64,000 nt of DNA, from contig NZ_OMOI01000001.1 of NCBI RefSeq assembly GCF_900302485.1, positions 1,054,001 through 1,118,000 on the forward strand. Reading direction: 5' to 3'. Shown here piece by piece: positions 1 to 64,000 of this stretch (the first letter of the stretch is position 1; each line of letters starts with the position of its first letter). Both the position numbers and the translations under genes were made by a program. This stretch comes from Aliiroseovarius pelagivivens (lineage in GTDB: Bacteria; Pseudomonadota; Alphaproteobacteria; Rhodobacterales; Rhodobacteraceae). The notes under the pieces were generated by a model that saw nothing but the letters and a program-made list of their open reading frames with translations, was not told the origin of the DNA and did no database searches.

Positions 1-564
1 GCATTGGCCACCGATGTCGACGAGGTTCTGGTAATCGGTCATTCGTCCGGCGCACATCTGGGCGTGTCGATCCTGTCGGACCTTCTGGCGCAGGGCAGGG
101 TGCCAAAGGGCGGCCCTCATCTGAATTTCCTGACCCTTGGCCAAGTGGTCCCCATGGTCAGCTTCCTGCCCAATGCTGGGCGTCTACGGCGCGACCTGAA
201 CCGGCTGTGTCAACAAGATCAGATTGCATGGGTGGATGTCACCGCACCGGGGGATGGCTGTGCCTTTGCGCTGTGTGATCCGGTTACGGTGTCCGGTGTC
301 GCACCGGATCAGGGCAAACGCTGGCCTTTGGTGTTCTCGGCCGCCTTCACGCAAACTCTGTCGCCCGAACGCTGGGCCGAGCTGCGCTGGCGGTTCTTTC
401 GGCTACATTTTCAGTATCTCTGCGCCTTTGATCGCCCACGCGATTATGATTATTTCCAGATCACCGCTGGGCCGCAAACCCTGCGGGATCGCTATCGCGA
501 CCGGGCGCCGTCGAAAAGCCGCATTGACGTCAGTGCCTCGAAATACACATCAATGGTGCCATGA
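1..564 (+). CDS. alpha/beta-hydrolase-like protein, C-terminal part (5' end outside window)
   Basis: The open frame enters at the left edge, so the true start lies upstream. The visible part begins with a strand and a GHSSGA nucleophile-elbow motif (G-x-S-x-G type) typical of serine hydrolases. It then has about 170 residues without another motif I recognise; the remaining catalytic Asp and His cannot be assigned with confidence. The stop codon overlaps the start of the P450 gene (ATGA at 561-564), so the two are very likely translated from one mRNA and may act on the same compound. The substrate is unknown. Hydrolase fold is supported only by the elbow motif and its position. Confidence 0.6.
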   Translation, partial: ALATDVDEVLVIGHSSGAHLGVSILSDLLAQGRVPKGGPHLNFLTLGQVVPMVSFLPNAGRLRRDLNRLCQQDQIAWVDVTAPGDGCAFALCDPVTVSGVAPDQGKRWPLVFSAAFTQTLSPERWAELRWRFFRLHFQYLCAFDRPRDYDYFQITAGPQTLRDRYRDRAPSKSRIDVSASKYTSMVP

Positions 565-1934
565 CGGATCCGCTGCCCCCTAAACCGCCTTCGCGCCCTG
601 GTCGGGTGTCGCTCTGGCGCTATGCCAAGCTGTTTCGCAAGGATATCCTGTCGGCCCAGCCGGCACGGCTTTACCATGCGTGGATGGCCGAGTTTCGGAC
701 CCCGTTTTTCCGAAGCTATATGTGCAACGATCCCGAACTGGTCGACCTTGTGCTGAAACAGCGCCCGGATGATTTTCCGAAATCCGATCGAATACGCGAG
801 GGGTTGGCTCCGCTTCTGGGAAACTCGGTTTTTGTTACGAATGGCGACGTCTGGAAGCGCCAACGACGCATTATCGATCCCGCCTTTGAGGGCGGACGCC
901 TGCGCGAGGTGTTCCCGGCCATGTGGGACGCGGCCAATGCCGCTGTGGCACGGTTCGACGCCCATGCGACCGGTCAGCCAGTCGAGATTGAAGGCCACAC
1001 CAGCCACGCCGCCGCCGATGTGATCTTTCGCACGCTGTTCTCGATCCCGATAGAGCACGAAGTGGCGGGGCGGGTTTTTGACGAGTTCAAGAACCACCAG
1101 CGCACCCAGCCCGTGTTGAACCTTGGGGCGTTTCTGCCCCTGCCCAAATGGTTCCCGCGGTTTCATAAGCGCGATACCAAGCGCACCGCCAAGGTCATTC
1201 GCGGATTGATCCAGCAGCTGACACAAGACCGGATGCACGCCATTCAGGCGGGGACTGCTCCGGATGATCTGGCCACCAAGATCATGACGACGCCCGACCC
1301 GGAAACCGGCGCGTGTTTTGACACGGAGGAGATGGTCGATCAGGTCGCCATTTTCTTCTTGGCCGGGCACGAAACCAGCGCTTCGGCCTTGGCATGGGCG
1401 CTGTATCTTCTGGCGCTCTATCCAGATTGGCAGGACCGAGTGGCCAGCGAGGCACAGGATCAGATTGACCCCAAGAAAGCCTACTTCTCGGTCATGTCCA
1501 AGTTGCGCCTGTCGCGCGATGTATTTCGCGAAACGATGCGTTTGTACCCTCCGGTTCCGATGATGGTGCGTGAAACAACTTGTCCCGAGGAGTTCCGCGC
1601 CCGTAAGGTGCCCGTTGGCAGTCAGATCGTGCTTAGCCCTTGGCATCTGCATCGACATGAACGTCTGTGGGAACGACCGGATGAGTTTGATCCAGAGCGG
1701 TTCCAGACCCCCAATGGGAAGGAATGCCTGCGCGACGCCTATATTCCGTTTTCCGCGGGGCAACGCGTGTGTCCGGGGTCGGGATTTGCGATGATCGAAG
1801 GGCCGTTGATCCTGTCCATGCTGGTGCGTTCTTATCGGTTTGAACTGGTGGAAACCCGGCCAGCCATGCCAGTTGCGCACCTGACAGTGCGCGGTGAAGA
1901 CGGGATCTGGTTGTCGATCACACCTCGTAGCTAG
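561..1934 (+). CDS. cytochrome P450
   Basis: A full-length bacterial P450 of 457 residues, a heme-thiolate monooxygenase needing a separate ferredoxin and reductase, which are not encoded next to it. Seen directly: the I-helix oxygen-activation motif AGHETS near residue 268, the ExxR motif of the K-helix (ETMR, Glu324 to Arg327), and the heme-binding loop FSAGQRVCPG with the axial Cys at 404. No signal peptide or membrane anchor is evident, so it is probably cytosolic. The start overlaps the upstream hydrolase stop. The substrate cannot be read from the sequence; the pairing with a hydrolase suggests oxidation and cleavage of one hydrophobic or esterified compound. Confidence 0.95.
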   Translation: MTDPLPPKPPSRPGRVSLWRYAKLFRKDILSAQPARLYHAWMAEFRTPFFRSYMCNDPELVDLVLKQRPDDFPKSDRIREGLAPLLGNSVFVTNGDVWKRQRRIIDPAFEGGRLREVFPAMWDAANAAVARFDAHATGQPVEIEGHTSHAAADVIFRTLFSIPIEHEVAGRVFDEFKNHQRTQPVLNLGAFLPLPKWFPRFHKRDTKRTAKVIRGLIQQLTQDRMHAIQAGTAPDDLATKIMTTPDPETGACFDTEEMVDQVAIFFLAGHETSASALAWALYLLALYPDWQDRVASEAQDQIDPKKAYFSVMSKLRLSRDVFRETMRLYPPVPMMVRETTCPEEFRARKVPVGSQIVLSPWHLHRHERLWERPDEFDPERFQTPNGKECLRDAYIPFSAGQRVCPGSGFAMIEGPLILSMLVRSYRFELVETRPAMPVAHLTVRGEDGIWLSITPRS

Positions 1935-1965
1935 CTACAATAAATCATTTAAAACAACTAGATAA

Positions 1966-2316
1966 ATGGTTCGGTCCGGTCGGGTGACAGACGCGGCGCT
2001 TTTCCCCGTTTACCGAAGCGTCAAGCAAGCCAATATGCTTTCCAACAGGGGATACGCATTGGGGAAAGCAATGAAGGCCGCGAACACAAAAACATCGCTA
2101 CAGAAAGGGTTCACCTATCGCATGGTGCTTCCGGCATGGCGACTTTTTGGCGTACGTGTCGAAGAGGACGAGGGTAAGGACAAGGTCTCGCGAGAAGAGA
2201 TTGAAGGCATCTTCGATGACGTGCTCCGCAAGGATCAAGATGCCGATGCTTTAACGCCTGAAGAACTCCGCGAGAAAGGCAGAACCGAACGCATCCGAGC
2301 AGCCTTGTGGGATTGA
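1966..2316 (+). CDS. hypothetical protein, 116 aa
   Basis: I do not recognise this family. The product is basic in its first half and strongly charged in its second half, with an acidic helix-rich tail (many Glu, Asp, Lys and Arg), no signal peptide and no cysteines. It follows an AT-rich 30-base spacer after the P450 gene (1935-1965) that could hold a promoter. No convincing Shine-Dalgarno sequence precedes the ATG at 1966, so a later in-frame start such as the ATG at 2035 is possible. Codon use resembles its neighbours, which favours a real gene. Confidence 0.55.
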   Translation: MVRSGRVTDAALFPVYRSVKQANMLSNRGYALGKAMKAANTKTSLQKGFTYRMVLPAWRLFGVRVEEDEGKDKVSREEIEGIFDDVLRKDQDADALTPEELREKGRTERIRAALWD

Positions 2317-2327
2317 TCCTTCAGGGA

Positions 2328-2552
2328 TCAGTCTTCGGCCTGACGCTGGATATACTCAAGTACAAAGACCCGAATGGCTGACGCTAACCCACGATCAACC
2401 CCGCGGGCGTTGTCGATCTCGGCAGCCAAAGCGTTCAGGGGCAACCCCCGCGCTTTCGCAATATCCTGAAAAGCTTTCCAGAACTCGGGTTCCAAGGACA
2501 CGGATGTCCGGTGACCATGAAGGGTAAGCGAATGTTTTTCAGGTCGGCTCAT
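2328..2552 (-). CDS. ribbon-helix-helix domain protein
   Basis: A 74-residue protein with the layout of a small ribbon-helix-helix DNA-binding protein: a basic strand (SLTLHGHRTSVSLEPEFW) followed by two helices rich in Ala and Leu. It matches what I know of the RHH_4-type proteins found after fumC in Rhodobacteraceae. Its start overlaps the DUF4169 stop (ATGA), so it is the last gene of the fumC-DUF4169-RHH operon. The target is unknown; autoregulation of the operon is a reasonable guess only. Confidence 0.8.
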   Translation of the reverse strand: MSRPEKHSLTLHGHRTSVSLEPEFWKAFQDIAKARGLPLNALAAEIDNARGVDRGLASAIRVFVLEYIQRQAED

Positions 2553-2730
2553 GTGTCACGATCCTGCTTGTGGCCGTCAAACAGCCGCGTGATCCGCGCC
2601 GTTTCCGCCTTGTCCGCGTCTTTTTGGACCTTGGTTTGGCCAAATTTCATCGCGTTTTGATCTGCGCGGGCCTTTTTATCGGCCCGCGCTTTGTCTTTTC
2701 GATACCGGTTCAGGTTGACCGGCTTTTCCA

Positions 2731-2731
<1 letters not shown>
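2549..2731 (-). CDS. DUF4169 family protein
   Basis: A 60-residue, very basic and charged protein. It begins with NLNRYRKDKARADKKARAD and ends in a short helix with LFDGHKQD, the pattern of DUF4169, a small family of unknown function found in Rhodobacterales. It overlaps fumC by one base (TGATG) and the RHH gene by four, so expression is tied to fumarase. The long Lys/Arg/Ala helix suggests binding to nucleic acid or an acidic partner; that is inference. Confidence 0.8.
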
Positions 2732-4125
<1,394 letters not shown>

Positions 4126-4280
4126 GTCTTTGCGCCTTTGTCAAAAATACCGCGTTCTTCATAGCGGAATGGGCGCAAAGTTCAATCCTGTATACCGTGG
4201 GATACCGCTAACGATGGCGCTATAGCCGGTGTTTTGAGGTGTCTGTGGCGCTGAGCGCGGAAAGCATCGCACAACGAGGG

Positions 4281-4811
4281 CTATTTGCGGAAACTATCCA
4301 AGCTGACGATCTCGGCGTCGTGATGCTCTTCTTCCACATCCTCGGCAAAGCCAGCTTCGGCATCGTCATGTTCCGGGTCGGATACGGGCTGGTCTTCCTC
4401 GGACAGAAGATCTTCGTCCCCGGCCAAATGCAAATCGGGATGATGTTCATCCTGAAGTTCGAACCTAAGGCCGAACTCGACGGAGGGGTCTACAAAGGTG
4501 CGAATTGCATCATAAGGCACATAAAGCCGCTCTGGTACGTCTCCGAAATTCAGTGTCACCGTGAAACCATCAGGGCGCACATCAAGGTCTTCGAACCAGT
4601 GTTGCAGTACGATGGTCATGTCGTCCGGGAAGCGATCATGCATCCAATCCGCAATCTCGACATCTTCGTGATGCGTGTCGAAATTGATGAAAAAGTGATG
4701 CTGCCCCGGCAAGCCGTCACGCGCTACATCATCCAGAACTTTGCGGATCAAACTGCGCATGGCGTCATGCATCAGATTACCATAGTCGATCTGGTCGGAC
4801 ATGTCGGACAT
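4281..4811 (-). CDS. sspB: SspB-type ClpXP adaptor
   Basis: Stringent-starvation protein B family; in alphaproteobacteria it binds ssrA-tagged proteins and hands them to ClpXP. The protein has 176 residues: a folded N-terminal domain (DYGNLMHDAMRSLIRKVL, then HHFFINFDT and RLYVPYDAI), a long acidic linker rich in Asp, Glu and His, and the short C-terminal tail DAEIVSLDSFRK, the usual ClpX-docking position. I place the start at the ATG at 4811 because AGGAGG sits nine bases before it; longer in-frame readings lack this. The ssrA gene itself lies about 2.5 kb away in this window. Confidence 0.88.
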   Translation of the reverse strand: MSDMSDQIDYGNLMHDAMRSLIRKVLDDVARDGLPGQHHFFINFDTHHEDVEIADWMHDRFPDDMTIVLQHWFEDLDVRPDGFTVTLNFGDVPERLYVPYDAIRTFVDPSVEFGLRFELQDEHHPDLHLAGDEDLLSEEDQPVSDPEHDDAEAGFAEDVEEEHHDAEIVSLDSFRK

Positions 4812-4879
4812 GGGGCGGGACCTCCTGCGCTTTGGATCAGAATAGGGGCAGGGGGCGGGGAAGGGAAGACAGGAAGTGA

Positions 4880-6130
4880 TTAGGTGAACACAAGACTGCA
4901 GCCAAGCCCGGCCAGGGCCATGCAGATCAGGGTAAGTGGCAGCGACAGGCGGGCCAGCAACACGGCCGAAAGCGCACACAGGCCCACTGCCGTCAGATCA
5001 ACCGAGGCAAAGTCAGGGCGTGCACCGGGCAGACCTTCCCAGATTGGACGGGTCTGGGCGAAGAACACGGTCATGGCGAACCAGAGCATCAGATTGGCGA
5101 TGACGCCAACGATGGCAGCGGTGATGGCGCGCAAGGCGGCATCCAGTCGGGGTTGGCTGGTCAGCCATTCCACATGGGGGGCGGCGGTAAAGATCCACAG
5201 AAAGCAGGGCACGAAGGTGGCCCAGAGGGTCATAAGCCCGGCCGCGAAGGCAAGTCCCGCGCCCGCCAGATTGTAACCTGCCATGAAGCCCACAAACTGG
5301 GTGACAAGAATCAGGGGGCCGGGGGTTGTTTCGGCCAGCCCCAGACCATCGACCATCTGCCCTGCGCTGATCCAGCCCTCGGTCTCGACCGCGGCTTGCG
5401 CCATGTACGCTAGCACCGCATAGGCGCCGCCAAAGCTGACCACAGCAAGTTTCGAGAAGAAAAGCCCCACATCCACGAGGAAATCCGCCCCCAGCAGAAA
5501 GGCGAGAGCGATTGGGGCAGCCCAAAGCGCGCCCCAGATGGCAACAGTTGAGAGGGTGGCGGTTGAACGTGCTGGAACAGCTGCAGTCACTGTGGTTTCA
5601 GACGCAGCCCGAAGCGCGCCGAACAAGGCTGCAGCGACAATCACCAGAGGGAAAGGCAGACCGAATAGGTATAACGCCACGAAAGCCATTAGGGCGATGA
5701 TCCAATGCAGCGAGCGTTTCAGGGTTTTTCGCCCCAAACGCCACAAGGCTTGTAGAACCACGACGACCACAGTCGCCTTAATCCCAAGAAACAGCGCCTC
5801 GACCGCCGGGACATTGCCCCAATTCGCATAGGCCAGAACCAGCGCGAACATCACAGCGGCGCCGGGGAGGACGAACAGAAGACCCGCGATCAATCCGCCC
5901 AAGGTGCCCCTCAGACGCCAGCCTGCATAGGTGCACAGCTGCATCGCCTCTGGCCCCGGCAGAAGCATGCAGAAGGACAGGGCGCGCAGGAATTGATCTT
6001 CGGTCAGCCAAGGCCGATCCTCGACCAGTTCCTTGTGCATCACGGCAATCTGCGCAGCTGGTCCGCCAAAGGACATCAGGCCAATGCGGGTGAATACGCG
6101 GATCAGCTCCGCCAAACTGGGAAGTTTCAT
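4880..6130 (-). CDS. chrA: chromate transporter ChrA
   Basis: An inner-membrane protein of 416 residues that exports chromate. It is the long form made of two homologous halves: the first half carries the family signature FGGPAAQIAVMH near residue 21, and the second half repeats it as FGGAYAVLAYM. About ten hydrophobic segments are visible. It overlaps the upstream rhodanese-ChrB gene by four bases (ATGA), forming a two-gene chromate module. Confidence 0.93.
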   Translation of the reverse strand: MKLPSLAELIRVFTRIGLMSFGGPAAQIAVMHKELVEDRPWLTEDQFLRALSFCMLLPGPEAMQLCTYAGWRLRGTLGGLIAGLLFVLPGAAVMFALVLAYANWGNVPAVEALFLGIKATVVVVVLQALWRLGRKTLKRSLHWIIALMAFVALYLFGLPFPLVIVAAALFGALRAASETTVTAAVPARSTATLSTVAIWGALWAAPIALAFLLGADFLVDVGLFFSKLAVVSFGGAYAVLAYMAQAAVETEGWISAGQMVDGLGLAETTPGPLILVTQFVGFMAGYNLAGAGLAFAAGLMTLWATFVPCFLWIFTAAPHVEWLTSQPRLDAALRAITAAIVGVIANLMLWFAMTVFFAQTRPIWEGLPGARPDFASVDLTAVGLCALSAVLLARLSLPLTLICMALAGLGCSLVFT

Positions 6131-6942
6131 TTCGCGCCCCTGTTGTCTGGCCAGTCATGGGTCTCGTCTGCGCCATCACGGGCCCAACGGTAAAGCGCAT
6201 CATACAAGGGCATCGCCGCGTCCAGTTGCTCGGTATCGTTTTTGTACTGACGAGATAGCCCGACCGACAGCGCCAGCAGCCCTGCGGCTTCGGGTACGTC
6301 GGCCAACGTGTTGGTATCCGCCGCACGCACGACATTTGCCAGACGAGACAAGGCCGGGGTGGCCAGCGCGAATTCTTCGACCATCGTGTCAAAGCTGCAC
6401 TTTACGCCGCGATGGGACCAAAACGTGTCCTCGATATCGAATGGGGTTGCGTCATAACGTGCAGCCACATCAAGCACTTGCGCAGGCGGCACAAACAGGA
6501 ACCGCGCGGACGGGTCGACAAACCGGCGGATCAGCCACGGGCAGGCGATCCGGTCGATCTTGGGGCGATGACGGGTGACCCAAAGCGTTGCCCCGTTCTG
6601 TTTAGGCGGGATCGAGGCGGCAGGTACACGTGGCAGTTTGGCATCTCGCCAAGAGTAATTGCCTCCCGCCAGAACCTCGGCGTTCAGCCCTGCGTCACGC
6701 AGCATTGCCGCAGCACCATGGCTAAGCTTGCCACCTTTCTGGCAGATCGTGACGACCGTGCGCCCAGTCAGGCCGGGCAGAAGGGCTATTATGTCGGTAT
6801 GCTTGTGGCGGACAGCGCCGGGCACCAGAAACGGGTCGGCGTCAAAGTCTTCGTCAACCGAGACATCGATCAGAACCGGCGCGTCAGGTGTGCCGATCAG
6901 GCGCATCAGCTGGTTGGCTGAAATTTCGGAAAATGCAGGCAT
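6127..6942 (-). CDS. rhodanese-ChrB fusion, chromate resistance protein
   Basis: A 271-residue two-domain protein. Residues about 8-105 form a rhodanese-like domain with a candidate active-site Cys in TICQKGGKLS; residues about 115-270 match the ChrB C-terminal domain (WVTRHRPKIDRIACPWLIRRF, FWSHRGVKCSFDTM). ChrB-type proteins act as chromate-responsive regulators or accessory factors for ChrA, and the ATGA overlap with chrA supports a joint role. The start at 6942 is chosen because GAAGGA precedes this ATG at good spacing; the longer reading begins with a TTG that overlaps this ribosome site. The N-terminal fusion replaces the usual ChrB N-terminal half. Confidence 0.85.
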   Translation of the reverse strand: MPAFSEISANQLMRLIGTPDAPVLIDVSVDEDFDADPFLVPGAVRHKHTDIIALLPGLTGRTVVTICQKGGKLSHGAAAMLRDAGLNAEVLAGGNYSWRDAKLPRVPAASIPPKQNGATLWVTRHRPKIDRIACPWLIRRFVDPSARFLFVPPAQVLDVAARYDATPFDIEDTFWSHRGVKCSFDTMVEEFALATPALSRLANVVRAADTNTLADVPEAAGLLALSVGLSRQYKNDTEQLDAAMPLYDALYRWARDGADETHDWPDNRGAK

Positions 6943-7084
6943 GGCTTGGCATCCTTCAAACAAGTTTGGTGATGGATGCGAACCTTGAGCCTTGGCCTCA
7001 CGGGGTGGTCACGCGAACCCCATAGACAGTTTGTGCCAGACCCAAGGGGCAGGGGTCAAGGTCTTGAAGCGCCGAAGAAATGGA

Positions 7085-7397
7085 AGTGCAGGCTTCTGTT
7101 GCCAGGTGCCTGCGAACCCCGCCAAACGCTGCTAAGCGTAAGGACTTAGTTTCGGCGACCCGAACTGCTTACGCAGCCAGAGCCATTGCCGGAGCTTTGT
7201 TGTCATTTGCAACTAGCTTAAATGAACCGATAACGGTGGTATCTCACCGAAACAAAGCTAACCCCTTTAGACGTCCGTCGATCCTATTTCGCCCCCAAGG
7301 TCCCCAAATGAAGGATGTTGGTGGAGGCGCCGGGTACCGCCCCCGGGTCCGATCCGCTTATTACGAGCGCGTTTATGTTCATAGTCCCCGAGGGGAC
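7085..7397 (-). ncRNA. ssrA: transfer-messenger RNA, permuted two-piece form
   Basis: tmRNA rescues stalled ribosomes and adds a degradation tag. On the minus strand the acceptor piece comes first (about 7397 to 7319, ending CGCCTCC-A-CCA) and the coding piece follows, starting with GGGGGCG at 7296-7290. These seven bases pair with CGCCTCC to form the acceptor stem, with one G-U pair. The 22-base spacer 7297-7318 is the excised linker. A T-arm-like hairpin (CCGGG, seven-base loop, CCCGG) lies just before the acceptor 3' end, and GGATCGACGG follows the coding 5' end. The tag frame is 7210-7169: resume codon GCA, peptide ANDNKAPAMALAA, stop TAA. The end near 7085 is set by a GCAGGC/GCCTGC hairpin and is approximate. 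Confidence 0.9.
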
Positions 7398-7403
7398 ATT
7401 GGT

Positions 7404-7432
7404 TATATAGGTTGCGGTATCCGCAGTTGCAA
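7404..7432 (-). promoter_or_regulatory. sigma-70-type promoter of ssrA
   Basis: On the minus strand, TTGCAA (7432-7427) and TATATA (7409-7404) are separated by exactly 17 bases. This places transcription start near 7397, just before the acceptor piece of the tmRNA. Spacing and both hexamers agree well with a housekeeping promoter. Confidence 0.7.
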
Positions 7433-7474
7433 ATGGTTGCTGACGAATTTCTGGTGCGAAGTTTGATAGTTGGC

Positions 7475-8089
7475 TCAGGAAGATCGCTGTGCTTCAACGC
7501 GGTCCTGGAAAGATTTCTTCGCGTTGCGATTTGGGTAGTCCTGCTGCGGGATCTCGACCTCGAGGTGCCGGCAAAGTGGTGCCCAGCCGTCGCCGAGACC
7601 GTGAACCAACAGCCGATGTTCCGGCACTGTATCTTTCACGTCCTGGATGTGGGCTTCGTAGATTGAGATCGCATGGTCCCGCGTCACTGGTCGCCCACCA
7701 AATACTGTATCGCCCACAAGTTTTTGCGAGAAAAACTTGTCTGGATCATCTGGGGAATTGGTAAACGAGAGTATGGTCTTTTCAAAGCTGCGCCACCATG
7801 CGTCTGAGGGGCGCTGTGTCAGGATCACTTTGGCATCTGGATAGTGATCAATCAGGTCACGCCAGTAATGTGCCGAGGGCCAGTCGACGCAGGCATGATA
7901 CCCCTCGAATAGTTGGTCCCAATCTGGCAAGCCGCCTTCCACCAGGGTGCGCCAAATCTCTGTCTGATGAGGGTTGTCATTCAGCTCGAACATGTGATGC
8001 GTTGGGCCGAAACCCAGAATGTTCAGGGCTTCGCGCATGGAATCTGTACCTGTACGGCCAAAGCCTGTTCCGATGACTTTTAAAGACAT
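7475..8089 (-). CDS. sulfotransferase family protein
   Basis: A 204-residue P-loop protein. It opens with KVIGTGFGRTGTDSMREALN, the 5'-phosphosulfate-binding loop of sulfotransferases in its G-x-G-R-T-G-T form, and continues with WPSAHYWRDL and KVILTQRPSDAWW, matching the second PAPS-binding strand. It resembles the Sulfotransfer_4 family found in marine bacteria. It should transfer sulfate from PAPS to an unknown acceptor in the cytosol. The start at 8089 is preceded by GAGGGA at short spacing; a TTG further upstream is the alternative. The gene is a single unit between ssrA and the GntR regulator. Confidence 0.85.
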   Translation of the reverse strand: MSLKVIGTGFGRTGTDSMREALNILGFGPTHHMFELNDNPHQTEIWRTLVEGGLPDWDQLFEGYHACVDWPSAHYWRDLIDHYPDAKVILTQRPSDAWWRSFEKTILSFTNSPDDPDKFFSQKLVGDTVFGGRPVTRDHAISIYEAHIQDVKDTVPEHRLLVHGLGDGWAPLCRHLEVEIPQQDYPNRNAKKSFQDRVEAQRSS

Positions 8090-8160
8090 GGTCCCTCGCA
8101 ATGCGCATTGTGTAATGCCTTAAGCATAGCACAATTATGCCCTTTGCGCAGACGGTGTGG

Positions 8161-8883
8161 TCAGCGGTGGGCGGCGAAGGCGCTTTTAGCGAGCTTTAGG
8201 GTCTCTGTTTCAAGGTCGATCAGGCGCGCATTGGTAACATCAGCGTCCTGCGCTTCAAGCGCATCGGCAATTTGACTGTGCAGTGCGATGATCCGGTCCC
8301 GATCTCTCTGTGAGTAGGTGATCATGTTCATCAGGGGCTGCATCGCTTCGACGGCCCCTGCCAGTTGATAGGACAGCACGGGGTTGCCCGCGCCATCCAC
8401 AAGCGCCCGGTGAAAGGCCACGTCTGAGGCGCAGAAGGCCTCGTCCGTCAGGCCGGGCTGCGACTGGCGGTGGATTTCGGCACGCATGGTCGCCAATTGG
8501 TCGGGCGTACGGCGCTGGGCAGACAGAGGCGCACAAGAGCGTTCCAGCACATATCGCGCCTCGCACGCGGTCTCAAAGTCCACCCGGTTCATGGACAGAA
8601 GCAGGGTCGAGGTCGTGATCTGCTGATCATAAGCCTCTTCAAAAGACATGCGATTGACGAAGGCCCCGCCTGACGCCCCGCGCTGTGTGCGGATCAGGTT
8701 TTGGGCGGCCAGACGTTTCAGCGCTTCACGAACGGTGGATCGACCCACATCGAACTTTTCGCACAGTTCCGCCTCGGAAGGCAGGCGTTGATCAACGATC
8801 AGGCTGCCCCCAATGATGGCGTCGCGAATAGCCTCGGCGATCTGCGCTGACAGGTCTCTGTTCTCGTCCAAATCCGTTTTCAC
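8161..8883 (-). CDS. GntR family regulator, FCD (FadR-like) subgroup
   Basis: A 240-residue one-component regulator. Residues about 10-75 form the winged helix-turn-helix (RLPSEAELCEKFDVGRSTV, then REALKRLAAQNLIRT); the rest is an all-helical FCD ligand domain with the expected metal-binding residues (AFHRALVDGAGN, then two later His positions). FCD regulators usually sense organic acids. The likely start is GTG at 8883. The gene is divergent from the DUF2182-DUF1326-dmdA-acuI operon, and two matching inverted repeats lie in the shared gap, so it probably controls DMSP catabolism as well as itself. This is inferred from position. Confidence 0.9.
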   Translation of the reverse strand: MKTDLDENRDLSAQIAEAIRDAIIGGSLIVDQRLPSEAELCEKFDVGRSTVREALKRLAAQNLIRTQRGASGGAFVNRMSFEEAYDQQITTSTLLLSMNRVDFETACEARYVLERSCAPLSAQRRTPDQLATMRAEIHRQSQPGLTDEAFCASDVAFHRALVDGAGNPVLSYQLAGAVEAMQPLMNMITYSQRDRDRIIALHSQIADALEAQDADVTNARLIDLETETLKLAKSAFAAHR

Positions 8884-8909
8884 GCCGCGTTACTTCCTCT
8901 ATTTGTCGC

Positions 8910-8954
8910 AATTGTCTGACAATTCAATTGCTCCATCGGCAATTGTCAGACATT
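8910..8954. promoter_or_regulatory. paired inverted repeats, probable GntR/FCD operators
   Basis: Two near-identical sites occupy the gap between the regulator and DUF2182. Site 1 (8910-8924) reads AATTGTCTGACAATT, with perfect arms TTGTC and GACAA around one base. Site 2 (8941-8954) reads AATTGTCAGACATT. Their centres are 31 bases apart, close to three helical turns, so two dimers would sit on one DNA face. The TTGTCnGACAA form is typical of FCD-type GntR operators. Confidence 0.75.
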
Positions 8955-8983
8955 ATCATTCCGACTCGCAAGATGGGGGAAGC

Positions 8984-9763
8984 ATGTCCGTTTCGTCAAG
9001 GATAAGAACCATGGGCGCGCCGCATTGGCTGGCGCTGTTTGGGCTGATCCTTGTGGGTTGGGTGCTTCTCTACGCCATGGCGCTGCCGCCGGAGGCGTTG
9101 GAACTGTCGCGCATCTATGGCGCTGACTTCTGGCGCTCGCTCTGTGTTGTGGAGCCTGACAAGGCTGGGTTCTTGGGGCTGTTCGCCATGTGGGCCGTGA
9201 TGTCTGCTGCGATGATGGCTCCAACGGCGCTACCGACCTTCGCAGCTTATGACGATTTGATCGCTTCGGGCGCGGGCTCGCGCCAAGGTTTTGCGGAACT
9301 GATCGCGGGATATCTGGCGATTTGGCTTGGCTTTGCGGCCGTCGCCGCTGCCGGGCAGCTTGTGCTATTCCGCGCGGGGCTTCTGTCGCCACTTGGGCAG
9401 AGTGTCTCGCCGTGGCTGACAGGCGGGTTGCTGATCGGGGCAGGGGCGTATCAATTCTCGTCTCTGAAGGACAGCTGCCTCAGCCAATGCCGTCAACCGA
9501 TGACCTTCTTCATGCAATATTGGCGCGAGACACGTTGGAACGCGGTCGCGCTGGGCTTGCGCCTTGGCGCGATTTGCCTTGGTTGTTGCTGGGCGCTGAT
9601 GCTTTTGGGCTTCGTGGGTGGGGTTATGAACCTCGCCTTTATGGGGCTCGCCACACTTATCATGATTTTTGAAAAACTGCCCGATCTGGGCCGCTATCTA
9701 ACCCGCCCCTTGGGCTGGGCGCTGATCGCGGGCGGGATCGTGGCACTTGTCCAGGGAGGATAA
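8984..9763 (+). CDS. DUF2182 integral membrane protein
   Basis: A 259-residue inner-membrane protein with about seven hydrophobic segments. It matches DUF2182, described as a predicted metal-binding membrane family: conserved features are MWAVMSAAMMAPTALP, YQFSSLKDSCLSQCRQP and LGAICLGCCWALM, rich in Met and Cys. The start at 8984 is preceded by GGGGGA; earlier in-frame starts run into the operator region and the regulator gene. It is followed one base later by DUF1326, and these two families commonly occur together. The function is unknown; metal handling is a family-based guess. Confidence 0.87.
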   Translation: MSVSSRIRTMGAPHWLALFGLILVGWVLLYAMALPPEALELSRIYGADFWRSLCVVEPDKAGFLGLFAMWAVMSAAMMAPTALPTFAAYDDLIASGAGSRQGFAELIAGYLAIWLGFAAVAAAGQLVLFRAGLLSPLGQSVSPWLTGGLLIGAGAYQFSSLKDSCLSQCRQPMTFFMQYWRETRWNAVALGLRLGAICLGCCWALMLLGFVGGVMNLAFMGLATLIMIFEKLPDLGRYLTRPLGWALIAGGIVALVQGG

Positions 9764-9764
9764 C

Positions 9765-10400
9765 ATGGACGGATCGCAAATTGGTACAGTCGAATGGACC
9801 ATCAAAGGGGAGCTCATCCTCAACTGTAACTGCACGGTCTTTTGCCCCTGTGTGGTCAGCTTGGGTAAGCACCCACCCACGGAAGGGCACTGCCAAACAT
9901 GGGGCGGAGTGCGGATTGACAGCGGTCAGTACGGCGATATCGACCTGTCAGGCCTAAACATTGGTTTGTTGATCGAAATTCCGGGCAACATGGGGCGCGG
10001 TAACTGGAAAGTAGCGCTGTTCATCGATGATCGCGCCAGCGACGAAGCGTTTGACGCTTTGGTTGCGATTTTCTCGGGTGCTGCCAAAGGTACAACTGGT
10101 CTGTTCCAAATGCTGGTAGGCGAGTTCCTGGGCGCGGAACGTCAGCCGGTCACCTATGAAACCGAAGGAAAGACACGTCACATCACGGTGGGTCGCAAGA
10201 TTGAAGGTGTGGTGCATCCGGTCGGCGGAGCGGATGGTGACGAAGATGTTGTCATTACCAACACACAATACTGGATGGGACCGGATATCACCGTGGCCAC
10301 GGCAACCAAAGGCAAGTTGCGTTCGCATGGACGGGTCTGGGATTTTGATGGCCGTTCGGCCGAGATCTGTCAGATCGACTGGAAAGGCCCCGGTCGCTAA
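9765..10400 (+). CDS. DUF1326 domain protein
   Basis: A 211-residue soluble protein of the DUF1326 family. Near the N terminus it has the cysteine cluster NCNCTVFCPC, which could bind a metal, and later an ITNTQYWMGPDI segment. GGGAGG lies just before the ATG at 9765. It directly follows DUF2182 and precedes dmdA by 32 bases, so it is part of the operon under the divergent GntR regulator. No enzymatic role can be assigned from the sequence. Why this pair sits between regulator and dmdA is an open question. Confidence 0.87.
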   Translation: MDGSQIGTVEWTIKGELILNCNCTVFCPCVVSLGKHPPTEGHCQTWGGVRIDSGQYGDIDLSGLNIGLLIEIPGNMGRGNWKVALFIDDRASDEAFDALVAIFSGAAKGTTGLFQMLVGEFLGAERQPVTYETEGKTRHITVGRKIEGVVHPVGGADGDEDVVITNTQYWMGPDITVATATKGKLRSHGRVWDFDGRSAEICQIDWKGPGR

Positions 10401-10432
10401 CGCGGCCGGAGGACCCCACGGGAGCGCGACCC

Positions 10433-11533
10433 ATGGCTATGATCTCACCATCCCGCCGCTTGCGGCGCACCCCTTTCTCTGACGGCGTCGAAGCTGCCGG
10501 GGTCAAGGGCTACACGGTGTATAACCACATGCTGCTGCCGACCGTTTTTCGGTCGGTGGAAGAAGACTATCGTCACTTGAAAGACGCGGTGCAGGTCTGG
10601 GACGTGTCCTGTGAACGGCAGGTCGAGGTGCGCGGCCCGGATGCCGCCCGCCTGATTCAGATGCTCACCCCGCGTGATCTGTCCAAGATGCAGGACGGGC
10701 AGTGTTTCTATGTCCCCATGGTCGACGAGACCGGGGGGATGTTGAACGACCCGGTGGCGGTGAAGTTGAATGAGGACCGGTTCTGGATCTCGATTGCGGA
10801 CAGTGATCTGATCATGTGGGTGAAGGGGCTGGCCTATGGGTTCCGGTTGGACGTTCTGGTGGATGAACCGGACGTCTCGCCTTTGGCCATTCAGGGTCCG
10901 AAGGCGGATGATCTGGCGGCGGCCGTCTTTGGCGATGCCGTGCGCGATATCCGCTTCTTCCGCTACAAACGGCTGGAGTTTCAGGGGCGCAGTCTTGTGG
11001 TCGCGCGGTCCGGCTATTCCAAGCAGGGCGGGTTCGAGATCTACGTCGAGGGCAGTGACATCGGCATGCCGCTGTGGAACGCACTGATGGAGGCAGGCAA
11101 AAGCATGGATGTACATGCTGGCTGCCCCAATGGGATCGAGCGCGTCGAAGGTGGGCTTTTGTCCTATGGCAACGATATGACCCGCGAAAACACCCCGCAC
11201 GAAGCTGGGCTGGGGCGGTTCTGTTCTACGGAAAGCGCTTTGGGTTGTGTGGGACGCGACGCGCTGTTGCGGGTGGCCAAAGAAGGCCCGGTGCAGCAAG
11301 TGCGCGCGATCGAGATACTGGGCACTGTGCCCCCGTGCGACCGGGCGTGGCCCTTGATGGACGGGGATCGACAAGTGGGTCAGGTGACCTCGGCCGCCAA
11401 CTCGCCTGATTTCAACACCGGTGTCGCCATTGGCATGGTGCGGATGACCCACTGGGATACGGGCACCGAGCTGGATGTGATGACGCCTGACGGACCGCGT
11501 GCAGCGACCGTCTATGACACTTTTTGGATTTAA
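10433..11533 (+). CDS. dmdA: dimethylsulfoniopropionate demethylase DmdA
   Basis: Transfers a methyl group from DMSP to tetrahydrofolate, giving methylmercaptopropionate, the first step of the demethylation pathway of marine bacteria. The 366-residue protein belongs to the GcvT aminomethyltransferase fold. It starts MAMISPSRRLRRTPFSDGVE and contains AVQVWDVSCERQVEVRGPDA, ARSGYSKQGGFEIYV and SYGNDMTRENTPHEAGL, closely matching the Roseobacter DmdA sequence as I remember it rather than glycine-cleavage GcvT. The downstream acuI gene, also in the DMSP pathway, strongly supports the call. It is cytosolic, and probably regulated by the FCD protein at 8161-8883. Confidence 0.93.
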   Translation: MAMISPSRRLRRTPFSDGVEAAGVKGYTVYNHMLLPTVFRSVEEDYRHLKDAVQVWDVSCERQVEVRGPDAARLIQMLTPRDLSKMQDGQCFYVPMVDETGGMLNDPVAVKLNEDRFWISIADSDLIMWVKGLAYGFRLDVLVDEPDVSPLAIQGPKADDLAAAVFGDAVRDIRFFRYKRLEFQGRSLVVARSGYSKQGGFEIYVEGSDIGMPLWNALMEAGKSMDVHAGCPNGIERVEGGLLSYGNDMTRENTPHEAGLGRFCSTESALGCVGRDALLRVAKEGPVQQVRAIEILGTVPPCDRAWPLMDGDRQVGQVTSAANSPDFNTGVAIGMVRMTHWDTGTELDVMTPDGPRAATVYDTFWI

Positions 11534-11543
11534 GGAGACGACG

Positions 11544-12536
11544 ATGTTCAAGGCACTTGTGATGGAACAGAACGACGAGGGGCTGGCCTCGGCGTCGATC
11601 AAGGAAATCGGTGAAGACGCGCTGCCCGAGGGTAATGTGACCGTTGCCGTTGAGTATTCGACCGTGAACTACAAGGACGGGCTGTGCATGTCCGCAAAGG
11701 GCGGGGGTCTTGTGCGCAACTATCCTCACGTACCGGGCATCGACTATGCAGGCACCGTGGAAGCGTCCGAAGATGACCGCTATAAGCCCGGCGACAAGGT
11801 GGTGCTGACCGGCTGGCGCGTGGGCGAAGTGTCTTGGGGTGGCTATACCCAGAAGGCACGTATTTCGGCCGACAAGTTGGTGCCGCTGCCCGAAGGTCTG
11901 ACCACCCGTCAGGCGATGGCCGTGGGCACAGCGGGCTTCACCTCGATGCTGGCTGTCATGGCTCTGGAAGATCACGGGCTGAAACCGGGGCAGGGACCAG
12001 TGCTGGTCACCGGGGCTGCTGGTGGCGTAGGATCGGTTGCCACGGCTATTCTGGCCAATCTGGGGTACGAGGTTGCAGGTGTGACCGGTCGCCCGGATCA
12101 GGCAGATTACCTGAAGTCACTCGGGGCCACCACCATCGTGGCGCGTGAAGAACTGAACGAGACCACGAAACGCCCGCTCGAGGCCGAGACATGGGCTGGG
12201 TGTGTGGATGCCGTGGGCGGTGACATGCTGGCGCGTGTGCTGGGTCAGATGAAATACGGTGCGTCCGTATCTGCGGTGGGTCTTGCAGGTGGCGCTGGGC
12301 TGCCGGCTACCGTCATCCCGTTCCTGCTGCGTGGTGTGAACCTGCTGGGGATCGACAGCGTCATGCAGCCCTACGACAACCGCGTGCGGGCTTGGCAGCG
12401 GATCGCCAAAGATCTGCCAATGGACAAGCTGGAAGCCATGATCAACCCTGCGACACTGGAAGACCTTCCCAAACTGGGCGCTGACATCTTAAATGGTCAG
12501 GTCAAAGGTCGTGTCGTGGTGGATGTGAATGCCTAA
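11544..12536 (+). CDS. acuI: acrylyl-CoA reductase AcuI
   Basis: An NADPH-dependent enzyme of the quinone oxidoreductase (MDR) family that reduces acryloyl-CoA to propionyl-CoA, removing a toxic intermediate of DMSP breakdown. The 330-residue product shows VEYSTVNYKDGLCMS near the N terminus, the Rossmann loop GAAGGVGSVA, and DAVGGDMLARVL, all typical of the YhdH/AcuI group. The start at 11544 has AAGGAG before it. It follows dmdA by 10 bases, the arrangement known from Ruegeria, and its last eight bases overlap the next gene. Confidence 0.93.
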   Translation: MFKALVMEQNDEGLASASIKEIGEDALPEGNVTVAVEYSTVNYKDGLCMSAKGGGLVRNYPHVPGIDYAGTVEASEDDRYKPGDKVVLTGWRVGEVSWGGYTQKARISADKLVPLPEGLTTRQAMAVGTAGFTSMLAVMALEDHGLKPGQGPVLVTGAAGGVGSVATAILANLGYEVAGVTGRPDQADYLKSLGATTIVAREELNETTKRPLEAETWAGCVDAVGGDMLARVLGQMKYGASVSAVGLAGGAGLPATVIPFLLRGVNLLGIDSVMQPYDNRVRAWQRIAKDLPMDKLEAMINPATLEDLPKLGADILNGQVKGRVVVDVNA

Positions 12537-12858
12537 GAACGATGAGGGGCGCGTTACAGCGTCCCTCGCCAATAAAACTCTGGAAGAGATTGACGGGCAG
12601 CGCTGGCCGACGCCGTGCTGCGCGTCTTATCTAGAGGCGACGACCACGTCGCTGCGCAAGAAACACCTTGGACAATTTACCACTGAAGATCTGCGCATCA
12701 TGATTGCGCAGGATATCGGCGCTGAGGTTCTGAAGCCCTTTGCGCTGGCGGTCTTGCGCGAAGATCCTATGGCCGAGGGCGACTATTATCCGGGTGATCT
12801 ATTGGAGGCAGCGCGAAAGCGATGGCCGGATGATCCCGAGCTTCAAGCCCTGACATAG
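12529..12858 (+). CDS. CdiI-like immunity domain protein
   Basis: A 109-residue cytosolic protein. The C-terminal half (LGQFTTEDLRIMIAQDIGAE, DPMAEGDYYPGDLLEA) matches the pattern of immunity proteins of contact-dependent growth inhibition systems as I know them. The ATG at 12529 lies inside the end of acuI (eight-base overlap), and a strong terminator follows, so it is the last gene of the dmdA operon. No CdiA toxin or CdiB is nearby. It may be an orphan immunity gene or a domain adapted to another role. Family assignment is from memory of the motif. Confidence 0.65.
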   Translation: MPKNDEGRVTASLANKTLEEIDGQRWPTPCCASYLEATTTSLRKKHLGQFTTEDLRIMIAQDIGAEVLKPFALAVLREDPMAEGDYYPGDLLEAARKRWPDDPELQALT

Positions 12859-12861
12859 AAA

Positions 12862-12884
12862 CGGCGCCGGATTTCCCGGCGCCG
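12862..12884 (+). terminator. intrinsic terminator of the dmdA operon
   Basis: A nine-base-pair perfect stem (CGGCGCCGG at 12862-12870 and CCGGCGCCG at 12876-12884) with a five-base loop, followed by CTTTTGTTTT. It lies between the immunity-like gene and the convergent BCCT gene and probably ends the plus-strand operon; it could act for both. Confidence 0.85.
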
Positions 12885-12912
12885 CTTTTGTTTTCAGATA
12901 TTGGGCGAGGCG

Positions 12913-14739
12913 TTACTCAGCCGGCTCCGCCTGAGTGCTTGCGTGTTTGTCACGCAGGCCGTCGCGATAAAGCGCTTTGGTCAAGGACGCCATCATCAGG
13001 CCCATGACCGCAGTAAAGGGAAGCGCGCCGATAATCATCGCGTTTTTCAGCGCATCCATCGGGTTGTTTTCCCCAGCCGCCAGAAGCAGCGTCCCGATCA
13101 CGGCGGTCAGAACAACACCCCAGACGATGCGGTGCTTGATGCCGGTCTCTTGCTCGCCGCCCGACATGATGGTGTTCATCACAAGGATGCCACTGTCTGC
13201 CGAGGTGACAAGGAAGGTCAGGATCAGGACCACGCACATCACGGTGATGATCGACAGGAACGGACCCGAGATCATTTCGCCCAGAGTGACGAAAAGCTTC
13301 GAGGTGTTCGAGGCGCCGATGATGGCACCTTCTGCAGCACCGCTCAGTTCCAGATCAATCGCGGTGCCGCCAAGGATGGTCATCCATGCAAAGCAGACCA
13401 GAGCCGGGGCGAATACGCAGCCGATGATGAACTCACGGACCGAACGACCCTTCGAGATTCGGGCCAGGAACAGGCCTACGAAGGGCGAGAACGCGATCCA
13501 CCAAGCCCAGTAGAAGGTGGTCCAGCCAGCTTGCCAGCCGAACTGACGGGCAGGTTCACCCGCGGCGTAGACTTCACGCAGCACGTCTGCGGGCAGGGCG
13601 GCTGCATCGCCTTCCAGACCCGACACGAAGCCACCATAGCTACCCCATGCGTTGGTTGCGCCACCCTTCAGGGAGTCGGCCAGCGGGGCTGCGGCTTCGG
13701 GCAGGTTGGCAGCAAAGTCGCCAGCAGGCTGTGGGCCGTATGCGCCGAAGGATAGCTGCACAATGTGCAGCAGGTAATCGACCAATGCCGCGCCATAGGT
13801 GGACATCGCAAAGAAGAACGAGCCGAAGACGATGAAGGTCAGAAGCAGGATCAGCGACAGAACCAGGTTCAGGTTCGACAGGTATTTCACCCCGCGTCCA
13901 ACACCCGAAACAGCCGAGATGATCGACAGACCCATGATGCAGACCAAACCCGTAACCAGTCCGACTTTGCCCGGTGCAGGCGCGTCGCCTGACATATCCA
14001 TCATCCACTCCATACCGGTGATGGCATAGAGACCGTCAATGAACTGGCTGACACCGAAGCCGATGGTCACCGAGACACCCAGAATGGTGGCGACAACGCC
14101 CAGAACGTCGACGATGTGACCGAAGAAGCCGTTCACGAACTTGCCGAAAAGCGGCGTCAGTGCCGAGCGGATCGTCAGTGGCATATCACGCGTATACGCA
14201 TAGTAAGCCAGCGACAGGCCGGTCATCACATAGATGGCCCAAGCGTGGAACCCGTAGTGCAGGAAGGTATAGCGATATCCCGACTGCAGGCTTTCCGGTG
14301 TGTTGGGTGCGACATCTCCGGTTAAGATGACTGGGTTCGATCCCCACAGGCCCAAAGGCTCGGCGGTTGCGAAGACCATCAGGCCGACGCCCAGACCGGC
14401 GCCAAACATCATCGAGAACCACGAGAAGTTCGAGAACTCGGGCTTCTCGCCCGGAAGTCCCATCACGCGTTTGCCGGTGGATGGTAGAATGGCCACGATA
14501 GCCAGGAAGAATAGGAACATGCCTACGATGATGATGTAAAAGCTGTTGAACCCTTCAAGAAGGCGCCAGTTCAGGCTGCCGAGGGTTGAATTCGCGTTTG
14601 CTGGGAAAACCAGTGCCCAGATCACCAGTGCGACCATGATCCCCTTCGAGATCAACGCAATCGGAAGGCTATTGCCCTCGTAAAAACCTGACGGAGCCTT
14701 CGGAATGTGAAGCTCCGTAAAGGGGGGTTTGATACTCAT
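12913..14739 (-). CDS. BCCT family transporter
   Basis: A 608-residue inner-membrane carrier of the betaine/choline/carnitine family, about 12 membrane segments. Directly visible: the aromatic-rich family signature GWTTFYWAWWIAFSPFVGLF and PLGLWGSNPVILTG. These carriers bring in quaternary ammonium or sulfonium compounds with Na+ or H+. Given the convergent dmdA operon, DMSP or glycine betaine is the likely substrate, as for DddT/DmdT-type carriers; that part is inference. The start at 14739 follows GGACAGGGA; a longer in-frame reading upstream is less likely. Confidence 0.9.
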   Translation of the reverse strand: MSIKPPFTELHIPKAPSGFYEGNSLPIALISKGIMVALVIWALVFPANANSTLGSLNWRLLEGFNSFYIIIVGMFLFFLAIVAILPSTGKRVMGLPGEKPEFSNFSWFSMMFGAGLGVGLMVFATAEPLGLWGSNPVILTGDVAPNTPESLQSGYRYTFLHYGFHAWAIYVMTGLSLAYYAYTRDMPLTIRSALTPLFGKFVNGFFGHIVDVLGVVATILGVSVTIGFGVSQFIDGLYAITGMEWMMDMSGDAPAPGKVGLVTGLVCIMGLSIISAVSGVGRGVKYLSNLNLVLSLILLLTFIVFGSFFFAMSTYGAALVDYLLHIVQLSFGAYGPQPAGDFAANLPEAAAPLADSLKGGATNAWGSYGGFVSGLEGDAAALPADVLREVYAAGEPARQFGWQAGWTTFYWAWWIAFSPFVGLFLARISKGRSVREFIIGCVFAPALVCFAWMTILGGTAIDLELSGAAEGAIIGASNTSKLFVTLGEMISGPFLSIITVMCVVLILTFLVTSADSGILVMNTIMSGGEQETGIKHRIVWGVVLTAVIGTLLLAAGENNPMDALKNAMIIGALPFTAVMGLMMASLTKALYRDGLRDKHASTQAEPAE

Positions 14740-15090
14740 ATTCCCTGTCCTTGGTTGTTTAACCTTGCTCAATCGGGCGGGCCGAATGGCATCTTGTGAG
14801 CCTGACGGACAGGATTTGTGCGACGTTCGTCAAAATGGACAGGATCGCAGTCATTTGCGACAATTTGTCGCTTTCTGGCCGCTTCCAGAGGGCATTTTAC
14901 GGTGTGCGATTGTATGCCGTTTCTGATGGTCTTGACGCCTGAAATGGAGCGGTTTAGCCAGATGATGTCCTCGTTTTGGCGAGGGCTGTCCGTGGTTTTG
15001 AAATGACTTCGGGCTGGCTGGAAGACCTGCCGGATCCGGGGTGGCTCTGATCTGACAGGCACCCCCCAAACATGACTGAAGGAGCCGACA
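14740..15090. promoter_or_regulatory. divergent intergenic region with inverted-repeat operator
   Basis: This 351-base gap holds no gene that I can support. It contains the perfect inverted repeat GCGACAA-T-TTGTCGC at 14857-14871 and a weaker related element, TGCGACGTTCGTC, at about 14819-14831. Both could be binding sites of one regulator acting on the BCCT gene (minus) and the aminotransferase (plus). The regulator is not identified; the arms differ from the FCD operators at 8910-8954. AAGGAG just before 15091 is the ribosome site of the next gene. Confidence 0.5.
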
Positions 15091-16317
15091 ATGGCCGAGC
15101 TGGACATCAACTGGGTGCGTGCGCAATTCCCCGCTTTCTCTGAGCCGACTTTACAGGGGCAGGCGTTCTTCGAAAATGCGGGTGGATCTTATACTTGCAA
15201 GCCGGTGATTGATCGCCTGACCCGTTATTACACCCAGCGTAAGGTTCAGCCCTATGCACCCTACGAGGCATCCCGACTGGCAGGGGAAGAGATGGACGAG
15301 GCGCGTGCGCGTTTGGCGGCCATGATGGGGGTGGAAACCGATGAGCTGTCTTTCGGTCCGTCGACCACGCAGAACACCTATGTGTTGGCACAGGCGTTCC
15401 GGCAGCACTTGTCGCCGGGCGATGCGATTGTCGTCACAAATCAGGATCACGAGGCGAATACCGGCCCGTGGCGGCGTCTGGCAGACGAAGGATTCGAGGT
15501 CCGCGAATGGCAAATCGACCCCGACACTGGCAATCTGGACCCGGCGGCTCTGGATGATCTTCTGGGCGACGGGAAGGTGAAGCTGGTCTGCTTCCCGCAT
15601 TGCTCGAACGTTGTTGGCGAGATCAATGACGTGAAAACCATCTGCGCGAAGGCCCGCATGGCAGGGGCCTATAGCTGTGTGGATGGCGTCAGCTACGCCC
15701 CACATGGCTTTGTGAATGTGGACGCGCTGGGCGCGGATATCTATTTGTTCTCAGCCTATAAGACCTATGGTCCGCATCAGGGCATCATGGTGATCCGCCG
15801 CGCGCTGGGCGAGGCACTGCCCAATCAGGCGCACTATTTCAATGAAGGCTGTCTGTACAAACGCTTCACCCCCGCAGGTCCTGACCACGCACAGGTCGCA
15901 GCCTCGGCCGGGATGGCGGACTATATAGAGGCGCTGGCCAAACATCATGGTGCAACCGGTGATCCCGCAGACTTGGCTGCCGCTTCCCACACCTTGATGC
16001 GTGATCACGAAGTAAAGCTGCTGCAACCGCTTCTGGATTTTGCTTCGGCCAAGAACTCGATCCGTTTGCTGGGGCCGTCGGTGGCAGCCAACCGGGCGCC
16101 GACCGTGTCACTGGTCTCGGCCAAGCCGGGGGAAGATCTGGCAACTGCTCTGGTCCCGAAAGGCATCATGGCAGGTGGAGGTGACTTCTATGCTGTGCGC
16201 GCGCTTGAGGCGCAGGGGGTAGACCCCGCACATGGCGTTTTGCGTGTCAGCTTCACCCACTATACGACCGCAGAAGAAGTCACGAAACTGATCGATGCTC
16301 TGGATCAGGTTCTCTGA
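15091..16317 (+). CDS. class V aminotransferase / cysteine-desulfurase-like PLP enzyme
   Basis: A 408-residue cytosolic PLP enzyme. The fold-type I class V pattern is visible: FFENAGGSYTCKP near the N terminus, FGPSTTQNTY for phosphate binding, NQDHEANTGPW, CVDGVSYAPHG with the PLP-ring Asp, and the Schiff-base Lys in FSAYKTYGPHQG. It resembles the cysteine desulfurase-like branch with no clear catalytic Cys loop, so it may cleave or transaminate another amino acid. AAGGAG precedes the ATG. It is divergent from the BCCT carrier. The substrate is unknown; a role in betaine or sulfur amino acid metabolism is speculative. Confidence 0.85.
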   Translation: MAELDINWVRAQFPAFSEPTLQGQAFFENAGGSYTCKPVIDRLTRYYTQRKVQPYAPYEASRLAGEEMDEARARLAAMMGVETDELSFGPSTTQNTYVLAQAFRQHLSPGDAIVVTNQDHEANTGPWRRLADEGFEVREWQIDPDTGNLDPAALDDLLGDGKVKLVCFPHCSNVVGEINDVKTICAKARMAGAYSCVDGVSYAPHGFVNVDALGADIYLFSAYKTYGPHQGIMVIRRALGEALPNQAHYFNEGCLYKRFTPAGPDHAQVAASAGMADYIEALAKHHGATGDPADLAAASHTLMRDHEVKLLQPLLDFASAKNSIRLLGPSVAANRAPTVSLVSAKPGEDLATALVPKGIMAGGGDFYAVRALEAQGVDPAHGVLRVSFTHYTTAEEVTKLIDALDQVL

Positions 16318-16332
16318 TATATCAACAGGTTG

Positions 16333-16354
16333 CCCCGGTCGGCATTGACCGGGG
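16333..16354 (+). terminator. hairpin after the aminotransferase gene
   Basis: CCCCGGTC (16333-16340) and GACCGGGG (16347-16354) form an eight-pair stem with a six-base loop, 15 bases after the stop codon. There is no T run after it, so it may be a transcript-stabilising hairpin rather than a full intrinsic terminator. Confidence 0.45.
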
Positions 16355-16476
16355 TACCACACCTGAATACTGCGTTTGCAAAGCGGTTTTCCGCAGTTGC
16401 ACAGCAGCTATCTTGCCAGCTCACCCATGCACGACATAGCCTTTTGGCAAACGTTTCTATGTTTCAGGGGTGAGAC

Positions 16477-17685
16477 ATGATCCTGACAGACACCAAGAAT
16501 CAAAGCGATTTGCCGCGCTATTTCGCGCAGGTATTTGCGATCGCCAAGCGCATGAATAAGGGGCGGCTGGACTTTGTGATGCCAGACGGTCGTCGATTTC
16601 AGGCAGATGGCGCACAGCCCGGCTATGTGGCCGAGCTTCACGTTCATGATCCGGATGTTTTCGCGCGTTTGATCCGCGAAGGCGATCTGGGGTTTTGTGA
16701 TTCCTACATCGAGGGCGGCTGGTCTACGCCCGACCTTCAGGCGTTTCTGGATCTCGTGCAGGATGACAATGACATGGTCTATGACGGGTTTCCCGGTCAG
16801 ATGTTCCTGCGTGCTTATGAACGGATGCGCCATCTGATGCGCGCCAACAGCAAGAAACAGGCAAAGAAGAACATCTCGGCCCATTATGATCTGGGAAATG
16901 ACTTTTATGGGGCGTGGCTGGATGACACGATGACGTATTCCTCGGCGCTGTTTCGCACCGGGCAAGAAAGCCTAGAGCGTGCTCAGGAGGAAAAGTACGC
17001 GTCCATGATCGACGAAATGGGCGTCGGGCCGGGGGATCATGTGCTTGAGATCGGCTGTGGCTGGGGTGGCTTTGCTGAACATGCCGCGCGCAAGGGGATC
17101 CGCGTGACGGGCCTGACCATCAGCCAAGAACAGCATGACTTCGCCGTGGAACGGCTGCGTCGTGCGGGTCTTCAGGACATGGTCGACATCAAAATGCAGG
17201 ATTACCGCGACGAGACCGGCCAGTATGATGGGATCGCATCGATCGAAATGTTCGAGGCCGTGGGCGAGAAATATTGGCCGATTTATTTTGATACGGTGAA
17301 ATCTTGTCTGAAACCCGGTGCAAAAGCGACATTGCAGATCATCACAATCGCGGAACGTAGGTTTGACGCTTACCGCAAAGGCGTTGACTTCATACAGAAG
17401 TATATCTTTCCGGGCGGCATGTTGCCGTCAAAGTCTGTGCTGCAAGACGAGGTGATGCGCGCGGGATTGGATACACGAAACCAGATCGAATTTGGGGAAA
17501 GCTACTCGGTCACGTTGCGTCGGTGGTTTGATCGTTTCAACGCCAGCTGGGGTAAAATCGCCCCGATGGGGTTTGATGAAAGATTTCACCGGATGTGGAA
17601 TTTCTATCTGACATCGTGCGCAGCGGCGTTTCATTCCGGAAGCTGTGATGTGGTTCAATTGACCGTAGAGCGGAGGTCTGGATAA
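16477..17685 (+). CDS. cfa: cyclopropane-fatty-acyl-phospholipid synthase family protein
   Basis: A 402-residue SAM-dependent enzyme that adds a methylene bridge to unsaturated acyl chains of membrane phospholipids. Visible are the YDLGNDFYGAWLDDTMTYSS block, the SAM loop LEIGCGWGGFAEHAA and the IEMFEAVGEKYW motif, all characteristic of the Cfa family. AGGGG lies before the ATG at 16477. It stands as its own unit before trgA. Related enzymes in this fold make other modified lipids, so the exact product is not certain. Confidence 0.9.
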   Translation: MILTDTKNQSDLPRYFAQVFAIAKRMNKGRLDFVMPDGRRFQADGAQPGYVAELHVHDPDVFARLIREGDLGFCDSYIEGGWSTPDLQAFLDLVQDDNDMVYDGFPGQMFLRAYERMRHLMRANSKKQAKKNISAHYDLGNDFYGAWLDDTMTYSSALFRTGQESLERAQEEKYASMIDEMGVGPGDHVLEIGCGWGGFAEHAARKGIRVTGLTISQEQHDFAVERLRRAGLQDMVDIKMQDYRDETGQYDGIASIEMFEAVGEKYWPIYFDTVKSCLKPGAKATLQIITIAERRFDAYRKGVDFIQKYIFPGGMLPSKSVLQDEVMRAGLDTRNQIEFGESYSVTLRRWFDRFNASWGKIAPMGFDERFHRMWNFYLTSCAAAFHSGSCDVVQLTVERRSG

Positions 17686-17781
17686 TTCTGTTTTACTGTC
17701 GTGCTTTACGCCATAATATGGCCATAAGCAGATCTTAACGATTTAGTAACAACGACCACAGACTTGGAAAGCGGGAAGCTT

Positions 17782-18222
17782 ATGCCAACAGCCGCAAAAC
17801 TTATCTCTGCCATCATTTTGGCTGCGGTCGGATGGCTGTGCGCTGAGCTGGTGAAACCCCTGATGCCCGAAGGCAAGGATCTGTCCTATCTCTCGCCGAC
17901 CGCATCAGCGGCAGGCCTGTTTGTTGGGTGGTTCTATTTGGGGCCGCGCGCGGACAAGAGGCTTGGAACCGCTGGGGCCAATGCAGGCACCACGCTTATT
18001 GTGCAGGTTTTTGTCACCCTTTTTACATTCTCGTTTGCCGAGATGATCAGCAATTCACTGCGCAAGCGGTATGAAGGGCCGATCGAGGCTTTGCAGGATA
18101 TTTTCGTCATCGGGTTTGAAACGGTGATGGAATATACAACCGCCGAGATCGCAGCGGTCGCTATCCTGGGTGTGTTCATTGCGTCAACAAGTGCCTTTTA
18201 CGCAGCCCGAAAATGGGGATAG
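17782..18222 (+). CDS. trgA: TrgA family membrane protein (tellurite resistance)
   Basis: A 146-residue protein with three to four hydrophobic segments: an N-terminal one (LISAIILAAVGWLCAELV), a central pair and a C-terminal one (AAVAILGVFIASTSAFYAA). It matches TrgA, first reported with trgB and cysK as a tellurite-resistance locus in Rhodobacter sphaeroides; the same gene order here is the strongest evidence. The start at 17782 is the first ATG; a TTG at 17764 is the alternative. The biochemical function is unknown. Confidence 0.85.
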   Translation: MPTAAKLISAIILAAVGWLCAELVKPLMPEGKDLSYLSPTASAAGLFVGWFYLGPRADKRLGTAGANAGTTLIVQVFVTLFTFSFAEMISNSLRKRYEGPIEALQDIFVIGFETVMEYTTAEIAAVAILGVFIASTSAFYAARKWG

Positions 18223-18267
18223 TGCATCTGTGTGTGACGCACCACATACAGATGTGAAAGGGATCTC

Positions 18268-19404
18268 GTGAACTCTCTGTTTTTCTATGGCACCTTGTGC
18301 CATCGCCCGCTTCTGGATTTGGTTTTGGGGGGCGAAAGTACCTGCCGTATCAGCCCTGCATCACTGACAAGTCATGTCGCAAATTGGGTGCAAAATCAAC
18401 CATTTCCAATGATCTCTGCAAGTGATGCATCAGCGCGCCTAACCGGGCTTTTGGTGCAGGATCTTTCGGATCAGGACGTGGCGCGGTTGAACTTTTACGA
18501 GGGTGGTTTTGACTATTCCCTTGAAGATGTCGAGGTGCAGGTTGAACCAGATGGCATACAGGTCCAAACACAGGTCTATTTTCCCGCGCCCGGTTTGTGG
18601 ACGCCCGGAGAGATATGGAGCCTGAGCGATTGGGAAGCCCAGTTTGGTGCCATGACCGTCGAAGCCGCCAAAGAGGTCATGGAAGGTTACGGGCAGGTTG
18701 CGCCGGACGAGATCGCAAGGCGATTTCCGATGATCCGTACGCGTGCGGCCAGCCGGGTGCGTGCGCGTACTGAACCGTCCCCGACCACGTTGCGGGTGGA
18801 TTATGGTTCTCAGGATGTATCGGTTCAAAGCCGGGGACGCCCCTACGCCAAGCATTTTACGATGGAAGAGCAAGAGCTGTCCTTCCGCAAATACTCGGGC
18901 GAGATGAGCGAGGTCGTGGACCGTGCCGCCTTCGTAGGTGGGGATGCGGTGATCGTTCTGCCCTATGATCCGGTGCGGGATCGCGTGCTGGTAATCGAGC
19001 AGTTCCGCATGGGGCCGCAAATCCGTGGGGATGTGCGCCCGTGGCTGTTGGAGCCGATTGCCGGACGTATCGATGGAGGCGAGACCCCAGAAGACAGCGC
19101 ACGCCGTGAAGCGATGGAGGAAGCGCGGCTGGAGTTGGACCGCCTGATCGCTCTGACCCCGCATTACCCAAGCCCCGGCGCCAGCACCGAGTTTTTCTAT
19201 CCCTTCATTGCCCTGTGTGATCTTCCCGATGATGCCAGCGGCATTGGCGGCGTCGAAAGCGAGGCCGAGGACATCCGAAGCCACGTCATTCCCTTTGATC
19301 ACCTGATCGAACTTATCACCTCGGGCGAGGCAAATTGCGGCCCCTTGATCCTTGCGGCCTTCTGGCTGGCCGCCAATCGGCAGGATTTGCGCACGCATTC
19401 GTGA
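18268..19404 (+). CDS. trgB: TrgB: gamma-glutamylcyclotransferase-like plus NUDIX hydrolase
   Basis: A 378-residue two-domain protein. Residues 1 to about 115 form an AIG2/GGCT-like domain (FFYGTLCHRPLLDLVLGG); residues about 205-370 form a NUDIX domain of the ADP-ribose pyrophosphatase type. The NUDIX box is readable as GRIDGGETPEDSARREAMEE, but the glycine normally following EEA is Arg (EEARLE). The acidic and Arg-Glu metal-binding residues are intact, so activity is likely. The start is GTG at 18268 after AAAGGG. It sits between trgA and cysK, as in Rhodobacter. Confidence 0.88.
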   Translation: MNSLFFYGTLCHRPLLDLVLGGESTCRISPASLTSHVANWVQNQPFPMISASDASARLTGLLVQDLSDQDVARLNFYEGGFDYSLEDVEVQVEPDGIQVQTQVYFPAPGLWTPGEIWSLSDWEAQFGAMTVEAAKEVMEGYGQVAPDEIARRFPMIRTRAASRVRARTEPSPTTLRVDYGSQDVSVQSRGRPYAKHFTMEEQELSFRKYSGEMSEVVDRAAFVGGDAVIVLPYDPVRDRVLVIEQFRMGPQIRGDVRPWLLEPIAGRIDGGETPEDSARREAMEEARLELDRLIALTPHYPSPGASTEFFYPFIALCDLPDDASGIGGVESEAEDIRSHVIPFDHLIELITSGEANCGPLILAAFWLAANRQDLRTHS

Positions 19405-19476
19405 TGCTCGGCCCTTGAACCGCCTATGGTCTGGTCCTACAGATGGTAGAAACGACGCGCGATAAGGGGCTGAAAA

Positions 19477-20511
19477 ATGGACATCAAACGCGATCTTGAA
19501 GCAACAGTGGGCAACACGCCCCTGATCCGGTTGAATGCAGCGTCTGAGGCAACGGGCTGCGAGATTTTGGGCAAGGCCGAGTTCATGAACCCGGGACAGT
19601 CCGTCAAGGACCGTGCGGCGCTGTTTATCATCCGTGACGCTGTGGCGCGCGGGGCGCTGAAGCCGGGCGGTACGATCGTGGAGGGGACCGCTGGCAATAC
19701 CGGGATCGGACTTGCGCTGGTTGGGGCCTCGATGGGCTTCAAGACGGTGATCGTGATTCCGGAAACCCAGTCCGAGGAAAAGAAGGACATGATCCGTTTG
19801 GCCGGGGCCGAGTTGGTTCAGGTGCCCGCTGTTCCTTACAAGAACCCCAACAACTATGTGCACTACTCGCGCCGTCTTGCCGAAAAGCTGAACGAAAGCG
19901 AGCCGGCAGGGGCAGTCTGGGCCAACCAGTTCGACAACGTGGCGAACCGTCAGGCGCATATCGAAGGCACCGGACCCGAGATTTGGGCGCAGACCGAAGG
20001 CAAAGTGGACGGGTTCACCTGTGCGGTCGGGTCTGGCGGGACTCTCGCAGGCGTTGGCATGGCACTGCAGCCCAAAGGCGTGAAAGTCGCGCTGAGCGAT
20101 CCAATGGGCTCGGGCCTTTATTCGCTTTATGAAACCGGCACCGCTGCGGTCGAAGGTGGCTCGATCACCGAAGGGATCGGGCAGGGGCGCATCACAGCCA
20201 ACCTTGAAGGATTCACGCCCGATATGCGGTTCCAGATCCCCGACGACGAAGCATTGCCGGTGATCTATGACCTGCTCCAGGATGAGGGGCTGTGCCTTGG
20301 CGGATCGTCCGGGATCAACGTGGCTGGCGCCATGCGCATGGCGCGTGAAATGGGACCGGGACATACCATTGTGACCGTTTTGTGCGATTATGGCACGCGA
20401 TATCAGTCGAAGCTGTTCAATCCGGAGTTCCTGCGCGAAAAGGGTCTTCCCATTCCAAAATGGCTGGATCGTGATCCTGCCTTCATGCCCGAGGTATTCG
20501 AGGATATCTGA
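19477..20511 (+). CDS. cysK: cysteine synthase A
   Basis: O-acetylserine (thiol)-lyase, making cysteine from O-acetylserine and sulfide with PLP. The 344-residue protein has the PLP lysine in NPGQSVKDRAA, the phosphate-side loop EGTAGNTGIGLAL and a C-terminal GGSSGINVAGA. The loop reads TAGNT rather than the common TSGNT of E. coli CysK, a variant I also associate with alphaproteobacterial homologues. AAGGGG lies before the ATG. The third gene of the trgA-trgB-cysK locus; its stop overlaps the channel gene (TGATG). Confidence 0.92.
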   Translation: MDIKRDLEATVGNTPLIRLNAASEATGCEILGKAEFMNPGQSVKDRAALFIIRDAVARGALKPGGTIVEGTAGNTGIGLALVGASMGFKTVIVIPETQSEEKKDMIRLAGAELVQVPAVPYKNPNNYVHYSRRLAEKLNESEPAGAVWANQFDNVANRQAHIEGTGPEIWAQTEGKVDGFTCAVGSGGTLAGVGMALQPKGVKVALSDPMGSGLYSLYETGTAAVEGGSITEGIGQGRITANLEGFTPDMRFQIPDDEALPVIYDLLQDEGLCLGGSSGINVAGAMRMAREMGPGHTIVTVLCDYGTRYQSKLFNPEFLREKGLPIPKWLDRDPAFMPEVFEDI

Positions 20512-22997
20512 TGATCTCTGAACCGCGCTGCACGACGCTAATGGCCCGTTTCCTTTGGATCTTGCGGGCGTGGATGTGCGCTGCGGTGCTATTGGCACCC
20601 TTGGGCGTCACCGCGCAAGAGGCAGACGTCACTGAAGATGCCCCGAGCTATGTCCTGACTGAAACAGGCACGCCGGACTATCTGGCGTGGTCGCGCGTCG
20701 CTGAGCGTGGCGAGCGTGTGTTAGAGATTGGGCGTGCTTCGGATCAGGCGCTCAGCGATCTGCGTGGCGAGATTGATCAGTGGCGCGGGTTGTTCGCGAC
20801 GGCTCAGGATGAAAACTCGATCCGTATCAACACGCTAAAGACGCAACTGGCGACGCTCGGGCCTGAACCAGAAGATCCCGGAAGCGAGCTGGCAGTGCTG
20901 ACACATCGCCGGACCGAGCTGACCGAAGATCTGAACCAAGCACAGGCGCCTGTCAAAGAAGCGGAAGAGGCCTTTGCGCAAGCAGATTTCCTGATCCGCC
21001 AGATCGACAGCGTGCTGCGGTCACGCCAAGCAGACCAATTGTTCGAACTTGGTTCCACACCGTTGAACCCAGCAGCGTGGCCCTCGGCATTGGCGGCCCT
21101 TAAGCAAACGTTCTCGACCGCGATGAGCGAAATGCGCAATGCTTGGGGAAACGAGGCGCAGCAGCGTGATCTGCACGATGATCTGCCCCTCACGCTTGTT
21201 CTGTTGGCCATTGGGCTGCTTCTGTTGACACGCTCGCGCAGGTGGTTGATCCGCCTGGGAAGTCATCTGCGCCATATGCGCAAGGGACCATCGCGCGGGG
21301 TGGTCGGGTTTGTTATTTCGCTGGGGCAGGTGATCGCCCCCATGCTTGGGCTTTCGGCCCTTCTAATCGCATTGAACCTTGCCGGTGTTCTTGGCCTGCG
21401 CGGGCAAGTGATTGCTGATGCGTTGCCTGATGCAGGGTTTATTTTCTTCGTTGCGCTTTGGATCGGCACACGCATTTTCGGGGCCGAGTCATCACACGCA
21501 TCGCTTTATCTGCCAACGCCAGCGTTGCGGGCCGAAGCGCGCATTGATGTCACCCTACTGGGCTTGTTGCTTGGTGTGTTGATCGCATTGCAAGAAATCA
21601 GCGTGGCCGAGTCATATTCTAGCAGCGTCACGGCAATTCTGGCATTCCCAATGCTCGTCGGTGCAGGCGTCTTGCTTGTGCGTTTGGGGCGTTTGCTGCG
21701 TCGTCACCTTGGGACGCAAGCCTCGGGCAGTCAAAGTGTCCTCAGGAAGCGGACCAACGCCTTGATTGGCCGTGTTTGCGAAATTATCGGGTTTGTCGCT
21801 CCGATTGCGGCGGCGGTTGGATATGCCACGTTGGCGGAGTCCTTGCTGGTCCCAACGATCCTGACCTTGGCTGTGTTGGCCGTTCTGGAAATCCTGAATG
21901 CCTTCATAAAAGCTGTCTATGCCACGATCCTTCGCACGGACAATGAAACGACTGATCAGGCTTTGCTGCCGGTCATCATTAGTTTCTGTCTGATGCTGGG
22001 CGCTTTGCCACTGTTGGCCCTGATATGGGGCGCGCGTTCGACCGAGTTGGTCGAGCTTTGGGCGACGTTCCTGAACGGATTCCAAATGGGAGACGCCCGG
22101 ATCACGCCACGAGCGTTTCTGATCTTCGCGTTGATCTTCATCGTCGGGTACGCTGCAACACGCGTGCTTCAATCGGCGCTGCGCAGCACTATCCTGCCCA
22201 AGACGAAAATGGACAAGGGCGGGCAGAACGCGATCGCTGTTGGCACCGGCTATGTTGGGATCTTTCTGGCTGCCGTCATCGCAATCACCGGGGCCGGGAT
22301 TGACCTAAGTTCGATCGCGATCATTGCGGGTGCCCTGTCCGTCGGGATCGGCTTTGGCCTGCAAACCATCGTGTCGAACTTCGTGTCCGGGATCATCCTT
22401 CTGATCGAGCGCCCCATCTCAGAAGGCGATTGGATCGAGGTGAACGGCCAGATGGGCTATGTGCGCGACATCTCGGTGCGCGCCACGCGGATCGAGACCT
22501 TTGATCGGTCTGATGTGATCCTGCCCAACTCGGACCTCGTGTCCGGCGTGGTCACGAACTACACGCGCGGCAACTCGATCGGGCGGGTGATTATTCCCGT
22601 GGGTGTGGCCTATGGTACCGATACGCTGCGGGTCGAGGCCATTCTGCGTGAAATCGCCGAGGCGCATCCCATGGTCACCGTCAACCCAGCTCCATCAATT
22701 GTGTTTCAGGGCTTTGGCGCCGACAGTCTTGATTTCGAGATCCGTGCCATTCTGTCTGACGTGAATTTCATGCTCTCGGTAAAAAGCGAGATCAACCACG
22801 AGATCGCACGACGCTTTGTTGAAGAAGGGATCGAAATCCCATTTGCGCAGCGCGACATCTGGCTGCGCAATCCCGAGGCACTGACCGGGGCGGCAACAGC
22901 GCCCCAAGCTGTAGCGTCTTCAGAGCAGGTACAGAGTGTGACCCAAGGCGCCATGACTGTTGAAGATATGACTGGGGAAGGAGAAGGTGATGAGTAA
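20511..22997 (+). CDS. DUF3772 / MscS-type mechanosensitive channel
   Basis: An 828-residue membrane protein. It begins with a signal peptide (LWILRAWMCAAVLLAPLGVTAQ), followed by a periplasmic helical region (about 30-230) fitting DUF3772, roughly ten membrane helices, and a MscS domain from about residue 600. That domain carries the pore helix GALSVGIGFGLQTIVSNFVS and the beta-domain entry ERPISEGDWIEVNGQ. It should release solutes on hypo-osmotic shock. The start overlaps cysK by one base; a later ATG at 20541 gives a tighter signal peptide and is equally possible. Confidence 0.9.
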   Translation: MISEPRCTTLMARFLWILRAWMCAAVLLAPLGVTAQEADVTEDAPSYVLTETGTPDYLAWSRVAERGERVLEIGRASDQALSDLRGEIDQWRGLFATAQDENSIRINTLKTQLATLGPEPEDPGSELAVLTHRRTELTEDLNQAQAPVKEAEEAFAQADFLIRQIDSVLRSRQADQLFELGSTPLNPAAWPSALAALKQTFSTAMSEMRNAWGNEAQQRDLHDDLPLTLVLLAIGLLLLTRSRRWLIRLGSHLRHMRKGPSRGVVGFVISLGQVIAPMLGLSALLIALNLAGVLGLRGQVIADALPDAGFIFFVALWIGTRIFGAESSHASLYLPTPALRAEARIDVTLLGLLLGVLIALQEISVAESYSSSVTAILAFPMLVGAGVLLVRLGRLLRRHLGTQASGSQSVLRKRTNALIGRVCEIIGFVAPIAAAVGYATLAESLLVPTILTLAVLAVLEILNAFIKAVYATILRTDNETTDQALLPVIISFCLMLGALPLLALIWGARSTELVELWATFLNGFQMGDARITPRAFLIFALIFIVGYAATRVLQSALRSTILPKTKMDKGGQNAIAVGTGYVGIFLAAVIAITGAGIDLSSIAIIAGALSVGIGFGLQTIVSNFVSGIILLIERPISEGDWIEVNGQMGYVRDISVRATRIETFDRSDVILPNSDLVSGVVTNYTRGNSIGRVIIPVGVAYGTDTLRVEAILREIAEAHPMVTVNPAPSIVFQGFGADSLDFEIRAILSDVNFMLSVKSEINHEIARRFVEEGIEIPFAQRDIWLRNPEALTGAATAPQAVASSEQVQSVTQGAMTVEDMTGEGEGDE

Positions 22998-23709
22998 ACC
23001 GCTGTATCAGGATGATGCCTATCTGACCGAGGCCACCGGCCGCGTTGTGTCGCACACGGATCAGGGCGGTGTCGTGCTGGATCAAAGCCTGTTCTATCCG
23101 ACCGGCGGGGGGCAACCGGGGGACCGGGGGCAGCTGACCTGGGACAGTGATCAGATGGCTCTAGCAACCACCGTGAAAGGCGAGGGCGGCGCGATTGTTC
23201 TGGTGCCCGCGGACGGGCAAAGCTTACCGCCCGTTGGGGCAGACGTTTCTCAGACACTCGATTGGGATTTGCGTCTGCGCCACATGCGGATGCACACAGC
23301 GCTGCATTTGTTGTCGGTCGTGATTCCGCTGCCTGTCACAGGCGGGCAAATCGGGGCTGAGAAGTCCCGACTGGATTTTGCCATGGAGCATCCGTTGGAG
23401 GACAAGCAGGCTGTGGAAGATGCGCTGAATGACCTGATCGCGCGCGATCTTGAGGTCTCGACGCGCTGGATTTCAGATGAAGAACTGGAAGCCAATCCCG
23501 GTTTGGTTAAGACCATGTCGGTGCAGCCACCAAAAGGCGCAGGGCAAGTGCGGCTGGTGCGCATCGGAACTGGGGACGAGCAGGTGGATCTACAACCCTG
23601 CGGCGGAACGCATGTATTGCGCACCGCCGAAATTGGCCGAGTGCGTCTGGGCAAGGTGGAAAAAAAGGGTCGCATGAACCGCCGCGTCGCCTTGCATCTT
23701 GAAGCGTAA
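22990..23709 (+). CDS. alaX: alanyl-tRNA editing protein AlaX
   Basis: A free-standing editing domain that hydrolyses mischarged Ser- or Gly-tRNA(Ala). The 239-residue protein has the zinc ligands of the family: HMRMHTALHLL in the middle and CGGTHV near the C terminus, plus TGGGQPGDRG at the N terminus. The ATG at 22990 is preceded by AAGGAG and lies inside the end of the channel gene (eight-base overlap), so the two are co-translated. It lacks the catalytic domain of alanyl-tRNA synthetase. Confidence 0.9.
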   Translation: MSKPLYQDDAYLTEATGRVVSHTDQGGVVLDQSLFYPTGGGQPGDRGQLTWDSDQMALATTVKGEGGAIVLVPADGQSLPPVGADVSQTLDWDLRLRHMRMHTALHLLSVVIPLPVTGGQIGAEKSRLDFAMEHPLEDKQAVEDALNDLIARDLEVSTRWISDEELEANPGLVKTMSVQPPKGAGQVRLVRIGTGDEQVDLQPCGGTHVLRTAEIGRVRLGKVEKKGRMNRRVALHLEA

Positions 23710-23923
23710 CTCTGCCGCGCGAGGCTGGCCCTAAAGGGCCGTCCAGCTTGGCGGTAGCCGCAGCAAGCTGCGGCAGATTCTAGGCCTCCTTCGGGGATAC
23801 TTTGGGCAAGGAAAAGCGTCGACGGGATCAACGTCTGGCTGCCTGCATTTATTCGCGGCACCCGCTGTGAAAAGTGACAATGACGGCTTGAACCCCGCAG
23901 CACTTCCGAATAACAACGTCGGC

Positions 23924-24013
23924 GGAGCGGTGGCCGAGTGGTCGAAGGCGCACGCCTGGAAAGTGTGTAGGCGGGGAACCGTCTCGAGGGTTCGAATCCC
24001 TTCCGCTCCGCCA
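23924..24013 (+). tRNA. tRNA-Ser (anticodon GGA)
   Basis: A 90-base tRNA with a complete cloverleaf: acceptor stem GGAGCGG/CCGCTCC, D arm GTGGCCGAGTGG, anticodon stem CACGC/GTGTG around loop CTGGAAA (anticodon GGA), a long variable arm typical of class II tRNA, T loop GGTTCGAATCCC, discriminator G and an encoded CCA. It reads UCC and UCU codons. The 214 bases between alaX and this gene hold only a small GC hairpin near 23757-23774. Confidence 0.97.
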
Positions 24014-24036
24014 CTTACCCCTTTTTACCCGCCTGA

Positions 24037-24831
24037 TTACTCGGCGTTGAAAACAAACAGCGTTTCGCCGTTGATCTTGTAATCGTTGATCAACGCTTTC
24101 GCTGTGTCCGACACAAGCCACGCTTCCAGTTTTGCCGCAAGCTCGGTCTCTACGTGCTCGTGCTTGTCCGGGTTCACGGGTAAATAGGCGTATTGGTTGA
24201 ACAGGATCGGATCGCCCGCATAAAGCAGCGCCAGATTGCCTTTATTGCCAAAGTTCAGCCAGCTTGCCCGATCTGCCATGATATAGGCGTCCAAACCTGC
24301 GGCTGTGTTCAATGCTGCACCCATACCGGCCCCAACCGCTTTGTACCACGCGCCTTCGGGTGCGATCTCGGCCGCCGCCCACAGGCTGAGTTCTTTCTTG
24401 TGGGTGCCGCTGTCATCCCCGCGGCTAACAAAGGGGGCTTGTGCGGTCATGATCTGTTTCAGTGCGCCCGCCGCGGTTTCGGACTCGGAAACTTTTGCGT
24501 CATCCGTAGACGGGCCGATGAAAACGAAATCGTTATACATGATCTCGCGGCGATGAGTGCCAAAGCCACCCGCCAGAAACATGTTTTCGGCCTTGCGAGA
24601 GTGCACGAGTATGGCGTCCACGTCCCCGGCCTCGCCCAGTTTAATCGCTTGGCCGGTGCCGACGACCAGAAGCTGAACTTCGATCCCGGTATCTTCTTTG
24701 ATCTGGGGCAGCAGAATGTCGGACAGACCCGAGTTATGGAACGACGTGGTGACCGCAAGCTTCATCTCGTCCGCGATCGCTCCGGTGGCCAGAAGGGTCG
24801 CTGTGAGGGCGGCGAAAACGGTTCGTTTCAT
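24037..24831 (-). CDS. tupA: tungstate ABC transporter, substrate-binding protein
   Basis: A 264-residue periplasmic protein with the signal peptide MKRTVFAALTATLLATGAIA. It carries the TupA oxyanion-binding pattern: TTSFHNSGLSDILLP, VVGTGQAIKLGEAGDVDAIL and SRGDDSGTHKKE. These differ from molybdate-binding ModA and support selectivity for tungstate. It is the third gene of tupB-tupC-tupA; its start overlaps the ATPase stop. A formate dehydrogenase about 5 kb away is a likely user of the metal. Confidence 0.93.
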   Translation of the reverse strand: MKRTVFAALTATLLATGAIADEMKLAVTTSFHNSGLSDILLPQIKEDTGIEVQLLVVGTGQAIKLGEAGDVDAILVHSRKAENMFLAGGFGTHRREIMYNDFVFIGPSTDDAKVSESETAAGALKQIMTAQAPFVSRGDDSGTHKKELSLWAAAEIAPEGAWYKAVGAGMGAALNTAAGLDAYIMADRASWLNFGNKGNLALLYAGDPILFNQYAYLPVNPDKHEHVETELAAKLEAWLVSDTAKALINDYKINGETLFVFNAE

Positions 24832-25541
24832 TCTACGATGTCTCCATTGAGAAAAGCTTGTGCTTGTGGACTGGGTGTGCCGCCAAAAAACGTTTCGGCA
24901 GAGCTGTGTTCGTGGATGTTGCCGTTCAGAAGGAACAAGACTTCGGTTGCTAATCGCCGAGCCTGACCCATGTCGTGTGTCGACATGATCAATCGCGTGC
25001 CTGCAGCTGCCGCCCGTGTCAAAATCTCTTCGATTTCGCGGGTGGCGCGGCCATCAAGAGAGGCGCAGGGTTCATCAAGGAACAGAAGTTCGGGCTGGGT
25101 GACGAGGGCTCGGGCAAGGGCCAGCTTCTGCCGTTCGCCACCTGACAGGTATGTCGCAGGACGCTCTAGCATGTCGCCCAATCCGACCTCGATGGCGGCC
25201 CGAGTGGCGCGGTCACGGGCCTCGGACCGCGATTGGCCTGTCAGTCGCAGCGGATAGGCCAGATTGCCCAGCACGGACCTTCGCATCATGATCGGTTGCT
25301 GAAAAACAAACGCCTGATGAACGCGCGCTTCTTCGGGCGGGCAAGCCCAGTGAATGCTGCCTTCCCCCAATCGTGCAATGCCATGCATCATGCGCAGAAG
25401 CGACGTCTTACCTGCGCCGTTCGGGCCAATCACAATGGTCACGCCTTTGGCCTGTAGTTCGAGATTTACAGGCCCAACAAGGGTCTTGCCTGCACGACGC
25501 AACGTAGCGTCTTCAAGCGTTACGGGGAATAGATTGCTCAC
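24828..25541 (-). CDS. tupC: tungstate ABC transporter, ATP-binding protein
   Basis: A 237-residue ABC ATPase with Walker A (GPNGAGKTS), signature LSGGERQKLALARAL, Walker B (LLFLDEP) and the switch His in MSTHD. It energises uptake through TupB. The start is GTG at 25541, overlapping the permease stop (GTGA) and preceded by GGAGGG. Neighbouring tupA and tupB fix the substrate class. Confidence 0.92.
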   Translation of the reverse strand: MSNLFPVTLEDATLRRAGKTLVGPVNLELQAKGVTIVIGPNGAGKTSLLRMMHGIARLGEGSIHWACPPEEARVHQAFVFQQPIMMRRSVLGNLAYPLRLTGQSRSEARDRATRAAIEVGLGDMLERPATYLSGGERQKLALARALVTQPELLFLDEPCASLDGRATREIEEILTRAAAAGTRLIMSTHDMGQARRLATEVLFLLNGNIHEHSSAETFFGGTPSPQAQAFLNGDIVE

Positions 25542-26239
25542 CAGCGCCCTCCACGTTCAGTCCGCCCGATCACGTGAATGGCAAAGTTTACCGCAATCGC
25601 CATGGCGATCAGCACAAAGCCCAGGCCAAGGGCCAGAGAAAACTCGCCTTTGCCGGTTTCAAGTGCAATCGCGGTGGTAAGAACCCGGGTGTGATGGTCG
25701 ATATTGCCGCCCACCACCATGATCGCGCCGACCTCGCCGATGGCGCGACCAAACCCGGCCAACGACGCCGTTAATAGCGCCCGACGACCGTCCCACAAGA
25801 GGGCCTGCACCCGTTGTGTCTGCGTCGTGTTCATCGAGATCAGAAGATCGTGATAGTCGGACCAAAGCTCGCGCAGGGCCTGATGGGCAATGGAGGCGAT
25901 CAGCGGCACAATGATGATGACTTGGGCAATAATCATCGCGGTCGGCGTGAACAATAGGCCCAAGACCCCGAAAGGACCCGACCGGCTGAGCATCACGTAG
26001 ACAATCAGGCCTACCACGACAGGAGGCAGCCCCATAAGCGCGTTCAGAACAGCAATTGTGATCCGTCGTGCGCGAAACCGTCGGACTGCCAGAAGCGCGC
26101 CAAGCGGCAGCGCAATGGCCGAGGCGATCACAAGCGCCGTCAGCGTGACATATAAAGACCTTAGCGTGATTTCGACCAGGTCCGCGTCAAGCGTTACAAG
26201 TAGCCAAAAAGCCTCGGTTATCCCGGACCATATTTCCAA
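25538..26239 (-). CDS. tupB: tungstate ABC transporter, permease
   Basis: A 233-residue inner-membrane permease with five to six membrane helices and the cytoplasmic coupling segment with LAGFGRAIGEVGAIMVVGG. No ATG is available near the N terminus. TTG at 26239 is preceded by GAAGGA at ideal spacing; the alternative TTG at 26254 lies within that site and lacks its own. It is the first gene of tupBCA, with its promoter in the gap shared with the divergent sensor kinase. Confidence 0.9.
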   Translation of the reverse strand: MEIWSGITEAFWLLVTLDADLVEITLRSLYVTLTALVIASAIALPLGALLAVRRFRARRITIAVLNALMGLPPVVVGLIVYVMLSRSGPFGVLGLLFTPTAMIIAQVIIIVPLIASIAHQALRELWSDYHDLLISMNTTQTQRVQALLWDGRRALLTASLAGFGRAIGEVGAIMVVGGNIDHHTRVLTTAIALETGKGEFSLALGLGFVLIAMAIAVNFAIHVIGRTERGGRW

Positions 26240-26507
26240 GATGTCATCCTTCAACGCGTTTCATCGGAACGGGGTCATAATGTCCGACCCGCTGTGGATC
26301 GATCAACCATATCTTAGGCAACAGCAAAACCGAATTCTGGCAAAGAAGCGGCGTATTGGACATTTTGACCGTCCCGAATTGCCTCTTAGCTTCTCAGCCT
26401 GCCAATTCGACCACCCCCCGCACTGCACAATGGCGATGACACTGGCATGCAATGCCGAGTCTGCTAAGCTTGATGGGGATGTCGGCAGAAGCCGGAAAGG
26501 AAGCGAT

Positions 26508-28466
26508 TTGAACTCTGTTCGCCTGAAGCTTTTGGTGCTGGCTTTGGCGCCTCTGGGGGTGCTTTTGCCATTGCTAATGCTGTTGGCGATGGCGCGCTGG
26601 ACCACGGATTACGATGAACTTCTAATCTCGAAGGTCGACAGCGATCTTCGCATTGCCGAGCAGTATCTGGGACGTATTCTGGCAGGCACCGGGGCAGGGG
26701 TCGAGGCGATCGCCGACTCTCGTGTGTTCGAGACCGTGCTTGCCCAAGGGGATGACAGCCGCGCCGCCTTTTTGGAAGAGATGCGCATCGATCAAGCGCT
26801 TGATTTCCTATATTACCTGCCTGAAGGCGACGCTGAACATGCCCTCCGTTGGCCGGTCATTCAGGCCGCGATGAATGGCCAGAGATCTTCGCACATTGAC
26901 ATTTTCTCGGCCGATGATCTGGCAGATTTCCCGCAACTTGCACTTCGTGCGCGCATTGATCTGATTGAAACGCAGGCCGCCATACCCACAGATCGAACGG
27001 TCGAGGATCGTGGCATGGTTATTCACACCGCTGCTCCGGTTAACCTACCGGATAACCGAGGTGTACTGGTCGGAGGGATTTTGCTGAATCGCAATCTTGA
27101 CTTCATCGATACGATTAACGCGCTGGTCTATCTGAACGCCGCGACCAACGGGGACCGACAGGGCACCGCGACGCTGTTTCTTGAAGATGTTCGCGTATCG
27201 ACAAATGTACGTTTGTTCGAGGACGTGCGCGCGCTGGGGACGCGCGTCTCGGCTGAAGTACGGGCCGAGGTTCTGACCCAAGGGCAAACATGGCTCGACC
27301 GGGCCTTCGTTGTGAATGATTGGTACATTTCCGGCTATCAGCCCTTGATCGACAGTTATGGCGAACGGGTCGGCATGCTTTACGTTGGGTTTCTCGAAGC
27401 ACCGTTCTCAAGTGCCAAGAGGGCGGCTTACTTGGCAATGCTGGCGTCTATGGCGGCGGTTTTTATTCTGACGGCACCGCTTTTTCTACGGATGGCGCGC
27501 GGAATCTTTTCGCCGCTCGAAAAGATGACCAGTACCATGAAGCGGGTGGAACGCGGCGACCTTGCGGCGCGTATCGGCGATGTAGGGCCAAAGGACGAAA
27601 TCGGGCAAGTTGCAACCCATTTGGATACGCTTCTGGATCAGGTGCAGGAACGTGACCAAGCGCTGCGCAGCTGGGCTGACGAGCTTAATGATCGGGTTGA
27701 CAGACGTACTGCCGAACTGCGCGCGGCCAAGGACAAACTGGAAGAAACCTTCCAGCAACTTGTAACATCCGAGAAGTTGGCCTCGATAGGCGAGATTACG
27801 GCGGGTGTGGCGCATGAAATCAACAACCCGGTGGCGGTTATTCAGGGCAATGTAGACGTGATGCGCCAGACCTTGGGTGCGGATGCCGAGGATCTGAAGA
27901 CCGAACTGGACCTAATCGACCGGCAGGTGCAGCGTATTGACGGAATTGTTGGCAAGCTGCTGCAGTTTGCGCGCCCGACCGACTATGCGGCTACCGGCGA
28001 AGGGGTCGAGCTGTCACAGCTGGTCGAAGATTGCCGCGGTCTGATCGCCCATGTTCAGCCACAGGAGGATGTGCGTGTGACCACTGACTTCGCGGCTGCT
28101 CCGAACGTGGCGATCAGTGCGGGTGAAATGCAGCAAGTGGCGGTGAACCTGATGGTGAATGCTGTGCAAGCGATGAACGGCGTGGGAGAAATGGCGCTGA
28201 CCATCCGACCAGCACAGAATGACGCCCAAGACGGGGTCGAGCTGACAGTGGCCGATAGCGGGCCGGGCATCGACGCGGACAACCTGAATCGAGTGTTTGA
28301 CCCGTTTCACACCACCAAGCTGGGCGAAGGGACCGGGCTGGGGCTTTCGATCAGTCAGACGTTGATCCGGCAGGCGGGGGGGACGATTTCGGTTGCGAAC
28401 CGTCCCGAGGGCGGCGCAGTGTTTACTGTTTGGCTTCCAAAGGCCAAGCGCGACTTCGCGGACTAG
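26508..28466 (+). CDS. membrane sensor histidine kinase
   Basis: A 652-residue kinase. A first membrane helix (residues about 8-30) is followed by a periplasmic sensor region of about 270 residues that resembles a double Cache domain, a second helix near 305-330, HAMP, a coiled coil and the kinase core. The core has H box GVAHEINNPVAVIQGN (His near 436), N box VAVNLMVNAVQAM, DSGPGID and GEGTGLGLSIS. TTG at 26508 is chosen because AAGGAA lies just before it; longer in-frame starts are unsupported. It converges tail to tail with the NtrC-like regulator, 9 bases apart, and is probably its partner. Confidence 0.88.
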   Translation: MNSVRLKLLVLALAPLGVLLPLLMLLAMARWTTDYDELLISKVDSDLRIAEQYLGRILAGTGAGVEAIADSRVFETVLAQGDDSRAAFLEEMRIDQALDFLYYLPEGDAEHALRWPVIQAAMNGQRSSHIDIFSADDLADFPQLALRARIDLIETQAAIPTDRTVEDRGMVIHTAAPVNLPDNRGVLVGGILLNRNLDFIDTINALVYLNAATNGDRQGTATLFLEDVRVSTNVRLFEDVRALGTRVSAEVRAEVLTQGQTWLDRAFVVNDWYISGYQPLIDSYGERVGMLYVGFLEAPFSSAKRAAYLAMLASMAAVFILTAPLFLRMARGIFSPLEKMTSTMKRVERGDLAARIGDVGPKDEIGQVATHLDTLLDQVQERDQALRSWADELNDRVDRRTAELRAAKDKLEETFQQLVTSEKLASIGEITAGVAHEINNPVAVIQGNVDVMRQTLGADAEDLKTELDLIDRQVQRIDGIVGKLLQFARPTDYAATGEGVELSQLVEDCRGLIAHVQPQEDVRVTTDFAAAPNVAISAGEMQQVAVNLMVNAVQAMNGVGEMALTIRPAQNDAQDGVELTVADSGPGIDADNLNRVFDPFHTTKLGEGTGLGLSISQTLIRQAGGTISVANRPEGGAVFTVWLPKAKRDFAD

Positions 28467-28475
28467 CCCGCCCTG

Positions 28476-29810
28476 TCACATCCCCCACGACGCGCATTTG
28501 CGGTCAACCGTCTTGCGCGAAACGCCAAGGCGGCGTGAGGCTTCGGCCCGATTTCCGTCGCAGGCATCCAGCACGTTCAGAATGTGACGTTTGGTGACCA
28601 GATCAAGCGTCTCGATGGCACGGCTTCCCGTGACTTGCCCGCCGCCTGCGAACTCTTCCGGAAAGGCACCAAGTATCACAGAGCGTTCGATCATGTTACG
28701 CAATTCGCGGACATTGCCCGGCCAGTCATAGCGGCTGATCTTCAAAAGCGTATCATCATCCAGCTCTAGATCGGGCAAGGCCAGTGTTTTAGAGAACTGC
28801 CCCATGAACAGCGCTGCCAATTCGACGATATCTTCCGACCGATCTTTCAGGGGCGGCATGTCGATATTGACCACATTGATCCGGTGATACAGGTCGGCAC
28901 GGAAGGTGCCTTTGGCCACGGCCGCAGGCAGGTCGGCGTTGGTGGCAAAGAAAAACCGTAGGTTCAGAGGGATGTCACGTTCTGCACCAACTGGCCGGAT
29001 GCGCTGGTCTTCCAAAACGCGCAGTAGGGCGGCCTGCATCTTTTCAGGCATCTGTGCCACTTCGTCGAGGAAAAGCACACCGCCATCGGCCAGTAGGAAC
29101 AACCCGTTCCGACCTTGACCGTCTTCATTGACTTCGCCGAACAGGTCTTCGGCACATTTGTCTTGCGAGATTGCAGCGCAATTCACCGCGACAAAGGGTT
29201 TCTCGGCGCGGTCGGACATGGCGTGCAATGTTCGGGCGGCGATCTCTTTGCCGGTGCCGGATGCGCCGGTGAACAACACTGGCGTGGGCATTGGGGCCAA
29301 ACGGGTCAACATCTCGCGCACGGTGTTGATCGGGATTGAGTTCCCCAACAGGCGACCGCGCGCGGTTCCACCTTCGACAGACAACTCATGTTTCAACAGC
29401 GAGTTGTCTCGGCGCAGGATCTTGCGATCCAAGGCACGTGCAACTGCATTTAGGATCTGGTTGGCACGAAATGGCTTCAGAACGAAATCGGCCACACCAA
29501 TACGCAAGGCTTCAATCGCGGTTTCCAGATCGGCATAGGCCGTGATCAAAATCGCATCTGAGAACAGACCGACTTTGCCCTGTTCCCGCAACCAGTCCAG
29601 CCCGGTTTTTCCAGGCATGATGTTGTCTAGGATCACAAGGTCGAAATGGTTCCGGTCCAACGCCGCCGAGGCTTCAATAGCCGAACCCGCTTGTTCAACC
29701 CGCTTGCATCGCGGCGACAGAATTTTGGTCAGGAAGTTTCGCATGCCGGGTTCGTCGTCGATCACAAGGATCGACGCGCCGGCAAGGCTTTCTCCGTATT
29801 CGTCACGCAT
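28476..29810 (-). CDS. NtrC-family response regulator lacking GAFTGA
   Basis: A 444-residue regulator: receiver domain (phospho-acceptor Asp62 in VILDNIMPG, Lys112), AAA+ domain (Walker A TGASGTGKE at 181-189, Walker B VLFLDE at 245-250) and a C-terminal Fis-type helix-turn-helix (NRAEASRRLGVSRKTV). Between EDLFG and GLFLLADGG, where sigma-54 activators carry the GAFTGA loop, there is only EVNEDGQGRN. It therefore probably does not activate sigma-54 polymerase and may work with sigma-70, as known for some Rhodobacter NtrC-type proteins. It lies downstream of the formate dehydrogenase genes on the same strand. Confidence 0.9.
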   Translation of the reverse strand: MRDEYGESLAGASILVIDDEPGMRNFLTKILSPRCKRVEQAGSAIEASAALDRNHFDLVILDNIMPGKTGLDWLREQGKVGLFSDAILITAYADLETAIEALRIGVADFVLKPFRANQILNAVARALDRKILRRDNSLLKHELSVEGGTARGRLLGNSIPINTVREMLTRLAPMPTPVLFTGASGTGKEIAARTLHAMSDRAEKPFVAVNCAAISQDKCAEDLFGEVNEDGQGRNGLFLLADGGVLFLDEVAQMPEKMQAALLRVLEDQRIRPVGAERDIPLNLRFFFATNADLPAAVAKGTFRADLYHRINVVNIDMPPLKDRSEDIVELAALFMGQFSKTLALPDLELDDDTLLKISRYDWPGNVRELRNMIERSVILGAFPEEFAGGGQVTGSRAIETLDLVTKRHILNVLDACDGNRAEASRRLGVSRKTVDRKCASWGM

Positions 29811-29819
29811 GATCGGACC

Positions 29820-29942
29820 TTAGTTTCTGACTGCAGCACCAGAGTAGCGGTCGGACGAGGAATAGCCTAGCGTTCCAAGAATATTGTTGGCACCGATGGC
29901 AATTACGATGATCGCCACAAAGCCCAAAAGCATCGCTTTCAT
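29820..29942 (-). CDS. small membrane protein, 40 aa
   Basis: A short gene easily missed. The frame encodes one hydrophobic helix (LLGFVAIIVIAIGANNIL) followed by a polar tail (GYSSSDRYSGAAVRN). GGAG lies eight bases before the ATG at 29942. The stop is nine bases before the start of the response regulator, and the cytochrome b subunit of formate dehydrogenase ends 95 bases upstream on the same strand. It could be a small accessory subunit of the membrane complex or a regulator of the two-component pair. No family recognised. Confidence 0.65.
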   Translation of the reverse strand: MKAMLLGFVAIIVIAIGANNILGTLGYSSSDRYSGAAVRN

Positions 29943-30037
29943 CTTTACATCTCCGTCATGGCGCCCAGATGTGGGGTCGCCGAAATATCCTGATACCCAC
30001 CGCCACGACCATGGGAATGAGCGCGGCGGTGGTCTGA

Positions 30038-31246
30038 TTACTCTGCGGGCTGTGGGGCCTTATTGCCTTCCGCATCCCGCTCGGCGGCTTTGTATTCTTC
30101 CAACCAGATCGAATGGTGTTGCTCAGCCCAAGCTTCGTCCACTTCGCCCGAGCTCATCGCGTCATAGGCACCTTCCATACCGACCGAGCCGATATAGATA
30201 TGCGCCAGAACGATGGCCGTCAGAACAAAGGCAAGGATCGCGTGCCAGGCCTGCGCCAGCTGCATTTCCTCTTGCGGGGCAAGCTGCACCTGCAGCTCTC
30301 CAAGCCCGATCATATGGGGTAGACCCGTAGCGTTCAGAAGGTTGAACGTCTTCGCAAAGAGCGGCAGATCGAAGGGGAACAACAGGGACACGCCTGTCAG
30401 GGCGATCGAGCCTCCAAACAGAACAACGGACCAGAAGATCATTTTCTGACCGGCGTTGAACTTCTTTGCAGGTGGGTGATCATGCCCGAATAAAATGCCG
30501 CCGCCTTTCTTCAGCCAGTGAAGGTCAGTGCGATTGGGGATGTTGTGAACAACCCACATCACAAAGATCATCACGAGGCCAAGGATGAATGCCCAGGACA
30601 CGTTGTTGTGCACCCATTTGGACCAGACCAGCAGGAAGGCATTGGCGTCTTTTCCGAAGAGAGGCACAAGGAACACGCGGCCAAACAGGACCAGCAGTCC
30701 GGTAACCCCGAGCAGGATGAATGATCCCGCCAAAAGCCAGTGACCAAAACGCTCAATCGCTTTGAAGCGGGTCACTGTGGTTCCGGCGCGGCCATCGTCG
30801 ATCTTGATCCGACCATGCAGAACATAGAAGGCCAAAAGCGCGACCAAAGTGCCGACCAACAACCAACCGCCATAGGTTCGAAGCGTGGTGTCGCGGAATT
30901 CGAGCCAGCGCATGCCGCCGTCCTGAACCAAAACAGTTGCGACATCACCACCGGCCGAGACGTTTACGTTCGCTGAGCCATAGCGCAGGGCGCGCCATGT
31001 TTCGGCGTCTGAGACGCCTCCCAGAGTGCCAAGCTGTGCAGCAATGCCTGCTGCGCCGTTCGGGTCGCCCACGGCATCAGACCGGAAGCTGTCGTCAAGT
31101 TTCTGCCCGGCCTGACGGGCCAGAATATCGTCCAGCGTCTGCGCGCCGCCAGTGGCGGAACGGTCGACTGCCGGAGTGTCTTCCTGTGCGAACCCTGCCG
31201 GAGCAAGCGTTAGCATCAGGACAAGTGCGAGTGCCATGCGCAGCAT
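30038..31246 (-). CDS. formate dehydrogenase gamma subunit (cytochrome b)
   Basis: A 402-residue membrane subunit that takes electrons from the Fe-S subunit to the quinone pool. It has a cleavable signal peptide (MLRMALALVLMLTLAPAGFA), a periplasmic N-terminal region of about 100 residues, and four or more membrane helices with His residues fitting heme b ligation (FKAIERFGHWLLAGSF, WVHNNVSWAF, HMIGLGEL, LAHIYIGSVGMEGAYDAM). AAGGAGG precedes the ATG at 31246. It belongs to the FdoI/FdnI-like family and is last of the three structural subunits. Confidence 0.92.
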   Translation of the reverse strand: MLRMALALVLMLTLAPAGFAQEDTPAVDRSATGGAQTLDDILARQAGQKLDDSFRSDAVGDPNGAAGIAAQLGTLGGVSDAETWRALRYGSANVNVSAGGDVATVLVQDGGMRWLEFRDTTLRTYGGWLLVGTLVALLAFYVLHGRIKIDDGRAGTTVTRFKAIERFGHWLLAGSFILLGVTGLLVLFGRVFLVPLFGKDANAFLLVWSKWVHNNVSWAFILGLVMIFVMWVVHNIPNRTDLHWLKKGGGILFGHDHPPAKKFNAGQKMIFWSVVLFGGSIALTGVSLLFPFDLPLFAKTFNLLNATGLPHMIGLGELQVQLAPQEEMQLAQAWHAILAFVLTAIVLAHIYIGSVGMEGAYDAMSSGEVDEAWAEQHHSIWLEEYKAAERDAEGNKAPQPAE

Positions 31247-31325
31247 GGTCGCTCCTCCTTGAAACAAGTGTTTGAAGTGGGGCGGCCCCGTTGCAGGGCC
31301 GCCCCATGAAGGTGATCAAGACCGA

Positions 31326-31919
31326 TCAGCCACCCTTGCGCTGATAGGCTGTACCCCAGCCCCAAGCGCCAGAGCCGAAGCCACGGGCCACCACACGCTC
31401 GCGGTAGATGTTCGACACGTCGTCGCCATCCCCCGCCAGAAGCGCCTTGGTCGAACACATCTCGGCACAGATGGGCAGTTTGCCCTCGGCCAGACGGTTA
31501 CGTCCGTATTTGGCGAACTCGGCGGTCGAGTGGTTTTCCTCGGGGCCACCGGCACAGAAGGTACATTTGTCCATCTTGCCACGGCTTCCGAAGTTGCCAG
31601 CCTGCGGGTATTGCGGCGCGCCGAAGGGGCACGCGTAGAAGCAATAACCACAACCGATGCACAGGTCTTTCGAGTGCAACACCACACCGTCTTCGGTCTG
31701 ATAGAAGCAATCGACCGGGCAAACGGCCATGCAGGGCGCATCCGAACAATGCATACAGGCGACCGAGATCGACCGTTCGCCGGGCTTACCATCTTCGATG
31801 GTCACAACACGGCGGCGGTTGATACCCCAAGGCACCTCATGCTCGTTCTTACACGCGGTTACACAGGCGTTGCACTCAATGCAGCGCTCGGCGTCACAGA
31901 GAAACTTTGCTCTTGCCAT
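31326..31919 (-). CDS. formate dehydrogenase beta subunit, Fe-S
   Basis: A 197-residue electron-transfer subunit with four cysteine groups for four [4Fe-4S] clusters: CIECNACVTACKNE, CMHCSDAPCMAVCPVDC, CIGCGYCFYACPFG and CTFC with CAEMC. It lacks the C-terminal membrane anchor of E. coli FdnH/FdoH, so it is presumably held by the gamma subunit. It has no signal of its own and probably travels through the TAT pathway with the alpha subunit. It starts 12 bases after the alpha subunit stop. Confidence 0.94.
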   Translation of the reverse strand: MARAKFLCDAERCIECNACVTACKNEHEVPWGINRRRVVTIEDGKPGERSISVACMHCSDAPCMAVCPVDCFYQTEDGVVLHSKDLCIGCGYCFYACPFGAPQYPQAGNFGSRGKMDKCTFCAGGPEENHSTAEFAKYGRNRLAEGKLPICAEMCSTKALLAGDGDDVSNIYRERVVARGFGSGAWGWGTAYQRKGG

Positions 31920-31931
31920 TCTCTTTCCTCC

Positions 31932-34826
31932 TTACGCTGCCCAGATTTTGCAAAGAGTACATTTCGTCTCTTGCATCTGGGTCACTGAGTCATAGCCATA
32001 GGTCTGCGCGGTGTTGGTGCTTTCGCCCAACACATACGGATCAGCCCCGTCGGGATATTTGTGCCGCAGGTCTTCGCCTTGGAAGTGACCGCCGAAATGG
32101 AACGGCATGAAGGCAACGCCTTCGCCGACACGTTCGGTGACCATCGCCATGACCTTGACCTTGCCGCCTTCCGGGCCTTCGACCCAGACCTGTTCGCCAT
32201 CACGCACACCAAGGTTGTTGGCGTCACGTGTGTTCACTTCGACAAACATGTCCTGCTGAAGCTCGGCCAGCCACGGGTTAGACCGGGTTTCATCCCCGCC
32301 GCCCTCGTATTCAACCAAGCGCCCCGAGGTCAGAACGATCGGATACTCTTGCGAGAAATCGTTCTTCTGGATTGAGGCATACAGCGTCGGCAGACGATAG
32401 TCGTGACGATCTTCATAGGTCGGATAATCCGCCACAAGATCACGACGCGGCGTGTAAAGCGGCTCGCGGTGCAGCGGGATCGGATCCGGGAAGGTCCACA
32501 CAACAGCACGGGCCTTGGCGTTACCGAACGGTGCACATTCGTGCTTGATCGCAACCCGCTGGATACCGCCCGAAAGGTCGGTTTTCCAGTTGGTCTTCGG
32601 ACCGGCCACGGCCTCGATCGAGGCGCGTTCGTCATCCGTTAGATCACCGTCCCAACCCAAGTCCATCAGCATCTGCATCGTAAACTCGGGGTACCCGTCC
32701 TGGATTTCCGAGTTTTTCGAATAGACGCCTTCGGCCAGCAGGTTGTCACCGTCACGCTCCACACCGAAACGGGCGCGGAAGGTCAGGCCACCTTCGGACA
32801 CGGCTTTCGACATGTCGTAAAGGTTCGGCGTTCCGGGGTGACCCATTTCCGCCGTTCCCCAGCACGGCCATGGCAGACCGTAATAGTCTCCGTCAGCCGG
32901 ACCACCCACAGCTTTCAGCGTGGTGCGATCAAATGTGTGCTGGTTTTCCATGTGCAGCTTGATCCGCTCGGGGCTTTGACCCGTATAGCCGATGGTCCAC
33001 AGACCCCTGTTGAATTCACGCGTGATGCTTTCAACATTGGGGGTGACGTCGTCTTCCATCTCGATGTTGCGGAAGAAGCGATCCGACCAGCCGAACTTCT
33101 TGGCAAACAGGCCCATAATCACATGGTCTGGCTTGCATTCGAATAGCGGGTCAACGATCTTTTCGCGCCACTGAAGCGAACGGTTCGACGCCGTGACCGA
33201 GCCACGGGTTTCGAACTGTGTCGCTGCCGGAAGCAGATAGACGCCATCAGTGCGGTCATGCAGGACGGCCGAGACGGTGGGATACGGGTCGATCACGACC
33301 AGCATGTCCAGCTTCTCCATCGCCGTCTTCATTTCCGTCTGACGGGTTTGCGAGTTCGGCGCGTGGCCCCAAAGAACCATGGCACGCACCTTGTCGGGGT
33401 TGTCCATATTCTCGGGATCTTCCAGAACGCCGTCGATCCAGCGGCTGACAGGAATACCCTTCAGGTTCTGAAGGTTCTTTTCCTTGCCATCTGCGCCGGT
33501 CACCTTGGCAAACTGACCGCTCAACCAGTCACCATCTTCACCCCAAACACGTGCCCAGTGGGCCCATGCGCCACCCGACAGACCGTAGTAGCCGGGCAGG
33601 GTGTGGCTAAGAACGCCAAGGTCAGTAGCGCCTTGCACGTTGTCGTGACCACGGAAGATGTTGGTGCCACCACCTTCAGCACCCATGTTCCCCAGCGCAA
33701 GCTGAAGGATGCAATAGGCGCGGGTGTTGTTGTTGCCGTTGGTGTGCTGCGTACCACCCATACACCAGATCACGGTGCCGGGGCGGTTGTTGGCCAGCGT
33801 ATGCGCGACGCGCTTCAGCTGTTCACCGGGGGTGCCGGTGACGCGTTCGACCTCTTCAGGCGTCCACTTCTTCACCTCGTCACGGATTTGATCCATGCCC
33901 CAGACACGGGTGCGGATGAACTCTTTGTCCTCCCAACCGTTCTCGAAGATATGCCACAGAATGCCCCAAACCAGCGCTACATCGGTGCCGGGACGGAAGC
34001 GGACATATTCGTCAGCATGGGCGGCCGTGCGCGTGAAGCGCGGGTCGCAGACGATCAGCGGCGCGTTGTTTTCTTCCTTGGCTTTCAACACGTGCAGAAG
34101 CGACACGGGGTGTGCTTCGGCCGGGTTGCCGCCAATGATGAAGATCGCGCGGCTGTTGTGGATGTCGTTGTAGCTGTTGGTCATGGCGCCGTAGCCCCAT
34201 GTGTTCGCTACGCCGGCCACTGTTGTCGAGTGACAGATACGCGCCTGGTGATCCACGTTGTTCGTGCCCCAATAGGCGGCGAACTTGCGGAACAGATACG
34301 CCTGTTCATTCGAATGTTTGGCCGAGCCGAGCCAGTAGACGCTGTCCGGGCCACTTTCTTCCCGAATGTTCATCATACCGTCGCCGATCTCGTCGATCGC
34401 TTGCTCCCAGCTGATGCGCTTCCACTCGCCGCCCTCTTTCTTCATCGGGTACTTCAGGCGACGTTCGCCATGCGCGTGTTCACGCACCGAGGCGCCTTTC
34501 GCACAATGGGACCCAAGGTTGAAGGGGCTGTCATAACCGGGTTCCTGACCGGTCCAGACACCATTTTGAACTTCTGCCACGACCGTGCAACCGACCGAGC
34601 AGTGCGTACAGACCGATTTCAAGGTCTCTACTGCGCCATCGGCAGCCGTAGCAGCCGTAGCTTGCGTCACCGTTCCTCCGGTGGCGCTGATTGCGGCAAG
34701 ACCACCAATGGCCAGGCCGCTGCCACGCAGAAACGCGCGGCGGTCGACAGATTTCTCTGCGACATCGGAAAGGATACTTGTCCGCTGGGGGCGTCTCGCA
34801 ACCCCGTTGGTCTTTTTCCTCAGCAT
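31932..34826 (-). CDS. formate dehydrogenase alpha subunit (Mo/W-bis-MGD, Cys type)
   Basis: The 964-residue catalytic subunit that oxidises formate to CO2 in the periplasm. A TAT signal (DRRAFLRGSGLAIGG) is near residue 28, a [4Fe-4S] motif CTHCSVGC with a later Cys follows, and the metal ligand is Cys198 in RICHSTTVAG, not selenocysteine. Typical molybdopterin-domain segments are readable (VYWLGSAKHSNEQAY, MGGTQHTNGNNNTRAYC). The frame has no internal stop. The nearby tungstate importer suggests that tungsten may be used, but sequence alone does not separate Mo from W. Confidence 0.95.
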   Translation of the reverse strand: MLRKKTNGVARRPQRTSILSDVAEKSVDRRAFLRGSGLAIGGLAAISATGGTVTQATAATAADGAVETLKSVCTHCSVGCTVVAEVQNGVWTGQEPGYDSPFNLGSHCAKGASVREHAHGERRLKYPMKKEGGEWKRISWEQAIDEIGDGMMNIREESGPDSVYWLGSAKHSNEQAYLFRKFAAYWGTNNVDHQARICHSTTVAGVANTWGYGAMTNSYNDIHNSRAIFIIGGNPAEAHPVSLLHVLKAKEENNAPLIVCDPRFTRTAAHADEYVRFRPGTDVALVWGILWHIFENGWEDKEFIRTRVWGMDQIRDEVKKWTPEEVERVTGTPGEQLKRVAHTLANNRPGTVIWCMGGTQHTNGNNNTRAYCILQLALGNMGAEGGGTNIFRGHDNVQGATDLGVLSHTLPGYYGLSGGAWAHWARVWGEDGDWLSGQFAKVTGADGKEKNLQNLKGIPVSRWIDGVLEDPENMDNPDKVRAMVLWGHAPNSQTRQTEMKTAMEKLDMLVVIDPYPTVSAVLHDRTDGVYLLPAATQFETRGSVTASNRSLQWREKIVDPLFECKPDHVIMGLFAKKFGWSDRFFRNIEMEDDVTPNVESITREFNRGLWTIGYTGQSPERIKLHMENQHTFDRTTLKAVGGPADGDYYGLPWPCWGTAEMGHPGTPNLYDMSKAVSEGGLTFRARFGVERDGDNLLAEGVYSKNSEIQDGYPEFTMQMLMDLGWDGDLTDDERASIEAVAGPKTNWKTDLSGGIQRVAIKHECAPFGNAKARAVVWTFPDPIPLHREPLYTPRRDLVADYPTYEDRHDYRLPTLYASIQKNDFSQEYPIVLTSGRLVEYEGGGDETRSNPWLAELQQDMFVEVNTRDANNLGVRDGEQVWVEGPEGGKVKVMAMVTERVGEGVAFMPFHFGGHFQGEDLRHKYPDGADPYVLGESTNTAQTYGYDSVTQMQETKCTLCKIWAA

Positions 34827-34930
34827 GTTAACCTCCCTTGCTGCCCCACAGGGGCTGGCTGGGTTGATGTTTTCCCTTGGCAGTCGGGCCTATCGCAACC
34901 AGTCGCCTTGGGTCGTAAGCACCTGCCGCG

Positions 34931-35125
34931 TCAGAACTTGGCGGATGCGAAATAGGCGCGGGTTTGCGCCGTATCCTGCAGACGGGTCGACTGCAGGTCG
35001 GGTTCCGGGGCCGCTTCGGCCTCTTGCCCGCTGGCCATGACGGTCACTGCAGCCGCTGGGGCTGCCGTTCCGGCCAGTTTCAGAAAGTCGCGGCGGCTTG
35101 TCGCTTCCTTGTCCTTCTGGGTCAT
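34931..35125 (-). CDS. small TAT-signal protein of the formate dehydrogenase operon
   Basis: A 64-residue protein that is mostly a twin-arginine signal: SRRDFLKLAGTAAPAAAVTV, then a short polar tail ending ARAYFASAKF-like. Proteins of this type lie at the head of many fdh operons. GAGGAGG lies before the ATG at 35125. It may pilot subunits to the TAT machinery or be a tiny periplasmic subunit; the role is not known. It lies between the TorD-like chaperone and the alpha subunit. Confidence 0.82.
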   Translation of the reverse strand: MTQKDKEATSRRDFLKLAGTAAPAAAVTVMASGQEAEAAPEPDLQSTRLQDTAQTRAYFASAKF

Positions 35126-35174
35126 GAGAGTTCCTCCTCTCTGTTGGTGACGGTTGCCCGCCAATATGTGCGGA

Positions 35175-35810
35175 TCACTCCGCGCTCATCCGGAAGCCTT
35201 CAGCCTCGATTTCCATGAACACCCGGCCTGCCTGGCCGACGGCGGCATAGAAGACCGAGTTCTTGGCGGCTTCCAAATCCGTGAAAAAGTGACCAGCCCA
35301 GGGGCCGATATGCGTATTGAAGAACAGCTTCTGGTCCGCGATGTCATGGTCGCGCCCAAAGCGGCCGGCGATCATCGCGCCCATCATCTCCATCAGCGAT
35401 GCGATGTTGTCTTCCGGCTCATAGACGTTTTCGGCGCGGGTCAGGCCCCGTGTGGCCATGTCCTGACGCAGTTTCGCCAGCGGCTTTTCGTTCAGAAACC
35501 CGGTCAGATAGTAGCTGGCATAGGGCAATAGCTCGCCCCGGCCCAAGCCGATGAACAGCTTGTTGAATTCGCTTTCCACACCTGCGGGCTTGGACAGTTT
35601 TGCAATCCGGGCCAGCGCGTTGATGGCGGTGCCAAGAGGCGTGTCATCCCCTGTCAGGCCAGCAGTCATTGAAAGGGTTTCAGTACTGGGCGGCGTGGCA
35701 AGCAACAGCCCGAGGAAATTGTAAAGGTCAGCCCGCATCCGGTCTTCGTCGATTATACGCGGGGCGTCAGTGGCGCTCATGGGCGGCTCCTGCAAAAGTG
35801 TCTGTGTCAT
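35175..35810 (-). CDS. TorD/DmsD-family maturation chaperone
   Basis: A 211-residue all-helical cytosolic protein of the TorD family. These chaperones bind the TAT signal of a molybdo-enzyme and hold it until the cofactor is inserted. Visible are DLYNFLGLLLATPPS at the N terminus, LLPYASYYLTGFLNEKPLA and EPEDNIASLMEMMGAMI, the usual conserved blocks. The start at 35810 overlaps the DUF3306 stop (ATGA) and has GGAGG before it; ATG at 35780 also has a good site. Its client is most likely the alpha subunit encoded just downstream. Confidence 0.9.
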   Translation of the reverse strand: MTQTLLQEPPMSATDAPRIIDEDRMRADLYNFLGLLLATPPSTETLSMTAGLTGDDTPLGTAINALARIAKLSKPAGVESEFNKLFIGLGRGELLPYASYYLTGFLNEKPLAKLRQDMATRGLTRAENVYEPEDNIASLMEMMGAMIAGRFGRDHDIADQKLFFNTHIGPWAGHFFTDLEAAKNSVFYAAVGQAGRVFMEIEAEGFRMSAE

Positions 35811-36430
35811 CCGTGTGCCTCCGATTGTGGCACATCGAATGCGAAACGCATACGGCGTGAGGCGGTCGGCGCCATGTCTTCGGTCGGATCTGGATCAGAG
35901 AGGGTATAGTCAGGGACGTGATCAACAGGAGCGGGATCGTCGACTAGCTCCCTTGGCTGGTCGTCCTCGTCATCCGTCGAAGCCAGAAGGGGCTCTTCGG
36001 GTTCAGGAGCTTCTTCGGCGGTGGCCGCCGCCTCTGCTTGCCGCGCCATCTCGAGCACATGTTCGGTCATGCCCTTGCCAACCTGATAGGCGGTCTGCAG
36101 GTTCTCGATCACGCAAGCGGCATCGGTAAAATCTTCGCCGTAGTCAACCAACCCGTCGACATTGGCCAGAACAGGGTTCAACCGCCACAAACGGCGCAAC
36201 GCACGGGTGCGGATGCGTGCGGGAACAGCGTCTGTCAGGAACACCTTGAAATCGTCACCTTCTTCCAAAGTGTCGGGGTCGGGCAGTTCCAGCTCGGCTA
36301 GAATGTCTTCGTCGGTGCGTTCGGCCAGCTCTGCCTCGCGCTCTTGTTGCGCTTCGGCGTCAGCAAGGCGTGCGGCGTCTTGCTCTTCCGCCAAAACTGC
36401 GGCTTTGCGGCGGGCCCAGAAGTCGCTCAT
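35807..36430 (-). CDS. DUF3306 protein
   Basis: A 207-residue soluble, strongly acidic protein matching DUF3306: it begins MSDFWARRKAAV, has a conserved core around DFKVFLTDAVPARIRTRALRR, then WRLNPVLANVDGLVDY, and ends with a low-complexity Glu/Asp/Pro tail and a basic RRMRFAF motif. AAGGAG precedes the ATG at 36430. It overlaps DUF3305 and the TorD-like gene. DUF3305 and DUF3306 accompany formate dehydrogenases of this type; their function is not established. A role in cofactor insertion or assembly is inferred from context. Confidence 0.87.
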   Translation of the reverse strand: MSDFWARRKAAVLAEEQDAARLADAEAQQEREAELAERTDEDILAELELPDPDTLEEGDDFKVFLTDAVPARIRTRALRRLWRLNPVLANVDGLVDYGEDFTDAACVIENLQTAYQVGKGMTEHVLEMARQAEAAATAEEAPEPEEPLLASTDDEDDQPRELVDDPAPVDHVPDYTLSDPDPTEDMAPTASRRMRFAFDVPQSEAHG

Positions 36431-36966
36431 TGAAGACGCTCCTTCTTGGCTTGTATCGGCGAGCGATAGACATCGGCCATCTGCGAGATCCGCGCGTCTC
36501 CGACGCCATCCTCGACCGCGCCAATGTCTTTCTTGTCGCGCTTGCGTTTCTTGAACACCTCTTCGCGATGATGTGTGTCGACGAAATCGCTGACCCAAGC
36601 CTGAATGGCGGGCGGCATGGCGATCTTTTCGATGATGTCTTCGCCGTTATCCGCATAGTCCTGCGCCTCGTAGGGCGAGGCCGTCAGCAACACGAGTTCA
36701 AGCGGGCGGGCGTCATCTTCAGTTTCGCGCATCACGGCGTAGAGGGAAGGGGACTGGGCGTTTAAGCCGTGCAGATAAGCTTCGGTATCAGCGCCATGTA
36801 ACTCAAGCGTTGGAGTGGCTGCGTGATAGTCGGTTATCTCGCCCTCTTGGCGAAGTACCCGCCAATCCGCTTGCTTGGCACCGGGCAGCACATCGACAGC
36901 TTTCCACGTCCACGCAGCCCACCGGGTCACGCCCGGAGCGCGGCGCAAAACGACGCCAATTGGCAT
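36427..36966 (-). CDS. DUF3305 protein
   Basis: A protein of about 179 residues matching DUF3305: MPIGVVLRRAPGVTRWAAWTW, WKAVDVLPGAK, then a basic C-terminal tail (FKKRKRDKKD). The start is uncertain: family members begin at or near the MPIGVV segment, so I use 36966, but longer in-frame starts at 37032 and 37083 exist and none has a strong ribosome site. First gene of the formate dehydrogenase operon, overlapping DUF3306 by four bases. Function unknown. Confidence 0.83.
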   Translation of the reverse strand: MPIGVVLRRAPGVTRWAAWTWKAVDVLPGAKQADWRVLRQEGEITDYHAATPTLELHGADTEAYLHGLNAQSPSLYAVMRETEDDARPLELVLLTASPYEAQDYADNGEDIIEKIAMPPAIQAWVSDFVDTHHREEVFKKRKRDKKDIGAVEDGVGDARISQMADVYRSPIQAKKERLQ

Positions 36967-37257
36967 CGCGTCAAACCTGTTTGGATCGTGGATCACGTTC
37001 TGGATGTCCTCCCTTGCGACATCCTGCGCCATGCTTGGGCGCCCGCAAACGCCTATTTGCGGCCTTCGGGCCATTCGGGACAAATTGTCAACACGCCCAC
37101 TGGCCGATCGGCGGTGCGGGTCGAAATGTCCAATCTGACAAAAACCATCGGATTATTGATGCTTGGTCTGATTGGCGAATCGTCGCGGAAAAATCGGACC
37201 CCAAGGCATGGGGGGTGCCGAATAAAACCGGTTTACGCCTGACTGAAATCATGGCTA

Positions 37258-37274
37258 GTTGATTGCCGGTCAAC
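37258..37274. promoter_or_regulatory. palindrome in the formate dehydrogenase divergent promoter
   Basis: GTTGA (37258-37262) and TCAAC (37270-37274) form a perfect inverted repeat around seven bases, in the roughly 340-base gap between DUF3305 (minus) and the ferredoxin gene (plus). It resembles an FNR-type box but the half-site spacing is one base too long. It may bind another dimeric regulator such as the NtrC-like protein. The rest of the gap shows no gene. Confidence 0.35.
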
Positions 37275-37308
37275 ACCACTGAATGGGGTTGAATTGCAGG
37301 GTAATCCG

Positions 37309-39267
37309 ATGGGGGGAAACTTGGATAAGACACTGATACTATGTGATTGTTCCGGGAGTCAGGCCATCGACGGCACAGCCCTGTCAAACGCAACAGGGGC
37401 CTCGGTCTCGAAGCTGCATTCAGCGCTGTGTACGGCGGAAATCGAACAGGTCGCAGCCGCCATTTCCGGGGGAGACGCAATTATTTGTTGCGCTCAGGAA
37501 CACCGTCTTTTCGAAGCCCTGGCCGAAGAAATTGGAACCCCTGCACCCCCTGTTCTGGACCTGCGCGATAGGGCGGGTTGGTCCGAGGATCCGGCTTCGA
37601 AACTACCCAAAATGGCCGCGTTGGTGGCCGAAGCTGCATTGCCTGCCCCATCAGAGAAGGTGCTGGATGTGCGGTCCGAAGGGCTGTGTCTGATCATCGG
37701 GGCGGAACCCGTTGCGATCCCGGCTGCCGAGGCATTGAAGGATCATCTTGGGGTGACCGTTCTGCTGACGGACGGCGCGGATCTGCCGGTGACCCGAGCC
37801 TATGATGTGATCCGCGGACGCCTAAAATCTGCACAAGGCGCGCTGGGGCAGTTCAGCGTACAAATTGACGCGCTGGAACAATTGGATCCTGCCGGTCGTG
37901 GTGCCCCACGCCTGACCGCGCCGCGCGATGGTGGGCAGTCGGAATGTGACATCATTTTGGACCTAACTGGCGACATACCGCTGTTTCCGGCACCGGAAAA
38001 GCGCGAAGGGTATCTGCGTGCAGACCCCGCCCATGCGCCATCGATTTCCAAGGTCGTCATGCAGGCTTCGCATCTTGTCGGAACTTTCGAAAAGCCATTG
38101 TATATCAAAGCAGAACCTATGCTTTGTGCCCATTCGCGCGCCAGCCAACCGGGCTGTTCTCGTTGTCTGGATGCTTGCCCGACCGGGGCCATTCAGCCGA
38201 ACGGAGACCACGTCATCATCGACCCGATGATTTGCGCTGGTTGTGGCGCGTGTTCGTCGCTGTGCCCATCGGGGGCGATTAGCTATGACGCGCCGCCGGT
38301 GGACCTTACAATGCGACGCGTCCAGACGCTGGCCCGGGCCTATCTGGAGGCGGGCGGCGAAGCGCCGCGCCTTTTGGTTGTGAACGATCACGGATCCGAG
38401 ATGATCAGGCTGTCGGCGCGCTTTGGGCGCGGCTTGCCTGCTGATGTTATCCCGCTGGAACTGTCAGCACTTGCGGCTTTCGGTCATGCCGAGATGCTGG
38501 CCGCTGCCGCGGCAGGCTTTGCCGACGTAACACTTGTGTTGGCACCGGGCGTCGATGCCGACGTCATCACCTATGAGGCCGAACTGGCCCGCGCTTTGGG
38601 GGCAGGGGTCACGCTGTTGGACTCCAGTGATCCCGATGCGATGTCGGATGCGCTGTATGATGCTGACGCCCCTGCGCCGGTCGCCTCGCCGGTGCGCCCT
38701 GTGGGCAGCCGCCGTCAGGTTGCGCGTCAGGCCGCCATCGCGCTGAACCCCGGTGTGGAAGCTTTGTCACTGCCCGAAGGTGCACCTTATGGCGCGACGC
38801 TGATCGATACGGATGCCTGCACGCTGTGCCTGTCTTGTGTATCGCTTTGCCCCTCGGGTGCATTGGGAGACAATCCAGACATGCCGCAACTGCGCTTTCA
38901 GGAAGACGCCTGCTTGCAATGCGGGATCTGCGCATCCACCTGCCCGGAAAAGGCCATTACGCTTGCGCCTCAGATGAACCTGACCCCGGCGGCGCTGGAT
39001 CAACAGGTGCTTCACGAAGAAGAGCCGTTTGCCTGTGTTGAATGCGGCGCGCTGTTCGGTGTGAAGTCCACCATTGAAAAGATCACCGAGAAGCTGGCAG
39101 GCAACCATGCGATGTTTGCCAACCCGGAAGCGGTGCGCATGATACAGATGTGTGATGACTGTCGCGTGAACGCGCAGTATCACGCCAAGAACAATCCGTT
39201 TGAAGGGGGCGAACGGCCCCGCCCGCGCACCACGGCAGACTATCTGTCCAAGCGGCGCGATCACTGA
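37309..39267 (+). CDS. multi-cluster 4Fe-4S ferredoxin of the formate dehydrogenase locus
   Basis: A 652-residue cytosolic iron-sulfur protein. Two ferredoxin modules are visible: CSRCLDACPTG and CAGCGACSSLCPSG at about 282-320, then CTLCLSCVSLCPSG and CLQCGICASTCPEK at about 503-548, giving up to four [4Fe-4S] clusters. Further CxxC pairs (CVECG, CDDC) lie near the C terminus. The parts between look like non-catalytic alpha/beta domains. The ATG at 37309 is preceded by a weak AGG; TTG at 37294 is possible. It is divergent from the fdh operon and heads an operon with DUF6494 and an Mrp ATPase, so it probably carries electrons for, or to, formate dehydrogenase or its assembly. Confidence 0.88.
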   Translation: MGGNLDKTLILCDCSGSQAIDGTALSNATGASVSKLHSALCTAEIEQVAAAISGGDAIICCAQEHRLFEALAEEIGTPAPPVLDLRDRAGWSEDPASKLPKMAALVAEAALPAPSEKVLDVRSEGLCLIIGAEPVAIPAAEALKDHLGVTVLLTDGADLPVTRAYDVIRGRLKSAQGALGQFSVQIDALEQLDPAGRGAPRLTAPRDGGQSECDIILDLTGDIPLFPAPEKREGYLRADPAHAPSISKVVMQASHLVGTFEKPLYIKAEPMLCAHSRASQPGCSRCLDACPTGAIQPNGDHVIIDPMICAGCGACSSLCPSGAISYDAPPVDLTMRRVQTLARAYLEAGGEAPRLLVVNDHGSEMIRLSARFGRGLPADVIPLELSALAAFGHAEMLAAAAAGFADVTLVLAPGVDADVITYEAELARALGAGVTLLDSSDPDAMSDALYDADAPAPVASPVRPVGSRRQVARQAAIALNPGVEALSLPEGAPYGATLIDTDACTLCLSCVSLCPSGALGDNPDMPQLRFQEDACLQCGICASTCPEKAITLAPQMNLTPAALDQQVLHEEEPFACVECGALFGVKSTIEKITEKLAGNHAMFANPEAVRMIQMCDDCRVNAQYHAKNNPFEGGERPRPRTTADYLSKRRDH

Positions 39268-39281
39268 GATAGGAGACCTCC

Positions 39282-39476
39282 ATGAGCGACGATTTCAACA
39301 TGTCGATGCGCAAATTCCTGAAACAGGTTGGCGTAACTTCGCAACAAGCCATCGAAGAGGCCTTGCGCGACGCCCCCGAGACCGAGGGTAAAAGCTTCAA
39401 GGCGCGCGCGGTCATCACCATCGACGAGCTGGGCATGACCCACGAGGTCGAAGGCGACATCAAGGCACAGGAGTAA
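39282..39476 (+). CDS. DUF6494 family protein
   Basis: A 64-residue acidic protein: MSDDFNMSMRKFLKQVGVTS, then a helix (QQAIEEALRDA) and two strands (FKARAVITIDELGMTHEVEG). It fits DUF6494, a small family of unknown function seen next to formate dehydrogenase and Mrp genes in alphaproteobacteria. AGGAGA precedes the ATG. Only four bases separate it from the Mrp gene, so the two are co-translated and the products may interact. Confidence 0.8.
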   Translation: MSDDFNMSMRKFLKQVGVTSQQAIEEALRDAPETEGKSFKARAVITIDELGMTHEVEGDIKAQE

Positions 39477-39479
39477 CCC

Positions 39480-40532
39480 GTGACCCGAGAACAGGTTCTG
39501 GACGCGCTCAAGGGCGTGAACGATCCCGCTGGTGGTGACATCGTGTCTTCGGGCACGATGCGCGCGCTGAATGTGGATGGCAAAACAGTGCGGTTCGTGT
39601 TGGAAATAGATCCAGCGCGGGCCGAGGCCTATGAAGGTGTAAAGGCGCAAGCCGAGGCAGCTTTGACCGCCATCGGCGCCACAGCCAATATCGTCATGAC
39701 CGCGCACAGCGCTCCTGCCGCTCCGCCCGACCTGAAACCGCAATCTGCCGCCGCCCCTAAGGGGCCGGAAAAGATCCCGGGCGTGGATCGCATTCTGGCT
39801 GTGGCCTCGGGCAAGGGTGGGGTCGGCAAGTCGACCGTATCCGCCAACTTGGCCTGTGCGCTGGCCGCTGAAGGGCGGCGCGTGGGGCTGTTGGACGCGG
39901 ATGTCTACGGTCCATCGCAACCGCGTATGCTTGGCGTTTCGGGGCGGCCCTCCAGCCCAGATGGGAAGACCATTCTACCCTTGCGCAATCACGGTGTGAC
40001 GATGATGTCGATCGGTCTTATGACCAATGATGATCAGGCCGTCGTCTGGCGCGGGCCGATGCTGATGGGCGCGCTACAACAGATGATGACGCAGGTCCAA
40101 TGGGGTGCGTTGGACGTCTTGATCGTGGATCTGCCGCCGGGCACGGGTGACGTGCAGATGACGCTGGCGCAAAAGGCCCCGGTTGATGGCGCGATAATTG
40201 TCTCGACGCCTCAGGATGTGGCGCTTTTGGACGCGCGCAAGGGTATCGACATGTTCAATCAAATGAACGTGCCGATCCATGGTATGATCGAAAATATGTC
40301 GACCCATATCTGTTCGAATTGCGGCCACGAAGAGCACACTTTTGGCCATGGTGGCGTCGCCGCCGAGGCCGAAAAGCTGGGCGTGCCGCTCTTGGCCGAG
40401 ATCCCGCTCGACCTGCAAATCCGTTTGGCCGCTGACGGAGGCGCGCCGATCGTGACAAGCCAGCCCGACAGTCCTCAGGCGGATGCCTTCCGTCAGGTCG
40501 CCCGCGCCCTGATCAACGGAGGCCATGCATGA
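39480..40532 (+). CDS. mrp: Mrp/NBP35-type Fe-S carrier ATPase
   Basis: A 350-residue P-loop protein that holds and transfers Fe-S clusters. An N-terminal MIP18-like (DUF59) domain (REQVLDALKGVNDPAGGDIV) is followed by the deviant Walker A SGKGGVGKST near residue 110, VDLPPGTGDVQ, and the cluster-binding CSNCG near 278. The start is GTG at 39480, with AGGAG before it. In this setting it probably serves the iron-sulfur proteins of the formate dehydrogenase system rather than being only a housekeeping copy; that is inference. Confidence 0.92.
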   Translation: MTREQVLDALKGVNDPAGGDIVSSGTMRALNVDGKTVRFVLEIDPARAEAYEGVKAQAEAALTAIGATANIVMTAHSAPAAPPDLKPQSAAAPKGPEKIPGVDRILAVASGKGGVGKSTVSANLACALAAEGRRVGLLDADVYGPSQPRMLGVSGRPSSPDGKTILPLRNHGVTMMSIGLMTNDDQAVVWRGPMLMGALQQMMTQVQWGALDVLIVDLPPGTGDVQMTLAQKAPVDGAIIVSTPQDVALLDARKGIDMFNQMNVPIHGMIENMSTHICSNCGHEEHTFGHGGVAAEAEKLGVPLLAEIPLDLQIRLAADGGAPIVTSQPDSPQADAFRQVARALINGGHA

Positions 40533-41239
40533 CCGACCCGCTGGTCTTTCCGCCTATGATGTCGGGCCACGCCGTCAGCGGTGTCAGCGATGCATTCGCC
40601 ACCGCACAAGCCAAGGCTGCGATGGGCTGCGATGCCGGGTTGATCGTCTATAACCTTGGTGCAAACAGCTTGTCTGCGGCGTTGGTCTTTGCACCCGAAG
40701 TGCCCTTGTCACGCGCTATGTCCATGCTGCCCACCTGTGAGGTCGGGTTCCAGAACGCCCTTGGCGCGTTGGCACCTCCTGAGGTTGCAGTGCATTTGGA
40801 ATGGGGCGGCGGCATCCGCGTGAATGGCGCACGGTGCGGCACGTTCCGCGTGGCGGCGTCGGACCCGAATGTCGACGAGGTGCCGGACTGGTTGGTCGTG
40901 GGGTTTACCCTGCCGCTTTGGCCCGAAAGTGACCGCCCCGGCGACACGCCGGACGCCACAGCACTCTATGCCGAAGGCTGCGTCGATGTAGAGGCGCCCC
41001 GCCTGCTGGAAGCCTGGGCGCGTCATACACTGAACTGGATCAACCGTTGGGAACAGGACGGACCGCGCTCGTTGCATGAAGAATGGCGCGGCTTGGCGTA
41101 TGCGATGGGTGAAGAGGTCAGCCAGAACGGTTTGATTGGCACCTTCATGGGCGTTGATGAGAATTTCGGAATGCTTTTACGCGATGACGAAGGCACCACC
41201 CATCTTATTCCCCTGAGCAGCCTTCTGGAGACCCTCTAA
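40529..41239 (+). CDS. biotin/lipoate protein ligase-like protein (DUF4444)
   Basis: A 236-residue protein. The N-terminal 180 residues fit the biotin/lipoate ligase fold (VHLEWGGGIRVNGARCGTFRV, DWLVVGFTLPLWPES), and the last 60 residues match DUF4444 (LIGTFMGVDENFGMLL), which resembles the C-terminal domain of biotin ligases. The start overlaps mrp by four bases and the stop overlaps DUF6505. It has no clear glycine-rich ATP loop of BirA, so catalysis is unproven. The partner or substrate in the formate dehydrogenase cluster is unknown. Confidence 0.8.
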   Translation: MTDPLVFPPMMSGHAVSGVSDAFATAQAKAAMGCDAGLIVYNLGANSLSAALVFAPEVPLSRAMSMLPTCEVGFQNALGALAPPEVAVHLEWGGGIRVNGARCGTFRVAASDPNVDEVPDWLVVGFTLPLWPESDRPGDTPDATALYAEGCVDVEAPRLLEAWARHTLNWINRWEQDGPRSLHEEWRGLAYAMGEEVSQNGLIGTFMGVDENFGMLLRDDEGTTHLIPLSSLLETL

Positions 41240-41718
41240 TGAAACTAGCCATTGCGACCCATCTGGATGACAGCGACACGCGCGTCTTTGCTAATCACGC
41301 CCGCACGGGGGAATGGTGCGTTTCAGGTGGGTTCGAGTTTTCGAACTGGGCCGAGGCGGATCTGGTGGGCAAGGCGCGTCAGGCGTTCTCGAACGGGTGG
41401 TTCGGCTTGGACACGGGTGGGCGTGTAACATTTGTTGCCGTCACCGCAGTAGAGGCGGTCGAGGTTGAACGGCTTACAAGCCAGCTGGCGCAGCATTTCG
41501 TGACATATTATGGCGCGCCGGACATCGATGCGGCTCGCCCCGTCGCGGCTGATGAAATCGCTCATATGGCCGACCTATGTGACGAACACGAAGACGGTAC
41601 GCTTTTGACGGTTGCGCGCGAATTGACGGACGCAGGTGTTCGCGAAAGCTATCGCGCGATCCAGCCACAACAGGCCCAGTTGGATCAGTTCGCAGTGCAC
41701 GGATCTTTGGACGAGTGA
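41239..41718 (+). CDS. DUF6505 family protein
   Basis: A 159-residue soluble protein with the conserved block GEWCVSGGFEFSNWAEADLVG, then QAFSNGWFGLD and a predicted alpha/beta fold. This fits DUF6505, which I know only from clusters like this one. It starts in the stop of the ligase-like gene (one-base overlap) and is the last gene of the operon with ferredoxin, DUF6494, Mrp and the ligase-like protein. No function can be assigned. Confidence 0.8.
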   Translation: MKLAIATHLDDSDTRVFANHARTGEWCVSGGFEFSNWAEADLVGKARQAFSNGWFGLDTGGRVTFVAVTAVEAVEVERLTSQLAQHFVTYYGAPDIDAARPVAADEIAHMADLCDEHEDGTLLTVARELTDAGVRESYRAIQPQQAQLDQFAVHGSLDE

Positions 41719-41893
41719 TCTAACGATCTGTGTCAGCCAGTTTTGGCTTGCAACAACGACCTTCTGAGATCGTACTCCTTCGACAGACTGAACAGGAAAA
41801 AGCCTGCGGTGCGTCTTTGCCAGTGAAAACTATATTGGGTTCGGTCAGAAGAAACTAGCTTGAGGCAAGCAGGCGCTGACACAGCGTTCCGCC

Positions 41894-42130
41894 ATGTCCA
41901 AACGCTCCCTTTCCGTAGCTTTAGAATCCAGTCCCGAGATCATCCGCTTGGCTGTTCTGTTGTACGTCAGATTTCAACTGTCGCTTCGAAAAGTAGAGGG
42001 TCTTCTGCACGAGCGTGGCGTTGATGTCAGCCATGAAGCGGTACGATACTGGTGGCGTCGGTTTGGTCCCCTGTTCGCAGCTGAGATTTGGAAGAAACGC
42101 GTGGAGCGATTGCGGTGCTGGCCTGACTAG
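41894..42130 (+). pseudogene. truncated IS6-family transposase
   Basis: The 78-residue frame matches the N terminus of IS6/IS26-type transposases (RLAVLLYVRFQLSLRKVEGL, VSHEAVRYWWRRFGPLF, then AAEIWKKRVERLR). Homology stops after about 75 residues; the DDE catalytic core is missing and no downstream frame continues it. A possible left end starts near 41837 (GGGTTCGGTC). It is a decayed remnant in the 547-base gap between DUF6505 and norC; 41719-41893 holds nothing else I can call. Confidence 0.75.
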
Positions 42131-42194
42131 CCCAGCTAAGGCGACCTCGAATTCGTCTGTCAGCCCCACCAATCTCATGAAAACCCAACCTCCT

Positions 42195-42208
42195 TAACAT
42201 TTGTCAAG
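42195..42208 (+). promoter_or_regulatory. FNR/Dnr-type box upstream of norC
   Basis: TTAAC-ATTT-GTCAA, one mismatch from TTGAC-N4-GTCAA. Its centre is 64 bases before the norC start, leaving room for a class II promoter with transcription start near 42243. Similar boxes precede the small-gene pair at 47818 and the nos operon. Confidence 0.65.
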
Positions 42209-42265
42209 CGGTTGGCGGGGCCGCTCGGTTAACCAGACAATTGGATAACTGAGCTGGAGGCCGAT

Positions 42266-42718
42266 ATGCGAGAAGTCATGACTAAGACCATGGCACGTAA
42301 CGTGTTCTATGGCGGATCGCTGTTCTTCATCGTGGTTTTTTTGCTCTTGTCGGCGCATTCGGTTCGCTATGTGGTGACCCAGTCGACGGCAAATGCACCA
42401 CTGACGGACAGTGTCGCCCGTGGCAAACATGTGTGGGAAAAGAACGCCTGCATCAACTGCCACACATTGATGGGAGAAGGTGCTTACTTCGCCCCCGAAC
42501 TGCAAAACGTAATGACCCGTTGGGGCGTGCAAGACGAACCTGAAGACGCTTTCGAAGTGTTGAAAGGTTGGATGGAAGCACAGCCAACCGGCATCGAAGG
42601 GCGTCGTCAGATGCCGAATTTCAACCTGAGCGACGAAGATATTCGCGATCTGGCGGAGTTTTTCCGTTGGGTGAATACGATCGACGCGCAGGGCTGGCCG
42701 CCGAACGAGGCGGGCTAA
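42266..42718 (+). CDS. norC: nitric oxide reductase subunit C
   Basis: The 150-residue membrane-anchored cytochrome c that feeds electrons to NorB. One N-terminal helix (NVFYGGSLFFIVVFLLLSAH) and a periplasmic domain with heme motif CINCH near residue 62 and a distal Met (RRQMPNF). GGAGG lies five bases before the ATG at 42266. First gene of norCBQDEF; expression is probably driven by the FNR/Dnr box at 42195. Confidence 0.96.
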   Translation: MREVMTKTMARNVFYGGSLFFIVVFLLLSAHSVRYVVTQSTANAPLTDSVARGKHVWEKNACINCHTLMGEGAYFAPELQNVMTRWGVQDEPEDAFEVLKGWMEAQPTGIEGRRQMPNFNLSDEDIRDLAEFFRWVNTIDAQGWPPNEAG

Positions 42719-42739
42719 GGCCGGACGAGGAGACAAGAC

Positions 42740-44104
42740 ATGAAATACCAAACACAAAAAATTGCCTATTGGTACTTCCTGGCAGCAATGGCGATTTTCG
42801 CCGTGCAGGTGCTGGGTGGCCTTTTGGCAGGTTGGATCTATGTCAGCCCGAACTTCCTGTCCGAGCTGCTGCCGTTCAACATCGTTCGCATGCTGCACAC
42901 AAACTCTTTGATTGTGTGGTTGCTTCTAGGGTTCTTTGGCGCGGCCTACTTCCTTGTACCGGAAGAAGCCGAGCGTGAGATCCATTCACCGCTGCTTGCC
43001 TACCTTCAGCTGATCATCCTTTTGGTCGGCACGTTGGGCGTGGTTGTAACTTACACGTTCGACCTGTTCCCCGGAAACTGGTTTCTGGGCAAAGAAGGTC
43101 GCGAGTTCATTGAACAACCCGTTTGGGTGAAGCTAGGCATCGTTGTTGCGGCGCTGATCTTCCTGTTCAACATCACGATGACGGTTCTGAAAGGTCGTAA
43201 GACTGCGATCACGAACGTGCTGCTTCTGGGCCTTTGGGGTCTGGTGCTGCTATTCCTGTTTGCCTTCTACAACCCATCGAACCTTGCGCTTGATAAAATG
43301 TTCTGGTGGTACATCGTCCACCTGTGGGTCGAAGGCACTTGGGAGCTGGTGATGGCATCCATTCTTGCCTATCTGCTTCTGAAACTGACCGGTGTGGACC
43401 GTGAGGTCATTGAAAAATGGCTCTATATCATCGTCGCGACCGCGCTGTTCTCGGGCATTCTGGGTACGGGCCACCACTATTACTGGATCGGTTTGCCGGG
43501 CTACTGGCAGTGGATCGGGTCGATCTTCTCATCGCTGGAAGTCATCCCGTTCTTCGCAATGATGAGCTTCAGCTTCGTCATGGTCTGGAAGGGCAAACGT
43601 GACCACCCGAACAAAGCAGCATTGCTTTGGGCATTGGGTGCCGCAACTGTCGCCTTCTTTGGTGCGGGTGTCTGGGGCTTCCTGCATACGCTGCACGGTG
43701 TGAACTACTACACCCACGGCACGCAGATCACGGCCGCCCACGGTCACTTGGCCTTCTTTGGTGCCTATGTGTCGGTGAACCTTGCGATCATCACCTATGC
43801 CATGCCGATCCTGACGGGCCGCGACCCGTACAATCAGGTTCTCAACATGGTAAGCTTCTGGCTGATGACCGGCGGTATGGCGTTCATGACATTCGTCCTG
43901 ACTTTTGCCGGTACCATTCAGACCCATATGCAACGTGTGCTGGGCGAGAACTTCATGGAGATCCAAGAAGGTCTGCACCTGTTCTTCATCATGCGTTGGG
44001 GGTCGGGACTGTGTGTCGTCATTGGCGCTATCTTGTTCATCTACGCGCAATTGGCCCCACGTCGTGAAGTGATTGCGCGCGGTGCTGAAAGCGAAGGTGC
44101 CTGA
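42740..44104 (+). CDS. norB: nitric oxide reductase subunit B
   Basis: The 454-residue catalytic subunit, reducing 2 NO to N2O at a heme b3/non-heme iron centre in the inner membrane. Twelve helices are visible. Key segments: HTNSLIVWLLLGFFGAAYF with a heme ligand His, WVEGTWELVMASILAYLL with the conserved Glu, LGTGHHYYWIG with the iron-binding His pair, and AAHGHLAFFGAYV. Short cNor type, without the fused quinol domain of qNor. It begins 21 bases after norC. Confidence 0.97.
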   Translation: MKYQTQKIAYWYFLAAMAIFAVQVLGGLLAGWIYVSPNFLSELLPFNIVRMLHTNSLIVWLLLGFFGAAYFLVPEEAEREIHSPLLAYLQLIILLVGTLGVVVTYTFDLFPGNWFLGKEGREFIEQPVWVKLGIVVAALIFLFNITMTVLKGRKTAITNVLLLGLWGLVLLFLFAFYNPSNLALDKMFWWYIVHLWVEGTWELVMASILAYLLLKLTGVDREVIEKWLYIIVATALFSGILGTGHHYYWIGLPGYWQWIGSIFSSLEVIPFFAMMSFSFVMVWKGKRDHPNKAALLWALGAATVAFFGAGVWGFLHTLHGVNYYTHGTQITAAHGHLAFFGAYVSVNLAIITYAMPILTGRDPYNQVLNMVSFWLMTGGMAFMTFVLTFAGTIQTHMQRVLGENFMEIQEGLHLFFIMRWGSGLCVVIGAILFIYAQLAPRREVIARGAESEGA

Positions 44105-44105
44105 T

Positions 44106-44924
44106 ATGGCTGCCGCTGAAAAAACCGCAGATAAAAACATGGGGGGGGCTCGGGCCCCCTTCTACGCGCCCGTTTCTGACGAATGCGATATCTTCGAAGC
44201 CGCTGAACGCCATGGGCTGCCGCTGCTTTTGAAAGGCCCGACCGGTTGCGGTAAGACCCGCTTTGTCTCGCATATGGCGGTCCGTCTTGGGCGCCCTCTT
44301 TATACTGTCGCTTGCCACGATGACCTGTCCGCAGCTGACCTTGTCGGTCGCTATCTTCTGAAGGGCGGCGAAACGGTTTGGGTGGATGGTCCTTTGACGC
44401 GCGCTGTGCGCGAAGGCGCGATTTGTTATCTGGACGAAGTGGTCGAAGCCCGCAAGGACGTTACCGTTGTTCTGCACCCGTTGACCGACGATCGTCGCAT
44501 CCTGCCGCTCGACAAGACCGGCGAAGAGATCGAGGCCGCTCCCGGCTTCATGCTCGTCGCATCATATAACCCTGGGTATCAGAACATCCTGAAGACACTG
44601 AAACCCTCAACCCGCCAGCGTTTTCTTTCGATCGATTTCGATTTCCCTACCCACGACCGCGAGATTGAGATTGTGACACGTGAAAGCGGGCTGGATGTCA
44701 GCCGGACAACGTCCCTTGTTCGGCTGGCAAACAAACTGCGCGGCCTGAAAGGGCAAGATCTGGAAGAGGGCGTCTCTACACGTCTTGTGATCTATTGCGC
44801 CACGCTGATCGAGGACGGCATGTCCGTTGATCGTGCAATCCGCGCGGCGATGATCGAGCCTCTGTCTGACGATGAAGACGTCAAGCGGGGTCTTATGGAC
44901 CTTGTCACCGCGATCTATGGCTAA
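44106..44924 (+). CDS. norQ: NorQ, MoxR-type AAA+ ATPase
   Basis: A 272-residue AAA+ protein that, with NorD, activates the reductase by inserting the non-heme iron. Walker A is GPTGCGKTR, Walker B is AICYLDEVVEARKD, and SYNPGYQ with TRQRF carry sensor and Arg-finger elements. It begins one base after norB. A stretch of seven G near 44142 lies in the N terminus and encodes GGA; the frame stays open through it. The ATG at 44106 is the preferred start. Confidence 0.94.
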   Translation: MAAAEKTADKNMGGARAPFYAPVSDECDIFEAAERHGLPLLLKGPTGCGKTRFVSHMAVRLGRPLYTVACHDDLSAADLVGRYLLKGGETVWVDGPLTRAVREGAICYLDEVVEARKDVTVVLHPLTDDRRILPLDKTGEEIEAAPGFMLVASYNPGYQNILKTLKPSTRQRFLSIDFDFPTHDREIEIVTRESGLDVSRTTSLVRLANKLRGLKGQDLEEGVSTRLVIYCATLIEDGMSVDRAIRAAMIEPLSDDEDVKRGLMDLVTAIYG

Positions 44925-45002
44925 CGCTTTGTTGCGACCGGCCAACGGGTCGGTCGCAAACGCATTCAACTCTGGACGCTAGCCCGATACCCGAGGTTCC
45001 CC

Positions 45003-46946
45003 ATGTCCGAACGTGTTTTCGACCCCTTTGAGCCCGAAGAAACCGTTGGCAAAATCTGGCACAAGTACGCCAGCGGCCTTGATGCGCGCAGCACCCATGA
45101 CGAAACCGCTGTGTCGCTCGAAGAAATCTCGGGCCGTCTGGGCGTCTTCTTCCGAGGGCTTGGCGGGTCTCATGCAGCCGAGATCAAGCCGGCGACGCTG
45201 CAAGTCTCAAACCACCGACTTTCCTTCCGCCGTGCCTTGGGCACGTGGCGCGAACGCGAAGCGCGTCCCAGTTTTGATGGCGAAGCTCTGCGCTTGCCTG
45301 AAACGATCGCCGAGTTCCCAGCGCGCGAAGCCAATGCAGCGCTCTACTTTTGGTTGGTCGCATCGGTGGCGCATGCGCCCGAACCTGTTATCGATCAAGA
45401 CCCATTGCGCGCTGATTTGCGCGCGCTGCAGGCGTCGATCGCAATGACGCAGACAACGTTGAAGGACTGCCCCGGCCTGCGCGGGTTCTATGAAACCCTT
45501 GTCGGGGCCTGTCGGGAAACCCGGCCTGACGCGATGCTGCCGAAATATGAAGCGGCAATTGAGGGTGCGATTGACCATCTGCTGGGTGGCCCGGAACCCA
45601 AGGGCACGCTTGATCGCGCGTTCGTGGCGCTGATCCGTCAGCCAGATGCGGATATGGATCATCTGCGCGCGCCAAACGGCTATCGACCGTTTCGCCCGGT
45701 GCCGATGTGGCCTGACTTGCGCCCGATGGCCAAGCGCGCCGCGGCAGACCGTCTGCCGGAAAGCGAAGAACAAGGGCAGGGGCCGGGGGACGAGGCCCAG
45801 GGCACCAAGGCGGCACGCCGCTCTGACAGTGATTTGGCTGAACGGCGCGACAGCCTGATCCTGCACAAGTTCGAGGCGATTTTCAGTTGGGTTGAAAGCC
45901 TAAACATGAACCGTCGGGTCGAAGATGATGACGAAGACAACGCCCGCCGTGCCGCCGAAGATCAGGACGAGCTGGCGCTGGGGCAATTGTCCAAAAAGAC
46001 TGCCACGCGATTGAAGTTCCACCTAGATTTGTCTCCGGAAGATGCGGAACGGGAACGTTTATCCGGCAAGTTTCTCTATCCAGAATGGGATCACCGGAAA
46101 GGTGCCCATATTCCTGCCCATGCACGCGTTCTGGCGAGCGTAGCAGATGAGGTTGAGGCGCTGGAACACGATCCCGCCACCGAACGCCGCATCCGCGCGG
46201 TGAAACGCCAGTTCGAGGCCTTGCGCCCCAAACGCGTGATCCTGCCACGCCAGATGGACGGCGATGAACTGGACCTTGAGGCCGCCATCGCCGCTCAGGT
46301 CGAATTGAAAGCCACGGGCCGGTCCAGCGACCGCGTTTATCGCGCTGCCCGTGTGATGGAGCGGGATTTGGCGATTTCGGTCCTGATGGATATCTCGCGA
46401 TCAACAGAAGCCTCGATCGGTGATCGCAATGTTATTGATGTCGAGCGCGAGGCTCTGACCGCTTTGTCGTGGGGACTGAACGCTTGTGGGGATGACTTCG
46501 CAATCCATGCGTTTTCGTCCCTGAAACGCGACCGTGTGTATGTTCAAGAATGCAAAGGCTTCGACGAAAAGATGGGCCCACGTGTTGAAGCACGGATCGG
46601 TGGGCTGACCCCTGCATTCTATACACGGCTCGGCGCCGCCATGCGCCACGCGACGGCAGAGCTGGACGACCGTCCAAACACGCGCCGTTTGCTGTTGGTC
46701 ATCACCGACGGCAAGCCCAATGATTTGGACCACTACGAAGGACGGCACGGGATTGAAGACAGCCGCATGGCTGTACGCGAAGCCCGCCGAAAAGGGCATG
46801 CGGTGCATGGCGTTGTAGTTGATCAGAAAGGGCAGGGCTGGGTGCAACGTATCTTTGGAACAGATGGGTTTTCGATCGTGCCAGACCCCACAAAACTGAC
46901 GGCTGCTCTGCCTGAGATCTATCGCCAGATTACGGGTGGCGCATGA
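45003..46946 (+). CDS. norD: NorD, von Willebrand factor A domain protein
   Basis: A 647-residue cytosolic partner of NorQ in reductase activation. The C-terminal vWA domain has the MIDAS motif DISRSTEAS and later [13 protein letters not shown]; the N-terminal two thirds are helical with an acidic middle ([10 protein letters not shown]). Length and domain layout are standard for NorD. It follows norQ by 78 bases; its stop overlaps norE (ATGA). Confidence 0.95.
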
Positions 46947-47479
46947 GCGATCAGGCTTCTGTTCTGGACGAGCTTCCCGGCGATCTGATGATCTGGGTTC
47001 TGATCGTTTCGGAGCTTTTGGTGTTCGGCGCGGGGCTTTTGGCCTTTCTGGGGATGCGGGCGATGGATCCGGTGGGTTTTGCGGCTGACCAAGCCGCGCT
47101 TAACCGCGTGGCGGGAGGCGTGAACACGATCGTTCTGGTTTCCAGCGGATATTGCGCCGCGCGCGCAGTGCAGTCTGCACGTCCCATGCGGGCATGGCTG
47201 TCCGGCGCGATGGCGCTTGGCCTCGTTTTCCTGATCGTCAAATGGATCGAGTATGCTGAGAAAGCGCGCCACGGGATCGGGATCGAGACCAGCGATTTCT
47301 TCACATTCTACTATCTTCTGACCGGTTTTCACGCCCTGCACGTCGTAGCGGGGCTGGTGATCTTTGCGCTGTTGATGCGTTGGGATACGCCACGCAATCT
47401 GGAGGCGGGCGCCGCCTTCTGGCACATGGTTGATTTGGTTTGGGTGCTGCTGTTTCCGATCATCTATCTGGTGCACTGA
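46943..47479 (+). CDS. norE: NorE, cytochrome oxidase subunit III-like protein
   Basis: A 178-residue membrane protein with five helices, homologous to subunit III of heme-copper oxidases ([33 protein letters not shown]). NorE and NorF raise the activity of the reductase in Paracoccus and Rhodobacter. Translation is coupled at both ends by overlaps. Confidence 0.92.
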
Positions 47480-47742
47480 TGACAACATCGATCCTAACCC
47501 GCGCCCTTATCCTGCTGATTAGCCTAAGCTTTGTCACCACCGTCTTCGCGGGTGTCTTGCCCGAAGCCGGTCCCGTCTTTGTCCTGACCGTCCTTGTACT
47601 GTCCGGCCTGAAGGCCCGAGTGATCCTGTCAGATTATCTGGGCCTGCGTGCGGCCCCCAGCTTTCAGGGCGGATTCACGGCGTTTCTGGTCGGGTTTCTG
47701 GGGGTGGCTGCGCTGATCTATGCGCTTCCGCTGGCGATGTAG
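47479..47742 (+). CDS. norF: NorF, small membrane protein
   Basis: An 87-residue protein with three hydrophobic segments, similar in size to subunit IV of heme-copper oxidases. The start (ATG at 47479) overlaps the norE stop as TGATG. Longer in-frame readings begin inside norE and are not supported. It closes the norCBQDEF operon; an FNR-type box follows six bases later. Confidence 0.88.
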   Translation: MTTSILTRALILLISLSFVTTVFAGVLPEAGPVFVLTVLVLSGLKARVILSDYLGLRAAPSFQGGFTAFLVGFLGVAALIYALPLAM

Positions 47743-47747
47743 AGTGC

Positions 47748-47761
47748 TTGATGTTGGTCAA
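47748..47761 (+). promoter_or_regulatory. FNR/Dnr-type box upstream of the small-gene pair
   Basis: TTGAT-GTTG-GTCAA, matching an FNR/NnrR half-site pair with four-base spacing. The centre lies 63 bases before the ATG at 47818, almost the same distance as the norC box to its gene. The two small genes may thus form a separate transcription unit of the same regulon. Confidence 0.7.
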
Positions 47762-47817
47762 GGCCTAGGCCCGCTTGGCTTGTTACCCGTGGGGTCGAAC
47801 TTGACAGGAGTTTCATC

Positions 47818-48018
47818 ATGAACGCTTTGAAAATTGCAGTTTGGATCATGGTCGTCGCATCCCCCGCGATGGCACATCACGACAAAACCCCGCTGCGCGA
47901 AGCTGTTGTTGACGGGCACACCCACGATGTCGGAGGCGCGACCTTTTGGCTGGCCGGTGCGGCGGTCGCAATGATCATTGCGCTGATCGCTGTGCAGAAA
48001 TCGGTGTTTCGCAAGTGA
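47818..48018 (+). CDS. small exported or membrane protein, 66 aa
   Basis: N-terminal signal sequence (MNALKIAVWIMVVASPAMA), then a short His-containing periplasmic loop (HHDKTPLREAVVDGHTHD) and one C-terminal helix (FWLAGAAVAMIIALIAV) with a basic end. Two His pairs could bind metal. GACAGGAG precedes the ATG. It lies between nor and nos, behind its own FNR-type box, and overlaps the next gene. No family is recognised; proteins of this size are known near nnr and nor genes, but I would not name it. Confidence 0.75.
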   Translation: MNALKIAVWIMVVASPAMAHHDKTPLREAVVDGHTHDVGGATFWLAGAAVAMIIALIAVQKSVFRK

Positions 48019-48266
48019 CGGATGAATTGCCAGACAGATCGGGTCGTTGGCCAGTCTGGCTGCTGGCCGTTGTGCTTTACCCACTTGCGGCAGGCGCGGC
48101 GGCCGTAAACTTGTTTTTCCTGACCCTCATGACCCAAGCCATCGGGCTTAGCGCGCTGACACCGGTGCAATCCATCATCGGAGGTGTGGTGCTTGGCGTA
48201 CCTTTTGCGTGGATCGCCGGGAAATGGATGCGCGGATTGATCGACAAGGCGGAAGACGAAGCCTGA
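48015..48266 (+). CDS. small membrane protein, 83 aa
   Basis: Starts with GTG at 48015 inside the stop of the preceding gene (GTGA). Two membrane helices (WPVWLLAVVLYPLAAGAAAV and SIIGGVVLGVPFAWIAG) separated by a short loop, and a polar C terminus (KAEDEA). It is probably made together with the 66-residue protein. No family recognised; the position within the denitrification island suggests a role in assembly or signalling for NO or N2O reduction. Confidence 0.7.
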   Translation: MTDELPDRSGRWPVWLLAVVLYPLAAGAAAVNLFFLTLMTQAIGLSALTPVQSIIGGVVLGVPFAWIAGKWMRGLIDKAEDEA

Positions 48267-48485
48267 CGGGCTTCGTGCCGTCTTCCTGCTGCCCGTCTTG
48301 TGCGGCTTTGAGGTCGCCATTTTGGCCGCCGCACCGGGCAGGCCTTCGATCGGAAGGCCAGCAGAAATCTGACCGATAATCACAACAATCATGAAGACGA
48401 CCAGCGTCGTTTCGGGATGAGCTTGGCGTTCCCAGTCAAGGTCGATCGCGTCATTGGCACGACAATATGCTGAACAGCGATACGG

Positions 48486-48499
48486 TTGACTTTCGTCAA
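48486..48499 (+). promoter_or_regulatory. FNR/Dnr-type box upstream of the nos operon
   Basis: TTGAC-TTTC-GTCAA, a perfect inverted repeat with four-base spacing. It lies 96 bases before the cysteine-rich gene that precedes nosR. The rest of the gap 48267-48588 holds no gene I can support; a minus-strand frame with one hydrophobic segment around 48320-48400 is noted separately. Confidence 0.75.
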
Positions 48500-48588
48500 G
48501 GAGACGCCCTCGGACTCACCGCATTGTTCCGTGGAACCATCAACAGGGGCCATGGATGTATTTCCGCAGCCAAAGGATTGAAAAGACT

Positions 48589-49047
48589 ATGTCAGGTGAC
48601 CGAAAGGGTCGTCTGTCTTTTCGTGCATTCCTGTCACTGTTGGGGGTTATGGCGCTGGTGTTGCAGCCGTTTACCGCTTCACTCAGTCACGCCAGCAACA
48701 TGACTTGGATTGAGATTTGCGCAGAGGACGATGGCGCGTATGTGCAGGTCGATCTGAGCGGCGGTGAAGCAGATCCAGAGAACGACCGAAAATGCTGTGA
48801 GGACTGCACCAACTGCGGAATCTGCGCATCTTCGATGACGGGTATCTCTCACGAACAGGACGGACGGTGCTTTGACCGGTCCGGATTGACTCAATCAACT
48901 ATTATGCACACCCAAACTGTTGGTCTGGACCAAGAACGAGCTTGGCCCGAAACCCGTGGACCTCCAGCCGCGAAAACTGAAAAACCGAATTGCGCCGCGC
49001 GTGGCGCATTCACAGCAACCCCTCATCTTAAAGGAGGTGCGCTGTGA
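48589..49047 (+). CDS. cysteine-rich exported protein preceding nosR
   Basis: A 152-residue protein with an N-terminal hydrophobic signal (LSLLGVMALVLQPFTASLSHA), then a cysteine cluster CCEDCTNCGIC and a disordered C-terminal tail. It resembles the DUF2946-type proteins linked to copper handling, which sometimes stand at the head of nos operons. The cluster could bind copper for nitrous oxide reductase. Start at ATG 48589, with a weak ribosome site; the stop overlaps the nosR GTG start, so translation is coupled. Confidence 0.7.
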   Translation: MSGDRKGRLSFRAFLSLLGVMALVLQPFTASLSHASNMTWIEICAEDDGAYVQVDLSGGEADPENDRKCCEDCTNCGICASSMTGISHEQDGRCFDRSGLTQSTIMHTQTVGLDQERAWPETRGPPAAKTEKPNCAARGAFTATPHLKGGAL

Positions 49048-51248
49048 TCATAAAGCGCGCAATCTACTCTTGGCTCTGTGCCCTTGTCCTGATCCTGTCC
49101 GGGGTCATGACCGATACGGCGAAGGCGGACAGCCTTGCCAAATTCCTGCCAGACCTGACACCTGCTGAATTGGCCCCCGGCGCTGATGCGTTTGGACCGA
49201 TCCGCGAGGACGTGCCCGTTGCCCCGATCCTGAAGGGCGGCGAGGTGATCGCCTATGCCTTCCTGACCTCAGACTACGTGGGCACGACGGGGTATTCTGG
49301 CAAACCCATTCACGTCGTTGCTGCTATTGATCCCGATGCTGTTCTGACCGGTGTCAAGCTGGTGGAGCACTCGGAACCCATTGTTCTGATCGGCATTCCC
49401 AACTCGAAAATGGTAAAGCTGACCGAAGGCTATGCCGGGTTGGACCTGAAAGCCGAGGCCGCGTCTGGCGGCGATGCCCACGACCTTGATATTATCTCGG
49501 GCGCGACCGTCACCATCATGGTGATTGATGACAGCCTTGTACGCGGCGGCATCAAAGTGGCACGTGCGCTGGGGCTGGGAGGGTTGTCGCCCCGCCAGGC
49601 AGAAGGCCCAAAACGCGAGATTGATCTGACGAACGAGGCCATCTCGGACTGGACGACCTTGTCTGGCGACGGATCGGTGCGTCGATTGACGCTCGACATT
49701 GGCCAGATCAACGCCGCGTTCGAGGCCACCGGCGACCCGAAAGCCATCGCACGCCCCGAGCGTGGTGCGCCCGAGGACACGTTCATCGACATGCACATGG
49801 CGGTGGTGTCCGTTCCTTCGATCGGCAAATCGCTGCTGGGCGAGGCCGAATATGCGAACCTGATTGAATGGTTGGACGAGGGCGAGCATGCGATCCTTCT
49901 GCTGGGCCGTGGCGCTTACAGCTTCAAGGGATCTGGGTATGTGCGCGGTGGTATCTTTGACCGTATCCAGTTGATCCAAGGCGATAACTCGGTCCGCTTC
50001 TTTGATAAACAGCAACGCCGGTTGGGCGATCTGGCGACTACAGACAGCCCCAGCTTTGCCGAGCTTGACCTGTTCAAAATCCCCGCCGAAGCCGAGTTCA
50101 ATCCCGCAGAGCCGTTTCGCCTGCAATTGCTGGCACAGCGCTCGATCGGTGCCCTTGAACGGGCCTTCCTGACCTTCGACCTGGGCTATAAATTGCCCGA
50201 GCGTTTCCTGATGCCGGTTGCCGCCGTCGCGCCCATTGTTGATGACGCGGAAGCCGAAGCCGCTGCCAAATCTGCGCTGTGGAAACGCATCTGGAAAGAC
50301 AAAACGGTCGAGATTGGCATCCTTGGCGCAATGCTTCTGGTCCTGACCGGCGCGTTCTTCTTTCAGTTCCATGCAACCCGCAATGCGCGCGCCTTCTATT
50401 GGTTCCGCATCGGGTATCTGACCTTCACGCTGGTCTTCCTTGGCTGGTACGCGAACGCGCAATTGTCCATCGTAAACCTGATGGCGCTGGCTGGCAGCCT
50501 GCGGTCTGGCTTCACATGGGATGCCTTCTTGATGGACCCACTGGTCTTCATCCAATGGTTTGCCGTGGCTGCCGCCCTGATCTTCTGGGGCCGGGGTGCC
50601 TATTGTGGCTGGCTGTGCCCCTTCGGTGCGTTGCAGGAGCTTCTGAACAAAGCCGCACGAGCGCTGAAAATTCCGCAATGGACCCTGCCTTGGGGCCTGC
50701 ATGAGCGCCTGTGGCCGGTCAAATACATGATCTTCTTCGGACTTTTCGGGCTGTCCATGGTCTCGATCCCACTGGCCGAAACTTATGCCGAGGTCGAGCC
50801 CTTCAAGACCGCGATCATCCTGAAGTTCGTGCGCGAATGGCCCTTCGTGGTCTTTGCCGTCCTGCTTTTGATCGCTGGACTGTTCGTCGAGCGCTTCTAT
50901 TGCCGCTACCTTTGCCCACTGGGCGGAGCCCTGGCGATCCCTGCGCGCATCCGCATGTTTGACTGGCTCAAGCGCTATCACGATTGCGGCCATCCCTGTC
51001 AGACCTGCCGCAACGAATGCCCCGTTCAGGCCATTCACCCGACGGGCGAAATCAATCCTAACGAATGTGTCGACTGCCTGCATTGTCAGGTTCTGTATCA
51101 GTCGGCCGACAAATGTCCGGTGGTCATCCGCACGCTTAAGCGGCGGGCCAAGACCGGCGTGGCGGACCTGAATATTCCGTCAAAGAAACCACCGGCGAAC
51201 CATCCTAACGCCAAAAGAACGACAGTTCCTAAGGAGGAAACACAATGA
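49044..51248 (+). CDS. nosR: NosR, membrane flavo-iron-sulfur protein
   Basis: A 734-residue protein needed for nitrous oxide reductase activity and nos expression. Signal peptide, periplasmic FMN-binding domain with the attachment motif SGATVT near residue 155, six membrane helices, two CxxxCP motifs ([22 protein letters not shown]) and a C-terminal ferredoxin domain ([21 protein letters not shown]). The start is GTG at 49044, preceded by AAGGAGG. It overlaps nosZ by four bases. Confidence 0.95.
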
Positions 51249-53158
51249 CTGACACGAATGACAAACTCTCGATGACCCGCCGGGGCATGCTGGGGGCCAC
51301 CGCTACGGGCGCGGTCTTCGCCGGTACCGGACTGGGCGCTACACTGATGACCGCGAAGGAGGCAAGTGCCGCCGCGAATGCAAGCCTGGAACCGGGCGAG
51401 CTGGACGACTACTATGGCTTCTGGTCTTCGGGCCAAACCGGCGAGCTGCGCATTCTGGGCGTACCGTCCATGCGTGAATTTATGCGTGTGCCTGTTTTCA
51501 ACCGTTGCTCGGCAACTGGTTGGGGTCAGACGAATGAATCGCTGAAAATTCTGACCGAAGGTCTTCTGCCTGAAACCAAGCAGTACCTCGCGTCAAACAA
51601 CAAAGTCACCTATGACAACGGCGATTTGCACCACCCACACATGTCCTTCACAGACGGCACTTATGACGGTCGCTATCTGTTCATGAATGACAAAGCCAAC
51701 ACGCGTGTGGCTCGTGTACGTTGTGACGTGATGAAATGCGACAAGATCATCGAGATCCCGAACGCAATGGACATTCACGGCCTGCGTCCGCAGAAATTCC
51801 CGCGCACAGGCTATGTCTTCGCCAACGGCGAGCACGAAGCACCGCTGGTCAACGACGGCAAAATCCTGGACGAACCAGAGCAGTACGTGAACATCTTCAC
51901 CGCCATTGATGGCGACGAGATGAAAGTGGCGTGGCAGGTGATCGTTTCGGGCAACCTTGATAACACCGATTGTGACTATCAGGGCAAATACGCCTTCTCG
52001 ACCTCGTACAACTCGGAAATGGGGATGACCCTGCCCGAGATGACCGAGAACGAGCTGGACCACGTTGTAGTGTTCAACCTGAAGGAAATCGAGAAAGCGA
52101 TTGAAAGCGGCGACTATCAGGAACTGAACGGCGTGAAAGTTGTGGATGGCCGCAAAGGTCAGAACAAAAACTACACCCGCTACATTCCGATCCCGAACTC
52201 GCCACACGGCGTAAACGCTGCCCCTGACAAACAGCACATCATGATCAATGGTAAACTGTCGCCCACTGTTTCGGTGATCGACGTAACCAAACTGGATGAT
52301 GTCTTTGCAGGTGCGGACGAGCGTTCGTGCATCGTGGCCGAGCCCGAACTGGGTCTTGGACCGCTACACACTGCGTTTGATAACCGCGGCAATGCCTACA
52401 CCACGCTGTTCTTGGACAGCCAGGTTGTGAAGTGGGACATCGCCAAGGCGATCCAAGCTTATGCTGGCGACGACGTTGATCCGATCGTTGACAAAGTGGA
52501 CGTGCACTATCAGCCGGGCCACAACTCGACCTCGATGGGTGAAACTGCGGATGCTGATGGCCAGTGGCTGATTTCGATGAACAAGTTCTCGAAAGACCGC
52601 TTCCTGAATGTTGGACCTCTGAAGCCAGAGAACGAGCAGCTGATTGATATCTCGGGTGACAAGATGAAAGTGGTCCATGACGGTCCGACTTTCGCCGAGC
52701 CGCACGATTCAATCATCGTTCGCCGCGACATCGTGAACCCGGTCAACGTTTGGGATCGTAACGATGTGACATGGGAAGACGCCCGTAAACAAGCCGAAGC
52801 CGATGGCGTCAACTTGGAAGACGGACATGACGAGATCATCCGTGACAAGGACGATCCCACCAAAGTCCGCGTCTACATGTACTCGGTCGCGCCGACCTTC
52901 TCGATGGAGAAGTTCACTGTGAAGCAGGGTGACGAAGTTACGGTTTACGTGACCAACCTTGATGACGTGGACGACGTGACCCACGGGTTCTGCATGGCCA
53001 ACTTTGGTGTCGCCATGGAAGTCGCACCGCAGGCAACCGCGTCCGTGACGTTCGTTGCTGACCGTCCGGGTGTTCACTGGTTCTATTGCCAGTGGTTCTG
53101 CCATGCGCTCCACATGGAGATGCGCGGCCGGATGTTCGTAGAACCCCGCGAGGCGTAA
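51245..53158 (+). CDS. nosZ: nitrous oxide reductase, clade I
   Basis: The 637-residue periplasmic enzyme that reduces N2O to N2. A TAT signal ([13 protein letters not shown]) places it in clade I. The beta-propeller shows the CuZ ligands in [19 protein letters not shown], and the C-terminal cupredoxin has the CuA motif [12 protein letters not shown] with the preceding [21 protein letters not shown] precedes the ATG. All key ligands are present. Confidence 0.97.
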
Positions 53159-53161
53159 GAC

Positions 53162-54421
53162 ATGCGGTGGCTCCTGACACTTGGACTGATCCTATCTGCC
53201 TTCCCATCGCAGGCGGCGGATTGGGATGTGCCCAACAGGGCAGGGGCCATTGCTGAAACACTGGCTCGGGCCGCAGAAGGCGACACGCTTCGCCTGCGGC
53301 CCGGGACCTACTTTGAAAATGTCGTTCTGGACAAACCCGTGACGCTTGATGGCGGCGGCAGGGCCACGATTGATGGGCAGGGCAACGGCAGTGTGATCAC
53401 CGTGACCGGTGACAACGTGACCGTTGAAGGGCTGACCGTGATCGGGTCCGGGTCTGAACATGACGGCATCGACAGCGGCATTCAGCTTCTGAAAACCGCC
53501 GACGCCCCGATCATTCGCAACAACGTGCTTCTGGGCAACCTTTACGGAATCGATGTTCACGGCGCGGATGATGCGCTGGTCTCAAACAACAGGATTGAAG
53601 GGCGCCAAGATCGCCGCATGAATGCGCGTGGCAATGGGATTTACGTCTGGAACGCGCCCGGCGCGATTGTCGAAGGCAACGAAGTCCGTTGGGGCCGCGA
53701 TGGTATTTTCGTCAACTCGTCGAAGAAGAACATCTTCCGTAACAACACGTTCCGCGACCTGCGTTTCGCCGTGCACTATATGTATGCAGACAACACCGAA
53801 GTGTCGGGGAATGTTTCAATAGGCAACCACCTTGGCTATGCGGTCATGTTCTCGACCCGCGTGAAGGTGGCCGACAATGTCTCGATCAACGATCGAGATC
53901 ACGGGGTCATGCTGAACTATGCCAACCGCAGCGTGATCACCGGAAACTATGTGAAGAACGCGACTGAAAAATGCACGTTCCTTTACAACTCGAACAAAAA
54001 TGACTTCTCGGGCAACTGGTTTCAGGGCTGCGGGATTGGCATTCACTTCACTGCCGGGTCCGATGACAACCGGATCGTTGGCAACAGCTTCATCGGCAAT
54101 CGCACGCAGGTGAAATACGTGTCGACCAAATGGGTCGAATGGTCCGAGGACGGGCAGGGCAACCACTGGTCCGACTTCGCCGCGTTTGACGTGGACGGAG
54201 ACGGCGTGGCCGACGCGCCCTATCGCCCCAATGACAGCATGGATCACGTGCTGTGGACCCAACCTGCCGCAAAAATGCTTCTTGGCTCGCCGGCTGTTCA
54301 GCTGGTGCGCTGGTCTCAATCCGCTTTCCCCGCGCTACTACCGGGCGGGGTGGTGGATTCTCACCCACTTATGCAGGCTCCGAAACCGCCTGCGATCGCA
54401 AAGGTGCCCCATGACGGATAA
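53162..54421 (+). CDS. nosD: NosD, periplasmic copper-site assembly protein
   Basis: A 419-residue periplasmic right-handed beta-helix protein (signal MRWLLTLGLILSAFPSQA) with repeating GN-x-I/V motifs (NRIEGRQD, NGIYVWNAPG, NVSIGNHLGYAVMF, NNTFRDL). With NosF and NosY it forms the ABC complex that delivers sulfide or helps build the CuZ cluster. It begins three bases after nosZ and overlaps nosF by 11 bases. Confidence 0.94.
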   Translation: MRWLLTLGLILSAFPSQAADWDVPNRAGAIAETLARAAEGDTLRLRPGTYFENVVLDKPVTLDGGGRATIDGQGNGSVITVTGDNVTVEGLTVIGSGSEHDGIDSGIQLLKTADAPIIRNNVLLGNLYGIDVHGADDALVSNNRIEGRQDRRMNARGNGIYVWNAPGAIVEGNEVRWGRDGIFVNSSKKNIFRNNTFRDLRFAVHYMYADNTEVSGNVSIGNHLGYAVMFSTRVKVADNVSINDRDHGVMLNYANRSVITGNYVKNATEKCTFLYNSNKNDFSGNWFQGCGIGIHFTAGSDDNRIVGNSFIGNRTQVKYVSTKWVEWSEDGQGNHWSDFAAFDVDGDGVADAPYRPNDSMDHVLWTQPAAKMLLGSPAVQLVRWSQSAFPALLPGGVVDSHPLMQAPKPPAIAKVPHDG

Positions 54422-55307
54422 CGCACTGACTATTGAAAACGTCCGGAAAGATCGCGGCAAAGCGACCGTTCTGGATGATGTTTCCCTGACCGTAAACCCC
54501 GGCGAGCGCGTGGCGCTTCTGGGTCACAACGGGGCCGGGAAATCGACCCTGATCAAAACAATTCTGGGCCTGACACCCCTCACGTCTGGCCGGGTAAGCA
54601 TCGACGGTGCGCGACCCGGTTCGGCGCGGGCCCGACGGTTGACCGCCTACCTTCCCGAAGCGGTCAGCTTCCATCCTGCCCTGACTGGTCGTGAGCAATT
54701 GACGCTGTTTGCCCGGCTTGATGGGCAGGGTGCGGATATTCCTGGCCTGCTGGATCGCGTTGGTCTGGGCGATGCCATGGACCGCCGGATTGGCGCCTAT
54801 TCCAAAGGGATGCGCCAACGTCTGGGGCTGGCTCAAGTGCTTTTGGGCCAGCCAAAAGTGGCGTTGCTGGATGAACCGACAAGCGGTCTTGATCCGATCT
54901 CGCGGCAAGATCTTTATGCGATCATCGACGAGCTGGCCGCACAGGGCAGCGCCGTTCTGATCGCCAGCCATGCCCTGACCGAGGTCGAGGCGCGCACTGA
55001 CCGCATCGCCATTCTGCGCAAGGGTGTGAAAGTGGCCGATGACACGCTAGAGGCTCTTTCAACCCAAGCTGGTCTGCCAACCAAATTGCGCATCCGCGCG
55101 ACCGGCACCCATGCCGATCAAATCGCCGAGACGATGGGCGGTACGCGTATCAACGGCGCCTCGGTCGAGGTCCTCTGCGCCCCTGACCAAAAGATGGCTC
55201 GGTTACGTGACGTGGCCGCGATGGGTGACGCTGTGGCTGACATTGAAATGACACCGCCGAGGCTTGAAGACCTCTATCGCTACTACGCCAAGGAGGGGAT
55301 ACAATGA
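54411..55307 (+). CDS. nosF: NosF, ABC ATPase
   Basis: A 298-residue ATPase with Walker A GHNGAGKST, signature YSKGMRQRLGLAQVL, Walker B VALLDEPTSGLDP and switch His in ASHAL. The start is set by the ATG at 54411 in the end of nosD; the longer in-frame reading runs through nosD coding sequence. It drives NosDFY for CuZ assembly. Confidence 0.95.
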   Translation: MTDNALTIENVRKDRGKATVLDDVSLTVNPGERVALLGHNGAGKSTLIKTILGLTPLTSGRVSIDGARPGSARARRLTAYLPEAVSFHPALTGREQLTLFARLDGQGADIPGLLDRVGLGDAMDRRIGAYSKGMRQRLGLAQVLLGQPKVALLDEPTSGLDPISRQDLYAIIDELAAQGSAVLIASHALTEVEARTDRIAILRKGVKVADDTLEALSTQAGLPTKLRIRATGTHADQIAETMGGTRINGASVEVLCAPDQKMARLRDVAAMGDAVADIEMTPPRLEDLYRYYAKEGIQ

Positions 55308-56125
55308 CCCGTTTCCTGTCCATCGCTGCAACCGAGATGCTGATCCTACGCCGCAATCGGTGGCTTTTGATGGCGACCATCGTGATGGTGCTTTTCGCGC
55401 TGGCGCTGACCTTTGCAGGCAGCGCCCCAACGGGCACGCTGGGCGTTGATATGCTGACCATCTCGGTCACGTCGATGACGACGCTGTCCGTTTACCTTGC
55501 GCCTCTTCTGGCGCTGATGATCAGTTTTGATGCCATCGCTGGCGAAGCTGAACGCGGCAGCCTGTCGCTGCTTTTATCCTATCCTGCCGGGCGCGGTGAA
55601 ATCTTGCTGGGCAAGTTCGCAGCGCATCTGGCAGCCTTGGGTTTTGCCATGACGGTTGGCTTCGGATCGGCTGGCGCGATTGCCGCTTGGTCCGGTGGGG
55701 CAGGGGCTGACAGTCTGATCGCTCTGGCCCGTCTGATCGCCACCTCGATCCTGCTGGGCGCGGTGTTCCTTGGGCTTGGTTACCTCGTCTCCGCCCTGTC
55801 GCGCAGCGCGACCGCTGCTGCTGGCCTGTCGGCAGGCCTGTGGTTGGTGTTCGTCGTACTTTATGACCTTGGTCTTCTGGGCGCGGTGGTGATGGACGGC
55901 GGCGGAAACTTCACCCGCTCGATTTTCCCGTGGCTGATGGTGGCCAACCCGGCGGATGCGTTCCGGGTTTGGAACATCGCAGCCTCTGACGGCGTTGCGC
56001 TGGCGTCTGGCATGGCCGGCGCTGCACAGACCTTGCCCGCCTGGGCCGCGCCTGCATCATTGGTCGTCTGGCCAGTGATTGCCTTCCTTCTGGCCCGCGC
56101 CGCATTCAAGAGGGTTGAGCCATGA
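55304..56125 (+). CDS. nosY: NosY, ABC permease
   Basis: A 273-residue permease with six hydrophobic segments and the conserved FDAIAGEAERGSLSLLLSYP cytoplasmic loop of the ABC-2 type. It overlaps nosF and nosL by four bases each. Partner of NosD and NosF. Confidence 0.94.
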   Translation: MTRFLSIAATEMLILRRNRWLLMATIVMVLFALALTFAGSAPTGTLGVDMLTISVTSMTTLSVYLAPLLALMISFDAIAGEAERGSLSLLLSYPAGRGEILLGKFAAHLAALGFAMTVGFGSAGAIAAWSGGAGADSLIALARLIATSILLGAVFLGLGYLVSALSRSATAAAGLSAGLWLVFVVLYDLGLLGAVVMDGGGNFTRSIFPWLMVANPADAFRVWNIAASDGVALASGMAGAAQTLPAWAAPASLVVWPVIAFLLARAAFKRVEP

Positions 56126-56640
56126 AGCGCCTGATCCTTCTCGCGGCTCTGACGCTGGCTGCCTGCAATGAAGACGAGGCGAAAGCGCCTCCTCCACCTG
56201 CCGATCTGACCGAACAAGCGCTGAGCTATTTCTGTCAGATGAACATCGCGGAGCATGGCGGACCCAAGGGGCAAATCCACTTGGAGGGCCATCCCGCCCC
56301 GCTGTTTTTCGCACAGGTGCGCGACCTTATGGCATATCTGAAAAGCCCCGAGCGGGACGCCGAGATCACGGCTGTCTATGTCAGCGATATGGGGGCGGCC
56401 CCAAGTTGGTCGGAACCGGGCATTTCGAACTGGATCCCCGTTGGCGAGGCCAGCTTCGTGGTCGGAGCTCCGGTTGCAGGCGGTATGGGTGCCCCCGAAA
56501 TCGTGCCCTTCGTGAATCCTGAAGCTGCCACCGCGTTTGTTGAAACCTATGGCGGCGAGGTTTTGCTGCTGGATGCAATCCCTGACGATGCCGTTTTGGC
56601 CCCTGTCGACCTTTCGCTCACCTTGGAGACCCCATCATGA
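56122..56640 (+). CDS. nosL: NosL, copper chaperone lipoprotein
   Basis: A 172-residue lipoprotein with lipobox LAAC (Cys15) and the Cu(I)-binding Cys-x-Met motif in YFCQMNI. It delivers copper to NosZ in the periplasm. The proline-rich segment after the lipid anchor is a spacer. Overlaps on both sides keep it within the operon. Confidence 0.93.
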   Translation: MKRLILLAALTLAACNEDEAKAPPPPADLTEQALSYFCQMNIAEHGGPKGQIHLEGHPAPLFFAQVRDLMAYLKSPERDAEITAVYVSDMGAAPSWSEPGISNWIPVGEASFVVGAPVAGGMGAPEIVPFVNPEAATAFVETYGGEVLLLDAIPDDAVLAPVDLSLTLETPS

Positions 56641-57536
56641 CACGCTTTGATCGCCGTCGGTTCTTGACCATCACAGCAGCTGCCATGGCGCTGCCGGGCG
56701 CGGCTGCGGCCGCTTCGGTTGCGCGCTGGACTGGGCGGGCGTTGGGCGGGCCTGTATCGATGCAATTGGCTGGCTTGAACGATGCCGAGGCGCAGCCAAT
56801 TTTTGCTGCGGTTGAGGCCGAATTGACGCGACTAGAGGCGATCTTCAGCCTGTACCAAGACTCGTCAGAGCTTGTCCGCTTGAACCGGGATGGGCAGTTG
56901 TCAGCGCCTTCGCCCGAGCTTCTGTCCGTCCTTAGCCTGTGCAGCGCACTGCACTCTGCAAGCGACGGCGCATTTGATCCCAGCATTCAGCCGTTGTGGC
57001 GCGCCATTGCGCTGAACAAAGAAGCAGACGAGGTTTCGCGTGCCAAGCAAGCAGTCGGCTGGTTGCGTGTACGCTTTGACACAAGCAAGGTTCGCCTTCC
57101 TGATGAAGGGGCGTTGACCCTGAACGGCATTGCGCAAGGTGCGATAACAGATGCCGTTGTCGACCTTCTGAAAAGCCATGGCCTTCAAAATGTACTGGTC
57201 GACATGGGTGAAATTGCAGCTGTCGGAAACGGCCCAAACGGCCCTTGGAACATTGGCGTGGCATTGCCCGATGGCACGCTCGTGCACCGGTTAACCGCGC
57301 AAGACCGGGCCGTTGCAACGTCTGTCCCTAATGCGATGACCATCGGGTCGGAACACTGTCATATCCTGACCCCAACAGGTGCACGCGCCCGCGCTAAGAT
57401 CGCCTCGGTTTCCGCGCCTCGTGCTGTTCTTGCCGACGGGCTGTCCACCGCGCTTTGTCTTGTGCCCGCTGATCGGTCTGCTGGCATTATTCAGGCCTTT
57501 AACGGGGCCCGTTTGGAGTATCTTGAGCAGGCCTAG
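56637..57536 (+). CDS. nosX: NosX, ApbE-type FAD:protein FMN transferase
   Basis: A 299-residue exported flavin transferase (TAT-like signal DRRRFLTITAAAMALPGAAA) that attaches FMN to NosR. Conserved ApbE features: LEAIFSLYQDSSELVRLNRD, DGAFDPSIQPLW, NGIAQGAITDAVVDLL and VDMGEIAAVGN. Final gene of nosRZDFYLX, 142 bases before the regulator gene. Confidence 0.93.
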   Translation: MTRFDRRRFLTITAAAMALPGAAAAASVARWTGRALGGPVSMQLAGLNDAEAQPIFAAVEAELTRLEAIFSLYQDSSELVRLNRDGQLSAPSPELLSVLSLCSALHSASDGAFDPSIQPLWRAIALNKEADEVSRAKQAVGWLRVRFDTSKVRLPDEGALTLNGIAQGAITDAVVDLLKSHGLQNVLVDMGEIAAVGNGPNGPWNIGVALPDGTLVHRLTAQDRAVATSVPNAMTIGSEHCHILTPTGARARAKIASVSAPRAVLADGLSTALCLVPADRSAGIIQAFNGARLEYLEQA

Positions 57537-57678
57537 ACCAACGCTCAATTAGCTCTTGTGGGGCCAGCCGAAAGTGGTCTAACGGACTATTGCACCAGCC
57601 TGACGTTCTGTTTTGGCTGGTTGCAATGCTGTCGTGGAACGGCGTATCCATAAATATCTCAAGCTTGGGGAGCTAGAA

Positions 57679-58377
57679 ATGCAGCCAGAGCATAAGGCGG
57701 TGGCGCATCAGTCTTTGCTGTTACGCAGTATGCCGGCGGATGACGCCGAGGCATTGCTCTCGCGCGCCAGCGTGACGAAGTACGACCGCGGTCAGACAGT
57801 CTTTTTGCAGGGTGAACGGGCGACCGCTATCTTCATCGTTGTCGATGGCTGGGCAAAGCTTTATCGCATTGCGCCAAGCGGCGCCGAAGCTGTCGTGGGC
57901 GTGTTTACCAAAGGACGCAGTTTTGGCGAAGCACTGGCCTTTCAGGGCGATGTCTATCCAGTGTCATCTGAAGCTGTGACGCAATGCACGCTCTTGCGGA
58001 TTGATGCCGAGGATTATCTTCGTCGCATCCGGGAAACACCCGAAACCGCAATTTCACTGTTGTCGGCAACTTTTGTGCACTTGCACAATCTCGTTTCTCA
58101 GATTGAAGCTCTGAAAGCCCGCACCGGTGCTCAGAGGGTCGCCGAGTTTCTTTGTGAGCTTGCCGAGTGCAAGACAGGCGCATGCGAAGTCGTGCTTCCC
58201 TACGACAAGATCCTGATCGCGGGACGTCTTGGTATGAAGCCCGAAAGCCTTAGCCGCGCTTTTGCCCGGCTGAAAGACGAGGGGGTTCAGGTCAAGCAGA
58301 ACCGCGCCAAAATTGATGATATCGATCATCTTCGTATCTATTGTGAAGAAGATCCCGCACAGGCGTGGATGCGATAA
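57679..58377 (+). CDS. CRP/FNR-family regulator, Dnr/NnrR type
   Basis: A 232-residue regulator with a cyclic-nucleotide-like sensor domain (residues about 15-130), a dimerisation helix and a C-terminal helix-turn-helix (KILIAGRLGMKPESLSRAFA). The N-terminal Fe-S cysteines of FNR are absent, which fits the Dnr/NnrR group that senses NO through heme. The start at ATG 57679 follows GGGGAG; longer in-frame readings are unsupported. Position after nosX and the three FNR/Dnr boxes in the island make nor and nos its likely targets. Confidence 0.85.
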   Translation: MQPEHKAVAHQSLLLRSMPADDAEALLSRASVTKYDRGQTVFLQGERATAIFIVVDGWAKLYRIAPSGAEAVVGVFTKGRSFGEALAFQGDVYPVSSEAVTQCTLLRIDAEDYLRRIRETPETAISLLSATFVHLHNLVSQIEALKARTGAQRVAEFLCELAECKTGACEVVLPYDKILIAGRLGMKPESLSRAFARLKDEGVQVKQNRAKIDDIDHLRIYCEEDPAQAWMR

Positions 58378-58453
58378 GCTTCCAGCCTGGTGAGGCGATA
58401 GCAAGTCTTGCAAGATAGATCCCGATAGACCGCAGCGTATCAAGAGAAACGAA

Positions 58454-58481
58454 AAGAGCCTTGAAATACTTCAAGGCTCTT
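58454..58481 (-). terminator. intrinsic terminator between convergent genes
   Basis: A perfect 12-pair stem, AAGAGCCTTGAA (58454-58465) and TTCAAGGCTCTT (58470-58481), with a four-base loop. On the minus strand it is followed by TTTCGTTTC, so it best serves the OmpA-fusion gene; it could also stop the regulator transcript. Confidence 0.85.
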
Positions 58482-58503
58482 CCCGTTCGTTCATCCCGTA
58501 AGA

Positions 58504-60582
58504 TTACTTGCTGACCCAGATTTCAACACGGCGGTTAAGTGCGCGACCGCCATCCGTATCATTACAAGAAGAGGGCGCGATTTCACCGAAGCCCATCACC
58601 TTGATGTTCAGGTCGTTTAGCTCGCCATTTCTAGCCGCCGCTTCAACTTCGCTGCGGGCTTGGTTCGCGCGGGTCACAGACAGGGATTGGTTGCGACCAA
58701 ACGCACCGACAGAATCTGCGAAACCGACAAGAACAACGTCCGATCCAGTGGGCAGGTCCTTCAGGTATTGTACCAGACGCGGCAGTTCTCCGCGGGCTTT
58801 CTCGTCAAGACGCGCCGACCCTGTGCCGAAGCGGAATGTGGTCGACAGACGGTCGTATTTGCCGATCGCATCCAGCATGGCGTTGACAACACCCGCCTCG
58901 GTGTTCGGGAATTTGGTGTTTTGCAAGGCCGCGACACGTGCGTCAGACGAGCTTTGAACGCGGCGCGCTACATCGAGGTTCACCAGACCTGCCTGAGCGA
59001 TCAGAGCGTCCGCCTCTTCCGAGGTCGCAAAATCGAGGATCTGCTTGGCGTCAGCATTCAAGTTGTCTGCGCGGTTATAGAGATACAGGCGGCGCCCAAG
59101 CGAGTATTCTTCCGTCTTGGCCGAGAATGCGTCCGGAGAAGATGTGATTCCGCACTCGCTGACCAGCGACAGGGGCTTCAACCCGTCCAGGCTGGCATAG
59201 CTGACATAACCAATGGCGCTTGGATCGTCCTTGATCATGGCAACCACATCGGCAGCGCTTTCGGCGACAGCTTGGTTGCTTCCGGAAGCTGTTCCGCGTC
59301 CTTCAAAGACGTGATCTTCGAAGAAATCGCGCGAATCTGACCCGGCACCTTGCGAGACAACTTTGATCGAGCCGCCTTGACCGCCAACTTGCGCCCAGTC
59401 GGTGATGATGCCGCCGTAAATCGCGCCAAGGCTGTCCATAGAGATCTGCCCAATGGGATTATCCGGGTGGGTCACGATCACCAAGTTATCGAGGGCAATC
59501 AAATGCTCTTGGTCTGCGCTGACCAGATCCCCGGCACCTGCTACCGAGAACGACGCGACTTCGGAGGGCAGGGCGTGTCGTGCGGACATCGCAATCTGCG
59601 ACTGACCATTTCCAAGATCTTGAATGGCACGCTGGGACGAAGCAGGGGCGATCAGATAGGATCCCATGCGCTCGCCATTTCCACCGTCAGAGATCAGGCT
59701 AGCCACTTTGCCATCCTGATCTGCGCTGTCGGTGACTTCCACAACCGCGCCTTTCGAGGCTGCGTAACCACTGATCAATAGCGGCATCATTTTCGAACCG
59801 ATCAGGTCGGGACCGGAAATCGTAAAGCTGATCTCGATTGGGGTGTCATCACGCGTATTGCTTTCAGTGCTGTCTGCGCTGTCGACCTCGATAATCTGCG
59901 AGCCGATCGTGGGACAGGCGGGACCTTCGCATTTCACGGTACTTGCACTTACGCGAAGTTCGCCAAGATTAGTTTTGATGACGTATTTGCCATTGGTCAC
60001 TTCAATAAGATCACCAACGAATTTCAGGTTTCCGTCAAAAGACGTCAGGGTCACGCGGGGGTCATCAGCATCAATCTTGATGTTCTCGGGAACGGTTTCC
60101 GTTGGCTCGAGGGATTCCACAACCACTTGCGGGCACCCCCCTCCGACGCAGGTCACACTGTCGGTCGCGATCTGAAGGTCACCCAGCTGTGTGCGGACAA
60201 TATAGTTGCCGTTTTCAATGGCGATCAGGTTGCCCTCAAACTTTAGCGCGCCATCAAATGATTGAAGCGAAACTGGACCACCTTTGAAGTCGGCAGGAGT
60301 ACTTTCAGCAGCGGCTACTTCTTCTGCCGGGGCTTCAATGGTCGGGCAGGCCTCGCCTTCACACACCACACCTTCGGCGCCAATTGCAATGTCACCAAGA
60401 TTCGTGCTGAGGATGTATTTGCCATCTTTAAATTCGATAAGCTCACCGACGAATTTTAACGTACCGTCGGAGGATTGAAGAGTAACTTCAGAGGCAAGAG
60501 CAACTGCAGGAAACTGCAACGCCCCAAGAATAGTGGTCGTCTTTAAAAAGCGCTTGATGGTGCCAATAGTGACCATTTTCAC
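58504..60582 (-). CDS. PstS-like substrate-binding / OmpA fusion with three N-terminal repeats
   Basis: A 692-residue exported protein. Signal peptide to about residue 30; three repeats of about 50 residues at 33-82, 104-152 and 177-226, each with the pattern (V-S/T-L-x-S-x-D-G-x-L-K-F) and ending in a Cys pair (CEGEACP, CVGGGCP, CEGPACP) fit for disulfides; a PstS-like domain at about 250-540; and an OmpA-like peptidoglycan-binding domain from about 580 (FGTGSARLDE, LSVTRANQARSEV, GRALNRRVEIW). The start is GTG at 60582, six bases after GAGGAG. It should bind a small ligand, perhaps phosphate, while anchored to the cell wall. No pst genes are adjacent. Confidence 0.88.
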   Translation of the reverse strand: MKMVTIGTIKRFLKTTTILGALQFPAVALASEVTLQSSDGTLKFVGELIEFKDGKYILSTNLGDIAIGAEGVVCEGEACPTIEAPAEEVAAAESTPADFKGGPVSLQSFDGALKFEGNLIAIENGNYIVRTQLGDLQIATDSVTCVGGGCPQVVVESLEPTETVPENIKIDADDPRVTLTSFDGNLKFVGDLIEVTNGKYVIKTNLGELRVSASTVKCEGPACPTIGSQIIEVDSADSTESNTRDDTPIEISFTISGPDLIGSKMMPLLISGYAASKGAVVEVTDSADQDGKVASLISDGGNGERMGSYLIAPASSQRAIQDLGNGQSQIAMSARHALPSEVASFSVAGAGDLVSADQEHLIALDNLVIVTHPDNPIGQISMDSLGAIYGGIITDWAQVGGQGGSIKVVSQGAGSDSRDFFEDHVFEGRGTASGSNQAVAESAADVVAMIKDDPSAIGYVSYASLDGLKPLSLVSECGITSSPDAFSAKTEEYSLGRRLYLYNRADNLNADAKQILDFATSEEADALIAQAGLVNLDVARRVQSSSDARVAALQNTKFPNTEAGVVNAMLDAIGKYDRLSTTFRFGTGSARLDEKARGELPRLVQYLKDLPTGSDVVLVGFADSVGAFGRNQSLSVTRANQARSEVEAAARNGELNDLNIKVMGFGEIAPSSCNDTDGGRALNRRVEIWVSK

Positions 60583-61064
60583 GGCGATCTCCTCTGTTTT
60601 TCTTCAAAAATACAAGCCTTTAAGTGATGGCACTTGGTTTGGCCTATAGGTGTATATGTAGGGTAGCTCGGCGTTCTTGTGGCCGAGCGTTAGAAGTTTG
60701 GTACGCACTATATTTGGACAAAATGGGGCAATAATCGGGCATTGTTTCCGTTTTTTTGCAATCAGTGGACGCGCTTCATGTAACTTCTTTAGGTGGAATG
60801 CATATTATTTTAACCAAGATGGCACGGCTTTCCGTTTGCCAACCTAGTCTTTTGGTCAGGGAAATTAGTTTTTATGCGCCGACAACAGAACAATCCCCGC
60901 CTCTCGCCTTAAATTGTCCACATTCATCACCAAACATCACATGTTAAGCCACTACCTTAACGGGTTCCCTTTTTTCGGGTGTGGTTGAGCACTGTGTATG
61001 AAGTGTTCGTAATGTGAGTGCCTCGCCCAGTCAGTATTTGGGACATTAACATTAGGAGATACAC
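60583..61064. other. AT-rich divergent intergenic region
   Basis: About 480 bases without a convincing gene between the OmpA fusion (minus) and the exported rhodanese (plus). It is clearly richer in A and T than its surroundings and must hold both promoters. TAGGAG just before 61065 is the ribosome site of the rhodanese. A 63-codon frame at 60756-60947 has no ribosome site and an unusual composition, and I do not call it. Confidence 0.6.
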
Positions 61065-61724
61065 ATGCGCTCTGCGTCGTCTTTAGCTTTCCGTTTGCTC
61101 GCCGGTCTGGGTTTGGCAGCAACTCTTTCCATGCCAGTTTCGGCACAAGAGGTTTTTATTACCCAGGAGCTGCCATTCTTCGAATTTGACAACGGTGTTG
61201 AGTTCCACGTCATTGAACGAAATCAAGATACTGAAGCAACCATTCCGGATGCCTTCGCTAAAACGTCTCGCAAATGCCCACCCTTTTGTATTCAACCGCT
61301 TGAAGTCGCGGATGGTGTCTCGACCCTAGGAGAGCTGGAGCTTCTGACCTTCCTCGAGGAAAAGGTTCAAGACGGGTCGGGTGCTCTGATCGATGCACGT
61401 GTCGAGACCTGGTACCGCGGTGGCACCATTCCTGGCTCGATCAACATCGCTTTTAACCTATTTGAAAACCCTGACTCGAACCCATTTCTGGTTCCCGTTT
61501 TGCAGCTCTTCGGCGCTGTACAATCCAGCGACGGAACGTGGGATTTCACGAATGCAAAAGACCTTGCGCTGTTCTGTAATGGCCCATGGTGTGGCCAGTC
61601 GCCACGCGCCATCCGCAATCTTATGTCGGTCGGCTATCCGGCTGAAAAGCTGAACTACTATCGTGGTGGAATGCAGGCTTGGCTCAGCCTCGGTCTGTCC
61701 GTTCACGTCCCGGAATCGAGCTAA
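61065..61724 (+). CDS. exported rhodanese-like protein
   Basis: A 219-residue secreted protein: signal peptide (FRLLAGLGLAATLSMPVSAQ), a region with CPPFC, and a rhodanese domain from about 95 with DARVETWYRGGTIPGSINI, active-site loop CNGPWCGQS (Cys171, Cys176) and YYRGGMQAW. The second Cys in the loop is unusual for thiosulfate sulfurtransferases and could allow a disulfide. TAGGAG lies before the ATG. Its stop overlaps the next start (TAATG), so the two proteins are made together. Confidence 0.87.
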   Translation: MRSASSLAFRLLAGLGLAATLSMPVSAQEVFITQELPFFEFDNGVEFHVIERNQDTEATIPDAFAKTSRKCPPFCIQPLEVADGVSTLGELELLTFLEEKVQDGSGALIDARVETWYRGGTIPGSINIAFNLFENPDSNPFLVPVLQLFGAVQSSDGTWDFTNAKDLALFCNGPWCGQSPRAIRNLMSVGYPAEKLNYYRGGMQAWLSLGLSVHVPESS

Positions 61725-62245
61725 TGAAAGCTAAAAACATACTAGATACCTTAAGGTACTTTGCAGTGGTCACGGCGATCTCGATCCCAGCCGTCGGCTA
61801 CGCGCAGGTGATGGCGCCGGCTGTTGCCATCCCACAGGGGCATGTGGTTCAGGCTGGCTATGATGATCTGAAGCAGACCGACCAGCGCCGTCTGGATTTC
61901 TATGCGCAGAAGATTGTGATCGAGATTTTGGCCACTGTCGCAGCAAATGAAGCCGGCGACACCGCTGGCTTCAACAAGCACGGCAATGCCATGAAGTCGA
62001 CGGCGGAGCGCTATCTTGAGGCCGCCGAGAAGGTTGGATTGACGGAAGCCGAGGCCGATTTGGTTTTCCATCAGCATCTGATCACCGGATATGAGGGCCC
62101 TCTCCCTGCCTTCATGGTCACCAGTACAGGACCAGCTGGTATTCGGGCGCTGATCTCGATGCTGGTTCCGGAATCCAATGTAGCTGAAACCGACTATCTG
62201 GATTCGATCCGGGATGCCGGTGGCGACACCTTCGGTAACGAATAG
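61724..62245 (+). CDS. secreted protein of unknown function, 173 aa
   Basis: A signal peptide (YFAVVTAISIPAVGYAQ) is followed by about 145 residues, mainly helical (LDFYAQKIVIEILATVAANE, AEADLVFHQHLITGYEG). It has no cysteines in the mature part. The ATG at 61724 overlaps the rhodanese stop. No family is recognised. A strong terminator follows. The coupling suggests a physical or functional partner of the exported rhodanese. Confidence 0.8.
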   Translation: MKAKNILDTLRYFAVVTAISIPAVGYAQVMAPAVAIPQGHVVQAGYDDLKQTDQRRLDFYAQKIVIEILATVAANEAGDTAGFNKHGNAMKSTAERYLEAAEKVGLTEAEADLVFHQHLITGYEGPLPAFMVTSTGPAGIRALISMLVPESNVAETDYLDSIRDAGGDTFGNE

Positions 62246-62252
62246 GCCTCAG

Positions 62253-62299
62253 CCCGCGCGTAGACCGGCCAAGTAACTGGTTCTACGTGCGGGTTTTTT
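62253..62299 (+). terminator. intrinsic terminator after the rhodanese pair
   Basis: CCCGCGCGTAGA (62253-62264) pairs with TCTACGTGCGGG (62282-62293) over 12 pairs with one G-T wobble, followed directly by six T (62294-62299). It ends the two-gene operon. Confidence 0.9.
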
Positions 62300-62462
62300 G
62301 TGTCTTCAGGCTTGGCATAACAAGCGGTTTCCAGCGATCGTCTGCGCAGTACGCTCGATCATTGGAAACTACCTTCTACGGAAAGCATTTGGGGCGTAGC
62401 ACGCTTGCACCTTGTTGGGCGCGCGCTCGACGAGTAATTCCGCTGACAGCGCCCAAAAACAA

Positions 62463-62489
62463 AGCCCCTGCAGCTTGCGCGCAGGGGCT
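62463..62489 (-). terminator. intrinsic terminator of the kinase-like/PDZ gene
   Basis: AGCCCCTGC (62463-62471) and GCAGGGGCT (62481-62489) form a nine-pair stem with a nine-base loop. On the minus strand it is followed by TTTGTTTTT. The 62300-62462 stretch between the two terminators holds no gene I can support. Confidence 0.85.
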
Positions 62490-62538
62490 ATTTCTTGTGC
62501 GGTGGTTGCCTTCGGTTCCGAGAAACCTGCCTGAAAAT

Positions 62539-64000
62539 CTAGTTGGCACCGTCTGGTTGGTAGGTCATCGAGACGAACCAAAGGCTGTCGTTACGCGTTA
62601 CCGCGAAACTAAATTTGGTGGTCCCGTTCTCGATCTCTCGACGTAGGATATCGGCCATGGCGGTCTCGGTTTCGATGGCTTCCTTCGCGGGCATCAGCGC
62701 GACCATGCGATCGCCCGGAAGCAAACCGGTCTTGCCGGTTCCGGTGCCGTCAACAACGGTTGTGATCCATTCGCCGTCCTGAAGCTGCGTGTGGAAGCGC
62801 AGACCGCCGAGCAGGCTGGTTTCTTTCAGAGCCGGCAACGTGATGTCCCTTGAAGAGACGGCACCAGCATCACCTTCAATGGAAATCTCGACTGTAACCT
62901 GATCACCCGCGCCATAAGAGCTCGTCTCGCTGATGACCTGTGGGATGTCCGTCAGTGTTTTGACCGAGACGCCGTTAACTGAAGTGATCCGTTGTCCAGG
63001 TTCAACTTGGTCACCGAACGCTCCACCTGCAAACAACACGACGTTGGGATCTGTCAGATTGGGAAGGACTGGGAATTCGACCACATTAGCCGTCCGAACG
63101 CCCGAGAACTCTTCGACTTCCTCTGCCGCCATTACCTGTGGCTCGGGTTCCGGCTGGGGCTCGGGCTCGGGGGCGGGTTCAACCACAACGGGGGCAGGCG
63201 CAACTGTCTCGGCGTCGGCGACTACGATAGCCTCGATCTCTGTCTCTTCCGTAGCGCTTGTTTCGGCCACATCCTGAGTGCCAGTGGTTTCCGCTGCTTG
63301 CTGTGCAGGCGTGATATCCGGTTCCGCAATCGGTTGTGCTTCTGGTACGGGCGTTGGTGTCGGATCAGCCGCCGCCTGAGCGGCCATCTCATCTGCTCGG
63401 GTCACGTCCGTCGTAGCTTGAAGAGGGGCGGGGGTCGCTTCCACAGGCGTTGCAGCCGGCTCTTCCGGCGCAGGCACAGGGGCCGAAGCAACCGCCGCGA
63501 TCTGGGTGTCTGGTTCAGAAGCCTGCGTTGGTGCCGCTGCCGTCGCTTGGGTTTCCTGCGTGGGCGTGGCGTCATCCGAGCCACCCATCATGAAAAAGCC
63601 ACCTGCGCCAACGGCGAGCAGTGCAAGTGCACCAAGGATGGCTTTGCTGCCACCGCCACCAGATCCGCTTTTCACCACGGTAACCGATGAATCGTTCTTA
63701 GGTTTGGCGTGGGTCAGTCCTTCGCTGCGGGCGGTCGCCGCGACATCTTCATCGCCGGTAAGCAGGGCTGTCACGATCGCCTCGGCATGCTCGTTGGCGG
63801 GCTTGTCGTCGGCACGATCCAGCGCCACGATGACCGAGCTGGGTTTGCCCCCGAACTCTTCGAATTCCACATCTGGGCCGCGGAACATGCGCAGCCACTC
63901 GAGCGCCGATTGCACACGGTTCACAATATGCACTTCCATCGCCTTATCCAGCGCTTCAAGGAACCCATCCGGATAGCCTTCAAAACGCCCGGTAAGGGGA
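62539..64000 (-). CDS. membrane protein with kinase-like tail and PDZ domain (5' end outside window)
   Basis: The frame stays open to the right edge, so the N terminus is missing; at least 486 residues are visible. The first ones (FEGYPDGFLEALDKAMEV, then VQSALEWLRMF) look like the last helix of a Hanks-type Ser/Thr kinase domain. A single membrane helix (AILGALALLAVGAGGFFMM) follows, then a 180-residue Ala/Pro/Glu-rich periplasmic linker, and a PDZ domain (GAFGDQVEPGQRITSVNGVS). The reading as a transmembrane kinase with a PDZ sensor is inference until the upstream part is seen; a serine protease is less likely as no catalytic part is visible. Confidence 0.75.
   Translation of the reverse strand, partial: PLTGRFEGYPDGFLEALDKAMEVHIVNRVQSALEWLRMFRGPDVEFEEFGGKPSSVIVALDRADDKPANEHAEAIVTALLTGDEDVAATARSEGLTHAKPKNDSSVTVVKSGSGGGGSKAILGALALLAVGAGGFFMMGGSDDATPTQETQATAAAPTQASEPDTQIAAVASAPVPAPEEPAATPVEATPAPLQATTDVTRADEMAAQAAADPTPTPVPEAQPIAEPDITPAQQAAETTGTQDVAETSATEETEIEAIVVADAETVAPAPVVVEPAPEPEPQPEPEPQVMAAEEVEEFSGVRTANVVEFPVLPNLTDPNVVLFAGGAFGDQVEPGQRITSVNGVSVKTLTDIPQVISETSSYGAGDQVTVEISIEGDAGAVSSRDITLPALKETSLLGGLRFHTQLQDGEWITTVVDGTGTGKTGLLPGDRMVALMPAKEAIETETAMADILRREIENGTTKFSFAVTRNDSLWFVSMTYQPDGAN

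Follow-up and report, generated by a model that had tools for sequence, protein, structure and literature searches.

A gene set divergent from an FDH3-class formate dehydrogenase operon in Aliiroseovarius pelagivivens as a probable enzyme assembly unit

In a 64,000-nucleotide stretch of the Aliiroseovarius pelagivivens genome (hereafter, the window), a plus-strand gene set encoding a polyferredoxin, a DUF6494 protein, an Mrp-type ATPase, a protein of biotin protein ligase (BPL) fold with a DUF4444 tail and a DUF6505 protein diverges from a minus-strand FDH3-class formate dehydrogenase (fdh) operon. This gene order does not reflect chance, and the accessory genes belong together as a single unit linked to fdh. 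Their most likely role is to assist in building the formate dehydrogenase, and we infer that the locus is probably devoted to assembling FdhABC, an enzyme of the FDH3 class that is exported by Tat and anchored in the membrane. This proposal draws on the enzyme class, the Tat motif, the gene set, the loss of ligase residues, the polyferredoxin fold and the duplication of Mrp, all taken from sequence or predicted model.

Locus layout and enzyme class

Profile matches and coordinates bear out a preliminary description of the window, which had placed these genes opposite the fdh operon as a tightly packed set. The features are as follows:

24037..26254, minus strand: TupABC-like oxyanion ABC transporter (TupA 196 bits against a cut-off of 400, TupB 173 bits against 320; both under cut-off, the closest named models only)
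30038..31267, minus strand: FdhC, cytochrome b561-type formate dehydrogenase gamma subunit (TIGR01583, 138.2 bits against a cut-off of 115.85; PF01292)
31326..31919, minus strand: FdhB, FDH3-class beta subunit (NF038355, 345 bits against a cut-off of 240)
31932..34826, minus strand: FdhA, catalytic subunit (PF00384/PF01568/PF04879; twin-arginine motif DRRAFL; ligand region ARICHS)
34931..35164, minus strand: formate_TAT-like small Tat-signal protein (TIGR02811, 31.7 bits, under the cut-off of 48.45)
35175..35810, minus strand: TorD/NarJ-family chaperone (PF02613, E 1.2e-29)
35807..36598 as listed ORF, minus strand: DUF3306 protein (PF11748, E 1.2e-16)
36427..37083, minus strand: DUF3305 protein (PF11749, E 3.6e-42)
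37294..39267, plus strand: HdrA/HycF-like polyferredoxin (Fer4; likely start 37309 or 37321)
39282..39476, plus strand: DUF6494 protein, 64 aa (PF20104, E 1.5e-28)
39480..40532, plus strand: fdh-linked second Mrp/ApbC-type ATPase (PF10609, E 8.9e-101; PF01883)
40529..41239, plus strand: BPL-fold protein with DUF4444 tail (PF16917, E 5.5e-80, 268 bits; PF14563, E 4.6e-17)
41239..41718, plus strand: DUF6505 protein (PF20115, E 1.1e-78)

The polyferredoxin stop is separated from DUF6494 by 14 bases and DUF6494 from Mrp by 3 bases; Mrp and the BPL-like gene then overlap by 4 bases (ATGA), and the BPL-like gene and DUF6505 by 1 base (TAATG). The DUF3306 ORF is over-long, its probable true start being the ATG near 36430, as judged from MSDFW in the translation. 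The DUF3305 domain corresponds to the C-terminal part of the NCBIfam MobA-DUF3305 model NF011058, which the window protein matches at model positions 219-370 of 382 with 83 bits, the full-length cut-off being 820. FdhD was rejected as a member of the locus, its sole match lying on another contig.

FdhB exceeds the FDH3_beta cut-off, which places the enzyme in the FDH3 class. Since FdhA carries the twin-arginine motif and has the membrane cytochrome b FdhC as its partner (both read from sequence only), a periplasmic orientation is expected for the mature enzyme. By sequence comparison, the closest solved relative is the tungsten-dependent SoFdhAB (PDB 9VAP): FdhA matches 9vap_A with 1411 bits across query residues 25-962, with the same Cys-His pair, and 9vap_B (334 bits) is the sole PDB match to FdhB at E<=1e-25.

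Linkage of the gene set to FDH3 across genomes

In a sample of 115 genomes of Alphaproteobacteria, each of the 16 with FDH3 carries both DUF3305 and the polyferredoxin (at least 318 bits), as does G071 (genomes and loci carry our own labels), a fragmented genome carrying FdhA; neither gene occurs outside this set. DUF6505 over cut-off (8/115) and the BPL-like gene (PF16917, at least 125 bits; 11/115) were likewise confined to this set; the latter count rests on the chosen cut, the next matches below it, at 115 and 96 bits, being canonical BPLs on inspection. FDH3_beta matches below cut-off were dropped (92 of 108 genomes with any match), G001 was counted as FDH3 via joined fragments (240.1 bits), and a 166-bit polyferredoxin match in G053 was excluded; G091 of this sample and G162 were left out with DUF6505 below cut-off. 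The proposal of an fdh-linked unit, made in the preliminary description, is thereby upheld. Its grouping of uncharacterised families around this one enzyme stands for DUF3305 and DUF6505 but loosens for DUF6494, 5 of whose 19 carriers in the 115-genome sample lack FDH3.

A sample of 198 genomes from the window's family, in which DUF3305 serves as a stand-in for FDH3, gave the same picture: DUF6505 and DUF3305 were both present in 95 and both absent in 97, and thus occurred together in 95 of the 101 genomes having either. In the fetched flanks of 80 named DUF6505 loci (the best 80 of at least 588, all near kin of the window and not independent), we recovered the BPL-like gene at 80/80, Mrp at 78/80, the polyferredoxin at 76/80, DUF6494 and DUF3305 at 74/80 each, and FdhA at 72/80; gene calls were stop-to-stop ORFs with phmmer score thresholds, and the few missing DUF6494 or Mrp genes may be threshold effects. 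Seven of the eight loci without FdhA meet a contig end 1.0-8.1 kb upstream of DUF6505; at the eighth, L199, 10 kb upstream are present and FdhA is absent.

Accessory proteins and alternative readings

The window Mrp has a deviant Walker A motif (GKGGVGKS) and a C-terminal CxxC in the form CSNC, as read from its translation, and scores 344 bits against NF008669 (ApbC), just under the cut-off of 348. Mrp is found in 92/115 alphaproteobacterial genomes, and DUF6494 adjoins sdhAB in three genomes without FDH3, as would be expected if the two were general iron-sulfur housekeeping genes merely sharing the fdh neighbourhood. We consider this quite improbable, since in G000, G022 and G096 the Mrp at the fdh locus comes in addition to another copy, and since DUF6505 so regularly accompanies DUF3305; capture of the housekeeping Mrp by chance is unlikely given that a separate copy exists. 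In a tree of 38 chosen rows, with bootstrap not settled, the fdh-linked copies (the window, G022, G096 and named loci taken at every sixth position) form their own clade distinct from housekeeping Mrp, and the housekeeping copy of G096 has a long branch and is placed elsewhere. The fdh-linked Mrp is a lineage-specific second copy and, because it is distinct from the housekeeping one, the dedicated Fe-S route suggested in the preliminary description is plausible. That description had missed DUF6352, a family that occupies Mrp's place at the fdh loci of other families. Active biotin protein ligases carry a catalytic lysine in a KWPND motif and a GRGRxGR substrate loop. Several database entries name the BPL-like protein a BirA-type ligase. 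Such naming, the BPL fold (PF16917; a solved relative, PDB 3bfm, at 331 bits, E 3.4e-98) and the 1-base overlap with DUF6505 would suit an active biotin or lipoate (or other acyl) ligase acting on DUF6505, FdhA or another neighbour, and a candidate acceptor exists because DUF6505 Lys45 is conserved (7/8 divergent and 61/61 close relatives). Even so, we judge such modification, which had also been put forward in the preliminary description, to be very unlikely because the KWPND lysine, present in two canonical BPLs, is replaced in 91/91 fdh-type rows (by D, E, G, A and others), and the GRGRxGR loop, present in both canonical BPLs, is a gap in all 11 fdh-type rows aligned with them. From its sequence, the protein looks like a biotin-ligase fold stripped of catalytic residues; 3bfm, which shares both the fold family and the C-terminal DUF4444, is itself an uncharacterised relative and no proven ligase. 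The structure model of DUF6505 is weak and gave no match to a known fold, and we draw no function from it.

The structure model of the polyferredoxin is an HdrA/HycF hybrid whose flavin domain is short and mostly degenerate; by this predicted structure, the protein looks related to a known electron-transfer enzyme, of which it would be a shortened version. The HdrA N-terminal cluster domain with its conserved Cys is present; a complete HdrA FAD domain with the GxGxxG/A motif is absent, the window protein reading GAEPVA. One alternative is a mature complex in the cytoplasm, HdrA- or formate-hydrogenlyase (FHL)-like, in which the polyferredoxin and its partners transfer electrons together with the dehydrogenase. 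The HdrA fold of the polyferredoxin (compare the Fdh-Hdr complex 7bkb), its FHL subunit 6-like C-terminus, its presence in each of the 16 sampled genomes with FDH3 and the GxGxxA motif kept in 3/16 rows would favour this. It is nevertheless unlikely: a periplasmic mature enzyme is expected, the Rossmann motif is without its second glycine in 13/16 rows, the window's included (a set that omits G064, where the gene is broken into pieces), and no HdrB/C or hydrogenase family was found among the ORFs scanned, which cover part of the window. A further reading, overlapping with assembly, is that the accessory genes serve mainly tungstate or molybdate handling or the choice of W-cofactor. TupABC-like genes are a recurrent neighbour, found in the window and in the flank of 41/80 named DUF6505 loci; in G007, a genome without FDH3, DUF6352 adjoins a TupA-like gene; and tungsten is the metal of the closest solved enzyme, according to PMC13397495. 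Weighing against it, the accessory genes matched no known metal-handling family in the scans run, TupA and TupB stayed under their curated cut-offs, and 39/80 loci have no transporter in the flank (some flanks being cut short), so that we regard this reading as improbable.

Proposed assembly route and relation to known systems

We therefore prefer assembly of FdhABC, for which the following route can be proposed. By analogy with SoFdhAB, the window enzyme would contain five [4Fe-4S] clusters together with a bis-pterin cofactor whose W or Mo is ligated by Cys. The TorD-like chaperone would hold FdhA during its cytoplasmic stage. At this stage, DUF3305 (with DUF3306) may aid loading of that cofactor, and low-potential electrons or clusters may come from the HdrA-like polyferredoxin, as from NapF for NapA. 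The second Mrp would place [4Fe-4S] clusters in Rhodobacterales, with DUF6352 in that slot elsewhere, and the BPL-like protein, partnered by DUF6505, might act as a non-catalytic binding scaffold on precursor or cofactor; export of the finished enzyme would be the last step. More tentatively, Cys-ligated W/Mo formate dehydrogenases might be built by a hitherto unnamed assembly line, of which the locus would be an example, put together from enzyme folds stripped of catalysis. In it, an HdrA/HycF hybrid whose flavin domain has decayed would feed electrons or clusters to the precursor, a lysine-less BPL fold joined with DUF6505 would act as a cofactor or precursor chaperone, and DUF6352 and a recruited Mrp paralogue would be interchangeable in one slot. 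Metal-dependent formate dehydrogenases that tolerate oxygen attract interest for CO2 reduction, as a review notes (PMC13397495). If the set is assembly equipment, its co-expression could decide whether such enzymes are makeable in other hosts, and DUF3305, DUF3306, DUF4444, DUF6352, DUF6494 and DUF6505 would become testable parts of one process with a simple deletion readout.

The preliminary description had regarded such a system as undescribed, which holds in part. The text searched of Bay et al. 2015 (PMC4464133) links DUF3305, DUF3306, fer4 and fdh tat to fdh/TorD-DmsD operons, the same families being tied to fdh in the window; this text mentions none of DUF6494, DUF6505, DUF4444 and DUF6352 and gives no function for the Fer4 protein. 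Within open-licence PMC, we found no paper on DUF6494, DUF6505, DUF4444 or DUF6352 and none on an fdh operon with Mrp and biotin ligase in Roseobacter, and one further, unrelated paper contains the word DUF3306. The association of DUF3305 and DUF3306 with fdh is thus already known; the other DUFs were not found in the open-licence papers searched.

Among known systems, the S. oneidensis enzyme SoFdhAB, described in PMC13397495 as an alpha-beta dimer with W, has the ARICHS region in common with the window FdhA; the shared Cys-His pair does not decide the metal. In S. oneidensis, SO_4507 (the chaperone FdhT) and SO_4506 (an iron-sulfur protein) bear locus numbers adjoining those of an FdhA/FdhB pair, SO_4509/4510, according to PMC5826389. 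The window polyferredoxin and HdrA (7bkb, 8rvu) both have an N-terminal domain with four conserved Cys and a ferredoxin dicluster, whereas the FAD domain of the former, at ~140 residues, is shorter than that of HdrA. NapF probably supplies low-potential electrons or clusters to NapA. The NapF/NapA pair (see PMC10609526) resembles the window in that a cytoplasmic iron-sulfur protein serves an exported bis-pterin enzyme; the polyferredoxin, however, is far larger than NapF and has an HdrA-like half in addition, and TIGR00402 matches its second dicluster with 38 bits against a cut-off of 102.2, which makes it no NapF member. Its C-terminus shares with the E. coli FHL subunit 6, HycF (7z0t chain F), a dicluster and a CxxC...CxxC tail, and in the window protein these HdrA-like and HycF-like halves are joined in one chain.

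Layout of the formate dehydrogenase locus

The open reading frames and domain families of the window bear out the gene list of the preliminary description. On the minus strand, an operon of the FDH3 class (formate dehydrogenases defined by the FDH3_beta model, NF038355, cut-off 240 bits) encodes DUF3305, DUF3306, a TorD/NarJ-family chaperone, a formate_TAT-like small protein, FdhA, FdhB and a cytochrome b561-type FdhC. The divergent plus-strand set comprises a 657-codon polyferredoxin reading frame, DUF6494, an Mrp/ApbC ATPase, a protein of biotin protein ligase fold with a DUF4444 tail (BPL-like protein) and DUF6505, the last four genes being spaced by 3, -4 and -1 bases. Flanking features are:

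26058-28466, plus strand, Cache-type histidine kinase near fdhC
28476-29810, minus strand, sigma-54 NtrC-family response regulator near fdhC
41894-42130, plus strand, IS6-family transposase remnant of 78 aa (NF033587, 57 bits, cut-off 125)
42266-46946, plus strand, norC-, norB-, norQ- and norD-like genes (family matches)

Because relatives of both kinase and regulator likewise neighbour fdhC in genome G022 (locus L136), this pair may regulate the fdh locus. The transposase remnant lies a short distance 3′ of DUF6505, and the nor-like families 3′ of the module are cytochrome c, COX1, CbbQ/NorQ C-terminal and VWA.

Co-occurrence of the gene set with the enzyme

Profiles were collected across 115 alphaproteobacterial genomes, each from another family except G000 and G022. 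FDH3_beta exceeded its cut-off in 16 genomes, and DUF3305 was found in these 16 plus G071, a set of 17 reproduced identically by polyferredoxin at ≥318 bits; since the FdhA-bearing contig of G071 stops short of FdhB, this genome very probably belongs to the FDH3 group as well. DUF6505 was above cut-off in eight genomes, all within the FDH3 set, and the BPL-like protein (≥125 bits) in 11, namely ten FDH3 genomes and G071. In Fisher tests, which ignore kinship and score G071 against the association, the core reached 1e-18, the BPL-like gene 1e-9 and DUF6505 2e-8.

These counts uphold the proposed tie to this fdh for DUF3305, polyferredoxin, DUF6505 and the BPL-like gene, and less cleanly for DUF6494, whose 19 carriers are 13 FDH3 genomes, G071 and five genomes without FDH3. 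Wide occurrence without this enzyme, named beforehand as evidence against the tie, was thus found in part, for the DUF6494 family alone, given its sdh-side locations. In G016, G053 and G086 (L167, L169, L171), all three lacking FDH3, it adjoins sdhA-sdhB at a distance of 50-390 bases from sdhB and is encoded on the opposite strand; in G028, G087 and G071 it lies 1.0-3.3 kb from sdhAB, not with fdh. A role for DUF6494 near iron-sulfur respiratory enzymes generally would fit both settings. Elsewhere in G053 (L170 6704-12915), a distant polyferredoxin relative adjoins another molybdoenzyme alpha/beta pair.

Within the window's own family (198 genomes, DUF3305 standing in for FDH3), DUF6505 was above cut-off in 98 genomes and DUF3305 in 98, with 95 carrying both and 97 neither. 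We inspected the loci of the six mismatches and one sub-threshold case. The locus is interrupted by contig ends in G122, G236 and G260; G178 has a partial DUF6505 close to a contig end, adjoining a TupA-like gene; and the FDH3 locus of G208 includes DUF6494, the BPL-like gene and DUF6352 (a further member described below) while lacking DUF6505. G180 holds ferredoxin, DUF6494, Mrp and DUF6505; its locus is devoid of a BPL-like gene, DUF3305 is missing genome-wide, and the upstream 6.6 kb contain no fdh gene. The sub-threshold G162 retains DUF6494 and Mrp adjoining a broken DUF6505, with neither fdhA nor fdhB in the fetched 16 kb. From these loci, the link between gene set and enzyme is strong, though not absolute, and remnants exist.

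Accessory proteins: DUF6352, Mrp and the BPL-like protein

A member not visible in the preliminary description, DUF6352 (PF19879, ~343 codons), is flanked in the inspected non-Rhodobacterales-type loci by DUF6494 on one side and the BPL-like gene (or DUF6505) on the other, the slot held by Mrp in the window. Its 14 carriers among the 115 genomes are G071, G007 and 12 of the 16 with FDH3. Of the 17 core genomes, 13 encode DUF6352, three others (G000, G022, G096) have a second, fdh-locus Mrp instead, and G075 has neither. The window's genome encodes a separate housekeeping Mrp with 59% identity to the fdh-linked one. In a tree of 38 chosen rows, with bootstrap not settled, the 17 fdh-linked copies form a single clade (99/95) that joins the housekeeping copies of G000 and G022 at 100/100. 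On the simplest reading, an Mrp copy was taken into the DUF6352 slot in the window's lineage; the two proteins may have a common task. Separately, G057 (L143 16281-19901) has DUF6352, its sole Mrp lying 2 kb past fdhC on the opposite strand; in G007, without FDH3, DUF6352 adjoins a TupA-like binding protein (L256 1857-3810); and G097, also without FDH3, has two long-branched Mrp copies (C3:29654-30682 and C6:93663-94412).

A protein modification step had been proposed for the BPL-like protein, a relative of PDB 3bfm, itself deposited as a 'biotin protein ligase-like protein of unknown function'. For comparison we used two canonical biotin protein ligases, from G028 and G087, located away from fdh and found by the BPL-like search. 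Aligned against these, all 11 fdh-type proteins of the 115-genome sample have a gap at the GRGRxGR loop, and the KWPND lysine is present in 2 of 93 aligned sequences, both canonical; none of the 91 fdh-type rows has it (D 36, E 24, G 16, A 6, others). Because lysine and loop are both gone, modification appears unlikely, and the protein more plausibly serves as a binding scaffold. Counting against the absence of modification, Lys45 of DUF6505 is retained in 7/8 divergent and 61/61 close relatives, a conservation that makes it a possible acceptor. DUF6505 always neighbours the BPL-like gene in 80 named loci (the best 80 of at least 588, all near kin of the window); it lacks this partner in G180 and is located apart in G028. 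Its predicted structure, a weak model, gave no structural match.

A proposed assembly unit and its known relatives

The locus is best read, with moderate confidence, as a unit devoted to assembling an exported formate dehydrogenase of the FDH3 class, with functional steps that we infer throughout. The C-terminal part of the NCBIfam MobA-DUF3305 model matches the window's DUF3305 protein, a similarity that points to a putative role in cofactor delivery. The accessory genes, degenerate members included, are apparently undescribed in the open-licence PMC literature searched; the core set is already known through association, not function, Bay et al. 2015 (PMC4464133) having tied DUF3305, DUF3306, fer4 and fdh tat to TorD/DmsD-fdh operons.

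The window's FdhA carries a twin-arginine motif, and PDB 9vap is by far the top solved relative of both FdhA and FdhB. According to a 2026 review (PMC13397495), 9VAP is the oxygen-tolerant, Cys-W enzyme SoFdhAB of S. oneidensis, whose FdhB holds four [4Fe-4S] clusters and whose FdhA holds one. The window's FdhA and SoFdhAB have the ARICHS region in common, W and Mo both being candidate metals of the window's enzyme.
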